Assembly: GCA_009746045.1 (NCBI GenBank)
Contig: RPFO01000015.1
Location: forward strand, 1,572,529-1,636,528
Direction of reading: 5' to 3'
Length of the DNA: 64,000 nucleotides
Source: Mesostigma viride
Taxonomy: Eukaryota > Streptophyta > Mesostigmatophyceae > Mesostigmatales > Mesostigmataceae
The notes beneath the pieces are model-generated. The model searched no databases. It had not been told where the DNA came from and saw only the letters and a list, made by a program, of their open reading frames with translations. The translations under genes and the position numbers were made by a program. This document shows, piece after piece, positions 1 to 64,000 of the stretch; position 1 is the first letter of the stretch, and the number at the start of each line of letters is the position of its first letter.

Positions 1-895
1 GACAAGCCGATGCGTAGAGGCAGCAAAACAACAAAATGACAATCACAAGCCCTCGATTATAACCCTGATATTAGTTAGAAACAATAATACAACCATATAC
101 GGTTAACGGAACACGCTAGGAGGCTAGAACGTACCAGGTCGGAACAGCAGATTACCTTTCCTGCGGGAGCCAGAACGCCCGATTCATGGACGTAGCCTCG
201 AGCCTTTCCTGGCTGCCAGTTCTAGCAAATCTGGTTGGGAACAACGTCAAACGTTTATCCATGCGCAAATATCTCGAAAATTTCCGCCTGGCAACATGCA
301 GCACTCGCACGTTCACCGCCTGGCCGCTAACATGATTTGCTGCGCCTACCAGCACCCCGAGACCCATCTACGCATCTTCAAACGTTCCATGGCTAGGGTT
401 ATCACGTTTTTATGACTTAAAAATCATGCCTACAAAATTTGAGTCCATTATGTCAAGCTATTCTCTCGTACCAGTCAGTTGTGTGCACCGCCATAGCCGT
501 GCGCGTCAATATTTTTCATGCACGTCGGTTCCGTTGGACCATGGTACCCCCCTAACTTTGCTCAAGCATATCTCCCTGGCCAGGTGTCCAAAGTACGGTC
601 TGAAGTGCTCTACGGAAAGCTGACGTCTAGATCTTTCAATCCCGCCAGGTGGCACCATCAAATTATTTTTGGCGCGGCGCCTGCAAGGCGCACAAACTCA
701 GTCCGTTAGAGTGGCGCCAGTTCAACTGGCGCCACGAAAACGGACTCAGTACAGTTTAAGGGTTAACCCGCTTTTCCTTGTTAGGTAGTGGGAGATGCAT
801 CACCGGCCCGGTGATGTTTAGAAAAAACCTGATATCTATATATTCGTGGTAGCTGTAAGCTTACGGGGCACCAACCCTCGGGATCGCTCTACTGG
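1..895. other. Upstream region of the glycosyltransferase gene
   Basis: I see no coding exon here. The open frames are short, lack recognisable motifs and overlap one another. The stretch should contain the promoter and 5' UTR of the gene starting at 896, but I cannot point to a TATA box or transcription start. The one structure I can support is the inverted repeat at 696-750. Confidence 0.4.
696..750. repeat. Imperfect inverted repeat (hairpin)
   Basis: The left arm begins ACTCAGTCCGTT and ends TGGCGCCAG. The right arm begins CTGGCGCCA and ends AACGGACTCAGT. The loop is only about 5 bases and there are a few unpaired bases mid-stem. It lies about 150 bases upstream of the start codon at 896, so it could be a small transposon remnant or a structure in the 5' UTR. 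Confidence 0.6.
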
Positions 896-3800
896 ATGAA
901 TACGCGTGTGTGTGTGGTGGGGTGCGGGTTGATTCGATTGTTTTTGTTTGCGGCTAGCTTTCTTGTCGCAGTCATTGTGAATGTTGAGTCTACAACTCCC
1001 GGCGGCCTTTTCTCGCGCGGGCATATCGTTACTCCATTGGCACGGGTATTCGCTAATAGCTCGTTGTCCTCTACAGATGCCCCTGATGCAAGCAAACCCA
1101 TTAGTTCCGTGTGGGAAGAAACGCGCATTGCAAGAAACAGCATATCCAGACAGTCCGCCACCTCTCGACGTCAGGGAAATGGGAAGGTCAGCGTAGTGGC
1201 GTCTACGGTAAAAAGGGTTTTGCTGGCCACGGAGGAGGCCCCAGGCGTTATAAGCCAAAACCCGCCAGGTTTCTCGAGCTCAGGCGGGGCAGCAAATGCA
1301 CGGCAAAAAGCTGTCGGACGCGCTCCTGGCCATTCCCAGCGCCGCGTCGTGGGGGATTTCGCTCTTCCGCTCACGCTTAAAATCGTTGTAAGGAAATGCA
1401 GTATCTGCTGCGGACCATCCCAGCCGCGCTAGTGGCTATCTACTTGCAACCCAGATTTTTTTCCCATGAGTGCCTGCGTTTTTAAACTGGCTGTTCCAGG
1501 TTAGATTATTGTCTCGTTCCAGTTGCCACCGCTCTGGTGTGTTGCGCACGCTGTAAGGCCGTAATTTGTCATTTTTTTGTGCCTACCATGTTTCTTTTGC
1601 CTTGCTGGAGTCTCTTCTTTCAGCGCTTGCATCATATTGGTACATTTTGTTCTGAACAGCTTCAGAAAACGGTTTCTAGATGAAAAGAGTTATTGATGGG
1701 TTGGATGCCAAGTTCAGGTAGGGACAGTGCGAGCATTACAGGCAAAGAGTACCGTTAGCGCGTGACGTCAGTTCTGGTTTCCTGGCGCACATAGACAATG
1801 TGCCTATGCAGCCTGATCGTTTAATGGGCAAGCAGCCTATGTATGAAATTTTTCTTCCCTGAGATTCTTTGACATGCCATGGTCCCAGCAGTCCCACGTC
1901 CTCCTTCTATTCTTTTTGCATGTGAATTTCACTAAAGTACAAAGTAGTTTACACAGTTTTCCCTTTGCAAAACTGAAAAACCCTTGCAAGAGTCCCCTGC
2001 CCCCAATAGAAAAAGCAGCAAACATACCAATAATGCAGGCCATGGCCACCCAAGGAGTAACAACGATATGGCATAGTGATGCAATATGGTGTGTTTTTTT
2101 TAACGCAGGGCATCGCGACGCAGGTAGGGGTTGCCTACTAATAACGCTAGGCTGGGAGGGCGCCGCTGTTGCCCTTGCCCCAGGTGTTGCTTGTTGCTAG
2201 TTTTCCCTGGTTCGTTTACCATTGCAACAACATCAAGCTGACCCCGATGACAGTTTATTTGTAGATTGATCGGTCCATTGGCGCCACAATGCGCAGGCGG
2301 TCTTATAGTAGTATAGTAATAAGGCCAGCTGGTTTCCTGTGAGCATGGTTGTCGTGCGGGCCTGCTTCTTTTGCTGTTTCCTGGCCTACTGGAGCGATTT
2401 TTGTATTTGCTGTTCTAAATTGTCATCCCTGGTCGCAGCTTCAATGCACATTGGCTTTACCTCGTTGGTGGTTGGGCTGTGAAGCCCTGCTCTGTTTTAT
2501 TTGCGATGGCTTGATATCTTGTAATAGCAGTTGCAGTGCGGCCTTGGAACTGTCTGTCAAGCTTCCTGTTCTAGATTGGCAAGGCTGCCCCTGCCACTGA
2601 TAGATCAATGCACAAAGGGAGAACATGGCCTGTCAGGTTATGGCATGCTTGCAAACAACTTTTTCTAAACTTTCACGAATGTTGTGGACCTTTTTGCTGG
2701 TTATGGACCGTGGTTGTCGTCCTTGCGTCTAAGCACCCTGGTAAAGACATGGTGTGCAATCTGCCAGTTTGCCTTGATTTATTACATTTGCCCGTTTTGT
2801 AATTATCTGGTTGTATAGGCCAGTTGGAAATATTATGAAAGCCCGCTCGTAATCACTGTATTCCCCAGCTTGTTTTCAGCATCGTGTATATCTTTCTGTT
2901 GTGTATATCTATTGGTTACCTCTGTCGTTGTGATATATTTGTGTTCCAGACTGGGTCATTCTATTAGCAACAGGGTGTCAGCTGCAACTGCCCACTTTCC
3001 AGCATAGCACGGGTGAAAGCAAACCGCCCTACGTTCAGAAAGTAGCCATTAGATACGATACTGATGGGAATATGTGTGGTGGTTTGCGGATGTTCCCTCG
3101 CCGCAGCTGCTGTCCTGCCAACCGCGCGGCCGCCTGCCGGGCGCCCTGGCCGCCCTGAGCCATGCCGACTACGAGGGTGACCAGGTGTCCCTGGAGATAT
3201 TCCTGGGGCACGCGTGGGAGGGGGAGGCAAACCTGGGTGGCAATTCCCCTGGGGGGGCCAAGGCGGAGGCAGGAGATGGTGGGGGTGGCGGACATGTTGG
3301 CACACTGACAGGCGAGTGGAGTTTCAAGGCGCGTCAACTAGCGTCATCGTTTGACTGGCCGCACGGGCCCAAGCAGCTGGGCCAGTGCGTAGACCACGTG
3401 GACTCCTTGGGCCAGTGGTACCACGCATGGCGCCCAATCAGCAACGATGACTACGCTTTTTTTGTGGACGACAGCGTGCAGGTAAGGGTGGCAGCAAAGG
3501 CATGGCAGAGTTTTCTGTGTTTGTACCTGTAGAGCACTATGCAACGCGCAATCAGCTCCCTTAGGAACATGTGTTCGTATGGGGCTTCGGATATGCGCCA
3601 CACAATAAATATAGACAAGCCTCTATCTCATAGCGCCCCGTCTCACGCCCCTTATCTGCCGTGGCCCCCTCCCATCGTTCCTGCCCCGTGGCTCGGCAAC
3701 CCTTCCCCGTTCTCGTCCCATGACCTTCATGAGTCCCGTCCCGTTTGATTGCCCACTGCTTCCTTCCTGACGCATCTGGTGGTCCCGGGCCATCCCCGTC

Positions 3801-6800
3801 GCACCCTATCCTGCCCCATACCATAGCATGCACCAGCCCAACCGCCTCCAGTCCCATCCCTTGTGTCTCTCGCGCCCCCTTCACAATTCCCTCTTATTCC
3901 CCTCCCATCCCATACCGCCCCTTCTCACCCCATTCTGTCACGTTGCATCTCTTTCTGTCCCCTCCCCTCCTCGACGTGTCCACCTTCGTTCCATCCCATG
4001 TTCTTGCCGTCCTATTCCTTCCAGTCTCGTTACGTGGTGGTTGCTTGCGAAGGTCAGTGTTTTGTCCCCTTCCGTCACATTTCTTTCTCCCATTCCCCCT
4101 TGGCTCCCCGCGTCTGTTCCGTTCCATTCCATTCCGTCTCGTTTGTCCCCATCTCCTTTCCCCAAGCCAATCTGATTTTTTCTTTTCTGTTTTTCTCCCA
4201 ACTTTGTCTGGGTCCCATTCCGTCCGTTCACATTGTCTGGGTCCCATTCCGTCCCTACACATTTCTGCCTTGTTGCATGAGATTTTTTGGGGGGGGAGGG
4301 CGGGGCTTCCCATTGAGGTTGCATATCCCGCCCCTATCAATAAGATGGTGGTTAGTTACTTTTCCTAAGAAGTATGTAATCCAAACACGTGCCTCAGATA
4401 AGAGGACACATTAACAAGTTTTTAATGGCGCACTACCATGGGTTGTGAAGAAAATCATATTGTCTGTGCATAAGTCACCCACAGGTATATTCTAGGCGCA
4501 CTCGCTGCTTTTGCCGAATGCAAATAATGGATATCATGGTGGCAGTGTCAGGATAGCTGGTGAAGCGTAGGTGGTCGTAGGAAGGCCTTGCCACGTCGTG
4601 CAGGTATGGCCAAGAAGGTTTGTCACCGCCAGGACACTGTGCTATTGTCATGGAAGGCATTTTGGTATATTGTCGATGACAATAATCTACTCAGTGCATC
4701 ACGACCATGGATGAAAAGCTGGCGAACATAAGATACGTAGATCTCCAAGATAACGATTGTGGCAGTGAGTAGCAAAAATTAACTAATAAGACAATAACTA
4801 GACGATCAAAGGGATGGAAACTACGCGTTGCTCGAACTAGATACCTAGCACGCTTGCGTGGAAATTGAGTTGGCCCGGGCACATTGAAGCAGCAAGTTCG
4901 TGATGGTCCGAGTTCATACTCATATTCAACTTTTACATCAGCATATTACATTTAAGTCTTGAGCCACTTCTCTTGATTGTTGGGGTTTTGCCTTTAAGGC
5001 CATATGTTTTACCCCGATTATCTGTTGATTGTATCCCCATTTCATCTCCCCAATAAATTCTCATTGATCTCAGCGAAAATACGTTTGTGGTATTCTACGT
5101 ATAGCTTATGCCTACCTTTGATGCATATAAGGGCTAAGCAAGGGAAAGCCACTGCTGCCAATAGAAGGACCAGGTCCGAGCTGACCATGGGGCGCTCTGG
5201 CCCTTGAGGTCCAGTCGGCCTTTATGTCGCTGGCAGCGCTTGTGGCACAGTCTTGGCCGTCTTCAGTCTAATGGCCCTGAGCGGCTCCAACGCAACAGAG
5301 ATGACCTGATGCTGCCCCACCGTGCGATAAACAGCAAACTCGTGACACTCCGCAATCTCCGTGGCACTACCAGCATCCACAGCCGCGCGGCTGAAATGGT
5401 GGCACGAGAGAGGGCAGGCCAGTGGCCCCCGACATAGCAATGGTCAGGTGGCCTGCCCCCTGCCCATTGTAATCGAGGGCCCGGTCACGAATTGGGGGAG
5501 TAGAGCGCTGCCCTATCCGTGTCCTTGCACTTCATGGTGGTGTGGGGAAAGACCGACCCATGAACAGAGCCCAAACTGCTCGGAGGAGGCACTGTGAAGG
5601 AAGAGGAGCCAGTTCTGGTTCTGCTGGCTGCCGGCAGGCACTGTAATAGGACCCGGAGGTGACATCAAGCGTCTTCCCGCAAGCGTCCTGGCAGCGACGA
5701 GGGGCTTCGTGGCATGCGGTTGGTGGCGCAGGGCGAGCTCAAAGTGGATGGGGGGAGAACTTCAGAATGTGAGCACGGGTGACACAGGGAGGGCATGGAG
5801 GTACCCCGATCCAACGCTGCTCTGGAGGGAGATCGAGTGAAGCCAAGCCTGCCCCTGGTAGTTTAGGTCCGCGCGCGGTCGCATCCACTGGGCGCATTGT
5901 ACTATACCCGCATAGGTCTTTTGTTTTTTTCGTGAACGCGGGCACGGAAGACACTGGGACTGATGATATTGCGCACGGATGGGGTGCCCCGGGGCAGGCG
6001 ACTGTCCACAGCTTGGGTAGGCCGGACAGTGTCACAGGCCTGCTGGACCATGGAGTGCGATGCTTGCCTCGCTTGCATAAACGCCAAGGGAGGTGGCGAA
6101 ACCAGGTCAGGGATGGAGCTCACTGCGCAGGGAATGAGCCAGCAGATCTCTGTGTAGGCCTGGGCAACATAGCCAAGGAAGTCCCCAGGAGCAAGGCGGG
6201 CGGCGCAGGTAAACCGGCACCCCCCCATGCGACAGGGGAGGGTGTCCAGCCGCACAGCATGGGAAGGAAGGTCAGTGTCCGGAGTGGAGTGCTGGAGGGC
6301 TGCTTGAATGCGGTCATCGTGGCCCTCAGCGGCGAGGCACACCGCGTGTGGAGGATCAACCCTCAGCCAGAGTCACCTGCGGGTGGTGTAGAACCACAAA
6401 AGGACGCCTTTGGTCTGGGGGTCCTTAAGGCGTGCCCAGGTTTTTAGGACGTGGGTCCGTTGCGCTACCATGGCCTGCGGCCCCACTTCCACGAAGGCGG
6501 GGTCACCCACCTGGATGCCTAAGCATGAGAAGCCGGGCAGGCGTGCGCGGGCTCCAGGGATCTTCGCAGGGAAAACCCTTGGTGGATAGTGAACTGCACA
6601 CTTTGGCAGAGTCAGGTGGAGGTTCATGGCCGCCATGCACGGCCATCTAAACATTTGGTGGCAGCCACCTCCGTGGCAAGTGCGTGGATGTCCTTCATAT
6701 ACGCGAGTCAGACCACCCCCGGGTGGGCGGCCCTGCACGCCCTGCTGGGCCTTGTGGAGGGGCTCCGACAGGTTTAAGGGGCCTAACGGCTCGCCCTACT

Positions 6801-9800
6801 GCGTCCCTGTGCGTGAAGCAAGAGCCGCAAAGATACCGTCGTCCAGGACGAAGGACGGCTGGGCAGGGGCGCCATAGCACACCATCGTCCAGGCAAGAAG
6901 ATCAGGAAAGTCTCAAATGCTGGTCTTGCTTACCGTGTATAAAGCACCATGGCAGTCAACTTTCAGGGCCACATTCTCGGGGTGCGTGTTGAGGGTGGCC
7001 TGGATGGTGTAAACAATGATGTCAGTGGCCCCTTTGGTGGCCACCCCCAGCTGTGCGGCTGCCAACTCTATTGTGGCGCCGCGGTTCGAGCAAAAGTAGG
7101 CTTGAAACTCCGGCGCTTTCTGACAGCAGATTAGTTTACTTGCACGCTTGCAAAGGACCTTCCTGCATGCAATGGGCCGGACACGCCTGGCAGGGGGGGG
7201 TAATGTCATCCTTGAGTAGGGCAGTGAGGCAGGTGCTGGCCAGCCAGGGGCGCACTGACAGGCACCTGTCCCGCCACCAAGAACTCAACGTCCTCGAAGA
7301 GCGCAAGGTCTTCCCCATGTCCAGCCATGAACATGAAGTGGTTGTACCGCCAGCTGGAGGGGCCGGTAGAGGAGGCGTTCAGCAGGGTCCTTAGAACCTT
7401 CGTAAACATGTCCAAATCCAGGATGATAGGAACCGAAGAGGAGGCGGCGGCGGGGCAATATCATTGGGCTCGTCAGAGTAAAGCTCGTGTAGCGCGTTCA
7501 ATGTGGCGAGAGCCAGGACAGCCCTTTCAAGCTTCTAGATGGCGCGGCTGAGCTCATCGACTTGAACCAGGCGTATCCCTGAGTGAATGAGGAGGCCCTG
7601 TACAGACGGGTGTCGGCCAATATACATAGAAACAAGTATGCCCGGGCACCATGAAATTGTTCGACTAGAAAGTTTTGTGGTCTCCTTTGCTGCTTTACTG
7701 ACCAAGGATGGTTGTTTCCTTAGCCCGGCTGCGCACCCCGAATCATGTATGCATGTCCCTGCTTTGCTCTCCTGAACTTCTCTTCCTGTTTTGCTTGTCC
7801 CAATCGGAACTGTTCCCGTTTCTCTCGCCCAGGTGGCCCCCAAGTATTACAGCCACCTCAAGCGTGAGATTTTAAAGTACCGCTATACCGGTGCCAGGGA
7901 CCCCAGCGTGTATGGCATCTCGCTGCACCCCCAAATGCTGGTCTCTGCAACCAACATCGGGAATCTGGCGGAAGGCAGCAGAGCGGGCTTGCCCAGTTCC
8001 GCCTCCATCACAGGGATCCCTGTGGCGGACATCCAGGAGTTGCGTGATGACACCGCTGACTCATGGATCCAGGGCGGCGGGAGCACGGTGAACCACCCAA
8101 GAGGGGGGGAACGATTCCTGCCGTTCAACATGTCCGGTTTGCAGTCGGAGCCATTCTTATTCATGTCGGTTGGCACCGCAGGGCAGGTAGGAGTCTGCGG
8201 CCTGAAAAGTGAGGGAACCAATGGCCCATATCTTGCTGTCAAGTGTGCCCCAGGCTAATCTACTGCTAGTGCAACGCTCCCTCTCACGTCTCCTTCCTCT
8301 CTGCGTCCCCTCCGCCTCTACCGCCTTCTCTTAAGTCTTCTTTCTCTTGTCGCGCCCTCTGCCTTGACAGCCCCTCTGCATCCAGCTGGAACCCTGGGCG
8401 CCTGTTCAGTTCTGACAACGCATCATTGCGTGCTCGGTTCTCTGCATTGTTGCTACGTAGCTTCTTAAGGCAAGTGCCGTCTTATTGTATAGAATGTATC
8501 CTGATCCCATGTATAGTTCTCCTGCATCTCATTGTGTGTGTGCGTGTATGGGTGCTTCCCACGTCGCTGGCTTCATGTCCATTGATCCTTGTCTCGTGGC
8601 CGACCATCGGATTTCCATCCCGTACCGCACTATCGTCCATCCTATGCCCACTTCTTTTCCGTCCCATACCCATTACTGTCCGTGAACGGGCGGGTCCCTA
8701 CATCCATGCCCCTGGGCAATCAGTGCGCCTTTCCCGCGCACGGGTGGTCCCTAGTCCCAATATCATGGTTGGGTTTGCTGCAACTTGCCGGCTCTGATCG
8801 CATACCCTCATTCCCCATCAGCTTGTCTTCCCCGAGCACTGGCGAGAATTCCGCGAGTGGGTGGACGCGCGACGAAAGCAGATGAGACTGGCGCAGATGC
8901 CACCTGTGCCCAGCGCCAACACCTTTTCCAATGCCAACGAGACTTTTTCCGATTGGACGCCCTGGCTCCTCCGCTTTATCTACGCCCGCAAGTACGCACG
9001 GTGGGAGACTTGGAGGTTGAATTGACTGCTAATCCCGCTAAACCCGTCTGCACTTGCTGGGGGCTGCACGTCATGATGCTTCGATCCCTCTGCCCACCCG
9101 TTGCATCTACCTGCTTGTCACCCATTCCCCGCATGCCTGTTTTCTGGCCACCATCTTGGCCACTTTCCTGGACAGACGAGGCAACAGTATAGTTGTGCAT
9201 TGGAACGAGTGCGACCTCCGCCCTCCTCCTTCTCTCAGTGTGTTTCGCCCTTGTGGAAAATGTGTTTCGTGTGGTCACCGCTTCAGATGCTTGATGCTTC
9301 AGGTGTCCATTTCCCCTTGCACGTTGCCATGCCCCGGTCTTCGGATTCTCCTTGTCAGTCTCAGCTGTGGGGTTTGGGTGGGTTCATCTTCCCAGGTCGT
9401 ATCCCTGAGGCTTCTTAATTGGACCTCAAATAGGATTTGTTGCCCAGCACCTGCTGATCATCATCTTTTGTGTCTGTGTCTGTAGTGATTGGTTCATCAG
9501 ACATGCTAGATTTAGTAGTCATGTTACCATGACCCATGCTTGGTGATTTTTTCAGTGGTTCTTTCATTAGCCACGTTTCCTGTTTGTGTCATTAGACATG
9601 CTTTCATTGCCATCAACTTGACTTTCTGTGTTGAGGATCCCCAAAGGTGGCACAGCTGGTATGGCTTAACATTATGCTATAATTGTATCTGGGAATGAGG
9701 TAGGGACATCTTGGCCTGCTTTGAAATGTGGGAAAGTGCGCTTGTGCCTGTACTTGCCAACTATAGCGCATGTAGCTACCAGATCCAGTTTCACACCCTC

Positions 9801-12800
9801 TCCGTTCTGGCTGCTGCGTGTTGCATCTTCTGACCTTATTATTGCCATGTGGCCAACAATGACGACTCTTCCAGCTTTTCATGGGCATAGTTTTTTTTCC
9901 TCGAAGAATTACGGGTGAGATGAAAGAGCTGAAAGTGGTATTTTTGCCGGCTTTCATCCAGTTTGAGCAACATAATTGCAGTGCTTCATTTTGTGGCATT
10001 GCTGATGCCCCTGGGTTACTAGTCCCTATGTTGCCTACAGCTCAGACAGCAGCAGTCGGCCCCCTTGTGGCCCATTTTTCTGTCAAGGAATGCTGCTGTG
10101 AAGAAATGGCCGACGGCAGCTTGATACCTGGAACGCTTGAGCCAGTGCAAGCATGTATTTACTGTAGATGGTCATGAACTCTGGGTGCTTGGATGATCGT
10201 GTGGGCCCCACTGCCACAGGTACTTTACCGTCTACGCCTCGATTGGCAGTGACCGCAGCCTGTCAGGCTCCCCGGATGGCAGCGACTCAATCCCTGGCCG
10301 CGTCGCATCATTGCCCACGGCGCAGCCAGGCGTTCCCAGTAGTGCGAGCTTCACATCTGGTGTCAATAGTGTGGCAGACGCTGGTCTGAAAACTAGTGCC
10401 AGAGGCATTGATTGTCTCGGCGCCACAAGCAGTGGTGTTGTTGCTGCTGATGGCCCTTCACTTCCTCTGGCGTCCATGCCGCGGTATGATCTATGCCTAA
10501 AGAGTGTGCTAGCCGCTCCAGGGGTAGCCAGGGACCGTTGGACCTTTTCCGAAGTGTTGCGCAGCACACAGGCAGCCCCCGGTTTCGTGGTCGTGTTGTT
10601 GGCAAACCGGGGGCAAGGGGACTTCCTGCAGAACTGGGCTTGCTCTGCACGGGCCGTCGGCGTCACCCGGTTCATTGTGTTTGTGCCGGGGGACCCAGGG
10701 TATGCGGCCGAGCTGCAGCAGGTGAGGTCTCGTCTACGGGGTGTGTGGGAGTGGGTCAGGTGAGGGGGTGGAGGGGAGGGGGGAAGCGGGCATGGAGGGG
10801 GAGGGAGGGCAAGGGATAGTGCATATTAGGCCAAAGAAGCATTCAGGAATGTGGTATTGTGGTGTCTGGTAAAGGGTAGGTAAGTGGTATGCACTTGTTC
10901 GGACGGTAGAGGTCAGGGGTCAGCGAGGTTTCATGCTTGCATTGTGTCAGGGAGAGAGCAGGGTTTGGTGAGATGGAAGCACTTGGCTATGAGCGCAGGT
11001 TGTTGGGCATCGTGTCAGTAGTGTGGCCAGGAAGTTTTTTAAGTAGCTGTCAGGACCGGCAGATTGATATCAGGACCAGGCAGGTGGATGTTTGGACCGA
11101 GCATTTTGGAGGTAAAGTGATGAGGGTCTTATTTTGCATGCGTGCTAGATGGCTTCGTATTGCACGCTGTACTGCGCGCCGAAGCTGGACTGTGTACCCA
11201 TACTTATGTGATTTTTGCAGCATGGAACGTCCATGTTCGTGTGTTGGATTGGTGCACTGTTAAGGACCCATCTGCAAGCAGTCACGATGCTGGCATCATA
11301 TCTTAGTGCCAGGATGGGTATTGGCACGCCTGCTTATCGAAAAATGAACTTCATGGGCTTCGGGTAAATGCCATGCTGCTGATTGCACCTGCAGCTCGGG
11401 TTCACGGTGGCTACGGACGAGGCCTTCTTCCCGCTCCCCATGGACCATGACGCGGCAGGGAGGAATGCACGGACGCCAGAGAGTGAACAAGGGAGGGCGC
11501 AGGATGCGCAAGCATTGTTGCAAGGGCAAGCGCAGGCTGGTTGGCAGGCACCAGGGCAAGGGCAAGAAGGGGCATTAAGGCGAACACATATATTCACGGG
11601 GCAACCAGAGCAAACACACGCAAAGCCAGGAATTGCAGCGGGATTAGGACAGGGTGGCTTTGGATCTCAACCTGTGACCTCAGAGCAAGGCCGCGCGGCA
11701 TCACAAAGCAGGCGACGGATGCAGCAGGTCGGGCATCAGAGGCGTATGGTGCCGGGGATGTCGGGGATGCAACAGAGACACGGCGGGCCGCCTTTCCCAC
11801 AACAAGCGGTGAGCGGTATGGGACCTGGCCTGCGGCTTTTTTCCGCACGCGCTGTCATGAGGCAGCAGCAGCTACGGGACATGGGCAGTAGCCACCCGCC
11901 GTGGTCCCAGGGTGCCACAGGGTTTCCGCAAGTGGCACAGGAAGCACAGGAAGGAGACGCTAGTATCCAGGTGGGTGGGGTGGCAGTGGGCAGGCCGGAG
12001 GCACTTGGAGGGCTGGGGCATGTTGGTGGTCGGAGACGTGACGACAGACAAGTTTTTAAGACAAGTACTGCGCCTGCTGAACCTGCTGCAGCGCCTGCCG
12101 ACCCTGGCGCGGTCCTGATGGCGGCGCGTGCGGGGGTGGGGAGCATTGGTGGTGGCAGTGCTAATGCCCCCCCCATCCCTCGTTCGGTGGTGGATTTTGG
12201 ATCGGTGGACTACCAGGTGCTAATGCTGATGCGGACAGCGATAGTCATGGAGGTGCTCGCGTTAGGGTACGACATGATCATCGCCGACATCGATGCGGTC
12301 TGGCTCCAGAACCCAATTCCTCATGTGCTGGCGCGGGCGCGCCATGAAGGGTTGGACGTGCTGGGGCAGAGCGACATCACCACAATCTGTGGCGGGTTTG
12401 TTTACCTGCGGGGAAGCGGGGTGGTCGCGCGGGCCATGTGGGCGACCATCCTGTGGCGGCACGCCAAGGTGGTACGGGATGCGCGGCAGAGGGGGCACTT
12501 GGTGCATCGGCAAGCACACGAGCAGGTAATCATGGGGCCTGACTTGTCCCGCCGTGGGCTTGGTTTCTCGGTTTTACGAGTCCGCAGATTGTGTTTGTAG
12601 TGCCAGATAGCCCGTATCATGGCAGATGGCTCGTATCATGGTGGGTGGATACTTTAATGTCCATGCTGCGTAAGAGGGCAGCTATGGATCCTGCAGGGAC
12701 GGCCACAGGGTGGCACTTGGTCGTGTTGACTTCAATGGCCAGCCCGTCTGGTATGTAGGCCTTGCGCGGGCTTGTAACAGGCATATCCTCCCATGCATGT

Positions 12801-14113
12801 CGTGGTTCTGTGGTATAATCGTACTGCTTTTTGTTGTTATTTCACTATTATTATCAATTCTACCCCTGCCACCATCCCCCCCCACTTCGTCCTGAAGTAA
12901 CCGTATAATTTGCTAATATGCGCACTACTGAGCAGTTTTGTAGATATACACTTATTTCATTGTGGTACACATTGCCATGACACTAAATGATCGTAACATT
13001 TGTCCCCATTGGGAGGTTACAGAGCAGACATTCCCTACCAGCCATCTACACATTGTTTGAGGCCAACCCCGCTGCGTATTTCTCTTCTGACCCCTGTTAT
13101 TCTAACTGGTATGTATGTCTCGGCTGTGCTCATGTAGGACACCCTTTCTATGGGTGGGTGTTGTGTGTATAGTAGGTATACTGCGTTCATAAGACTCTTT
13201 TATTAAGTTATGCGTGAGGAGGTTTTTTCGTTCCACAAACACAGCTTTGCGAAGGGTTTAGGGGTAAAAGCCACTTTCACTATCACTGGAACAGTTAAAG
13301 GGTGGATGTCATTGCGGACATGCAGGACCTGGACACCACTGTTACTGTGATGCAGTGTTGTCCCACTTTAGACTAATGGTATGCGTAGAAACAAATGGTA
13401 AGAGCTTAAGAACAAAGCGGTAGAATCTCATGCCATGTGTTGCTATTCTCTGCTTGCGGCGTGTATGCTGCTTGCATGCTGCCTGCACGCCACGTTTGCC
13501 CATGACCCACACCGCACCCTCGCAGTTCATCCTGGCGGCCTTGCTGCAGACAAAGGAAACCGTGGTGGAGCCACGGGATCAATCGGTTGGACTGGGCGCC
13601 CACGCGCTGCTGTTTGCAGGCATATACCCCAACCATGCCGAGAATGTCCGGTACAAGGATGGCATGGCAGATCCTTGGGGTTATGTTAACCCTGCGGAGG
13701 CCTGCGAGGGTAAGCCATGTGATGTTGTCAATAACCTGCTGAGTGGGTTTGTAAATGAGAACACAACATTGACAGTTGGTGCTCTCGTAAGAGCCCGGAA
13801 GGGAAGACCCCCTCCTCCTCCATTACCTGTCGAAGATTGGTCCCATGAGCAGCCACGTCGGGAAGAATATCTTCCCAGATACAAACTCCTGGAACTCACC
13901 CGCTTCCCTGATGGCAAACATTATTTTGAAGGCTTGTTGCCAACTTACACTGACGTCATGGTAGTTCATAATAATTGGATAGTTGGCAAAGCAAACAAGT
14001 TGAAGCGATTCCGAGCGGGACCAAAACCTCCAAAGGGAACCAGTGCAAACAACAACCCACCTCTATGGCTGATCGATGACTTTGATCAGGCATGTCTTGT
14101 TTTGAAGTGCTGA
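896..14113 (+). CDS. Two-domain glycosyltransferase, type II membrane protein (GT2-like plus GT77/PF03407-like), 7 exons
   Basis: Predicted exons: 896-1387, 3107-3481, 7833-8186, 8822-8991, 10220-10721, 11395-12525 and 13526-14113, all GT-AG, joining in frame to 1203 codons. Residues about 5-27 are a hydrophobic signal anchor after a very short N-terminus, as in Golgi type II transferases. Exons 1-5 (residues about 158-425) resemble a GT2-like family: KIVLLSCQPRGRL, then FFVDDS near 284, PKYYSHLKREIL, VFPEHW and WTPWLLRFIYARKYF. From about residue 580 a PF03407-type domain begins (FLQNWACSAR), with the metal-binding DxD in IIADIDAVWL near 930, a CGGFVYLR strand and a C-terminal VVHNNWIVG. GT77 enzymes of this type attach pentoses or hexoses to wall glycoproteins in the Golgi; the substrate here is unknown. 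A Gln/Gly/Arg-rich insert of about 230 residues (about 650-880) interrupts the second domain. AATAAA lies at 14192-14197. Exon ends are manual predictions, but motif continuity across every junction makes them likely. Confidence 0.82.
3640..4270. repeat. Pyrimidine-rich simple tract within intron 2
   Basis: The plus strand is strongly C/T-rich with many imperfect copies of CCCATCCC/CCATTCCGTCCC-like words. A near-exact duplication, GTCTGGGTCCCATTCCGTCC, occurs at about 4206 and 4233. Open frames across it are compositional artefacts. It lies inside the 4.35-kb intron of the glycosyltransferase gene. Confidence 0.6.
5210..7560 (-). pseudogene. Degenerate LINE-type reverse transcriptase, antisense in intron
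   Basis: On the minus strand, pieces of one RT protein follow in the right order but in changing frames. They are: SSTGPSSWRYNHFMFMAGHG with VAGQVPVSAPLA (about 7350-7250), RVRPIACRKVLCKRASKLIC (about 7180-7110), an N-terminal palm piece with VALKVDC (about 6950), then LPKCAVHYPPRVFP and GFSCLGIQVGDPAFVE (about 6600-6490). The series ends with LPCRMGGCRFTCAARLAPGDFLGYVAQA (about 6230-6160). These match the algal non-LTR RT type beginning PRGSAPGPSGWRYEHL. No frame stays open for more than about 150 codons and the catalytic box is not recoverable. It sits in the largest intron of the glycosyltransferase gene, opposite in sense, and is an old insertion with no visible target duplication. Confidence 0.7.
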
Positions 14114-14191
14114 CCACAGCCTGCATGCTAACTACTCCAGTTTTCTACTGTTTGGCTGGACGTGTTATTTTCTCGATTTCTCGTTTATCAA

Positions 14192-14197
14192 AATAAA
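14192..14197 (+). terminator. Probable poly(A) signal of the glycosyltransferase gene
   Basis: AATAAA, 79 bases after the TGA stop at 14111-14113. No UGUAA motif is seen between stop and this site, so the cleavage point is uncertain. Confidence 0.45.
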
Positions 14198-14370
14198 TCA
14201 GAAAAGTGTTTTTTAATCAAATAGTAGTATATAATTACAGCATGACAATGACACCCTCTCATGGCACCCATTTCCTGGCACTGTGGCAGTGGGTCTAGTT
14301 GTTTGCCGTTATCGCCTTATCGGAGTCATGGACCGAACATACTCCAATGACTTGGCATCACTGCAGTCAC

Positions 14371-14425
14371 CATTAATTAATTAATTAATTAATTAATTAA
14401 TTAATTAATTAATTAATTAATTAAT
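14371..14425. repeat. (TTAA)n microsatellite, 3' tail of LINE copy 1
   Basis: About 13 perfect TTAA units directly adjoin the 3' end of the minus-strand LINE. The same repeat flanks the same LINE end at 19047-19086. That makes it a templated tail of the element, comparable to the short tandem tails of I- and CR1-like LINEs, instead of an unrelated microsatellite. Confidence 0.75.
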
Positions 14426-16910
14426 AGACACGTGACTGCGTCACGTGAGCATAAGTCCTCAGTGGGAGGGGAACATGGGATGGAATGGATGGTATAAGCT
14501 ATCTAGGTCCTAGTTACAGGGGTGTGGGCACCGCGGCCCGAATCGCTATGAATGCCATACTTGGTCACACGCGGAGCCCCCACAGGCTTGGGGGTGGTCT
14601 CCTTCATCACTACTTGCCATCTATTTTTGCGCACCATCTGCCTCCATATTACAGACAAACCAGGAGGCTGCCCGGGGGTGAGCCCGTCACGTCTAGTGTA
14701 GCACATGTCCATGCCGAGTCTATCACGAAAAGTCCACGGGTGGCGGCCCTGCCGCGCGCGGCCGGGGCCACGCCAGGTGAGGACATATCGCCCAGGCTGG
14801 GCGGGCTTGGTGCCAGCTAGTCTATCTGATGTATCTACCTGATCTGTGCGGGCCAGGTGCCCGGCGAGGCCCAGGCGCCTGTGCCTAATAATGTGGGAAA
14901 CATAGGGCAAATCAGCGTACAAATCCTCATTACTAATGTGCAAACCAAAGGGGATGTTAAGGGCCTGGCGCAGCATCTTGGTGACGGCGCCGTCGAGTCG
15001 TTGCTCCAGCTCCTGCGTCAGTGCCCACGTCTCGGCGCCGTAGGTCAGGATCGTCAGAATGACGACCTTGAAGAGGTCACGCTTGACGATCCGGGGTAGG
15101 GCGGGGTTGCTCCACCAGCGGCGGTGGTCATGGAGGTGCGCCCACGCCATGCCGATCCGTGTCGTCATGTCGTCCTCGCAGTCGGGAAGCCAACTGCCGA
15201 GCAGCTTGAAGCGGCCTGAAGGAGGGTAGTTGACCTCCGCATCGTCTAAGAGGCGGAGTGTGGGTGGGGGCCCTGCCATGCCGAGGGCCAGGGCCTCCGT
15301 TTTGGGGCTGATTTCTAGACCAACCGCCCGAGCCTCGAGCGCCAGGCAGTCCAGCCAAAGTTGGGCAGACTCCGGCTTCTCGATGAGCGTGATGTCGTCG
15401 GCATAAATGAGGTCAGCTAGTAAATTCTGCTTGTTAGTCGGACCCCCTTCCCCAAGCTCGTTCGTGATCGCTAGGCCAGGGGCACGGCCTGCAATGCTAG
15501 CAAAGCGAGCACGTGCCTGGCGCATAACATAATCCACTACAATAATAAACAGGTACGGCGACAGGACGCAACCCTGCCAGACGCCGGTCTGCAGTGGGCA
15601 GGGTGGGGTAATGCCGTGTTGAGTGCGCACCGAAGTGGTCGACCCCTCATACAGCGTGCGGATGACGGTAATCAGGGGAGTGGGGACGCGAGCGCGAGCA
15701 AGTACAGCCCATAGAGCGTCCCAGAGGACAGAATCAAATGCCTTGATGAAGTCGACGAAGATCAAGATTGCGGGAAACTCACCAGGTTGCAGGAGAGCGA
15801 TTTCCTCGAAGAGGCGACGCGCGACGAAGATGGCCATGACGGTGTTGCGCCCAGGACGGAAGCCCATTTGACTTTCCCCAAGGTGACAGTCGAGAGCAGA
15901 ACGAAGGCGGTTGAGGATCATGCGCATGAACAACTTAAGTGCGGCGCTCTGGATGCACACTCCTCTGTAGTTGGCGGGGTCGTCAGGGGAACCTTTGTTT
16001 TTGTACAGCATAATACGGTAGCTGTGCTGCCACTCAGGAATCGGCGGCGCGTCGGCAAGCAGGATCCGGTTGCAGACGTCAAGCAGGAACCCCGTGAGCG
16101 CCGTCAGCTTAATCACCGGGGCTGGGAGCTGGTCAGGTCCAACGGCGGCATAGAAGCGGAGTTGCTTGGCGGCGGTGCTCAGCTCGAGCTCGGTGAACGG
16201 CGGGAGCTCGTTGGGGTCGGCCAGGGGTTCCGTCAGGGCTGGGTACGTGTAGTCCTGCTCAGCGGCGGGCGGCGTGGGCGGTGCAGGGACGTCCGCAGGT
16301 GCTACTGCCAGGCGTGCGGCCGCCAGAGGGCCAAGCGGCGGAGGCGGCGGGGGGGCGCCGAGCAGCCGGGACTGGGAGGAATACCACTGGTCGAGCTGCT
16401 GCTGCGGTGAGCCAGAGAGCGTCCGCGGCGCCGGCTGCGCGCCGCCGGCGGGCCGTTGGGCGTGACGCAGGCGGGTCCAGGCGTACTTGCCGTGCTGGTC
16501 CTTGAGGTGGGCGAAGTACTCGCGGACATGGAGGTCCTCCTGCTCCTTGGTCGCCTGCCGGATGGCCGAGTGGTAATCGGCTTTGAGGCGGGCGTAGCGG
16601 GCGGGGTCGCTGTTGTCGCGCAGGGCTTGCCGGGCCTGGATGACGGCGGGGAGCCGGTGCAGGCTGGTGAAGCGGGGCGGGCGGCGGGGGGGCAGTAGGG
16701 CCCCGGCCGCGGGCAGCTTGTCAGCGAGGTGCCGAAGGGCCGATGCCGGGCCGGCAGCCGGAACAGCTGGGCGTGGCTGGCCGGGATGTCCAGCGCGTCG
16801 AGGAACGCCTCTGCCGCGCGCTTGTGGGCGCGTTTTTCAGGGAAGTCCTCCAGAGAGTCGTCAGATTTCTCGAGCAACTGAAGTGTGCGCAAATCAGGTG
16901 GTGCCACGTG
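14424..16910 (-). mobile_element. LINE (non-LTR retrotransposon), 5' truncated, copy 1
   Basis: Minus-strand element ending at its 3' side in a short UTR whose last bases form a hairpin around CACGTGAC/GTCACGTG, followed by (TTAA)n. It contains one long RT ORF (14503-16116 open, extending upstream in other frames to about 16907). No upstream endonuclease domain is visible before the sequence becomes unrecognisable near 17000, so the copy is probably truncated or the 5' half is too diverged. A rearranged relative lies at 19047-19865. Confidence 0.75.
14503..16700 (-). CDS. LINE reverse transcriptase
   Basis: The intact stretch is 16116-14503 (537 codons). Similar coding sequence continues upstream to about 16700 across at least one frame change. 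Visible RT blocks in order: WQHSYRIMLYKNKGSPDDPANYRGV, GFRPGRNTVMAIFVAR, ILIFVDFIKAFDSV (first catalytic Asp), LQTGVWQGCVLSPYLF, LIYADDITLI (YADD box), FKLLGSW, and a thumb/C-terminal part with LTYGAETWAL and HRRLGLAGHLARTD. This is the standard order of a non-LTR RT and the catalytic residues are present. It copies the element RNA at the genomic target site. The upstream Pro/Ala-rich section carries frame changes, so this copy is probably inactive or contains sequencing indels. Confidence 0.8.
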
Positions 16911-17168
16911 CTTACGAAAGGGCGAGGGGAATCGCAGTCACCATGGAAAGTCTATTATGTCGCGATCTTGCAGCACTTTCACCATCACCTTCCGAATTCA
17001 CAGTCACAGGGCATCGGCTTCCTCAAGTACTGAGTAGTACCACTCTATCAAGGAGACAACCAGCGCAGGCCAGAAATCGGGAGAATCCGTGACCACGGTA
17101 GCGCGAGCCTGCCATTGTCTTTTCCGCGTTTTCGAGTAGTTCAGGATGATGAGTACGAATGGAGATGG

Positions 17169-17217
17169 AATCGGGGTTCTTTGAACGGAGTTTCTTCTAT
17201 ACGTGAATGCGGGAACA
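17169..17217. repeat. 49-bp direct repeat (first copy)
   Basis: A block starting AATCGGGGTTCTTTGAACGG and ending GCGGGAACAA is repeated exactly at about 18200-18248. No gene is recognised in 17100-19040. The repeat suggests remnants of one unknown element family on both sides. Confidence 0.7.
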
Positions 17218-18074
17218 ACCTAGCTCTTTCTTTGCTCGTTGTCGTTGCGGCGGCAGCCGCAGCTATGGGGGCTGCGGAGCAAAATCCCAAAAGCACTGGT
17301 TGCACCGGCCACTTGGCCAGTGGTGAGACTTCCAGTTGTTAACCGGCCAGGCGTAGTTCCTCGCCCGGTTAACTAAAAGAAAAGAAAATGATTACCTCCG
17401 GTCCGCACCTTTTCCCCAGCTTGGGGTCTTTGGTGGGCCGGGTGCCGTGACAGGTGCTCAACTGTCGCTCGGTCGGCCCAGTGCGCGAGCTGGTGCTCCG
17501 TACCTGGGGATGCTTGCACCCCGGGTTGGAGCCGGATGGCTGGCACTGGCGACCCGTGTCTGGGTCCGCGGCCTGAGGCTTTTTCTTCGGAAATTGCTGC
17601 TGGCCAGCAAACTTTGCAATTGCCTTCCGCCGACGGGGGGGTGGTTGGGGCTGGGGATGGCGATGGGGAAAGCGCCTAAGCTAGAAATTTTTTCCCCACG
17701 CATAGAAACCTCGGGGGGGGATGCGGTCTTGGCTGAACGGACTCTCGTTCAGCCAGGTGCCTGGGGCTGTGGCCTCGGGCATCCGGGCTGGCGGGGCCTG
17801 GGCTAAGTCCACGTTTTTTCTCGAAGCACCCCGGGTCTATGGGGAGACGGCCATAGCGGTACCGACCCGGGGCCCCGAGAGGGGTCATGATAGGCTGGCC
17901 GTGCGCAATCGCAGTGCAAATGCGCTGGGCCTTTTGGGGCCTGGCCATGCATCCACAGCCGCCGGGCACACGCCTCCTTATGTGGGGGGGCTCCCGTTTT
18001 GCGGCAGGGCGGCCACTTGTGACAACGAGCAAGGTGGAGTGCGGCTTCAAGGGAAAGCCAGGGCGGGGGTGATT

Positions 18075-18201
18075 GGGCAATGTACTTCATGAAGGGCCTT
18101 GAGCGGCGTGCCTCCGGGCATGTCAATAGTGTCACATTTCTGCTTCCACTTCTAGTTTTAATGAAGATGCTGGTTTTTGTGGGAGCTACGTGGGACATGA
18201 A
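18075..18201. repeat. 127-bp direct repeat, copy 1
   Basis: Starts GGGCAATGTACTTCATGAAG and ends GTGGGACATGAA. A copy with only about three differences lies at 18653-18779. In copy 1 it is followed at once by the 49-bp repeat, in copy 2 it is not, so the two blocks are separable modules. Nature unknown. Confidence 0.75.
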
Positions 18202-18652
18202 TCGGGGTTCTTTGAACGGAGTTTCTTCTATACGTGAATGCGGGAACAAGAGGCCGCTGATTGGGCGGTTTATAGGTCGTAGTGTTTTCTCGTAGCTTTT
18301 TGGCTAGAGCTTTTCTGATTAGTAGATGCAGTATAGTGCATGGTTGAAAAATGAATTAAATAAAATGTGCGTTCCGCGCTTGGGTTGATTATACCCGGGC
18401 GGAGCGGGGCGTGAGGTGCAGTGCCCCTGAAAAGAACAACCTACGCATTATTTAATACTAGCCGTGCAGATTCGGGATATTCTACCCCCGGTCTGTACGG
18501 TTAGCGTCTTACTAGCATCACTGAACAGAAGGGTTTAATGACGTCAGTTAGCTAGGGATAAGGGAGGTTTTGCTACTAAAAGCCGCTCAGGCTGGTTTTG
18601 TCGGCCTCTTTCTTTGCTCCCCACCCACCCACCCTTGTCTTGGTTGCCTCTA

Positions 18653-18779
18653 GGGCAACGTACTTCATGAAGGGCCTTGAGCGGCGTGCCTCCGGGCATG
18701 TCAATAGTGTCACATTTCTGCTTCCACTTATTGTTTTAATGAAGATGCTGGTTTTTGTGGGAGCTACGTGGGACATGAA
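18653..18779. repeat. 127-bp direct repeat, copy 2
   Basis: Second copy of the block at 18075-18201, same orientation, about 580 bases downstream. It is followed by unrelated AT-rich sequence instead of the 49-bp repeat. Confidence 0.75.
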
Positions 18780-19046
18780 ATGTTTATTGAAATTATGCCT
18801 TGTTCATTGAAATTATGGCTGGCTTACGAGAAGAGCGACTAGATGACCTAGACAGTGGGGCCGGAAACAGCTTGCTTGATCAGGGCGTGTCTTGCGAGCC
18901 TAACTGGCCGGGTGTGTCTAGCTAGCGGTGAGCACCATTGCTTTGATCGCTCTCCCACCATTTAGGAGGACCACTCTATGATCCATGTGCAACTACATCC
19001 ACTGAATCAATTGGCTCTTCGATATTCTTAGAGGCAGCTTGGGCAT

Positions 19047-19865
19047 TAATTAATTAATTAATTAACTAATTAATTAATTAAATTAATAGACACGTGACTG
19101 CGTCACTTGAGCAGAAGTCCTCCGTGGGAGGGGAACATGGGCATGTTGATAGTCAACATTCCTACCAACCATGCAGGAACTTCACCAGCCTGCACCGGCT
19201 CCCCGCCGTCATCCAGGCCCGGCAAGCCCTGCGCGACAACCGCGACCCCGCCCGCTACGCCCGCCTCAAAGCCGAATACCACTCGGCAATCCGGCAGGCG
19301 ACCGTTTGAAGGAGCAGGAGGACCTCCATGTCCGCGAGTACTTCGCCCACCTCCAGGACCAGCACGGCAAGTACGCCTGCATGGACCCGCCTGCGTCACG
19401 CCCAGCGGCCCGCTGGCGGCGCGCAGCCGGCGCCGCGGACGCTCTCTGGCTCACCGCAGCAGCAGCTCGACCAGTGGTATTCCTCCCAGTCCCGGCTGCT
19501 CGGCGCCCCCCCGCCGCCTCCGCCGCTTGGCCCTCTGGCGGCCGCGCGCCTGGCGCCTGCGGGCGTCCCTGCACCGCCCACGCCGCCCGCCGCTGAGCAG
19601 GACTACACGTACCCGGCCCTGACGGAACCCCTGGCCGACCCCGATGAGCTACAGCCATTCACCAAGCTCGAGCTGAGCTACGCCGCCAAGCAACTCCGCT
19701 TCTACGCCGTCGTTGGACCTGACCAGCTCCCTACCCCGGTGATTAAACTGACGGCGCTCACGGGGTTCCTGCTTGACGTCTGCAACCGGATCCTGCTTGC
19801 CGACGCGCTGCCGATTCCTGAGTGGCAGCACAGCTACCGTATTATGCTTAACCGGTTTTCTCTCG
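19047..19865. mobile_element. Rearranged LINE copy 2 (tail and 3' end minus, RT fragment plus)
   Basis: From left to right: a (TTAA)n tail (19047-19086), about 60 bases matching the 3' end of copy 1 in the same minus orientation (compare 19085-19142 with 14424-14480), then RT coding sequence in the opposite, plus orientation (about 19171-19853). The coding piece corresponds to about 16690-16009 of copy 1 and ends at the PEWQHSYRIML block. An inverted 5' piece joined to a 3' end with its tail is the arrangement expected from twin priming during target-primed reverse transcription. About 1.5 kb between the two pieces is missing. Confidence 0.65.
19171..19860 (+). pseudogene. LINE reverse transcriptase N-terminal fragment
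   Basis: Reads in order TSLHRLPAVIQARQAL, EDLHVREYFAHLQDQHGKYA, TLSGSPQQQLDQWYSSQSRL, AAKQLRFYAVVGPDQLPTPV and WQHSYRIML across two frames, and stops where the RT catalytic core would begin. Nearly identical to the upstream part of the LINE ORF at 16700-16010. Truncated and frame-shifted, so non-functional. Confidence 0.75.
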
Positions 19866-21201
19866 GAATATAGTTTAATTAACGCATGCGGGAAAGTTAG
19901 GGCCGCTATGCCTTGGCCTGGATGTGGAAGGCTGTCTGCGACATGGGCTGACTAATTCGATCTGTACAAAGGGTTTCCTGCTCGCCCGAATTTTCCTTGG
20001 ATGACCCGGTTGTTTATAAGGGTCGGTGGCTATTAATTAGTGGTCCGAGAAAATTAATTGTAGGTTTTATACGACTTGCTTGCAAAGATTCGTGTTTGGT
20101 TGCACCAGCTGAGGTTAGGTGGGGACCTGTAGGGTTGGCTGGTTGCTTAACGAATTATAAAGGCTGATTTGGGTTTTTTAGTGAGTCGTGATTAATTATT
20201 GTATAGTGGATTCGGACCGGCCCAATGGGTCGATGGGCGAGTATTATGTTTGTCAGTCTTGGGAACCTTCTACAACTACCTGTACGGTTAACGCACTAGC
20301 CTGGGGGTGCGTGGCCACGTTGTTTGTAGTGGCGTTTTCAGCACTGTTCAGGCCGGCGTGTGACGCATGCCGGTGTTAATTAATTTAGGATGATGTCAGC
20401 TTGTGTGTCGGCGGGCCATGCCTTAAGCAAGCTAGGCAGGCAATGATCCGCAATTGTTTCTTTCACAATGGCGGCAATGGCCGCCTGTGCAAAGTTGCAC
20501 ATTCTAGCGCGGGTTGCATCTGTCTTGTAGCCGAGGCAGATGGTGGCACACCCGCTAAGTTGTCCGACCAAGCAAAGTATAGTCGGTCGTGCAACGGAAA
20601 GAAAATTTAAATTTACCCCCATGTCGTTTTTCCCCGGCTGCGGGTCTTTTTGACATGGGTGAAGGATGGGGCGCTACTTCGGCGGTTTGACCAGCTTCGG
20701 CGGAGCTGTTCATAAGTGTCTACAACAGCTCTAGTGTCACATCGCAGGCTTGCCACCTTAATTGCGATGGTGCGTGGGTCGACGTGACCTGGACTCAAAA
20801 GGTCCTGAACCAGGTTCCTGTCAGCAACGGCCTGTTTTTTTCGTAAATTATTTTTTGTGGCGGCAGGTCAGTTGTCCAGCTGCCCCTGCCGAGGAGGGGT
20901 AGTTGGGGACAATAGGAGCCGCGCTAGAGTTGCGCTCCGAAGCTAAAAATTATTCCCTATTGCGAGACTCGAGTTGGGGAGGGCGTCTTAGGGAGGCGAG
21001 GCTGTGCCAGATCTTTGTCGTTCCTTTTCGTCTCAGCACCTGCTGCGCGGCTCGGTCTATTATGGTGTCGTAAAACCTCTTTCCTTTTTGGAGGGTTCCG
21101 GAATCGCGAAGTGCTGGCTCTATTTTGGGGCTTGCTTTTGGGGTGGTCACCGGCTTGTGTCGCATTGTAACCAGCGGGCCCCTGCGGGGGTTAACATAGC
21201 C
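19866..21201. other. No recognisable gene
   Basis: AT-richer than its surroundings, short open frames only, no motif or repeat that I can relate to the neighbouring elements. It separates the LINE fragment from the LTR of element F1. Confidence 0.4.
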
Positions 21202-21787
21202 TGTAACGAACCCATCCGGGTCGTGCGAAAGATCCTATGTTAGGGTGGTTAATATGGAAATCTGGGTCAACTGCTCACCACTCTCCGGGAGTGGGATTAC
21301 GGAGCAGCTGCGGTATTTACACTGCTACGGCTCACGATGATTAATATTGCATTAATCTACACAACCTACATTCAGGATAGAGCTACCAAATGCAGTTGGA
21401 ATTATGCCCCAGGTTCAGACAGGTGATAACACACACTTTATTCCGAACCAAGAGGACGAGACTCTCGTCCTCGGACCAATTTCACCTAGGTCTGCCACCA
21501 AGCTGGCAAGTGGCGCCGACATGGCGCCGACCTTCCAGCGAATTCCAAAGCAATGATGCAGTCCACACAAGATCCTCGGGTCGACATCGACCCTCGCCAG
21601 GCTAGCTACAGAATCCACGCATGAGTACAATATCTCAACCAGCTATAAAGTACGCAGCGCGGCGCAACTGCACCGGCCCCTAGCAGATCGCATACCTCAA
21701 CCTAGGCCCAAAATAACTGGTCCGAATCACACAAACTATCATAATTCCATACAAAAGTCCTGACCAAGGGACAATTCCCAAATTAAG

Positions 21788-21991
21788 TTAGGTTAATAAA
21801 TAGTGCCGGAACCTTTTGCCCGCTGAGACAAACCGGTCCGTCACACTATTTTGCCCGGAATAACCACTTCCGAGCACCCAAGTTAATCGGCCGAATTAAC
21901 TTGGGTGCTCGGAAGTGGTTATTCCGGGCAAAATAGTGTGACGGACCGGTTTGTCTCAGTGGGCAAAAGGTTCCGGCACTATTTAACCTAA
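21788..21991. mobile_element. Palindromic fold-back MITE, copy 1
   Basis: A near-perfect 204-base palindrome. It begins TTAGGTTAATAAATAGTGCC, has its centre near AATCGGCCGAATT and ends GGCACTATTTAACCTAA. Its whole length can fold into one hairpin. Four closely similar copies lie within 1.35 kb. It has no coding capacity. Confidence 0.85.
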
Positions 21992-22119
21992 CTAAAACCT
22001 GGCCTCGTGGAGGGTGGGTTGAATATGAGACATCCGCCTGGGCCACTGAGCACGCACCACTAAATGCGCCGGAGCTGTCCGGATTGGAACCCCTGACCTC
22101 CAAGGTGCACAGGTTTTAG

Positions 22120-22320
22120 TTAGGTTAAATAGTGCCGGAACCTTTTGCCCGCTGAGACAAATCGGTCTGTCACACTATTTTGCCCGGAATAACCACTTCC
22201 GAGCACCCAAGTTAATCGGCCGAATTAACTTGGGTGCTCGGAAGTGGTTATTCCGGGCAAAATAGTGTGACGGACCGGTTTGTCTCAGTGGGGAAAAGGT
22301 TCCGGCACTATTTAACCTAA
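22120..22320. mobile_element. Palindromic fold-back MITE, copy 2
   Basis: Same 200-base palindrome as copy 1. With copy 1 it flanks a 128-base spacer, and the pair (21788-22320) is bordered by CAAATTAAG on the left and CTAATTAAG on the right. This is a possible 9-bp target duplication with one mismatch, which would fit Mutator-like transposition of the pair as a unit. Confidence 0.85.
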
Positions 22321-22584
22321 CTAATTAAGTCCCGAAATGAGTCCCAAAGTCCTACGGACTATGACAACAAGCCAAAATACATAATTTATTCCATTGTTGC
22401 GCCCGTTCCAAGGGTCGGGCCCGCAACACTCCTCCCGGCCCTCCCCGGGGGACGGTAGTCCCTACCGTCATGCAGATAAGGACTAGCAATTAAAGGGAGA
22501 GAACACACAACAAACATACTACTAACCACACAGGGTTACTCTACTTGCCACGCAGGGCAAAATCAGGTTGACCATAGGGGTAAG

Positions 22585-22786
22585 TTAGGTTAAATAGTGC
22601 CGGAACCTTTTGCCCACTGAGGCAAATCGGTCCGTCACACTATTTTGCCCGGAATAACCACTTCCGAGCACCCAAGTTAATTCGGCCGAATCAACTTGGG
22701 TGCTCGGAAGTGGTTATTCCGGGCAAAATAGTGTGACGGACCGATTTGCCTCAGTGGGCAAAAGGTTCCGGCACTATTTAACCTAA
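22585..22786. mobile_element. Palindromic fold-back MITE, copy 3
   Basis: Third copy of the palindrome, differing from the others by a few bases (TTAATTCGGCCGAATCAA at the centre). With copy 4 it flanks the same spacer as copies 1 and 2, but reversed. Confidence 0.85.
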
Positions 22787-22923
22787 CTAAAACCTGTGCA
22801 CCTTGGAGGTCAGGGGTTCCAATCCTCACTGAGGCAGCTCCGGCGCAATATCATTTGCGTGCTCAGCGGCCTAGGCGGATGTCTCGGGCTCTTCGTCCCC
22901 CCCTCCACGAGGCCAGGTTTTAG

Positions 22924-23125
22924 TTAGGTTAAATAGTGCCGGAACCTTTTGCCCACTGAGGCAAATCGGTCCGTCACACTATTTTGCCCGGAATAACCAC
23001 TTCCGAGCACCCAAGTTAATTCGGCCGAATTAACTTGGGTGCTCGGAAGTGGTTATTCCGGGCAAAATAGTGTGACAGACCGATTTGTCTCAGCGGGCAA
23101 AAGGTTCCGGCACTATTTAACCTAA
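22924..23125. mobile_element. Palindromic fold-back MITE, copy 4
   Basis: Fourth copy of the palindrome and right-hand border of the second composite (22585-23125). Flanks AGGGGTAAG and CTGGGTACT share only their middle five bases, so a target duplication is not convincing here. Confidence 0.85.
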
Positions 23126-23270
23126 CTGGGTACTATGTCCCAGCCCATGTTCACCCATCAGACTATAGTAAAACCAATTCCCCCAGAACTTGCCACACAA
23201 GGACAAGTTTTGACGTAGTCAAATAATGGAATTCTTCCAACCCTCGTCGCACCACTTCCGACCTTCCTGG

Positions 23271-24836
23271 TCAGCGGCCGTGGTTTCGCCGGTGATTCGC
23301 GGGATCCGGGGCCTTCTCATTTTGTTGTTGGCAGGCCCGCTGGTATGCCCGCTCTCCAATCTCTGTGGCCTGTGGACCACGGGTCCCAGGGTACGCCAAG
23401 AGCTCCTCCTCAAACGCCCACTGCTCCGGTTTGCCCGCATCGCGCCGCCCCAAAAGAGAGAGGCGGGTCCACGAGCCGAGAGGCCACATGGCAAAGAAGG
23501 CCGCCAGGTACTCCGGAATCGTGAAGAGGAGGGTCTTCGCACCCTTGTCCACCACCCCGCAACGGTGGTCCCGAATGTAAGCCTCTCCCATACCCATCAT
23601 CACCTCAGACGCTAGGCTCCAATCAATTCAAGTGTTCTTGTCCACGCTCATGTCCAGGAAGTCAGGAGCCGTCGCGTGCAGGAACGCTGGCGCGTCCGGG
23701 GCCAGCTTCGGAGGCCCCACCAAACGGGTTTCGCCCGCCACCCGATAGGTCCAGTTGTCCCCCTCGGGCGCGTAGCGCGTCACCCTCCCAACCGTGAAGG
23801 GGAGAATTTCCCCAGGGACGAATGGTCGTGGACGTCGGAGGGGAATCCTCGGGTACAGACGTACGCGCAGCAGCTCCAGGTACGCGCCCCGGTCCTTGTA
23901 GCACCACGGTCCCGCCGAGAACTCGAGCTCATAGTCCGCATACTCCTGTGGTGTTCGGGGTTGGACCCCCGCGTCCGCACTCCAATCCACCCCCAATATT
24001 TCCATACGAGGACATCGGCCCCCGTGGGCAACTGTGCGGCCGGGTATCGGTCGGAGATAGGCCCCCAACGACCATGGCACAACCTGGGGGAGGGGCGGCG
24101 GGCCCGGAATCGCTAGCGCGAGCGCCTGGACTTCCGGCATCTGGCCGCGATCCGCTGGGTGAGCGACGTCAGTATCCGTCCGTGTTGACTGCACGAACGA
24201 AGGGCCGGAGGCAGCCTTTCCGCTGGCTGTTGACGGTGCGACCTCCGGGGTCGACCGGTTGGCCCGTGCGATAGAAGTGTCCGCAACAGCCTTGCCACGA
24301 TCCGCCGAGGGTGCGGCCTCCGGAGCCGACCTTGGCGACTGCGTCGATGAGGGACCGGCTCCTGCCAATCCAACTGTCTTGCTCCGATCAGCCGAAGGTG
24401 CGACCTCCGGGGTCGACCTTGGCGATCGCGACCCTTGGTGTCCCGTCGCCCTGTCCCAGGTCCGCCGAAAGGACCTTTCCTCCTCACGCATCTCCGGGCG
24501 AACACCCACGCCACGGGAAGGCTCCCTGGAGCGGGACGCGTCCCGTGCGCTGCCGGACCTCCTGTTCTGACCCCGGGGTCGCCGGTCACCCGAGTTCTCG
24601 CGGCGGGCCCCGGCATCGCGCGAGGCGTTGCCGGCTGATTGGGCAGGTTCCCGGGGCGCAGGGCGCGGCGGGAACAGGTCGTCGTCCTCACTCCAGTACT
24701 CCTCATCATCGGGGCCCTCCCCGCCGCGATCATCCGCCTCGTCCAACTCCACGATGCGGTCGAGCGCCTGCCGAAGGGAGTACCAGTGGCCTGCTGCGGT
24801 GCAGAACGGGCGCCGCAAGGCCCCATCTGGCGGCAA
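23271..24836 (-). CDS. Unclassified single ORF of LTR element F1
   Basis: A minus-strand frame of 402 codons (24836-23628). After one in-frame TGA it stays open in the same frame to 23271. N-terminal half: acidic DDEEYWSEDDD, then Arg/Ser/Pro-rich low complexity with about 17-residue repeats of the SAPEAAPSADRGK type. C-terminal half is compact: YELEFSAGPWCYKDRGAYLELL, FVPGEILPFTVGRVTRYAPEGDNW, then after the TGA IPEYLAAFFAMWP. The last block resembles LPYMAAFLSYWPPDVW in the ORF at 53833-55029, and both are followed by the same LTR type, so they are homologous proteins of one element family. There is no zinc knuckle, protease, RT or integrase. It may be a capsid-like protein of a non-autonomous element or the last ORF of a larger one. 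The frame opens just after a stop at about 24842, so the true start is missing or spliced. Confidence 0.5.
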
Positions 24837-24842
24837 GCCCCG

Positions 24843-26068
24843 GAGTTAACGTAAAGAATTTACGTTAGATGGATAGAGATTGTTACGCTCTTTCCAACGG
24901 CACCTTGAACGCCTCATTTGGTTAAGGAACGTAAAAGTTATGACGTTTCTTAGGCTGTGCCGACAGTACCCGGCGCGCCACTGTGGGCGCGTACGGACAC
25001 AGGATGTACAAGTGTCACTTTGATAGTCCGCAGGACGTTGACAGGACTTGTACAGGACTTGATGGTCAATTGATAGGTAGGCGCGCTGTAGCGCGCCAGG
25101 ACCTATGAGACAATTGATGCTGAGCAGCGTACGGATAGGTCCACAGGACTAGCCGTATGGACAATTGATAGATCTGCGCGCCAAAGACGTGCCAGAGTCT
25201 GTGTAATCAATTGATTGACAGTTCAGCTGTGACAGTGCAGCTGAATACTTGGACGCGTCCCTAGCAACCTATATGTGTGACTTGGTAGCACCGGGACGCT
25301 AGTTCTTGCGTGCACGTTCTCTTGGCACTGCGACCCTGTCGCCTGCAGTCTTGGAAGCGACGTGACTTACGTCTGTGTTCCTTATATTCATAATAAAGGC
25401 AAGATTCCTGCAAGAACCATGGCGGAATTCTGTGCAACCCTCTCACAACTCGTATTACTCGCCTTTTCACGATCATGCCGAATTCCGAAGACTTGAGTTG
25501 GTGGCCAGGAGTTTGCTCAGTTGGCCATGTCTGCCAAGTGAGCAAACTCAAAGTATGCATATTTTGCGTCCTACGTGTCAATTTATACATGTCTTGGGTT
25601 ATTTTATGGGTTGTCATGCATTGTGGCGGAGTTTGGTACCTAGTGGGGGTTGGAAACACACCCCTTGACTATAGAGACCCACTAAAGCCCCATAAATCAT
25701 GCAATTTGAACAGTCACACCATGTGGACATGAAAGTGCATGTTTTATTCTAGTTAGGTTTATCATTAATTAAGGCTTATATTATGCATAAACACCAAAGA
25801 TAATCGATAAACAACAAATTGTTGAATTTCTTCCCACACTGCAATAACATATTTGACAAAAACAGATCACTTATGCCAACCAAGTGATGCAACCCACAGC
25901 TGGAACTTAAACCGTGACCATTTGGTTCACTAGACTAGTCCACAGACGTATCAGATTCAGATGTGGCACTGTCCTCAGCACTGGGCTCCTCATCCTCAGA
26001 CTCTTCCCCCTCACTTGCCTGATCGCTGCCCGGGGAATCAACGGGCGCGCTACGGCGGCACCCCCTAG
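24843..26068. other. No recognisable gene
   Basis: Contains a small hairpin (AACGTAAA/TTTACGTT at 24848-24867) and several CAATTGAT words with GCGCGC runs between 25050 and 25210. A block at 25490-25523 (GAGTTGGTGGCCAGGAGTTT and on) reappears inverted near 34510-34545. No coding exon is supported. Confidence 0.35.
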
Positions 26069-29000
26069 TTAGCTGCTGCCTACGCTCAGGGGGGCTGGAG
26101 GGGCCACACGCTCGTCTCTAGCTGTATTACTCAAGAGCTCCTGCCCGGCATTGTGGTCCGTGGCTAGAAGCTCGGGCAGCACAGCACCTGGGCAAGAACA
26201 AAGGACTGCTTGTAGATCATCATACGGAAGCACGTCCTTCTCACCGTCATCCCACAGCACGGCGGCCAAGCGAGAGCCCGCGTCTATTGCTGTTACCCTA
26301 CCGTGAAATCTTTTTTTGCCAGCTCCCACAGCATACCATCTACAGATGGGAGTGGACACCATGATACCATCCGCTACCCGCTTCTCCCAAGCCTCGCTGT
26401 TCCTAGCCCTAGCAGCTGCTGCATTCTTGTACTCTGCAAAACAAAGTCTGTCATCCTTCACTACTTGTTGCAGGGCATCTACAGTGGCTGCAGCCAGGCA
26501 CCCCCCCTTTGTAAGCTTTACGGTGTTTGGCTTCGCCTTGGTGGGCCCTGGCCACGACGAAAGGAGCACGTCCCCCTTGGGCACCGCATACACATGGACG
26601 GGCAATGATGATGACACCGGTACGCCGGCAGATGATGGATGCCACCTGAGCCACTTGGCAGCGTAGTGATCAGCATGAAAACATTCTACCAAGACGGTCG
26701 TGTCCCCTGGCGCAGGCAGCTTGTGGACTACACCGTACAGAGCAGGTGTCCACGTAAACTTGGTGTTGCCTTCAGCCAAACAAGGATGGGCTACAATAAC
26801 TGGGTGCCCCTCTTCAAGGCCTATAGACGCTTGGGCTGCAGCTATGTCGAAGGCTATGGCCCTATTCGCCTCATCCCACTGCGCCTGCGTAAAGCCCGCA
26901 TGTCGTACAGAAGGCACCAACGGCTCTACAGCAGCCGCGATGGCCAAAGCCAGTTCCTCCTCCTCGTATGTTGCTGCTGGCAGAGGCGTCGGCGCACTGC
27001 GCGGGGAAGGGCGGGGCCATTCAGGAGGCCTCCACTCCGCGGGGACAGTGTCAATGCCCTTGGGGACCTTTGGCCAGAATTCTGCCCACCGGATCAACCG
27101 GTTCACCTTTGTCTTCGCGTCGACGAAATACTGAGCCCACACGGTCTGATGCAGCCCGCCCACGAATAGCTTGATTCTTGGAATGTTCTCCTGCATGGGC
27201 AGAGCAGTGCGACATGGACAAGGAGTACTTAAGTCGAGCATATCCGATCGAGGCCAAATTTAGATAAGGTTGCACCAATGGACAAAGAATACATCAAATA
27301 ACCAAGAGGTATGACGAGTAATGAAAGCAAACTTGGTAGCAAATGCTTACAGCTTCACCATGATGATTCAAATTACTCACCTCCAGGTATCGCAGGTTGA
27401 GACCAGCCAGCAGGGGCCCTGCGGTCGCGCAATTAAGGAATGTCCGGATCAAACACGCGAATGCCATACAGGGGACGCCCCTGCTGATCATAGGCGAGAA
27501 CACGCCCTGAGAGTACACCATCTGGCCGCGGCTGCGTGACGATGTAGCACTGGTAGCTCATCCACACCTCTGGGTTGCCTTGCACTTTCCGAAATGAGGT
27601 GTGGTGGCAGCGAGCAGCCTTGCCAGTCCGCGTAGGGAGACCATCTTCAGAGTCAGCGCTTGGAGGCATGTAGTCTAGTGCCATGCTCCAGCCAGCTAAG
27701 TTTGGTTCCTTCCGGTGCAGCAGCCAGGCCGCGACATCATACACGCAGCCTAAAACCTTCACCCGGGTCCCAGCTGGAGTCTTGGCGCTCATGTCTTCAG
27801 CTGCCACCACGTCCGCATGCTCAAAAGCGCTCAAGATGGCATCAAAGAAGTCGTCAGGCGCACCGTAGACAACCACGTCCTTGCCACGTCCACTCTTGGC
27901 CACCGTTGCCCACAAGTGGCCGAAGCGCTGGTCAGGATCAACGTGAGAATGCCCACGCATCAACCTGTGGATGTGAACCTTGTCGAAGCGGCCATCCTCC
28001 ACCAACTTGGCTGCCCAGAGCAATACGGTGTCATTCCTGTTCTCGCTCCCTCCGTCCAGCTGAAAATGGGCTTCCGTTGGACGAGGCTGGCTGGCAGCCT
28101 CCCACGACTTGGCCGCCTCCCAGTCAGCCAACATGCACTCTAGCATCGTGCACGTCACGCTGCCAGACTGCCCATGTACCTCCACCCATGGCCACACGGG
28201 AAAAAACGTCGAGGTGCCACCCAATATGATGCCGCAATACAAACTGAATTCAAGGCATTTAGCCCGATTCTGCTCCCAGCCCTTAGGTGCATTAGCTACC
28301 AGGGGTGACAAGGTCTTGGTGCTGTCAATCTTGTCTAAGCAGAAAAGCAAGATTAGCCCCTTGATCGCCAGGCGGCACAGCCTCGCGTACTCACGTCTTT
28401 CGCGGCGGACCAAAGCCATGTGCTTCCGGCGCTCCAGGTCATAGCGTTTTCGCCGCTCTCCAGAACCGGCACCTCGGCGCAGCGTCCGCAAAAGAACGCA
28501 CGTCTGGCAGACACCCACATTCCTCGTGTACTCCAGCATGCGAATCTTAGGACTACCTGGCCAATAGTTTCCAAGGGCTACTTGCTTCCAGCATTTCATA
28601 AAGGGACTGTAGCTGAGACATAGAGACTTGAACAGGGCCTCATCTTCCCCGCATTCTAACCTGAGGTCCTCCTTGTACTCGTGTTCCCAGCATTGCTTCA
28701 TATTCAAGTCACCCAAGAGAATCTCGTTGGCCGCTCTCGCAGGGTCGTAGTCCCCACATTCCTTTGCGAAGTCCATCTGCCACGCTGCACACCACTCCTT
28801 CGCCGAAGAGCCGCCCGGATGCTTGGCGACATCGGCCAGGTCCTCCTCAGTGAGCCCATGATAATCCAAGACATCCCCATCCACCGGCATGGAGAAACTG
28901 GCCGCCGCCTGTGCAAGGTAAGTGCGCCAAACCGAATGCTGAATGCCCAACAGCTGCCGCATGGCCCGATGACAGCATTTGACCTCGATGATGTCGTTCC

Positions 29001-29094
29001 CCACAGGCACGTCCAGAATAAGTGGCACGTTGACGTCATAGGATTTTTGGCTCCCCCCGGGAGCTGCAAAAGTCCAACCAACAAGCACCCCCAA
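26069..29094 (-). CDS. DUF7869-like transposase gene with C-terminal Tudor-like domain, 2 or more exons
   Basis: Exon A: about 29070-27381. Exon B: 27190-26069. The intron at 27380-27191 has donor GTGAGT and acceptor CATGCAG, and joins LNLRYLE to ENIPRIKLFVGGLHQ in frame. Exon A carries the block typical of DUF7869 proteins, a presumed RNase H-fold transposase domain: HFQLDGGSENRNDTVL (Asp and Glu-Asn likely catalytic or structural) and HRLMRGHSHVDPDQRFGHLW, preceded by a CQTC pair and a basic helix. Exon B ends with a Tudor/SH3-like barrel (KRFHGRVTAIDAGSRLAAVL, DDGEKDVLPYDDL). About 30 codons before the intron the frame slips by one base (IRVFDPDIP-stop against NCATAGPLLAGLNLRYLE), so the copy is inactive or the read has an indel. 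There is no convincing ATG for exon A and an acceptor-like TTTTGCAG lies at about 29071, so 5' exons are probably missed. No terminal inverted repeats found. Family assignment is from memory of motifs. Confidence 0.6.
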
Positions 29095-29100
29095 AGCAAA

Positions 29101-30066
29101 GCGGAAAACATGTTATTCAACATAACACGTACCGACATGATAGCTTGGCCCCTAGTTAGCTGGCACCCTTACTAGCCATAACAGCATGTGTACTAGTTAT
29201 TTAGGTCTCTTTTACTTACTACTCAGCCGTAACAACGAAACGTCCCAGCAAAACAGAAAATTTCGCCATTACGACGCCTAGAAAAACGTGTAAGGGCTGA
29301 AAAAGCCGGATGGCGTTCGTGCTCGGAGTAGTGGCCTTTCACAGATTGGAAGCATTGCAAAGAAAATCAATGCAAGAACATGCTTGACATACGCAGAAAA
29401 TGGCGTTCTAATTTACTGGACACCTGGAACAATGCAAGATTCAAAGCCATAGGATCAGGGTCTTCCATGGCCCAGCTACTAGGGGCGCGGATGTCTATAA
29501 CTAGGGTACCAGTTTACAACATAACGAAAAAAGAACGAACCTGGTTCCTTTATTACGATATGCTGAACCCCTGCCCTTTGAAGCAGCGACGTCACGAAGT
29601 CTTGACGCAAACTCTGGTTGTGTGCTAGCCAGAATAGTTGCCTAGCCGCAGGCGGAACCGACACTAGTCTAATGGCATGCCGGGGATCTCGCAAGCACCT
29701 TGCACTACACTTGCAATCTATGGATAGATCTTCATTGATAGATCTTGGGTCAATACGATATGCGTATGTGTCCAATGCTGAGCGCCTTCCGGGCTTTGCA
29801 GCACGAAGATTCTGGGCTGATTCATCCATAGTTGCTTATGCCTGATGAGGATGCCATTCATTATCGAAATAAATACTGAGCACGCCGCGGTTGCAAGGCG
29901 GCAACCGCGGCGTGCCCTTGCTCATGGTGGCGACGAATCCTTTCTGGCCTGCGCTGGCTGTCTCCTTGATCTGGATCGGCTGTGCCGCGTGCAGGCTGCT
30001 GAGGCCGGGTTCCCCGGCTATGAAGGTCGTAGCCAGCCGCCAGGTCGCAGGCTCGTAGCCCATTCT
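29101..30066. other. No recognisable gene
   Basis: Short frames only. It should contain the upstream part of the DUF7869-like gene. A small GC-rich inverted repeat is present at about 29881-29913 (GCACGCCGCGGTTGC / GCAACCGCGGCGTGC). Confidence 0.4.
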
Positions 30067-30560
30067 GTAGCCGGGCTATAGCCAGGCTACCGACCAGGCT
30101 ATAGCCTGCTCTTGCCCAAGCCATTTTCCCTGGTTATTGTACGGTGCTGAGCTATGATTGGGCTACGAACGGTTACAAAAGAGGTGCTTAGCTACGATTG
30201 GGCTACCGAACGGTTACAAAGTTCAGGTCTCTAGTGTAACCGTTCGTAGCCCAATCATAGCTCAGCACCGTACAATAACCAGGGAAAATGGCTTGGGCAA
30301 GAGCAGGCTTTAGCCTGGTCGGTAGCCTGGCTATAGCCCGGCTACGAACGGTTACAAAAGAGGTGCTGAGCTATGATTGGGCTACGAACGGTTACACTAG
30401 AGACCTGAACTTTGTAACCGTTCGTAGCCCAATCGTAGCTAAGCACCTCTTTTATAACCGTTCGTAGCCCAATCGTAGCTCAGCACCGTACAATAACCAG
30501 GGAAAATGGCTTGGGCAAGAGCAGGCTATAGCCTGGTCGGTAGCCTGGCTATAGCGCATA
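30067..30560. repeat. Complex fold-back repeat built from inverted modules
   Basis: Two modules alternate in both orientations. One contains GATTGGGCTACGAACGGTTAC (or its complement) at about 30154, 30196, 30237, 30376, 30415 and 30455. The other contains ATTGTACGGTGCTGAGC with CCATTTTCCCTGG and CAGGCTATAGCCTG. Most of the 490 bases can pair with another part of the block. No coding capacity. It resembles a nested pair of fold-back elements or one that was duplicated by gene conversion. Confidence 0.75.
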
Positions 30561-30796
30561 CCGGTAGCCTCTCTGTAGCATAGATGATCGACCTGGACTT
30601 GGACATTTACAGAAAATGGCTGGGCTACGACCTGGCTATAGCCACGGCTAGCGTTGGCCCAAGCCATAAAGTACGCAGCGCGGCGCCACTGCACCGTGTC
30701 TGCCAGCCCTCCCGGCTACCAGGCGCACACAGCCAGAGACGCGCGCGTCATTTAAATTTCGACACAGCTATAGACAGCAATGGGCACTGCACAGGC

Positions 30797-30868
30797 GCAC
30801 ACACGACAGACATCGCGGACGCACACACGACAGACATCGCGGACGCACACACGACAGACATCGCGGAC
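30797..30868. repeat. Tandem repeat, 3 perfect 24-bp units
   Basis: Three identical in-phase units starting GCACACACGACAGACATCGC. The phase keeps frames open (THTRQTSR repeats on plus), but the repeats precede the likely start at 30878, so they are probably 5' untranslated. Confidence 0.9.
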
Positions 30869-30877
30869 GCTAGTTTC

Positions 30878-31556
30878 CATGGAGGACATTCCCCTGCAAT
30901 TATGTGGGGGTTGTCCTCGGTTGACAGGAGCTGCCCATAAGTGCACATGCGGTGTGTGGATGCACGGGATTTGTGGCATCGGCCAGGGAGAAGAGGGGTA
31001 TGGCCAAGTGAGGATCTGCACGAAATGCCAACAGGGGGGCGAGACTAAAAAACAGGACAAGCCACAGCCGGCGGGCCCCACTAAAGCCGCCTGTGATGAG
31101 GATAAAGACGATGACAAAGAGGAAGCTGAGGACATGGCCCTCCTAGCCGGCGAGCAGGCCAGACTAGAAGGGGATGGCCTGGACGATGTAGACGCCTACT
31201 TGTTAGGCAAGACGTGCAGAACCGGCAAGCACGTGATGGATGCCACGGGCAAAAAGCAGGTCGGTAAGCGGACGGAATACTGTATGACATGCTCTTGTTC
31301 TTCCCTTCCTCCTTGGGGATGCAAATCATCTTATTGCTGCCCTGTTTTGAGAAATCTGTATGAGAAACGCTACAGCGCCTGGCAAGCCAAAAAAAAAAAT
31401 TTCCCCTCGCGGGGGGCGCTGGAAAACGGCAAAGGCAAAGCTACGCCCGCCGCCTTTTTTTTTGGCTTGCCAGGCACAGTTCTTGTCGTTGCATTACTAA
31501 AAGGAGTTAGGGTGTCATGGGTTGTCCGGCGTTTGTATAAACCCCCTCAAAATTAG
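30878..31556 (+). CDS. Hypothetical protein with PHD-like Cys/His zinc-binding N-terminus
   Basis: Starting from the ATG that gives MEDIPLQLCGGCPRL, the first 50 residues contain CGGC, CTCG, WMHGIC and CTKC in PHD-finger-like spacing (C-x2-C, C-x-C, H-x2-C, C-x2-C). An acidic linker (DEDKDDDKEEAED) follows, then a second Cys-rich part (YCMTCSCSS, SYCCPVL). A 99-bp inverted-repeat element lies inside the frame at 31377-31475, so the tail after it is probably not native. It may be the first exon of a chromatin-type or transposon protein transcribed away from the DUF7869-like gene. I do not recognise the family. Confidence 0.35.
31377..31475. mobile_element. Small MITE-like element with 20-bp terminal inverted repeats
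   Basis: The left end begins GCCTGGCAAGCCAAAAAAAA and the right end is its complement, ending GGCTTGCCAGGC. The 99-bp unit has no coding capacity. No target duplication is obvious. Confidence 0.65.
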
Positions 31557-31659
31557 GGTTGGTGGTTTAACAACACGTCATGGATGGTATATTTTGCTGC
31601 TGCTTCGCGACATGTTTACGCAGGAGGGCGCTGGGGGGGCGCCAGCTGATCGCCATCGC

Positions 31660-32125
31660 CATGGTTATAGCGACGGCGACGGCGATGGCGATGGCGATGG
31701 CGATGGCGATGGCGATGGCGATGGCGATGGCGATGGCGATAGCGACACCGACGGCGGGGGCGACGGCGATGGCGATGGTGGGGGCGGCGGTGGGCGCGGC
31801 AGCGGGGGCGACGGCGTGGGTGACGGCGGGGGGAGGGCAGGGGCGACGGCGGGGGCGACGGCGGGGGCGACAGCGGGGGGGGGCCGCGGCGACGGCAGGG
31901 GCGACAGCGGGGGGGGGCCGCGGCGACGGCGGGGGGACGGCCGGGCCGGGCGGGCGGGCGACGGCGGGGGTGACGGCGGGGGGAGTGCCGGGGCGACGGC
32001 GGGGGCGAGGGGGGGGGCGACGGCGGGGGCGACGGCGGGGGCGACGGCGGGGGCGATGGCGGGGGGGGCGACGGCGGGGAGGGCGGCGGGGGGGACAGCG
32101 GGGGCGACGGTGGCACGGAAGGCAA
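31660..32125. repeat. GGCGAT / GGCGAC-GGCGGG simple-repeat tract
   Basis: Begins with about eleven GGCGAT hexamers (31680-31745) and degenerates into GGCGAC, GGGGGCGAC and GGGGGG runs. All three plus frames stay open through it, one reading Asp-Gly, another Ala/Met, another Arg-rich. G-runs are dense enough for G-quadruplexes on the plus strand. Any protein across this tract is doubtful. Confidence 0.8.
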
Positions 32126-32156
32126 GGATAGTAGCCACAGCAGTCACGGCAGTGGG

Positions 32157-33473
32157 ATGGGGAATGCACGGCGTTCGGCTAATATCAACCAGCCGCCGCT
32201 TCCATCCGGGTCAACGCCGACCTTGCAGCCGGGCTGCATCTTTTCAACGAGCAATTCCCATGCAACCTTCGTGGCAATCTTGGTGATTCCAAGCAAGGGC
32301 GCCTTTATGGCAAAAACTGTCCTTGCCCTTGCCATGAACATCAGAGTCCGCAGGAGCGATAAGCCTATCATCGATGGCTCTGCTCAGGTAGTGTTTTCCA
32401 AATTGCCAATCGGCAAACCGTTCAACCAACTCATGGAGCCTAATGGTTCCCCGTACACCTTGCGTGGGCCATCCTGGCAGGCCACGATGGCGGTGGCAAC
32501 GCCACTTTTGGCACCACTGCAGGTGGATGCCTTCGCCACGTACCCAGCGACCTACTGCCGGGTGGGATCCGACTTTCTTCCATTTCCTTACGACGAGGAG
32601 GAGGACAAGCAACCCAGGCGCGGGTCGGCGCGTTTCGGGAAGGCCTCGCCCACGGCGAGCTTGTTGCCTGAAAAGATGGCACCGCCCACGCCCACGTCGA
32701 CCCGGAAGACTGCACAGCTGGCGGGGCCCTCGCCCACGTCTAGCGGGAAGACTCCCTCCAAGAGATCAACCAGGGCAGCCTTAGCAGACCTCACAAATGT
32801 GCCAAAGGATGTGCCAGAAGTCAAGCCCGCGCCAAAGAAACCCAAAGTGGAAGTTCACCCGGTTCAGAGAAATCATGCCGGGCCATGTGAGGACATGGTT
32901 ACCAGCAAGGTTCTGGACGCGCTTGAGAATCTATCTGTAGCTTTTAAAGACCAAGCCCAGCAAGTCGCCCAGCAAGTTGTGGCGGCATTAGCCTTGAAGA
33001 GTGCAAGTGCCCCCAAGGTCGAGCACAGGAACGACAAGGACATGGGCACGGCAGACATGGTTGCCGATGGGATGGGCACCAGCAGTGACACAGACGGCAC
33101 TGGCAAGGGATGCACCACAGGCATGGGCGGTGGCATGGGCGGCGCAGGCATGGGTGGCGCTGGCATGGGTGGTGCTGGCATGGGCGGCGCTGGCATCATG
33201 CAGTGGCATGGGTGGCGCTGGCATGGGTGGCGCTGGCATGGGTGGCGCTGGCATGGGCGGCGCTGGCATGGGTGGCGCTGGCATGGGTGGCGCTGGCATG
33301 GGCGGCGCTGCCATGGGTGGCGCTGGCACGGGCGGCGTTGGCATGGGCATGGACGGTGGTATGGGCGGCGCTTCCATGGGCGGCACTAGCATGGGCATGG
33401 GCGGTGGCATGGGCATGGGCATGGGCGGTGGCATGGGCATGGGCATGGGCGGTGGCATGGGCATGGGCGGTGG

Positions 33474-33504
<31 letters not shown>

Positions 33505-34176
33505 GGTGCCATGGGCGGTGCCATGGGCATGGGCGGTGCCATGGGCATGGGCGGTGCCATGGGCATGGGCGGTGCCATGGGCATGGGCGGTGCCATGGGC
33601 ATGGGCGGTGCCATGGGCATGGGCGGTGCCATGGGCATGGGCGGTGCCATGGGCATGGGCGGTGCCATGGGCATGGGCGGTGCCATGGGCATGGGTGGTG
33701 GCATGGGCATGGGCGGTGCCATGGGCATGGGCGGTGCCATGGGCATGGGCATGGGCATGGGTGGTGGCATGGGCATGGGTGGTGCCATGGGCATGGGCAT
33801 GGGCGGTGGCATGGGCGGTGGCATGGGCGGTGGCATGGGCGGTGCCATGGGCATGGGCAGTGCCATGGGCATGGGCATGGGTGGTGGCATGGGCATGGCT
33901 GGCATGGGTGGCGCTGGCATGGGCATGGCTGGCATGGGCGGCGGTGGGATGGGCATGGGCATGGCTGGCATGGGTGGTGGCATGGGCATGGGCGGTGGTG
34001 GCATGGGCATGGGCGGTGGTGGCATGGGCATGGGCGGCGGCATGGGCATGGCTGGCATGGGTGGTGGCATGGGCATGGGCATGGGCATGGGCATAGGCGG
34101 AATGGGAGGCACAGCCGAGCCTAGCTTGAACCTTAATCGCCTTGTTGGGCTTCATCTCATGGGCGTTCTTCGTTAG
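32157..34176 (+). CDS. Hypothetical protein with a long Met/Gly-rich C-terminal repeat (one frame change)
   Basis: ATG at 32157. Residues 1-330 are of normal composition: a hydrophobic segment FVAILVIPSKGAFMAKTVLA, a Pro/Lys/Ser linker (PTPTSTRKTAQLAGPSPTSS), a basic PAPKKPKVEV and an amphipathic helix KVLDALENLSVAFKDQAQQV. From about 33120 the protein becomes GMGGA and GMGMGGAM repeats. An out-of-phase insert of 13 bases at about 33195-33207 moves the reading from the first frame to that of 33001-34176. In the latter frame the Met/Gly repeat runs about 300 residues to a normal C-terminus (GGTAEPSLNLNRLVGLHLMG) and a stop at 34174. The intact gene would be about 670 residues. The insert may be an error, a null mutation, or removed by splicing. 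Function unknown. Confidence 0.5.
33120..34105. repeat. ATGGGC/GGTGCC-type minisatellite, about 1 kb
   Basis: Hexamers ATGGGC, GGCGCT, GGTGGC and GGTGCC are arranged in higher-order units. One 18-bp unit (ATGGGCATGGGCGGTGCC) is repeated almost perfectly about ten times between 33520 and 33700. Unit lengths are multiples of three except at the 33195-33207 insert, so the coding frame has mostly been kept during expansion. Confidence 0.9.
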
Positions 34177-34383
34177 ATTGTGACATTGGTATTGTAACGA
34201 CAAAAAAGTAACGTGGTGGAGCTGCCGTCTTATTGAACTTTCATGATTTTTAGTGGATCTGCCGTCTTAACGATTTATAATTATTATGGTGCATGTCATG
34301 ACTACAATTTGCATCGTTTTTCTGTGGAAACTAAACATGTCAAAGCTTCGTGCACAAGTGGCTAGAAACCATACCTGGCTAGG

Positions 34384-34414
34384 GGGGGAGGGGGGGGGGG
34401 GGGGGGGGGGGGGC
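34384..34414. repeat. Poly(G) tract
   Basis: A run of G interrupted by a single A, 30 bases long, between the Met/Gly-repeat gene and the upstream ORF of Copia D. The length given by the assembly is unreliable for such homopolymers. Confidence 0.8.
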
Positions 34415-34480
34415 GACACTTAACTTTGGGGAACACTTGAGGGGAGGTAGGTGGTATTATTCTATTGATTTCACACAAAG

Positions 34481-35278
34481 TTGGAATACTGGCCGTCAAG
34501 TGAGCAAACTCTTGGCCAACTGAGCAAACTCCTGGCCACCAACTCCTTCCGCATTCCTACCGATGAGGAAGTAACTGCTCCGCCGGCAGATCCCTTACCG
34601 GCTCCGCGTCCGCGTGAGCCAAGGCCGGCTGCTCCATCGTGGCAAGCTCTCCTTGACGAGGTCACGATTTCACTCGACGAATTACATCGTCGACAGCGAG
34701 CAGCGCTCCCGTTGCTGGGAGATTTTCCCGAAGACCCCCGCCTGCCGCAGCTGGTGCCGGCGATTCGTGGTCCATTAGACCAAATCCGAAATATTCTTTC
34801 GGCTTTTACGGTCCAGGTCCGCGGAGGCCTGCGTTCGGTGAACGAAGTCACCACCGCCATTGAGGAGGTGGATAACGCAATTTCATCGCTCACCAGGTAC
34901 CAGCGCAACTTACAAAACTGGGCCTCGACGCGCACGGGGGGCGCGCCGGTGGTCACTACAAATTTGTTTCAAGACCTCGCGTTGCTTTCGCTGCTCACTC
35001 GCGGCGTTCGCACTCGCGAGCGCCAGGTCCTCATAAACCTGGTGGCATTTCTCTCGGCTTTGCGTGAGTGGATCCCAGCAGGCTGGGAGCTTCTTTCCAT
35101 TTTTACGCATCCTCTTCGCCTCGTCGCGCGTCGGCGCATTGCAATTTTTGACCCGACGCAAAACCCGGCGAATACACCGGTTTTGATCCATACCGGTGCG
35201 GGTCCGGCTCACACGCCAGACATGGAGGATCCCGAGTTTGCATATGAGTACTGTGATTTTCGCGGCCTTGACTACTAA
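34481..35278 (+). CDS. Extra upstream ORF (ORF0) of Copia D
   Basis: 265 codons, mainly predicted helix: PSWQALLDEVTISLDELHRRQ, LDQIRNILSAFTVQ, NEVTTAIEEVDNAISSLTRYQRNL and VLINLVAFLSALREWIPAGWEL. It ends about 110 bases before the GTACA target site into which Copia A jumped; removing Copia A puts the ORF directly upstream of the gag ATG at 50005. A comparable ORF (45771-45007) lies between the 5' LTR and gag of Copia C, with a similar segment (ENLVAVLLQESRGYADRFFI against INLVAFLSALREWIPAGWEL). There is no zinc finger or enzyme motif. The frame opens at a TTG and has no early ATG, so its start is lost or spliced. It could be a capsid-like or nucleic-acid-binding accessory protein; the role is unknown. 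Confidence 0.45.
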   Translation: MEYWPSSEQTLGQLSKLLATNSFRIPTDEEVTAPPADPLPAPRPREPRPAAPSWQALLDEVTISLDELHRRQRAALPLLGDFPEDPRLPQLVPAIRGPLDQIRNILSAFTVQVRGGLRSVNEVTTAIEEVDNAISSLTRYQRNLQNWASTRTGGAPVVTTNLFQDLALLSLLTRGVRTRERQVLINLVAFLSALREWIPAGWELLSIFTHPLRLVARRRIAIFDPTQNPANTPVLIHTGAGPAHTPDMEDPEFAYEYCDFRGLDY

Positions 35279-35389
35279 AAACGTCGGCAAATTTTCCAGT
35301 GCTCGTCGGCGTTAGTCGACTTTTCAACGGCGTTTCGCGGGGGCGGCGGCGACACCGGTGCAGGCGGCAATAGTCGACAGTTTTGTACA

Positions 35390-35734
35390 AGTTGAGTAAC
35401 TCTAGAGCCCTAGGATCTGGCTCTAAGTTCCCCATGTCCGTCCGCACGCCTTCCGCTAGCGTCCGCTAAGCCGCCGGCTATAATCCGGCGGTCCGATGCG
35501 GTCGACCGGTCTAAGGGCGGCGCCTAGGGCCGGCGCCACCTAGGCCCCAGTCCGGGGCCTTATCCGGGTCGGTACGGACAGCTAGCTTGTCCCACGGTTA
35601 CGGCTAACCGGATAGGGTTTGCTGGCTAAGACATAAACCAGTGGTGGGCCAGCTCCGACAGCAGTTCTCTGTGTTCACCTTATCCCAAGCTCAACGTGAC
35701 CGACCGCCATAGCTGAGCCGGTCGGGCTTTAACT
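35390..35734 (+). repeat. 5' LTR of Copia A
   Basis: 345 bases beginning AGTTGAGTAACTC and ending GGGCTTTAACT, practically identical to 49602-49945. The terminal AGTT/AACT is an inverted repeat. It is preceded by GTACA (35385-35389), which is found again after the 3' LTR. Confidence 0.92.
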
Positions 35735-35753
35735 TGTATTCATAAAAATCCCG

Positions 35754-36930
35754 ATGGCTTCCGGTACACGGAGCCGCACGGGCGAACACACAGATACGCC
35801 AAGTGGCGAGGCCGCAGGGTCCGTCCTGCCACGCTTTAGTGCGGACGAGGCCACGAGGTTGATGCAAACCCTCGTGGCGCAACCTGAACTGGCCAAGCAG
35901 TTCAAGCATCTGATGCTTGCTGCTGACGATGCACTGAATCGCGGCCCTCTCAAGCAAACGGAGGTGCCCGCGGATCTACCTGCCGACTATACGGCGGACG
36001 ACGCAGCAGATTTTCTAGCTGCTCTCAAGCGTCTGCGCGATGGACGCGCAGACAAAGATTCGGAGCTGATTGGCAAGTTCCGTGCAGTATTCTGCAGTAC
36101 AACAAAGCACCCAAACATTGCCAATCTAGTTCGCATTGCGGACGACAACAAACAAACCTGGGAAGTTTTTTACAACGGTCTAGATGCCCACTTGTCGCGG
36201 TCTAAGGAAGAGGCCGACGAGCAAGCCTTCAATGACTTCGAGGGCTATGCAGTTAATAAGGCAAATTTGCCCGGGGCTGCACGTGATTTCCAGGTCTTCG
36301 TGCACAAGCACAAGCTGCTAGATACTCTCAAGCCCATTTTCCTGTGCAATCGATTTCTCAAGAAATGCGACCTGTCGTCGGATGTGCATCTGACCATAGC
36401 GACGGAACTCAAAAAGAAGAGTGCTGTCACTGAGTTTCGACGAGGGCATGCTGTATTTAATCTCATGCTTCAAGAGTGCGCAGTCCAAGCCGGCTGCCTC
36501 GGCTGCCCTGCCATCCCTGCGCAAGGTGGATGCCGGCGCGTCTTCTTCTTCAGGCGCAGAGGCTCCAATTACGCGGTCGGAGCTTACGGCCATCCTGAAA
36601 AAGGTCGTCGGCCACGGCAACAACGGGGGCCAGCGAGGGCGCAAGCGCGGGCATGGTGGCGACGCCAAGCAGGGTGATCATCCCCCGGCCAAGCGGCAGC
36701 AGGGGGCGTCTACTGACCGCAAGCAACGCTGTGAGCGCTGCTTCGGACGTCGCCATGTCCGGGATGACTGCCGAGTTCGCCCGGACCTGGAGCTCGAGGA
36801 CAACCTTTGCCGCAAGTGCCACGACGTTCTGCGTGGTCACAGCGTGGAGGCGTGCAAGGCCAAGCGCATCGTCGTCCACGGCACACGCGAGGAGTGGGCA
36901 GAGCGACGGGCAGCACGAAAGTCAGGTGAG
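35754..36930 (+). pseudogene. gag of Copia A (frame-shifted)
   Basis: ATG 20 bases after the LTR. The capsid-like part (35754 to about 36470) is helical: ADEATRLMQTLVAQPELAKQF, ADDAADFLAALKRL, QTWEVFYNGLDAHL. It aligns with gag of Copia E. Near 36470 the frame changes and the nucleocapsid continues in the frame of 36421-37539 with two zinc knuckles, CERCFGRRHVRDDC and CRKCHDVLRGHSVEAC, after a Gly/Arg/Lys stretch. Unlike Copias C, D and E there is no stop between the knuckles and pol, so gag runs directly on. The frame change may be a sequencing indel, because the two LTRs are nearly identical and the insertion is young. Confidence 0.7.
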
Positions 36931-38063
36931 AGCACGCTCGATACCCCTTCTTTTGCTCAATGCGTCACGCTGAACCGGGCCGTCGTAGAGCCTGATGTCG
37001 TTCCTAAAAGCAACGTGACTGCATCCTCTGTCTCCTTCCGTGATGTGCTCACGCAATCCGTTGATGCTGCTCTGGCTCTGTCGCGCCAGGATCACGTGCT
37101 TCCTGAGCACGGGTCTACAATGCGTGACCTAAGCAATGTGGTGTCTTCTAGGTCGGGTGTGTACAACGCCGAGCAACCAAGCACTACTGCAGCACCCCAG
37201 CTAGATACTGGGGCGGTTGGGCCTATGAGGAATGTTGTGACAGTGCAAGAGAATGCTGGGCGGGCAGATGTTCTCGGTACACACCACCCTAGTGTGGATC
37301 TTCACATTGGCAAGGTGCTCACAAGGGCGGCCTTTCGTGCAGCCTCTGAAGCTGCCAAGTTAGCCAATGTCACTACCCCAGTAGTCACCCCACCTGTTGA
37401 GAATCCTGACAATGCCACTGCACCTCAGGCTGTCACCCTGAAACTGTTAGCATACCAGATGCACCGTGCATACGGGCATGAGGCCCAAGCCGAGGTAGAG
37501 GGGGCACACATGTTGGGGCACCTTTATACAACGAGCTGAAGAATGTGCGTGCTCAGTGTCCTGCCTGCATCAAGATCAGGAAGAACTCGCGTAGGCGGCA
37601 TGCCAAGACTCCACCCTTGGAGCGAGGGTACCTTGTGGGGGATGTCATGCACATGGAAGGGGGGACACCTATTTCATAGTCAAGGATAGGTTCAGCAAGG
37701 CCACCTACATTGAGCCGCTGCCTCACATGTTTGAGGCTGACCTGCACAGGGCTATCAAGATCAGCCTGGCTTTCTTTCATCCCGTAGTGGAGCTCATGCT
37801 AGACCAGCAGTTCCGCTGTGTGCAAGGTTTGCCGGGGATGGAGGCCGTGGTCATCGTGGGGCGTGAGGATCACGGCAATATGGGCATGATAGATCGCACT
37901 GTAAGCTATGTCAAGACTGTGGCAGCCAAGCGACAGGATAACCCACATGGCAAATCCTACGCGGTCAAGACGGCGTGGTGCAAGGAGCTCATGCATGTGT
38001 GCAACCATAGGCACGTGCTTGATGTCAAGGGCTTTGGGCTAGTCACGCCTCGGGGGCTGTCAG
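36931..38063 (+). pseudogene. pol of Copia A, first part: integrase (frame-shifted, split by Copia C)
   Basis: Low-complexity linker, then the zinc-binding HHCC: HRAYGH (about 37470) and CPAC (about 37558). The catalytic core follows: GDVMHMEGG (first Asp), MLDQQFRC (second Asp, 37800) and REDHGNMGMIDRTVSYVK (about 37862-37915), where the third position is Asp, not Glu. Single-base frame changes occur at G-runs near 37512 and 37662. The domain is cut after VTPRGL at 38063 by Copia C and continues at 46449. No protease lies between the gag knuckles and this integrase. Confidence 0.7.
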
Positions 38064-38717
38064 ATTTGCGCAGCAACTCGTCAGCAGAGCTTGTGAGCTC
38101 CTGGTCCTTGCCGGCTGGAATGACCCAAGGCTGCTGGCTAGCAACCTTTATCCTCACACCAGGCCTACGACCCTCGATAGGCTCGCCACTCGTCGTGACG
38201 ACCAAGGTTCGTGTGTGAAGACGCTCGTTGCCTCGTTGAGCCTCGAGCTATATGCAACCTCGTTCCATCCTTGTTCCTCGGTCATGAGCAACGCTGGGCA
38301 ACGCTACATTGCCAGAGCCTCGTATCGCTGCCTTGCATCCTCGTTGCAGGCAGCATACAGGAATCTCTGGCTATCCTGTGTCTAGGACAGCACAGGACCT
38401 GCCACAGTCCTGCAAGGACTTACATCCTTGCAGACCTGCTGGCTGGTTACTGGCTTCTACTAGCCACAGTACCGTTGAGCCCTCAGTACACTGTGTCCCA
38501 GTCACGTGAGAGTCCAGGCTAAGCCTGTGCAGGCACGGCCTGCCACGTGTCCTGTCCACTATGCCCTGAGTGTGCACCGCCCTCGCCCACCGGTCGGCAG
38601 TACTTCGGGACTTGATAACTTTCTAGTCCCTTGTCTGTTCTAGGCGGTTGACACGGCGTTGGAAAGGTCTCCTCAACCTGCATCCATCTAGCACATTGGT
38701 GCCCCAATATGCTAACT
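38064..38717 (-). repeat. 3' LTR of Copia C
   Basis: 654 bases; in element orientation it begins AGTTAGCATATTGG and ends GCGCAAAT. It is preceded in that orientation by GAAAGGGTTGGAG, a possible polypurine tract. It differs from the 5' LTR at about two sites (near 38566 and 38640). Confidence 0.9.
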
Positions 38718-39649
38718 CCAACCCTTTCTTGTTTTGGAGCTTGGACCAGCCTGAGAACCTATCAGCCACTGTCCCCACAAGCCTTGACATCTGATCCCTC
38801 CCAGAGACCAGACCTGCCTTTTCTTTTGGAACCTGAGGTGCCTCCAAATATTAGCTAGGCCTGCTCATTGGTTCAAAGGTTGCCCTCTGACCCACATGAC
38901 ATCCCAACCCTTTCTTTGGGAACCTGGTGTAGATTAAAGTTAGGTCTTCACTTAGTCAGAGGAGTTTGGATAGAGGAGTCCATGAACGTACTATTGTGAG
39001 TTCCTGGTCATCCAGTTATCACAGGCGCCCGTTCATATGGCGCCCGCCACGGAGCCTCCTTTATCTTTTAAATCCTTCCAAAGACTGAGAGAGCCCTGAC
39101 AAATGTTAGCCAACACATGGGGAGCCCATGTCCTCACTGAGTCTCACTCAGGATTCATACATGCCAGGCTGAGGTCAGCTGGGGAATCGAACCCCACCCC
39201 ATATCCTCCAGGTTTGGATCAGCTCCTGGAACTGAGCATCACAAACAACAAGACATGACAATAACAAGATTATGTTTTATTATAAAGAGTATAACCCATA
39301 GTGAGGCCCCTGGCAACCACGTCCAACATGGTCACACAACCAGGGATTTTATTAGCATGCAACAGGTTGGTTACAGAGAATATATACAAATGTACAGCAA
39401 CCTGTTAGAGCCAACACTTGGGCTGCCCTTGCAGGGTCCATTCCATGAAGACCCAAGGCCCATTACAAAGTCCTTAAGACTCTTCTGCAGCTCCATGACA
39501 GAGCCAGGCGAAATTCTCAGCCAGGGGAGTGACTCCACCCTGACCCCTGTCCAGCAGAGTGTGTCTGAACTCTGAAGGACCTGCTGTCAGCCACCACGTG
39601 GCTGCCCAGCCCACTGGGATGCCTCCCACCTAGAGCAAGGCTGTTTGGT
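38718..39649. other. 3' non-coding part of Copia C
   Basis: Lies between the pol stop and the 3' LTR. No ORF of interest on either strand. It includes an AT-rich stretch around 39255-39380. Confidence 0.5.
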
Positions 39650-42600
39650 CTACTCTGGCCCTCCCCCCTTGGAGGCCATGAGCCCACGAAGCAAAGGGTA
39701 TTGCAGCTCAGCCTTCTCCTCCAGCTTGGTGAGAGCATCTGCAGGGTTGTCCACGCCAGCCACATGTTCAATGTTAGCTAAGCAAGACATTTCCTTGAGC
39801 AACAAATAATCAAGGTCCCTGCTCCTGGCCAGCTGCCTGTGCACAAACTGCACCATGCCCATGCTGTCAGTTCTTACCAGTGTGTGCATCTGCAACCGAC
39901 AGGAAGCCACTTGACATAGCTGGTAAAATAGCTCCCTCAAGTAAAGAGCAGTATGAAGCCCTTCACAGATTGCCCTGCACTCAGCAATGTCACTGCTGGG
40001 AGTTACCCTGTTCTGCAACCGACTGTACCAGCAGACCAGAGAGGACTGTTCCTGCACCAGGGATATTAATGCTGCTGCACGGCCCCTGACCTCTGTGACC
40101 TTCCTACTATCCATAGAACTGTCCACATAGAGCATCATGTCAAAAGGCCTGTACAAATCCAAAGGACCCAGCATGAGAGGGGGAGACATGCGAACAGCCT
40201 CTACCACTCTCTCAGCACCCACCTCAACCAGTTGGGAATCGGTCAACCGACTCAGTACCAACAGGTCAGGAGCACAAATGCTGGCCAGCCATGCCAACAT
40301 ACCTCGTATTGTTGCACATCTGGCCTGGGTGATGGGCTCCTGCAAGGCATCTATGATCTGCTGAGGATAATCCTTACCACCCTCCAGCTGGATGGACCAT
40401 GTACCCTGATGGACCAAGGTCGCCTGCATTCCACAAAACACCATGGGCTCATTCTCAACCATGTACTGGATCTTACCCAGTTCAAACCGTTTCTGGATCC
40501 TGGCCAGAGTCAACTCTTGCCAAGTGGGATGGCCCAGGAGATGCAGATCATCACCATGCAGGGAGGCAAACGCTGGCAGCCCCTCATAGCTACCCTGAAA
40601 CAGACAAGGATCAACTGGAGAGACTGAGAGACCACAGACAGACCTGAGGTACTTCTCCAAGCTCTTCCTCCAGATGATGGGACTCGATCTAAGGCCTTCC
40701 ACGCCTTTGAGAATCCTCAAATACCTCGTCTTCAGCTCTGCCCTCCACACTGCAGGCACCTTAACAAAGAAAGGGGGTATTGTGCGCCAAGTATCCTGTG
40801 CTTCCTGCTGATCACCCTTAAGAAAAGCCCTCTTGAAATCTACCAACACAGAGCTATAGGGTATCCCCTTCTGCAGAAAAGACAAATAAATGCACAACAA
40901 AATCCTCCATGTATCATGCAGCATCCCTGGTGTGTAAAGCTCCTCATCTGCTAACTGTCCAGTGCCATGGTACTCAGTCACAACTGGTCTAACATGTGGC
41001 ACCTGCACGCCATCTACCTCCTTGAGCTTGAGGACAAACATCAATCTGAGCAGCTGGTGATCCTCAGGGAGGACATCCACAGGCTCTGCACAGTTGGCAA
41101 CTATCCACTCATGCCCAGAAGCAACAAAGCCAAGAGTCCATGCCTTAGCCATCTTGGGGCTTTGCATCATCTCCACTAGCTTGCGCCAAGGTACAGGACT
41201 CGTTCCTGGGATCTGGTACCTCTGCACACCCAACTCACGTGGGTCAAACGTAGTAGGGAGGATCAGCAGGTCCCCAGCAATGGGCTCCTTTGTATCAGGA
41301 CCCTCTGCCTCTAGACCCCTCACAGCCCTTACAGCCACACTAAGACCCTGGGAGTAGCGATATCTCTGCAAGGGAAGGCGGCCCTGCCCTTCTAATGCTA
41401 GCTCCTCAGAGGATATCCTCACCCCTGGTAAGCACAAGAAGTTCTGACCTAGAATGGCAGGCCCCTGATACCCTTCAACCACACTGAACGTGGTGGGCAC
41501 CCCCAGGATAGGCACACTCACTTCTCCCAAGATCTTCATGGACACATTCCCAGAGAAATCAGACACAGCTAGGCAGCTAGGGGATGACCACTGCAAGCCT
41601 GCAGCATCCTCTACCCTTAGAATGGACACCTGTGAGTTGGTATCCACTTCTAGTGCTGGTGCCCCACATGACCCCCATCCCGTGAGCTTAGATACCTTGG
41701 GATCACGCTTGCTGTTCTGCAGAGCTCGAATGATGTCCGCCATAAGCAGCCCCCTGGACTGTGGTGCAGCCCTGGCCACCTCTGGCCTTGTGACAGACGT
41801 CTCAGCAGACTCCTGCTCACCCTCATCCATCCAGGACAGACCATAATCCAAGCATGGTGGGTTAGCATCTGCTGCCTGGCTCTCATCCTGCTCATCTCCC
41901 TCCAAGGGAGGATCAGGGCCGTCTTCAGGCCAGATTGCAGTTGGCCTTCTCTCCTTGACGTGAGCCCAGGATAGCCTGTACACGTGCTTGGGATTACTCT
42001 CCAAAGCCACCAGACAAGAATGGTTAGCTTCCTCAACATGGGTTACCTGCCCATCTTGCCACTTGCCACGCTTGCCTGGTAATGACGGTTCCTTCCACAT
42101 CCTGACCCTCAGTCCCACCTGGGGCCTCAGCATTTTCCAACCCTTGTCCTTACGCCTCAATCTGGAAAACACCCTGTCTGCCTTCTTCAGGCAGGCTGCC
42201 ACCACGTCCTGTGATAGCATACCAAACTGCAATGCCAGGGGAGAGACTGCCACACCATCATAGTAATAGGTTACCCTGTGGTTAAGCTGCTCCTCAATCC
42301 CCTTACACCAAGCTGCTTTCTCTAGAGCTGATGCCACAACAGGCACACTCCTAGCTGCTAGCACCACTGTTTTTACTTCACGTATAGATCTCTCTACAGC
42401 TCCCTGCTGCCCATGGGATTCCCTAGGGACCACTACCAACTTACAAGGAAGCTGGTCAGCCAGCTTGATCAAGCAGTCAAACTGCAAGTCAGCTTGCACC
42501 TTGGTGTACACCCCAAAGCCTGGCAACAAAGACTGGAGACCCATCAACAGCTGATGCTCCTGCATTCCAGGAAGAATGGTCAGCAACCTATATCTGCTAA

Positions 42601-43234
42601 ACCTATCCACCCCCACCAACAGATACATGCCCCTGATGTGTTGGATGTCCACCTGGATATCCCCCCGCTCTCTAGCAGGTTCTCTGGCATGGGACTGTGG
42701 GAGGCGAACAGCATTCTCCTGACAGACACAATTCTGAGCAGCTGCACTGCAGGCCTCTAGCAAAGGCTCCTTGCCAATCTTCCAAGCAAACATCTCTGCC
42801 TGCTTAGAGTGACCAAAGATATGGTGTAGAGTGTTTCCAGCCTGAGCATAGCTCAACCCCCTGTCAGCCTGGCTGCACAGAGAGGAACGTGACAAAGACT
42901 GTGTGCTTGGGATAGCACGACCCACCTGCTGTTCTCTTGCTCCAGGGACCTCCTCCAAGGTAGCTCGGCTCCCAGAGCCAGCCCCGGTTCCCACAGAAGC
43001 TGCAGGTCCTTCCAGTCTGGCGGCTTGACTCCCAGAGTCAACCCCAACAACTGGAGACCCTGCACCTGCCACAGGCACAGGGAATTCCACTGCTGCAGCA
43101 GCGTTATTGCAATCATTGAGTGGAAGCACCTCATCATTCCCAACCCCTTGCTGCTGCACAAGAGGGACACCCCCATTACTATGTACAACTGTTCGTCCCA
43201 CTAGGGGTGATTGACTATTTACAGGGGACAACAT
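39650..43234 (-). CDS. pol polyprotein of Copia C: integrase, protease, RT, RNase H
   Basis: 1194 uninterrupted codons. Domain order with approximate residues: zinc-binding HHIFGH (138) and CVCQ; integrase core VDIQHIRG (195, D), ADLQFD (248, D), ESHGQQGAVE (271, E); a C-terminal barrel ending KHVYRLSWAHVKERRP (about 405). Then a retropepsin-like domain: LEVDTNSQVSIL (528) and flap-side GYQGPAILGQNFL (about 590). Then RT with DFKRAFLKGD (801) and LHGDDLHLLG (896), and RNase H with YVDSSMDS (1038) and ALTKLEEKAEL near the C-terminus. The polymerase box is HGDD, not the usual YVDD. The protease lies after integrase, whereas Ty1/copia pol normally has it before. The product should self-cleave and insert element cDNA into the genome. 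It is in the same frame as gag, separated by one UGA at 43241-43243. Confidence 0.85.
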   Translation of the reverse strand: MLSPVNSQSPLVGRTVVHSNGGVPLVQQQGVGNDEVLPLNDCNNAAAAVEFPVPVAGAGSPVVGVDSGSQAARLEGPAASVGTGAGSGSRATLEEVPGAREQQVGRAIPSTQSLSRSSLCSQADRGLSYAQAGNTLHHIFGHSKQAEMFAWKIGKEPLLEACSAAAQNCVCQENAVRLPQSHAREPARERGDIQVDIQHIRGMYLLVGVDRFSRYRLLTILPGMQEHQLLMGLQSLLPGFGVYTKVQADLQFDCLIKLADQLPCKLVVVPRESHGQQGAVERSIREVKTVVLAARSVPVVASALEKAAWCKGIEEQLNHRVTYYYDGVAVSPLALQFGMLSQDVVAACLKKADRVFSRLRRKDKGWKMLRPQVGLRVRMWKEPSLPGKRGKWQDGQVTHVEEANHSCLVALESNPKHVYRLSWAHVKERRPTAIWPEDGPDPPLEGDEQDESQAADANPPCLDYGLSWMDEGEQESAETSVTRPEVARAAPQSRGLLMADIIRALQNSKRDPKVSKLTGWGSCGAPALEVDTNSQVSILRVEDAAGLQWSSPSCLAVSDFSGNVSMKILGEVSVPILGVPTTFSVVEGYQGPAILGQNFLCLPGVRISSEELALEGQGRLPLQRYRYSQGLSVAVRAVRGLEAEGPDTKEPIAGDLLILPTTFDPRELGVQRYQIPGTSPVPWRKLVEMMQSPKMAKAWTLGFVASGHEWIVANCAEPVDVLPEDHQLLRLMFVLKLKEVDGVQVPHVRPVVTEYHGTGQLADEELYTPGMLHDTWRILLCIYLSFLQKGIPYSSVLVDFKRAFLKGDQQEAQDTWRTIPPFFVKVPAVWRAELKTRYLRILKGVEGLRSSPIIWRKSLEKYLRSVCGLSVSPVDPCLFQGSYEGLPAFASLHGDDLHLLGHPTWQELTLARIQKRFELGKIQYMVENEPMVFCGMQATLVHQGTWSIQLEGGKDYPQQIIDALQEPITQARCATIRGMLAWLASICAPDLLVLSRLTDSQLVEVGAERVVEAVRMSPPLMLGPLDLYRPFDMMLYVDSSMDSRKVTEVRGRAAALISLVQEQSSLVCWYSRLQNRVTPSSDIAECRAICEGLHTALYLRELFYQLCQVASCRLQMHTLVRTDSMGMVQFVHRQLARSRDLDYLLLKEMSCLANIEHVAGVDNPADALTKLEEKAELQYPLLRGLMASKGGGPE

Positions 43235-43240
43235 CTCAAG

Positions 43241-44347
43241 TCATGGCTTACCCACCTGGCCAGAGCCTGCTCCAGCAGACTTGGCCTGGTCTGGGCAGTC
43301 ACGTCGCCAATGACCCGTCCTGCCACATCCAAAGCACTTGTCATCCTTCCCAGCAGCAGCCTTCTTCAGGCCACCCTGGTTCTGGCTGCTCTGACTGGCC
43401 TGGGTGCCCTGGCCCTGGCTCTTGCCTTGCCCTTGGCCACCCTTGTTCTGCTGACCACCCTGGTGACCACCAGCCTGCTGCTGACCCTTGCCTTTGGATC
43501 CCTGCTGCTGGCCCTTGCCACCCTGGTTACCATTCTGCCTGCGCCTGTTAGCCCTCTGACGCCTACTAGGTCTGGTTTCTCCCTGAGCACCCTGCCCAGG
43601 GGCGTCACCATGGACCTGATGAGCGGAGGCTGAAGGGGCACCAGTCACCTGGATTGCCTTGCAAGCAGCATTGTCAGATGGACGGATATTGAAAATAACC
43701 TTTTGCAAGGCTGGCCACGTCCCATCTGTCTGATCAGCAAACATCCTAGCTGCATTTCTCCCATCCACACTCAGCCCCATGCGATCCAGGAAGTAATCTG
43801 CCACTGCTCTATCAGTCAGATTGAAGCCATGCTTGGCCCCCTTCTCCCTGATGCGTGTGAGCCGCTGCAGCTCCTCAGCTATTGTGCCCTTGATCTCAAA
43901 GGTATCATAGCTGAGCTTATAGTGATTAGTGAGGTTGAGTACCTTATCAGAAAACTCCTGACGTAGGCCCTCTAGGAACTGAGACCAAGTCAGCTTGTCC
44001 TTGACAGCCTGCCTAGCCTTGTCCCTCACCCTCTCACTTGAATCCCTATTAGTCGTGGATGTGTGGAATACCTGCACAAGGTTGACAGTGGGATCTACAG
44101 AGCATGAAACTAGCTCCATATCCTCCAACCACTTGTCTAGCTCTTCCTGTCCCACAGGAGGCTTGAGAGGCTTCTGGCCATTCATCACAGCCACAGCACT
44201 CATATGAGGTCTAGTCCCAGGCAAAGCACGAGGGTCACTGCCAATGACAGCAGCTCCTACGGTGCTAATGGCGCAGGAACATAGCTGCAGGAACACCAGA
44301 CGGAGGCACACATGGTCTCTTACCAGGTGCTTGCCGTTCAGCATCAT
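43241..44347 (-). CDS. gag of Copia C
   Basis: Open for 368 codons. The likely start is the Met of MSAVAVMNGQKPLKPP (about 44203), since the preceding residues look like leader or intron. Capsid part: EELDKWLEDMELV, TWSQFLEGLRQEFSDKVLNL and ADYFLDRMGL. Then a Gln/Gly/Lys-rich nucleic-acid-binding tract and one zinc knuckle, CFGCGRTGHWRRDC (C-x2-C-x4-H-x4-C), 20 residues before the stop. The stop is UGA followed by CUU GAG AUG in the same frame as pol, consistent with stop-codon readthrough to make Gag-Pol. Gag of Copia D is homologous. Confidence 0.8.
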   Translation of the reverse strand: MMLNGKHLVRDHVCLRLVFLQLCSCAISTVGAAVIGSDPRALPGTRPHMSAVAVMNGQKPLKPPVGQEELDKWLEDMELVSCSVDPTVNLVQVFHTSTTNRDSSERVRDKARQAVKDKLTWSQFLEGLRQEFSDKVLNLTNHYKLSYDTFEIKGTIAEELQRLTRIREKGAKHGFNLTDRAVADYFLDRMGLSVDGRNAARMFADQTDGTWPALQKVIFNIRPSDNAACKAIQVTGAPSASAHQVHGDAPGQGAQGETRPSRRQRANRRRQNGNQGGKGQQQGSKGKGQQQAGGHQGGQQNKGGQGQGKSQGQGTQASQSSQNQGGLKKAAAGKDDKCFGCGRTGHWRRDCPDQAKSAGAGSGQVGKP

Positions 44348-45006
44348 TCTGGCCCTCCCCCGTCAGCACCACGCCGTCGGTTGGCCACCCTGCACGCTCC
44401 TCCCCTTGTGCCACCTCTTTCCTCTTCCGGTTGGAAGCCCTCCTGCCATTGACGCCCTCTGCCGTTGGGATCGCCTGTCCCTCTGGCACGACGTTGGCGG
44501 GGCCTCCCGTGTCTGCCCTTGCCTCACCCCCGCCATCCCCCGCTCCGCCCCGCTCCCGCTGCCGCCCCCGCGCGTGTTACGAAGCATTATAGAATACCAC
44601 AGAAAACACACGCAGATATGGCTGCTGGAACCCTCAGGCTCACGCACTTACTCCAGACGAGGCCGCCTCCTGGCTTGCACTCGCCTGCCCCTCCTCACGG
44701 TCTGGTCGCTCCTCAACACCCTCAGCAACCGGTGTGGCTGCTGCTGCCGCTGCGACTATCTGGAGGCTTGGGTTAAACTCTCCCAGCACGCAGGTCACAG
44801 GTCGCCCGTCCTCCTTGCGTTCGACTGGATGTTGTGTCTCGCCTGGGTTGCGATGCCAAGCAAGATTGCGCAACCACCGCTTACCGCCGCCGACAAGCTC
44901 GTTCTGCTCGCCTCGGCCGTAACGGTCGTACTCGTGAGTCACCTCACGAGGGAATGCAGATCAGCTCTGCCTTCCTCGTAGGTCTCGGTAGTGCCGTCGC
45001 CCTCGT
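44348..45006 (-). other. Region between ORF0 and gag of Copia C, possibly spliced
   Basis: Several minus-strand frames look protein-like: YDRYGRGEQNELVGGGKRWL, GETQHPVERKEDGRPV and EEGQASASQEAASSG, the last followed by GTAAGT at 44651-44646. A second donor-like GTAAGAG lies at 44323. I could not find a single splice scheme that joins ORF0 to gag in frame. It is either an intron-containing leader or a decayed continuation of ORF0. Confidence 0.35.
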
Positions 45007-45771
45007 TTATCTGCTGGGCTGAGCGCTTGACGGAGCCCTCTGGCTTGTCAGTCCACTCGAAATGGACGTCTTCAGGCGTCTTCTCGACCCCCGTGACAAT
45101 TCCACCTCCGGACCCCACGCACTGGTGGTTTCCGGCCTCGGTGTATCAAGCCTTGAGTATACCCCGAAAGGCTGTGTGGTGATAAAGAACCTGTCTGCGT
45201 ACCCTCTCGACTCTTGCAAAAGGACAGCAACAAGATTCTCAATTGTTTGGGCAAATACCTCTGCCGTGCTCCAAGGATTTACCGTCTCCCGAGCACGCGC
45301 GTTCCGGATGATGTCGGCGTCTGGTACCCCCTCTCCTAGCACCGCTGTCGCCACCCAGTGGTTAAACAGCCGGGTGCTGCCGAGCGCTGTTGCCACAATC
45401 TGGCTAAGCGCCTCCCTGGCTAGGTCGAGACCGGCTAGAGTGATATGGGCGCCCTGATAAGCGACCTCCACACGATTAGCAGTTTCAGCTAGCGCGTCAC
45501 GTAGCCGCACCAACTCTTCCACCGCCACTCGCCCCGTCTCACCTGGAGAAATCACGACGCGAGCCCGTTGAATAATCGGGTCCGCCGCCGCTGGCCTGCT
45601 GCCTCCCCCACTCACCGCCACCCACCCCTCTTCTGCCAAGTGCCTCGCTACGTAGGCCGCTTGCACGAATGTAGGAGCGTTTGCTTGGTTACGGTAGGGG
45701 AAAAACGCTTGCGCGTCTCTCTGCTCGTTCGCCTCACCAGCACCGTGGCTGCTTGACGATGAACCAGACAT
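45007..45771 (-). CDS. Extra upstream ORF (ORF0) of Copia C
   Basis: 254 codons from ATG at 45771, only 24 bases inside the 5' LTR. Begins MSGSSSSSHGAGEANEQRD, then ANAPTFVQAAYVARHLAEEGWVAV and long amphipathic helices: ELVRLRDALAETANRVEVAYQ, LDLAREALSQIVATAL and QTIENLVAVLLQESRGYADR. The last 40 residues (Arg/Ser-rich) probably follow a one-base slip: another frame there reads GIVTGVEKTPEDVHFEWTDK and continues about 40 codons. No enzyme motif. Same place as the ORF at 34481-35278 in Copia D, with weak similarity, so it seems to be a constant part of this Copia lineage. Function unknown. Confidence 0.55.
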   Translation of the reverse strand: MSGSSSSSHGAGEANEQRDAQAFFPYRNQANAPTFVQAAYVARHLAEEGWVAVSGGGSRPAAADPIIQRARVVISPGETGRVAVEELVRLRDALAETANRVEVAYQGAHITLAGLDLAREALSQIVATALGSTRLFNHWVATAVLGEGVPDADIIRNARARETVNPWSTAEVFAQTIENLVAVLLQESRGYADRFFITTQPFGVYSRLDTPRPETTSAWGPEVELSRGSRRRLKTSISSGLTSQRAPSSAQPSR

Positions 45772-45794
45772 GAAAGCGTGGAAGCAATAGTACG

Positions 45795-46448
45795 ATTTGC
45801 GCAGCAACTCGTCAGCAGAGCTTGTGAGCTCCTGGTCCTTGCCGGCTGGAATGACCCAAGGCTGCTGGCTAGCAACCTTTATCCTCACACCAGGCCTACG
45901 ACCCTCGATAGGCTCGCCACTCGTCGTGACGACCAAGGTTCGTGTGTGAAGACGCTCGTTGCCTCGTTGAGCCTCGAGCTATATGCAACCTCGTTCCATC
46001 CTTGTTCCTCGGTCATGAGCAACGCTGGGCAACGCTACATTGCCAGAGCCTCGTATCGCTGCCTTGCATCCTCGTTGCAGGCAGCATACAGGAATCTCTG
46101 GCTATCCTGTGTCTAGGACAGCACAGGACCTGCCACAGTCCTGCAAGGACTTACATCCTTGCAGACCTGCTGGCTGGTTACTGGCTTCTACTAGCCACAG
46201 TACCGTTGAGCCCTCAGTACACTGTGTCCCAGTCACGTGAGAGTCCAGGCTAAGCCTGTGCAGGCACGGCCTGCCACGTGTCCTGTCCACTATGTCCTGA
46301 GTGTGCACCGCCCTCGCCCACCGGTCGGCAGTACTTCGGGACTTGATAACTTTCTAGTCCCTTGTCTGTTCGAGGCGGTTGACACGGCGTTGGAAAGGTC
46401 TCCTCAACCTGCATCCATCTAGCACATTGGTGCCCCAATATGCTAACT
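45795..46448 (-). repeat. 5' LTR of Copia C
   Basis: 654 bases, almost identical to 38064-38717. It should hold the element promoter, although no TATA box is evident. It is followed by the GTCAG target duplication and the interrupted Copia A integrase. Confidence 0.9.
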
Positions 46449-46893
46449 GTCAGCGGGCACCTACTCACCCGAGGTAGTAGAGGCATACCAACAGCATCTA
46501 CAGGATACCGCCGCCAAGCTGCGGCTCAAGGATGCCACGCTGCCTGATTTGTCTAGCGCTTTTGAGGTCGGGCAGTTGGTCATGTTCCACAAGGAGAGCT
46601 CGCCCAGCGGCAAACGGGGCACCATGCAGGGGCCTGGGGCCATCACAAAGTTAGACTGGCCGCTGCGGGTCATAGACATAGAGTGGAATGATCGGGTGTA
46701 TAGGGTACCATGGGCATCGGTGGCAGGCTATAAGCAAGGGGATAGCATGGAGAGTGAGCTGGCAGCCAACAGGGCACTGGGGTGGGTAGTGAAGGATAAT
46801 GCGCCTGTCGTAGCATCTGAGGTGGTACCCCACGGGTCGCTCCCAGGGGCAGACACAGCTACACCCCCCCCCCTCCCCTGGGCCCCAATATGA
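46449..46893 (+). pseudogene. Integrase C-terminus of Copia A
   Basis: Continues the integrase cut at 38063: joining GL to SAGTYSPEVVEAYQQHL restores the sequence found uninterrupted in Copia E (GLQSGIYPPDVADHWEAHL). The barrel LVMFHKESSPSGKRGTMQGPG and RVYRVPWASVAGYKQGD follows. The frame ends near a C-run at 46862-46873, then resumes at 46966, so a homopolymer indel is likely. Confidence 0.7.
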
Positions 46894-46965
46894 CCCCGTG
46901 GATGGGTGGGATGAGGATGGGGTGGGTTTGACGGGACCTATAGTGCACGTAGTGACTCACCTCCT

Positions 46966-49222
46966 GTGCTAGCCACGGATAATGTGGGAGGCCCGCCTAG
47001 CGTGGCCTCGCCGGAGGGTCAGGGTCCTGCCCATGCGCCTCGCCCACCTAGGGACCTGGCTTCAACGGTCACGGCCTTGTGGCGTGCTCAGGCGCTTAAA
47101 GCGAAAGCTGCATCAGGGGTGGCTCAGGTCAAAACTCTCTCACAGGGGGTCAGGCCGGTTAAGTCAGCCTTGTTTCCTACGTGTAGACCGTGGCAGCTGG
47201 TGGCTGTGGACACGCAAGCATCCGTGTCTATTATCTCTCGTCGGGCAGCCACCCTGTATCCAGTGCTAGAGTCGCCGTACAAATCGGTGACCGACTTTGC
47301 AGGCACTTCGGCATATCAAGTTACCGGGATGGTGGTGCTGCCGGTGTTGGGCATTGACACGCCGTTTCACGTCGTGGATGGCTACGAGGATGTGGCCTTG
47401 CTGGGCGAACCTTTCGTATCATACCCGGGGTTCTCAGTGTCCGCTGACTTGCTGTCAGTCGCGGGGGTGGGCAGCATCCCGCTTCGCGAGTACCACGCTC
47501 CATTGGGGGTGGTGGTCGGGCAGCCCGGCGTCGTGCGGCGCTTACCGATGGCGGCGTTTTCCACACCGCCGCTCGTCCAGTCCATCATTCAGCCTCAGGA
47601 TTGGCACCCGCGCAGCTTCGGCCTCCACTCACACTCACTGGCGGCGGATAGCCCTGTGACGTGGGAGCAACTTGTCCTGGACTGTCAAGATCCTCTCAAG
47701 TTTGCTTTGTGGCGCGACGCGTTCATTCGAGCCAAGGAGCAGTGGCGAGAGCGCGAGGTCTACCGAGGATTGGAGAGTGTGCCAGCCGGGGCCACGCGGT
47801 TGCGGTTGAAGTTCGTGCTCACCTACAAGCCGGACGAGACCAACTCTTCGGTGGTGTTCCGGGTAAGGCCCGTGGTCACGGAGACGAAGGGGTCCTCCCC
47901 GCTGGACGCCAAGGATCTTTATACCCCTGGGCTCAACCATGTTTCGCATCGGCTACTGACGGTCATCTACTTGGGCAAGCGGAACGCGGGCAAGGACTAC
48001 GGGATGTGGTGCGGTGACTTTCAGCGGGCATTCCTCCACAGCGACGCTGGGGTCGCGCAGCAAACATGGCAAGGCACCCGCTACGTGGTGAAGGTCCCGG
48101 TGGTCTGGCAGGATGGCACCATTGGCAGCGAGTATATCGAGCTGTTGACAGGGGTGGAGGGGCTGCAGAGCTCTCCCATCATCTTCCGCATTTCCGCGGA
48201 GGAGGTCTTGCAGAGCTTAGGGGCCACGTACCATCGCGCGGATCCTAACTTCTTTGTGGTCCCCACCGGCGTCCCTGGCGAGCCAGCCCTCTTCGTGTGG
48301 CATGGCGATGACTTCAAGCTGGTGGCACCTCGCACATTTGCTACCCAGTTTCTTGCTGCAGTGGCGGCTAAGTTTCCCCTGGGCAGGGCGGTGGATCATG
48401 AGGAGGGTAAACCCGTGGTGTTTTGCGGCGTGCAGTCTACGTTGCAGCGGGATTCGCGTTCTGGCGAATGGGTCATGCACATGCAGGATAGCCGCAACTA
48501 TGTGGTTGACCTGCTGGCCGACCTCCCGTCCCCGCTGTTGGCAACCCATGGGCCCTCGGTTAAGGGCAAGCTCGGGTGGTTGGCAGACACGGTGGCACCT
48601 GATTTGGCGGTGCTCGCTCGCCTGCCCGATGATGTGCTGGAAGGACTAGGGTCCATTCATGTTCGGCGGCAGCTGGCCATGACGCCCGGCATTGTGCTTC
48701 GTGGGCTCGATTGCTCACAGCCGGTGCACCTCGAGATAGTGACGGATGCTAATCTAGAGACGCGCACAGTGACTCAGCCAAGTGCGGGCCCGCATGGGGG
48801 CACTGTTCTTTATTAGCAATGAGGGACAGCCTGGCATGTTGTTAGATTGGTACTCGCGCTTGCACAGCCGCATTGCCACTAGCCCCAACACGGCTGAATG
48901 CCGGGGCATTGTTTCAGCTATCTCACATGGCATGTGGCTGCGGTACTTGCTGGGTTGGGTATTTGGCTCGTGTGGGTTCACTCTTCACTGGACTAGCACG
49001 GTGCACACTGACTCACAAAGTTGTTTGGCCTTCCTTGACAATCCCTATGCGCGGTCACAGGACGTTGATTACCTCGTACTCGCTGAGGCGGCCTCCTGCG
49101 TCACGCGTCTCCAGCACATCGCGGATGAACTCAATCCCGCGGACACACTCACCAAGGAGGCGCGGGAGGCTGCCCCGCAGTACGCAGTGTTGCGCAAGCG
49201 CATGACGATGCAACACACGTGA
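46966..49222 (+). pseudogene. pol of Copia A, second part: protease, RT, RNase H (one frame change)
   Basis: 46966-48816 is open for 616 codons. A retropepsin-like domain comes first: LVAVDTQASVSIIS (about residue 81) and GYEDVALLGEPFVSYPG (about 145). RT follows with RLKFVLTYKPDE, CGDFQRAFLHSD (about 350) and VWHGDDFKLV (about 445; HGDD box), then TDANLETRTV of RNase H. At about 48785 the frame slips by one base and RNase H goes on in 48782-49222: LLDWYSRLHSRI, NTAECRGIVSAI, HTDSQSCLAFLDNP and ELNPADTLTKEA. Order integrase-protease-RT-RNase H as in Copia C. Confidence 0.75.
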
Positions 49223-49601
49223 GCCACACAGGGTTACGGCTCGGGCGCTTTATGAATACAGCCATAACTCACCCTGTGTTGCTAGCATTCACGAATATCA
49301 TGGTGGTAGTTTTTTTTGCTTGTCCTGACCATACCCTAGCCACGTTGGACGGTGCCTTGGGCCCGTCGGCGGGTCACTGGTTCTAATAAATGGGTCACCT
49401 TTTGTCTGGTGGGATAGTTGTTTTTTTCTCGATACTTATTACATCACTATTCATGTGTGATCACAAGGGCGCAGGTCGATACCGTGGTGATTTTGACGGC
49501 CTTGAGGCCCCCTTGAGTTCCCTACCTTAGAGGGTTTTGTATGGTCTGCATTTGATGTAATTATTTTGATAATTAATCAAAGAACAAAAGAGTATGTTGG
49601 A
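49223..49601. other. 3' non-coding part of Copia A
   Basis: AT-rich, no ORF. A purine-rich ACAAAAGAGTATGTTGGAG lies just before the 3' LTR and may be the polypurine tract. Confidence 0.5.
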
Positions 49602-49945
49602 GTTGAGTAACTCTAGAGCCCTAGGATCTGGCTCTAAGTTCCCCATGTCCGTCCGCACGCCTTCCGCTAGCGTCCGCTAAGCCGCCGGCTATAATCCGGC
49701 GGTCCGATGCGGTCGACCGGTCTAAGGGCGGCGCCTAGGGCCGGCGCCACCTAGGCCCCAGTCCGGGGCCTTATCCGGGTCGGTACGGACAGCTAGCTTG
49801 TCCCACGGTTACGGCTAACCGGATAGGGTTTGCTGGCTAAGACATAAACCAGTGGTGGGCCAGCTCCGACAGCAGTTCTCTGTGTTCACCTTATCCCAAG
49901 CTCAACGTGACCGACCGCCATAGCTGAGCCGGTCGGGCTTTAACT
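49602..49945 (+). repeat. 3' LTR of Copia A
   Basis: Matches 35390-35734 with practically no differences. It is followed by GTACA (49946-49950), the second copy of the 5-bp target duplication. The flanking sequence continues as the 5' leader of Copia D gag. Confidence 0.9.
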
Positions 49946-50004
49946 GTACATACTTTCTTTTGCTGCTTTACTCAGGTGTTTGCTAAGACAGCTTGTAGTA
50001 CATC

Positions 50005-51121
50005 ATGGCGGACGGGCGCCGTAGCAAGGGTGCCCCAGCCAGTGGTAATAATGGAGGTGCAGGTAGTGGGACCGCTCACGTAGATGACGTGGGGGTTACC
50101 GGCGAGATTACCAATGTACCTATCAATAATAATACACATGCTGTCTCTGGATATGATCTCACCACACAGGGTCTCCTTATTGTTAATCAGCTGCAACCTG
50201 TCACTTCAGACTCTAAGCCAAAGCAGGCAGAGGAGTTTGTGGAAGGACTAGAGGGGTTTCCAAGTTTGTACGGTGGTACAAACTATTATCAGATCTGGAT
50301 AGGCAGCCAGACTTTTGGCAAGTGCACAGATCAGATTAAAGACCTCACTAGCTAGAGAGTGCAAGAAGGCCAACAAGGCCTGGGCAGTCTACGTGGCAGA
50401 GCTGAGGGAGCTGCTAGAGGATCAACGGAAGAAAGTGGGGATCCATTGGCAGGATAAATACCAAGGGTGGGAGGTTAAAGGAGACCTTATCCAAAACTTC
50501 CTCAACTATTGTAAAATGGTTGAGGAGGGCAGGGCTCATGGCTTTAATGTTGCTGACAACATAGCCCTGACTAACTGGCTTAAGGTTTCTGGGCTGGACA
50601 AGGCAACACGTGGCTCTTTAAAGGTCATGTGTGCCCCACACTCTACCCTGAAGACCTATAAGGTCATCATCAAACAGGCACTCGAGGCAGAGGAGCTGTT
50701 TGAGGGTGGAGTGCCAGCTGTGAAGGCTACCCATGCAGGTGGGCGTGCCCAGGGGGGTTCCAGGGCGTCTGAGGCTGAAAGAAGCCAAGGAGGGCGTGGG
50801 GGCAACCATAACAAGCGGAAGGCCAACCATTCACCCGACCCTGACGGGCAATCACATGCCAAGTCGGTGTTCAGGAGGGTGGGTGGCAAGCCCAAGCCGG
50901 GTAACGCGTCTGACAACGGGGGTGGTGGCCAGGGCAAGTCAAAGATCCAGTGCTACCTGTGCAAGGGGTGGGGGCACATCAAGAAGGAGTGTCCCAGCTT
51001 CAAGAAGACCCAGGGCCAGGGCAGCAACAAGAACGACAAAAACAAAAACAACAACAAGAACAAGTCCCAGGCAGGCCAGCCTTCAAAGGGCAGTCAACAA
51101 GAAGACAACAAGGAGCAGTGA
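50005..51121 (+). pseudogene. gag of Copia D (one frame change)
   Basis: ATG at 50005, 55 bases after the GTACA site. Frame 1 runs to about 50350 (SDSKPKQAEEFVEGLEGF, NYYQIWIGSQTFGKC). The capsid then continues in the frame of 50315-51121: AWAVYVAELRELLEDQRK, WEVKGDLIQNFLNYCKMVEEGRAHGFN (compare GAKHGFNLTDRAV in Copia C gag) and ADNIALTNWLKVSGL. A basic Gly/Lys/Asn-rich tract contains one zinc knuckle, CYLCKGWGHIKKEC. The UGA stop (51119-51121) is followed by CUG in a frame that stays open into pol. Confidence 0.7.
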
Positions 51122-52836
51122 CTGTCTGAGGCAACCCCTACACACCTTAATTCACCCAAAGGGGAGGCCAGGTGCTCCAATGCAGATTTGATATCTGGGC
51201 AACAAGAGGGTGATCTCCAGGTTCAGGATGGCACCAGGTCACCTGGAGAGGTACAGGTTCCTATGAAGACGTCCTTGACAGCTGGTGCAGCTGTAAGAAT
51301 GTCTGACCCCATGCATCCTCGTGCTGGGCACGAGGGTGGACCTCTCATTTTGAGAGAAACCAATGCACAACCACAGAGGGGTGTGAAGGCCTCTGGTGGT
51401 ATGCATGTGGTCCCTGCTGGCGGTCCAGGTATTGGGCATGAGCAGGGTGACTCAGGCTCTGAGTCAGAACAGGATGGAAGTCAGCATGGTGATGCTGGAC
51501 AACCTGACAGCACAGTCCTGACTGTGCCAGGGACTGCTTCCTCCGTGTACCAGGAGTTGGGTGTCCGAATCCACAACATGTTTGGGCATGCCACTTCTCT
51601 GTCAAACAACTTTGCCTTCCGTATGGGCAGGGCACCCCTTCTCAAGGCGTGCCAGCAAGCTGCCTCACGGTGTAAGTGCCAGTTGTCCTCCAACAAGCCC
51701 AGGAAATCACATGCCAAAGCTCGACCTCAGGGCATTGGTGATCTGCAATGTGATATCCAACACATCAGGGGCATGCAACTGTTGGTGTGCGTGGACAGGT
51801 ACACAAAGTACAAGGTGCTAGAGCATTTACCTTCTATGAAGAACAGGTACTTGCTGGCTGCCCTGCAGAATGTAAGTAAGAGCCAAGTTTCCTACCACAA
51901 GGATCCAGGTGGACATGCAGTTTCAGCATCTCAAGGGTGATCCCACCCTTCCTGAGTTGCTGGTTACACCTAGGGAGGCTCATGGGCAGCAGGGTGCTAT
52001 CGAGAGGGCAATCCAGGAGGTCAAGAAATTGATCATCTCTGAAGACTGGGTACCCTTGTCTGCACCTGCACTTGTCAGGAGTGCATGGTTGAGGAACGTG
52101 GAGCAGCAGCTGAACAGCAGGGTCAATTTCTACTATGATGGAGTTGCTGTCAGCCCAATGGGTCTATATCATGGCCTGTGCCCCCCACATGTGCTGGAGG
52201 GCTGGAAACATGCTGCACATGTCACCTTTGCCAAGCTGAGGGAGAAGGACCGGGGTTGGAAGATGCTGGAGCCAACAGTGGGTCAGAGGGTATTAGCTTG
52301 GAAGGAACCGAGCCTGTATGGCAAACGTGGTAGCTGGAGTCCTGGGGTGGTTACCCAGGTTGATGAAGCTAGCCACGCATGCTTGGTCAGCATGGAGGAC
52401 GAACCAAAGCATGTACACCGGCTGAGTTGGTCATATGTCAAGCCTAACCTGATGAATGAGGGCAGTCAGGCACAAGGCTCACAGGATCTGCAGGATTTTC
52501 AGGTCCCAAGTGACATCACTGACGCAACGACCACATCTGTTGCAGGGGAATCTGTCAGGCTGCCCTGGCCAGGTTGCAGAGGTACTTGTTGAACAGGCTG
52601 CAAGGTCAACAGCTGGGGAGTCAACTGTCAAGCCCAAGGCTCTAACCAAGCCCAGGGGGACTAGTTTGGCTGGATTGATTGGGGCTCTGCAAAGAGCCAA
52701 GAAGCAGCCCAAGGTAGCCAAGCTCAGGTGGCATGGCAATCTGAGGCTGGACACTGCCTTAGAGGTAGACACTAATTCTCAGGTTTCCATCATTGGGACC
52801 AGAGCTGCAGCAGGGTACAGCATGACTGAACCCAGC
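51122..52836 (+). pseudogene. pol of Copia D: integrase and start of protease (truncated)
   Basis: Same frame as gag after the UGA, open to 51940: zinc-binding HNMFGH and CKCQL, then QCDIQHIRG (first catalytic Asp). At about 51905 the frame slips; 51909-52592 carries VDMQFQHL (second Asp) and REAHGQQGAIERAIQEVK (Glu retained). Then VEQQLNSRVNFYYDGVAVSP and the barrel KHVHRLSWSYVKPN. After another slip near 52560, the protease begins: ALEVDTNSQVSIIGTRAAAG. It is cut at 52836 by the LTR of element F; RT and RNase H are absent from the window. Closest to Copia C. Confidence 0.7.
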
Positions 52837-53448
52837 TGTTACGAGCCGCACCAGCGGCTCTGAAAGACCCTGGTCTAGCGTGGGTTACGCCTGAATGAAC
52901 TCGGAATCTGCTATCCGCCCGGACTACGTGAATGTAGCCCTGAATTCTAGCCAGTACGCGGAATTACTAGCTAGGCCCTGAATGCACAACTAGATAAATT
53001 ATGCATATACATGGAATGCACGAAGGGCGTTAGTGCAGCCCAGATTTGACCCCTGGTTCGGCAGACGAGTTTTACTCAAGTCGATTTCATTCCAAACCAA
53101 AGATAGGAAGCCATTGTCACCTACGACATTTGTCCAAGACGGCGTGCATGCCAGCGGGCCGGCCGGGGGCCGAACCTCTAGCGCTGCAATGAATATCAGC
53201 CGTAGATGTACATAGTATCCGCCAGTCTGGCACCCGGTACCTGGCAGTCCCGGGTACAGACCCGTCACACACCAAACCGAAAGCAAAGCCACGGGTACCT
53301 GGGCCGGCTGATGGAATAACTCGGCCAAGTCCCCGAATCTAAAGTAATAACTATCGAAAGTCTCAAACAATATCAAAATGACTTTCGACTGACCAAACTA
53401 ATTTATTTTAGGAATTGTTACGCCCAAACATGGGTTAGGGCCGTAACA
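52837..53448 (-). repeat. 3' LTR of element F
   Basis: 612 bases; plus strand begins TGTTACGAGCC and ends GGCCGTAACA, so both termini carry the 7-bp inverted repeat TGTTACG/CGTAACA. It interrupts the protease of Copia D. Related to the F1 LTR at 21202-22428. The partner LTR is not in the window. Confidence 0.75.
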
Positions 53449-53466
53449 CTCCTCCCCCTCCCCGGG
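53449..53466 (-). other. Polypurine tract of element F
   Basis: On the minus strand GGGGAGGGGGAGGAG directly precedes the LTR, the usual primer site for plus-strand DNA synthesis. It sets the minus orientation of the element and thus links the LTR to the ORF at 53833-55029. Confidence 0.65.
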
Positions 53467-53832
53467 GGACGATGGCTATCGTCCAATCGCCCGGGGGCGC
53501 ACCTCAAACAACGGCACCACAAACATGGAAAATTCAAAAGAAAACCAAAACACAATCATAACAACGGGGTGCTGTGTACCAGCGAGAACCCATCGTCATA
53601 CATGCATATAATACACCAACTATGAGAATACTATGTCCCGATCCCTGTTCGCCAGCGGAGCAGTAGCCAGTTCTTCTCGGTGTTGCCTCCCAGGGACAAC
53701 ACCTTGATAGTTGTCAAATACTCCTTCGTCCCAGCATTCTCCGGCCAATCTCCCGGAAAATTACTGGAATCCCTGCTGCGCGCGATGCCACCGCAACGCG
53801 TTGTAGCCGTGCTCAGTCATGATCTCCGGGAT

Positions 53833-55029
53833 CTAGCCAAGGGGAGCCGCGACCACGTCGGCGTTGAACGCCACCTGGTAGTCATTGCGCGTCTGCTGAC
53901 GCAGCGTGGACTTCTCAATCCACACATCCGGCGGCCAGTACGACAGGAAGGCCGCCATGTAGGGGAGCTGGGTGAACCTGATGAACCCCTGCTCCACATT
54001 GACCTCCCCGCACCCAGTTTCCGCGAAGTACCCGGCAGCCATGAGCAACAGCTCCTTCTGGGCCTTCTCGCTCTCGCAGTAGAACCCCGGAGCTGCCGCA
54101 ATCTCAGGGAGCTGCTTCCGCATGTAGATAGCTCCCGGGATAGGCATGAGCTTGGGATACGCAATCCGTCGCAAGTGGTGCTCAGCGCGGTATTGCGGCA
54201 GAGGCGGCGGGTGCAGATCGTACGTGGCGGTAGTCCCTACTATCACCGGCTCGTAGCGGGCCTCAGATGGCACCGGCGCCGGCACATGTGCGTGCAGGAG
54301 AAAGCTGACCGAGTTGAAGGTGCCTTCTCGCTGAATAAGCACGCTGGAGCCCCCACGGAAGCGCAGGCTCGCGGGGTAGTAAAACCCGGATTGCGGGGGA
54401 AGGCTCGGGCGTGGGTATCCCACGTCAATGTCGACCACGAAGCCAGCCACCGGATGCAAGGGGACAATGACCCGATTACGGGCATACGTGCCCCGTACCC
54501 ATTCCTGGGCCGGTATCACGTCCCGACGCGGAGCGATCTCCTGTACCGGCGTCTCTGCGGAGCGGGCCAGGACAGGTTGAGGCTGCGCTGGTGCAGGCTG
54601 GGGAGCAAGGGCCGGTAAAGGCTGCTCTGGTGCGGGCGCGGGGATAAGGGCCGCGCCCTGCTGACGCAGCGGTCGGTCGTTGGCACCTCGAACGGGTGAC
54701 CGTTCGCGTTCCCGAGCGCGGCCGGGTTGTCCGGGCCCAGCGGCCGCCCCTGTCAAGTCCGAAGCTGAACCGGTGTGCTCGACACGGTCCAGAGAACCGT
54801 GATTGTCCCTGGGGTGGAACGGCGCCTGTCGCGTCTCGCGCCGGCGTGACTCCCGCAGCTCTTCTTGCTGACGAGATTCCCGTGACGTGTGCCGGCGTCT
54901 CTCCCGCGCCCCGTGAGCGTGGTACAAGTCCTGTGCCGAGTCCCGACGTGCTTCCCACCAATCGCCACGCTCGTCGCGCCGTCGGATAGACTCGCGTGGC
55001 GTTTCATGACGTGCCGATTGTCCGCCAAG
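53833..55029 (-). CDS. Unclassified single ORF of LTR element F
   Basis: About 400 codons, N-terminus lost at the Copia E insertion near 55029. Residues 1-150 are Arg/Ser/Glu-rich (RESRQQEELRESRRRETRQ), then a Pro/Ala/Gln linker, then a compact half: YPRPSLPPQSGFYYPASLRF, HHLRRIAYPKLMPIPGAIYM, ESEKAQKELLLMAAGYFAET and LPYMAAFLSYWPPDVW. Architecture and the last motif match the ORF at 23271-24836, which also lies upstream of the same LTR type. No catalytic motif of a retroelement enzyme is present. It may be a capsid-like protein of a non-autonomous element; the family is unknown to me. This copy has no internal stop. Confidence 0.5.
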   Translation of the reverse strand, partial: LGGQSARHETPRESIRRRDERGDWWEARRDSAQDLYHAHGARERRRHTSRESRQQEELRESRRRETRQAPFHPRDNHGSLDRVEHTGSASDLTGAAAGPGQPGRARERERSPVRGANDRPLRQQGAALIPAPAPEQPLPALAPQPAPAQPQPVLARSAETPVQEIAPRRDVIPAQEWVRGTYARNRVIVPLHPVAGFVVDIDVGYPRPSLPPQSGFYYPASLRFRGGSSVLIQREGTFNSVSFLLHAHVPAPVPSEARYEPVIVGTTATYDLHPPPLPQYRAEHHLRRIAYPKLMPIPGAIYMRKQLPEIAAAPGFYCESEKAQKELLLMAAGYFAETGCGEVNVEQGFIRFTQLPYMAAFLSYWPPDVWIEKSTLRQQTRNDYQVAFNADVVAAPLG

Positions 55030-55456
55030 TTGAATGCCCTTCACCGCTGGCTAGCACGCCGGCGATGGAGACGGGATTTTTGTTGTTTGGGGAACCGATT
55101 GTGGGAGGCTGAGCCCGCAGCCGCCACTGATTGCTATTGAACCCTTGCAGCTGGCCAGGCCGCAAGGAGCTCAGCGGCGCTGCGCTAACCGATAAGGCAT
55201 GCTCGAGCCTCTAACCCGAGACTACCGGTAGGCTACCCGATAGTGCATGCTCGAGCCTCTAACCCGAGACGACCGGCACTCAGCGGATCTGTGCTACCGA
55301 GGGCGACGGTTCTCTGACCGTCCCGGCGCGCACTGGCTTCCGTACCTTGCTTAGGCACCGACTAGCATCTAGACACCAATCTTTGATGCCCACCTGACTA
55401 GGCGCCCAGGCCGGCGACTACCGGCCAGCGGATAGATGCCACTCGGGAGCACAACT
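55030..55456 (-). repeat. 3' LTR of Copia E
   Basis: In element orientation it begins AGTTGTGCTCCC just after a purine-rich AAAGAAAGTATGGG and ends GGCATTCAACT, giving the same AGTT/AACT ends as Copia A. It includes a direct duplication of about 35 bases (GCATGCTCGAGCCTCTAACC at 55198 and 55244). The lower end is inferred from the terminal motif only. Confidence 0.55.
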
Positions 55457-55794
55457 CCCATACTTTCTTTTTAAATAATTATCATAAATTATTTAAAGCG
55501 AGGGGCAATAGGGTAGCACTGACCCTACGTACGTTCAAGTAGAGAAACACGTAACGGCACACTGACCGTCCCCAAATCCTAAACCCCAAGGAGGGTGCCC
55601 TACGCTGGGATCTGAGCACGCCAAAAACACCCGGGCTTTGCTCCCGGCCTCCTTTTCTACTTGGGTGCAACTGCACCACATGCATCATTATTAGGCACAC
55701 TGGCCGCCTGTCAGGTCTAGGGAAATGTATTCACAGATGAAAGAAGCGCCCATTCCCATGCAAAAAGACGACAGGTCACACGGTAAAAAAAAAC

Positions 55795-57850
55795 TCATGT
55801 CATCATGAGCTGCCGCAGCAGCTTGTACTGAGGCCCCGACAGCATCGCTGGCTTGGTCAAGGCATCGGCAATATTCTCGCTCTCGGGGATCCACCGCCGC
55901 TCATCCAACACCGTGGCGGACTCGGCCAACACAAGGTAATCTAGTTTGGTGGTGGAGGCGAGCGGGTTATTCAGAAACTCAATTATTGACTTGCTATCTG
56001 TGCACAGCCGCATGCGGAGCGACAGCGCCACGCGGGCCTTATCCGCAATCCATTGCAAAAGATGCTGCACATAACACGCATGGTCGACAGCGGAAATGAA
56101 CGCGCGACACTCCGCGCGATTGCTGTCTACCACTACCCGCTGATGGATGCGGCTATACCAGTCGACAATAGTGGGCTGCCCAGTGGGGCTATCAAGAAAA
56201 AAGATGGCCGCCTCCCGCGCGCGCAGCTGCGTGATGGTACGCGACTCCAGGTTCGCGTCAGAGTAAATGGTCATTGCCACCGGGCGGGTGATATCAACCC
56301 CCCACACGCGCAGGCCCGGTGACGCCAAGACTTGCGTCCGAAGATGCTGCGCTCCCATGCCCGCAAGCACGGCGTCGGGCGCACGCGCGTAGATGGACAG
56401 GTCGGGTCGCACCGTGCCCGCGAGCCACCCCAGCTGGCCGCGCAAGTGCGGTCCCGCGGACGCATCCAGCCGCTCAGGCAGCGATTGCGCGAGCTTGTCG
56501 GCGTATTCCTGCTTGGCCGCCATGTCAATGCACCAGCCAACCGGTGTGCGGTGCAAAGTGTAGGTTAGGCCACAGAAAGGGACGGGGGTGTCGGGGTCCA
56601 GCCACAACGTGCGGCTAGTGGGCAAAAGCTTGGCCACAGCGGTTATGAACTGCCGGACCCACGCCCGGGGTCCAATAAGCCGCCAGTCATCCCCATGCCA
56701 TTGCATGAACGCGGGCTCGTGTGGGTTGGGTGTGTGGATGTGAAAGAGGTTGCTATCGATGCGGGAAAACACCGCCCCCATGCTAGCAAAGATGCGTTCA
56801 GCCGTCTTGCGAAAGATGATGGGGCTAGACTGCAGGCCCTCCACACCAAGGAGAAGCCGCAAGTACACACACCGCAGCTCCCCCTGCCACACCAAAGGGA
56901 CCTTGACCACATACACCGTGCCACGCCACACTTCCTCGGCCACTGCCGGGTCGCTATGGAGAAAGGCCCGCTGAAAATCTGAGCAGGCCATGGCATAGTC
57001 CAACCCCCGATCCAACAGCCCCAAGAACACCGATGTTAACACCCGGCTAGTGGTCTGCGACAGCCCGGGCGTAAACAATTCCTCCTCCGACAACTCAGAC
57101 GAGCCCCTAAACTCCGTGACACAGGGCCGTACATGAAATGTGACAGGGTCAGTGGGGAGGACCTGCTTATACTTGAGCACAAACTTCAAGTTCAGCTTTA
57201 CCGCCCCTTGCGGCACCTCCATCAACTCCCCATACACCCCATACATCGCCCACTCCAGCTGCGCGCGCAAGAAAGCCGCGCGCCACTTATGGAACTTGAC
57301 AGGGTCACGGCAGTCCTCCTTAAACTGCGGATAACTAACAGGAGATTTAGTGGCGATGCTCCAGGGAAAAATGCCAAGACTGCTGGGGTGACACTTCTGC
57401 GGCTGCGTGACATCGGCTACCAGCGGCTCTGCCGTATATTCCGCCCCGCGAATGGCCCCTACTGCAGTGGCATAATCCTCAGGGTGATTAATAGCCTCGG
57501 GGGGACCCCGGCCCGTGAGGGCTGCAAGCGCTACGTGATATTGGTACAAGCCTATGCTCCCCACCCCCTCGAGGGTCACCAAGCCGGCTGACACAGAAAA
57601 CCCGGGGAGGGAAACAAAAGGGTTACCTATGAGGGTGATCCCCTTGTAACCCTCTAGCACTTGCACAGGGACATCTACCCCTAGGATGGGCATGAGCACC
57701 TGCCCAGCCACCTTATAGGCCCGCTGCCCGTCAAACCCCGCAACCTCCTTCCAACTACTGGGCAGCAAAGGGTAATAGGCCTCGGCCGCCGCCGGGCTCG
57801 TGATAGACACCCTGCCATGGTATCTATGGCCGCAATATGCCTAGAGGGAA
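55795..57850 (-). pseudogene. pol of Copia E, second part: protease, RT, RNase H
   Basis: 57810-55795 is open for 671 codons. The protease starts slightly upstream in another frame (HIAAIDTMAG, about 57822), and adding one G to the GGG there joins it to VSITSPAAAEAYYPLL. Flap-side GYKGITLIGNPFVSLPG follows. RT: LNLKFVLKYKQV, CSDFQRAFLHSD (about 56965) and QWHGDDWRLI (about 56700; HGDD box). RNase H: YSDANLESRTI, VDWYSRIHQRV, NRAECRAFISAV, CTDSKSIIEFLNNP and SENIADALTKPA. Gene order and motifs match Copias A and C. Confidence 0.75.
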
Positions 57851-57865
57851 CATCATGAGCTTCAG

Positions 57866-59542
57866 TCACAACGTGGGGCACTTATCTGGCATGACGCGGC
57901 TGACTTGTGCCGCACCCCCCGCTGCCGCCGCCTTGAGCTTGTCCGCCTTGAGCAGCTGTCGGAGGACGTGGGCCAGCTGGGAGCCCACGCCCGCGCCTGA
58001 CGATGTGTCCGGCGCCGCCACGGTGGGCGCTGCTGGGGTCGCGGGGAGGGGCTGAGGTAGCGCCCCCGCGTCGACCCCGGGGACTTGCTCCGGCGCGGCG
58101 CCTGCAGGGGGGTGGGCAACAAGCGCATCATGCACAGCCACCCCAAGTGGGGTGGGTAGGACAGGTTCCAGCCGGGCCCGCTTGGCCGGCCGGCTATCCA
58201 CATCCCAACCGAGCTGGCGGCTGTGCTCCTTGGCCGCCTGGACCTGGGCATCGGACGCCTTGTACCGATACACCTTATCCCACGGGATGAGATAGTCCCT
58301 ATGCTCCCAGTGCACCTTCACCCGCCTATGCACCCAGTCCAAATCCACCACCATGCCTGGCCCTTGCATCTGCCCCCGCTTGCCAAAGGAATTCTCCTTG
58401 TGAAACAAGACCAACTCCCCCAGCTCCCACTCCTGCGACAAGTCAGGCTGGGTGCGGTCTAACTGCCGCCTAACCTCAGCGGTGGTAGCGAGGTGGGCCT
58501 CCCAATGGTCTGCCACGTCCGGAGGGTAAATGCCCGACTGCAGCCCCCGCGCGGTAATAAGACCTAGTCCCTGGGGCAGCTTGAAAAGCACCTGGCTGTT
58601 GTACTTGTCCATGAGCAAGCGGCACCACAGCGCGCGTTGTGCATAAGGCTGCCCCGCGGGCTTGAATCCTAACCCGCTGGCCTGCTGCTTGGCTGCCATG
58701 CCCTTTACGCTGCTGATGTGCCTATCAATCAGCCCCAAGTTGCCATGGTCCTGCCGCCCAGCAATAACCACCATCTCACAGCCCTCCCGCCCCACAATGC
58801 AATCAAATTGTTGGTCCAACATGACCTCAGAAATGGGAAAGAAGTGAGACATGGCAATGCGCAGCCCCCGCCACAAGGACTCCTCTACCATGCTTGGCAG
58901 GGGCTCGATGGCTAGGAACTTGGTATAGCGATCCATCAAGACCAAATAATAGTCCCCCTCCTCCAAATGCATGACATCCCCCACTAACCTCCCCCGGTAC
59001 GGGGAAGGAGTCTTAGCATGCCAGCGCCTACGCTTCTTCCTGACACTTGCGCATGCGTGGCACTCCTCTAACTCCGCCTGAGCGACCTTCAACCCCGGCG
59101 CCCCCATAAGCCGAGTCGCCCAGTCTAGCGTTTGCCCCGCCACATGACCCACCGCAAGGTGAATCTGGTGAGCAAGCATCCGCAATCCTATGGCCGTGGG
59201 GGTGGTGCCATCCCCTTCTATGCTAGGCACCTGCCCCGCCAAGCTCTCTGCATGTGCATTCCTGTCGGCAATGTGCTCTAGTGAGGCCTTACTGAGGCGG
59301 CGACCCAACTCCACGTCTACGTGAGGGGCTACCTCGGCATCTGCCGGCACTATCTCACCTGAAGGGGTGAGCTCCGGAAGGGCGTGTTCAGGCTCTATTG
59401 CGACCACGCTGGGCACGCACTCCTGATCAGCTGCAGCACTTGCACTTCCATTCTGAACCACTGACGTGGGAACATTAGGACTACAAGGCACAGCATCCTC
59501 ACGCCTAGCCGACTCACCGCGACACACATCACCTCTATGACG
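57866..59542 (-). CDS. pol of Copia E, first part: integrase
   Basis: In frame with gag after one UGA, open to 57866 (more than 550 codons). Zinc-binding HLAVGH and CHAC. Core: GDVMHLEEGDYYLVLMDRY (first Asp), VMLDQQFDC (second Asp) and RQDHGNLGLIDRHISSVK, where the third catalytic position is Asp as in Copia A, not Glu. C-terminal barrel: ELVLFHKENSFGKRGQMQGPG and HRDYLIPWDKVYRYKASD. Ends with a linker LLKADKLKAAAAGGAAQVSR before the protease; one-base slips separate the two at about 57868 and 57818. Confidence 0.75.
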   Translation of the reverse strand, partial: RHRGDVCRGESARREDAVPCSPNVPTSVVQNGSASAAADQECVPSVVAIEPEHALPELTPSGEIVPADAEVAPHVDVELGRRLSKASLEHIADRNAHAESLAGQVPSIEGDGTTPTAIGLRMLAHQIHLAVGHVAGQTLDWATRLMGAPGLKVAQAELEECHACASVRKKRRRWHAKTPSPYRGRLVGDVMHLEEGDYYLVLMDRYTKFLAIEPLPSMVEESLWRGLRIAMSHFFPISEVMLDQQFDCIVGREGCEMVVIAGRQDHGNLGLIDRHISSVKGMAAKQQASGLGFKPAGQPYAQRALWCRLLMDKYNSQVLFKLPQGLGLITARGLQSGIYPPDVADHWEAHLATTAEVRRQLDRTQPDLSQEWELGELVLFHKENSFGKRGQMQGPGMVVDLDWVHRRVKVHWEHRDYLIPWDKVYRYKASDAQVQAAKEHSRQLGWDVDSRPAKRARLEPVLPTPLGVAVHDALVAHPPAGAAPEQVPGVDAGALPQPLPATPAAPTVAAPDTSSGAGVGSQLAHVLRQLLKADKLKAAAAGGAAQVSRVMPDKCPTL

Positions 59543-60640
59543 TCACTTGGGCATGGCTGGCCGTGGGGCGCGGCATGTGTTGGGGTCGTGTCCAGGAAGC
59601 CGAACCGCCCAGCAGCGCCGGCACACTCGAGTCGCCTTGCCGAGGTCCAGCCGCAGCGTGCAGTTGTCCTCGGTGTGCCCCACGCCGGTGCACCGCTCGC
59701 AGACGACCTTCTCCTTGGGGACACCACCCTGCTGCTGTTGCTGCCTGCCAGTGCCGCCCTCCTGGCAAGGCTGCTTGCCCTGACCGCCTCCCGGCCCGCG
59801 TTTGCTGGACGCGTTCTGGTTGTGCCGACCACCGCGAGCTCGGCGTTTGCCAACCAACATTCGCACCACGTTGTCGGCCACCGTCGTGGACAGCTGGGTA
59901 ACAAGAGTGGTCAAGTCCGACAGAGAAGCTGCTGGCGGGGTCGAGGCAGGCACAGGGTTTAACTGAGCAACTGTCGGCAGCTTGTTGTTACGCCTGGGGC
60001 CGCCCCGGTCCTTGAACATCTCTCGGATGTGCGCCATGGCTGCGTTGAACCGTTTCTGGTCGTCCGGGGTGCCCACTACCACGGAAGAAGCTAGCGCAAT
60101 TTTCATGCCGAGACCGGCCTTGACATTGGCACGGCTCTCTGGCGTCAGCCCCAGCGCATCCAGAACTGCGCTGAGTAAATATTCGCTACTCATGTGCTTC
60201 AAGACACCCTTGCTCCGGACCTGGGCCGCGAATCTGGCCATGTCCGAGCTGAGGTAATTGGGGTCAAGCGACAGGTTGCGCACCAGCGCCTGCCCCTCCT
60301 TTTCCTCGTCAGGAAAGCTTGAGGTGTCGAGCACCTCTTGCAGGGCCTTCACTGTGTCGGGCCAGGTCCACGCCTCTTTGCTGGCGTTGATAATGACCCC
60401 TCGCACGTCCGCATTACCCGTAGCCTCGTTGCATACCTCTGACCGGCGCAGCTTGGTGAGGAAAACTGCGTCGGACAGTTCGTTGTAGTCCTGCCGGAGC
60501 TCGCCCAGGCTGTTAATAAACTCCTCCACGGCGGACGGCGTCAGAATTTCTGGCAGCTTACTTGGCAGCTCTTCTTTCTTGAAAACTTTCCGGGCAGTTG
60601 GTGCTGACTGCTGCACTAGGAAGGGGGGTGTGACATTTTG
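59543..60640 (-). CDS. gag of Copia E (5' truncated)
   Basis: About 360 codons. Capsid part: PSAVEEFINSLGELRQDYNEL, WTWPDTVKALQEVLD and YLLSAVLDALGLTPESR. Aligns with Copia A gag but lacks about 60 N-terminal residues: at about 60640 it runs into TGTGACATTTTG repeats. Nucleocapsid: a basic Gly/Gln tract and two zinc knuckles, CERCTGVGHTEDNC and CRRCWAVRLPGHDPNTC. Ends PAMPK-UGA-CGU, and the same frame stays open into integrase. The 5' LTR is absent. Confidence 0.75.
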   Translation of the reverse strand, partial: QNVTPPFLVQQSAPTARKVFKKEELPSKLPEILTPSAVEEFINSLGELRQDYNELSDAVFLTKLRRSEVCNEATGNADVRGVIINASKEAWTWPDTVKALQEVLDTSSFPDEEKEGQALVRNLSLDPNYLSSDMARFAAQVRSKGVLKHMSSEYLLSAVLDALGLTPESRANVKAGLGMKIALASSVVVGTPDDQKRFNAAMAHIREMFKDRGGPRRNNKLPTVAQLNPVPASTPPAASLSDLTTLVTQLSTTVADNVVRMLVGKRRARGGRHNQNASSKRGPGGGQGKQPCQEGGTGRQQQQQGGVPKEKVVCERCTGVGHTEDNCTLRLDLGKATRVCRRCWAVRLPGHDPNTCRAPRPAMPK

Positions 60641-61145
60641 TGATATTTTGTGACATATCACGTGACATTTTGTGATGTGGATGTGACAAAATGTGACACT
60701 TTGTGATTTTTTGTGACAAAACTGTGATATTCTGTGACATTTCGTGACAAATCATGTGATAAAACCAGCATATTCTGTGATTATCTTTGTGACAAAAACA
60801 AGGAAATTATCACAAAATATCAATGTCACGACTTGACAAAACGCACTGACAAAATCCGTGACATTATCACTGATATATCACGAAAAAAAGGGTGACAAAT
60901 CCGTGACATTATCACTGATATATCACGAAAAAAAGGGTGACAAATCCGTGACATTATCACTGATATATCAGGAAAAAAGGGTGACAAAATCCGTGACATT
61001 GTCACTGATATATCAGGAAAAAAGGGTGACAAAATCCGTGACATTGTCACTGATAAATCTAGGGAGAAAACAGTGACATAAAACCACGGGCGATCATGAC
61101 ATATCACACAGATATATCGTGACATGTCACACAGATATATCAGAA
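60640..61145. repeat. Minisatellite of GTGACA/TATCAC-rich units
   Basis: The core (60866-61070) has about 4.5 copies of a 45-47-bp unit containing GTGACATTATCACTGATATA and AAAAAGGGTGACAAATCC. Degenerate GTGACATTTTGTGAT words extend to 60640. Units contain short inverted repeats (TGTGA/TCACA). It adjoins the broken 5' end of Copia E gag. Confidence 0.85.
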
Positions 61146-61189
61146 CACATTCCAAAGCAAAACGGATGAAAAGCACGCCTCGCGATTTC

Positions 61190-61198
61190 TTTATTACA
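61190..61198 (-). terminator. Poly(A) signal of the small two-exon gene
   Basis: The minus strand reads TGTAATAAA, combining UGUAA (the green-algal type signal) and AATAAA, about 300 bases after the stop codon at 61502. Confidence 0.6.
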
Positions 61199-61501
61199 AA
61201 TATAAAGATAAATGTAACAGATCTTCATTCAGTCTTGATTCTTCATTCTTCAACAGTGATTATCGATCAGTGACAATTTGCAAACGCCGGCTTGGCGCTT
61301 GTCGTTGCGTGACAGAAATCTCGGAATGTTCCTGGAATGCATTAAAAAACGCACATGCGCAAGAAACATGAACGGATGGTTGGTGTCAATTGTCTCATCT
61401 GCCACCGCACCCTAGTAACCAATTCATGAACAAGAAAGCGCTCGGTATAGATCAAGAAAACAAAAACAAACATGCGCAGCCGTAGTGCCTAGATGACGAT
61501 G

Positions 61502-63067
61502 TCAAGTGGACGACGAGGAGGCCGGCACCTTGTCTCCCTGTGAGCAGAAAAAAAAGGCAAGTTTAAACACTCAAGATGTGTCATAGCCTTTCACAGCCTC
61601 GATCAATAGAAATGTTGCACATCAAAATCAACGTGTTGCCTAGAACATCCTTGAATGGGTTTCAAGAACAGCAAGGCGGCCTCCCCGCCCGCAAACTCAT
61701 AATCCCAGTGTTTACAACCCCCTCATGAGGGGGTTGTAAAATTGCAATCACTCATTAAAAAAAAAAAAAAAATCCCAGTTTCACACACTGCCCACTCATA
61801 AATAATCCCAGGTTCTGACAGCCCCCGCTCAGCCCACTCATGAACAACCCAGTTTAGACCCCCCCACTCATACACTATCCCAGTTTCCCACAGCCCCCAC
61901 TCAGCCCACTCTGACATAAACCACCCCAGTTTAGACCCCCCTCTCATAAATAACCCCAGTTTCCCACAGTCACCACTCAGCCACCCATAAACCACCCAGT
62001 TTCCAACCCGCCCCCCTCATAAATAATCCCAATGGTTTTCAACCCCCTCAATCAGTAATCAAAAACAAAAAAATCCCACTTTTCACACACTGCCTACTCA
62101 TAAATAATCCCAGTTTATGACAGCCCCTGCTCAGCCCACTCATAAACAATCCAGTTAAATACAACCCCCCACCCACACATTATCCCAGTTTCCCACAGCC
62201 CCACTCAGCCCACTCTGACATAAACCACACCAGTTTAGACCCCCCCTCTCATAAATAACCCCAGGTTCCTACAGCCCCCCACTCAGCCCACTCATAAACC
62301 ACCCATGCAGTTTACAACCTCCCCCTCATATTAACCCCAGTTCTCCACAGCCCCCGGGGGCTATGAAAAACGAGTGCGCCACTCAGCCACCTCAAATGCC
62401 ACCGAGTTTACAGTCCCCCCCCCCCCCCCTAAATAATCCCAAGTGTTTACAACCTCCTCAACCAGTTGTTAAAAAAAAAAAAAAACAGTTTCACACACTG
62501 CCCACTCATAAATAATCCCAGTTTCCGACAGCCCCCGCCCAGCCCACATAAATAACGCGGCTGACAACCCCCCAACAGCCCCCGCTCAGCCCACTAAAAA
62601 ACAACCCAGTTTACAGCCCCTCCACTCATAAATAACCCCAATTTCCCACAGCCCCCACTCTGCCCACTCATGAACTACCCCTGTTTGCAACCCCCCAAAT
62701 CACACCACTCATAACCATGTCCAGGTTTACAACCCCACCCACTCCTGAGACTTACTTCAGGGGTTGCATGGGAGACATCGGCCGCCTTTCTGGCTGCAAT
62801 CATTGCCTCCTTCTTGGCAAGGAGCGCGGCCAGCGCCGCCTCTACCGAGGCCATGTCTTCATCTGCTCTTTGCGCAGGCAACATGGATGATGGCACCGAT
62901 GCTGTGGCGGTTGTTGAAGGGAGTGCTGTCGGGGGCAGGATTGTCGGCGCTGCCGGCGGTGGTGGTGCTGCTGCAGGCAGCTTTGCGAGCTTCGTGCACG
63001 GCTGCACTCTTGGATCGGCAGCGCTGCGTTTCTCTCGGCGTGAACCGGCCTTCACTACGCTTCCCAT
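61502..63067 (-). CDS. Small hypothetical protein, 115 residues, two exons
   Basis: Exon 1 63067-62756 (104 codons, ATG) ends at GTAAGT. Exon 2 61537-61502 begins after CTGCTCACAG and gives GDKVPASSSST and a TGA stop; the join is in phase. The protein starts MGSVVKAGSRREKRSAADPR (basic), has a Pro/Ala/Thr-rich middle and ends with an Ala-rich helix, MASVEAALAALLAKKEAMIAARKAADV. No known domain. The 1.2-kb intron is repetitive. A poly(A) signal at 61190-61198 supports a real transcript. Charged ends and a disordered middle suggest a small nucleic-acid- or protein-binding protein, but that is only a guess. Confidence 0.6.
61690..62740. repeat. Degenerate minisatellite filling the intron
   Basis: Imperfect units of about 60-75 bases built from CCCACTCATAAATAATCCCAG, TTTACAACCCCCC and CCGACAGCCCCCGCTCAGCC. 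Interrupted by two poly(A) runs (about 61756 and 62470) and a C-run (about 62416). The minus strand is G/T-rich and frames there are artefacts. Confidence 0.85.
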
Positions 63068-64000
63068 TTCAAATCGATGACCATTGAAGCCTAATTTGAC
63101 TAAAAATGAGATTGCTGAAGGGCACTAACATTGTAAGGGTGACCAAGTGAGACCCTAGCACTACTATTATGAAGATACCAAAGACCAAGAAACCACGAAA
63201 TTGGATATTATGAGCAACATGTTGAAAGAAGCAAAGCTCATAACTGCGTGTGCTACCAACTCCCTTGCTGCCCCCATGAGGAATTATTAGCCCCCCTCCG
63301 CCTGTCCCATGATAAGGAATACATAACTAACTGACTGACAAGGAATACGCAACACAATCACAATGATTAGAAAGGAGCTATGGCGTTTCAGAGAAAAAAT
63401 GATTTTCTTACAAAACCTTAAGCGTGCTGCTCTCAGTCAGTGTTCCAACAAAAAGTTCTGGTTCAAGATAACTCGTCCAGTGGTGTGACTCTTTGGAGGT
63501 TTTATCCCAAAGGACGAGCCTCAAAGTTGATCACACATGTCTCCTAGAGCCCAATGACTGAACTCCTAATAAAAATAGGCACAAGGATTTTTCTCATATA
63601 TATTAGACAGTGTCATTTTTACAATTTGCTAACAAGGTTAAAAGCGCTGATTGTCAACAAAAAGGAGCTGATGGAAAGTGCAGCAGAGACGGGGTCAATG
63701 GGGGAAAACCGGAGAAAGTCGCAGCAGACGGGATGTAAATAGCAGAAAGACAGTTTACGGCTTTCAACAACAAAGAAGCCTTATGAAAAAATGCAACGCA
63801 TGTGTGTTTAAATGTAGGCGGAGCATGATTGCAAAAATGCCAAGTAATTGGAGTTAGAAACAGGAAGAACTGGATGCATTCTAGCAATGCCACATACAGC
63901 ACGTCGATAACAAAGTACAGACTCCAGGTATGCGATGGTACCCACTACTCACCACAAGTCTCGACCAGGAGCTAGCCTGCCATTCGCGGGTAGGCCGCAG
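63068..64000. other. No recognisable gene
   Basis: AT-rich sequence upstream of the small minus-strand gene. It presumably contains that gene's promoter, but no clear element is seen. Short frames at both strands lack motifs. Confidence 0.4.

What the first reader, a model, noticed from the sequence alone, without database searches (positions are those of the whole stretch)
39650..43234. Copia-like pol with the protease between integrase and RT
In the unbroken 1194-codon pol of Copia C the retropepsin-like motifs (VDTNSQVSIL near residue 528; PAILGQNFL near 590) come after the integrase core and its C-terminal barrel and before RT. Copia A (VDTQASVSIIS at about 47208, LLGEPF), Copia E (IDTMAG plus VSITS at about 57820, LIGNPF) and the truncated Copia D (VDTNSQVSII at about 52765) show the same place, and none has a convincing protease between the gag zinc knuckle and integrase. 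Classical Ty1/copia order is gag-protease-integrase-RT-RNase H. A gag-integrase-protease-RT-RNase H order in four related elements would be a distinct lineage, not described to my knowledge.
Basis: partly seen in the sequence, partly recalled or inferred. Interest (0 to 1): 0.88.

Follow-up and report, generated by a model that had tools for sequence, protein, structure and literature searches.

The report
Jumping gene with relocated protease
A group of young, abundant Copia-related jumping genes in an unidentified eukaryote carries its protease-like domain between integrase and reverse transcriptase instead of in front of integrase, an arrangement I could not find described, and that domain also lacks the usual glycine of the active-site motif.

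Summary
Copia C (38063-46448, minus strand) is a complete, young element whose 1196-residue pol reads integrase, retropepsin-like domain, RT, RNase H in one open frame. Families A, D and E, each with many copies in the 440-Mb host genome, show the same order. The domain between integrase and RT is about as conserved between families as RT is. Modelled from A (best of five models, pLDDT 79; an earlier C-led model failed), it matches retropepsins in all 50 Foldseek PDB rows shown. No conserved second protease motif lies upstream of integrase. Two ordinary Copia elements from the same genome show gag-PR-IN-RT-RH with the same method. RT and RNase H are Copia-related but deeply diverged (RT 20-25% identity, HGDD box). 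The glycine of D-T-G is N, N, Q or M in C, D, A and E, so protease activity is inferred, not shown. In C, D and E an in-frame UGA followed by C separates gag and pol. Whether the protease was moved or captured is unresolved, and relatives in other eukaryotes could not be searched. The searches listed found no paper describing this order. New variant of a known kind.

The parts
38063..38717 (-). Copia C 3' LTR (655 bp)
   Evidence: 2 mismatches to 45794-46448
45794..46448 (-). Copia C 5' LTR (655 bp)
   Evidence: read on the minus strand it begins AGTTAGC and ends CAAAT(C), not TG..CA
38059..38062 (.). GTCA, left copy of the target duplication of C
   Evidence: may be GTCAG, 5 bp, if the next G is counted
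46449..46452 (.). GTCA, right copy of the target duplication of C
43241..44362 (-). Copia C gag frame (373 residues, CCHC zinc knuckle at 342-357), ending in TGA at 43241-43243 followed by C
   Evidence: (zf-CCHC E 2e-5)
39650..43240 (-). Copia C pol frame, 1196 residues plus stop
41951..42835 (-). Copia C integrase (zinc region, core with D198, D251, E283 of pol, C-terminal barrel-like region)
   Evidence: rve E 0.16, below cut-off; hhalign best to ordinary Copia IN, E 0.013
41354..41653 (-). Copia C retropepsin-like domain (pol 530-629)
   Evidence: fold shown for the A homologue
40193..41245 (-). Copia C RT (pol 666-1016, HGDD box)
   Evidence: RVT_2 E 0.002, below cut-off; hhalign Prob 95.8, E 7.5e-9
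39653..40150 (-). Copia C RNase H (pol 1031-1196)
   Evidence: hhalign Prob 85.6, E 5.6e-6
35390..35738 (+). Copia A 5' LTR (349 bp)
   Evidence: 99.7% to 49601-49948
49601..49948 (+). Copia A 3' LTR
37411..38059 (+). Copia A integrase, part before the C insertion (several frames)
46447..46722 (+). Copia A integrase C-terminal part, after the C insertion
47200..47499 (+). Copia A retropepsin-like domain (VDTQASVSIIS ... LLGEPF)
47580..49204 (+). Copia A RT and RNase H (about; RNase H in a second frame from about 48773)
50303..51121 (+). Copia D gag frame (zinc knuckle), ending in TGA followed by C
51557..52442 (+). Copia D integrase (two frames)
52762..52839 (+). Copia D start of the retropepsin-like domain (VDTNSQVSII), then truncated; complete in copy L057
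59543..60751 (-). Copia E gag frame, ending in TGA followed by C
58364..59170 (-). Copia E integrase
   Evidence: (rve E 0.039, below cut-off)
57523..57840 (-). Copia E retropepsin-like domain; its first residues (IDTMAG) stand in another frame in this broken copy
55798..57500 (-). Copia E RT and RNase H (start approximate)

Best explanation
Copia A, C, D and E are four families of one Copia-related LTR-retrotransposon group whose pol order is integrase - retropepsin - RT - RNase H. Shown: the order; a retropepsin fold in a model of the A domain; conservation of the domain at the level of RT; many near-identical genomic copies; an in-frame UGA-C between gag and pol in C, D and E. Inferred: most ribosomes stop at the UGA and make Gag, a few read through and make Gag-IN-PR-RT-RH; the embedded protease dimerises in the particle using the aspartate of D-T-x and cuts on both of its sides, releasing integrase upstream and RT-RNase H downstream; the missing glycine is tolerated or compensated.
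Against: Gly of D-T-G is replaced in all four families. First structure job, C-led, pLDDT 40.4; in the second only the best of five models is good (others 65.2, 61.7, 47.0, 43.8), and only 1 of 331 Foldseek matches has E <= 0.001. Sequence searches find no significant protease match. Copies of A read here carry frameshifts, and A (L041) has no stop between gag and integrase. No RNA structure beyond chance after the UGA.
Confidence: 0.72

Rival explanations
1. The domain keeps a retropepsin fold but is no longer a protease; it serves assembly or dimerisation, and maturation relies on a host protease, on another element's protease in trans, or does not occur.
For: D-T-Q, D-T-N, D-T-N and D-T-M instead of D-T-G. 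Other retropepsins are encoded in the genome: Gypsy type and ordinary Copia.
Against: The aspartate and threonine are invariant in the four families and the whole domain is as conserved as RT; no other protease candidate shared between families lies in the elements. One ordinary Copia family of this genome with a 1460-residue frame has DSA in place of DSG (L043), so the glycine is not universal here.
Confidence: 0.2
2. The domain is not a retropepsin at all but a conserved linker domain with chance D-T and hydrophobic-hydrophobic-Gly motifs.
For: No significant match in Pfam or PDB by sequence; the C-led model failed.
Against: All 50 Foldseek PDB rows shown and all 50 VIA rows shown are retropepsins; the top Pfam match of the A domain, though at E 0.23, is gag-asp_proteas over profile positions 13-89 of 92. 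If no gap lies between model residues 5 and 13, the VIA ranges put Asp13 on HIV residue 25, RC1339 residue 140, M-PMV residue 26 and XMRV residue 32; that these are the catalytic aspartates is recalled.
Confidence: 0.04
3. The order is an artefact of nesting, misassembly or a one-off rearranged copy.
For: C is nested in A, and the window copies of A, D and E are broken.
Against: The order stands inside single frames at many places on different contigs and in a D copy; four families 35-61% alike in PR share it.
Confidence: 0.01

Closest known systems
Ty1/Copia (Pseudoviridae) LTR retrotransposons
   Same: Integrase upstream of RT; RT and RNase H match two ordinary Copia elements of the same genome; LTRs, zinc-knuckle gag.
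   Different: Protease between integrase and RT instead of between gag and integrase; RT box HGDD, not HVDD; RT identity 20-25%; LTR ends of A and C not TG..CA.
Gmr1-type Ty3/Gypsy elements
   Same: Another lineage in which integrase changed place; PMC2774666 mentions its Copia-like INT order (passage seen).
   Different: As named there it is a Gypsy lineage; in my recollection its protease stays in front of integrase.
Tca2 of Candida albicans
   Same: gag and pol separated by a UGA codon (PMC2194720, abstract); that it is a Copia-type element is recalled.
   Different: The abstract does not discuss protease position; readthrough by the junction alone was not found in yeast there.
Retropepsins (Ddi1, retroviral and Rickettsia proteases)
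   Same: Predicted fold; D-T at the expected place.
   Different: No glycine after D-T in any of four families; no significant sequence match.
Troyka LTR retrotransposons
   Same: A group recently set apart partly by unusual LTR ends (PMC12440569, abstract and one section seen).
   Different: Domain order protease-RT-RNase H-integrase, animals.

Membership tests
Ty1/Copia | Copia-type RT (RVT_2) | tested here: met
   hhalign to two ordinary Copia RTs Prob 95.8, E 7.5e-9; Pfam RVT_2 E 0.002 for C but below the curated cut-off, none for A, E frames
Ty1/Copia | Copia-type RNase H directly after RT | tested here: met
   hhalign Prob 85.6, E 5.6e-6
Ty1/Copia | Integrase upstream of RT | tested here: met
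   the integrase assignment itself is weak by profile (rve below cut-off; hhalign E 0.013)
[quoted passage not shown]
   protease-like domain between integrase and RT in A, C, D, E; no shared motif pair upstream of integrase
Ty1/Copia | LTRs with TG..CA ends | tested here: not met
   A and C LTRs begin AGTT; D and E LTRs not determined
Ty1/Copia | RT groups inside the Copia tree | not tested
   no named reference sequences available here; only pairwise identities
Retropepsin | Retropepsin fold | tested here: met
   A-led model; C-led model unusable
Retropepsin | D-[ST]-G catalytic triplet | tested here: not met
   D-T-Q (A), D-T-N (C, D), D-T-M (E)
Retropepsin | Dimeric, aspartate-dependent proteolysis | not testable with these tools
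   needs protein

The most novel reading that the evidence does not exclude
An old Copia-related group lost the Copia protease and captured a retropepsin of other descent (Gypsy- or Ddi1-like) between integrase and RT, and this protease works without the D-T-G glycine: both a new pol architecture and a new retropepsin active-site variant.
Probability: 0.3. Interest if true: 0.82.

Novelty: new variant of a known kind. Interest (0 to 1): 0.68.

Why it matters
Domain order is used to sort LTR elements into superfamilies. PMC6317226 (section 6 read) states that elements with domains in unexpected order were in every case removed as likely incorrect predictions. Here such an order is carried by four families with many near-identical copies and open frames, so filters of that kind may hide real lineages. 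It also raises a testable question: how a protease embedded behind integrase, and without its D-T-G glycine, matures a particle.

Tried and rejected
Nesting or misassembly artefact: rejected, see rivals.

Second protease upstream of integrase: motif scan of D[ST]x followed at 50-110 residues by a hydrophobic-hydrophobic-Gly triplet. C has 3 D[ST]x triplets, none with a partner; D has 2, none with a partner; E (L040) has 2 with partners, both inside gag, and the 125 residues before its integrase have none; A (L041) has 5, of which 3 have partners (one, at residue 395, lies between the Cys/His region and integrase) and an isolated LDTGA without one. None is shared between families. This is a motif scan, not a profile or fold test of those stretches.

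Origin of the protease by sequence: uninformative. Against Copia PR E 0.095 in the wrong register; against Gypsy PR E 0.28 in the right register; both within the range of 60 column shuffles; Copia PR against Gypsy PR also silent. The ten Gypsy loci read (of 150 matches) are one family; a filter in the script may have dropped one or more, and it did not print how many were used. Three exons of the host's Ddi1 gene were fetched but not joined and not compared.

Controls: only 2 of 150 ordinary Copia matches were read.

Selection within families: not possible; the one '93%' C copy read (L039) is 99.9% identical in DNA. Between families dS is at or near saturation or not computable.

RNA structure after the UGA: z -0.41, 0.67, 0.12.

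Relatives elsewhere: viral contigs 135 pattern stretches, none confirmed; genome contigs 123, none confirmed. Protein database off. Host not named; telomere pattern search not answered.

Papers: ten searches. Hyphenated terms for the new order gave 0 papers; five such terms for the usual order gave 20. Opened: PMC12440569 (abstract, one section), PMC2194720 (abstract), PMC2774666 (passages), PMC6317226 (passages, section 6). The other listed papers were not opened.

Full report
Setting. The window lies in an unnamed eukaryote genome of 440 Mb in 2243 contigs. Copia C is a complete element at 38063-46448 on the minus strand, with LTRs of 655 bp that differ at 2 positions and GTCA on both sides. 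It sits inside the integrase gene of Copia A, whose LTRs are at 35390-35738 and 49601-49948. D (truncated) and E (broken in pol) follow.

Order. In C a single frame of 1196 residues runs from integrase to RNase H. tblastn inside the window shows E and A colinear with C: integrase, then the D-T...G domain, then RT, then RNase H. A copy of A without the C insertion (L041) has gag, integrase and the PR domain in this order, in three frames. A D copy (L057) runs from the region after integrase through PR, RT and RNase H without a stop; one search gives the open frame at that place as 1208 residues. For E, 13 of 73 matches lie in a 1249-residue frame. For C, 25 of 39 matches cover all of pol without a stop. 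For A, 63 of 70 matches lie in a 797-residue frame that covers PR and RT. For D, 150 of 150 matches are 97-100% identical to the window's integrase piece. Only the best candidates are scored in these searches, so they are lower bounds, and they include the window's own copies.

Is the domain real? Its identity between families equals that of RT: 53/101 against 175/354 for A-E, 36/100 against 127/349 for C-A, 36/100 against 122/349 for C-E, 61/100 against 190/351 for C-D. Both linkers are less conserved in three of the four pairs; in C-E the PR-RT linker (11/31) ties with PR. dN of PR is 0.40-0.71 with dS at or near saturation or not computable: consistent with purifying selection, not precise. 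Twenty-three columns of the four-family PR alignment are invariant, D and T among them.

Active site. The usual D-T/S-G reads D-T-Q in A, D-T-N in C and D, and D-T-M in E. This is the main reason for caution about activity. One ordinary Copia element of this genome reads D-S-A (L043).

Controls. Two ordinary Copia elements from the same genome (L042, L043; 2 of 150 matches) have gag, zinc knuckle, PR (VVDTG, VLDSA), integrase, RT (HVDD) and RNase H. Profile comparison with these finds RT against RT (Prob 95.8, E 7.5e-9), RNase H against RNase H (85.6, 5.6e-6), integrase best against integrase but weak (Prob 3.3, E 0.013), and PR against nothing. RT identity is 20-25% to ordinary Copia, 35-49% among A, C and E, and 62% between the two ordinary families. 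The group is Copia-related but deeply separate, and its PR cannot be traced by sequence to the Copia PR. The Gypsy comparison was equally silent, and so was Copia PR against Gypsy PR, so capture and relocation both remain open.

Expression. In C, D and E the gag frame ends in TGA followed by C and continues in frame into pol. An E copy elsewhere agrees, and so do 8 of 8 C loci, one of them the window's own. A (L041) has no stop between gag and integrase. No RNA structure beyond chance was found after the UGA. A UGA between gag and pol is known from Tca2 of Candida (PMC2194720, abstract), where the junction alone did not give readthrough in yeast. Readthrough here is inferred.

Literature. Hyphenated terms for this order gave 0 papers, those for the usual order 20. 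Word searches listed no paper whose title or abstract start describes it; most listed papers were not opened. PMC6317226 (section 6) says that elements with domains in unexpected order were removed in every case. The absence is limited to open-licence papers in that library.

Verdict. The order is real, shared by four families and recently amplified. It fails the order criterion of Ty1/Copia while meeting the RT, RNase H and integrase-before-RT criteria, so I call it a Copia-related variant and not a plain member. How widely it occurs is unknown, because no collection of other eukaryotes could be searched.

Noticed in passing
window 58364-59170 minus (E); L041 frame 0 (A): The third catalytic residue of integrase is Asp in A and E (MIDR, LIDR) where C and D have Glu (AVER, AIER), so these two families seem to have a D-D-D triad.
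   Followed up: partly
window 45007-45978 minus: A 323-residue frame in the sense direction of C, between its 5' LTR (which it overlaps) and gag; no function assigned.
   Followed up: no
window 35390-35738, 38063-38717, 45794-46448, 49601-49948: LTRs of A and C begin AGTT instead of TG; A's flanks suggest a TGTACA duplication.
   Followed up: partly
L041 and copies: Family A is amplified in at least 63 near-identical matches with the same 797-residue frame, while the copy read has frameshifts in and after integrase, as if these copies were mobilised by something else.
   Followed up: partly
L043 (residues near VLDSAASSHM): An ordinary Copia element with a 1460-residue frame has D-S-A in place of D-S-G.
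   Followed up: no
window 14506-16836 minus: 777-residue frame with RVT_1 (E 6.4e-25): a retroelement of another kind.
   Followed up: no
window 27436-29112 minus: Frame with DUF7869 (E 7.1e-11).
   Followed up: no
window 11383-12597 plus: Frame with Nucleotid_trans (E 1.6e-13), a probable host gene.
   Followed up: no
window 33120-34100: Region of overlapping direct repeats (77-82% alike) that is open in several frames on both strands.
   Followed up: no
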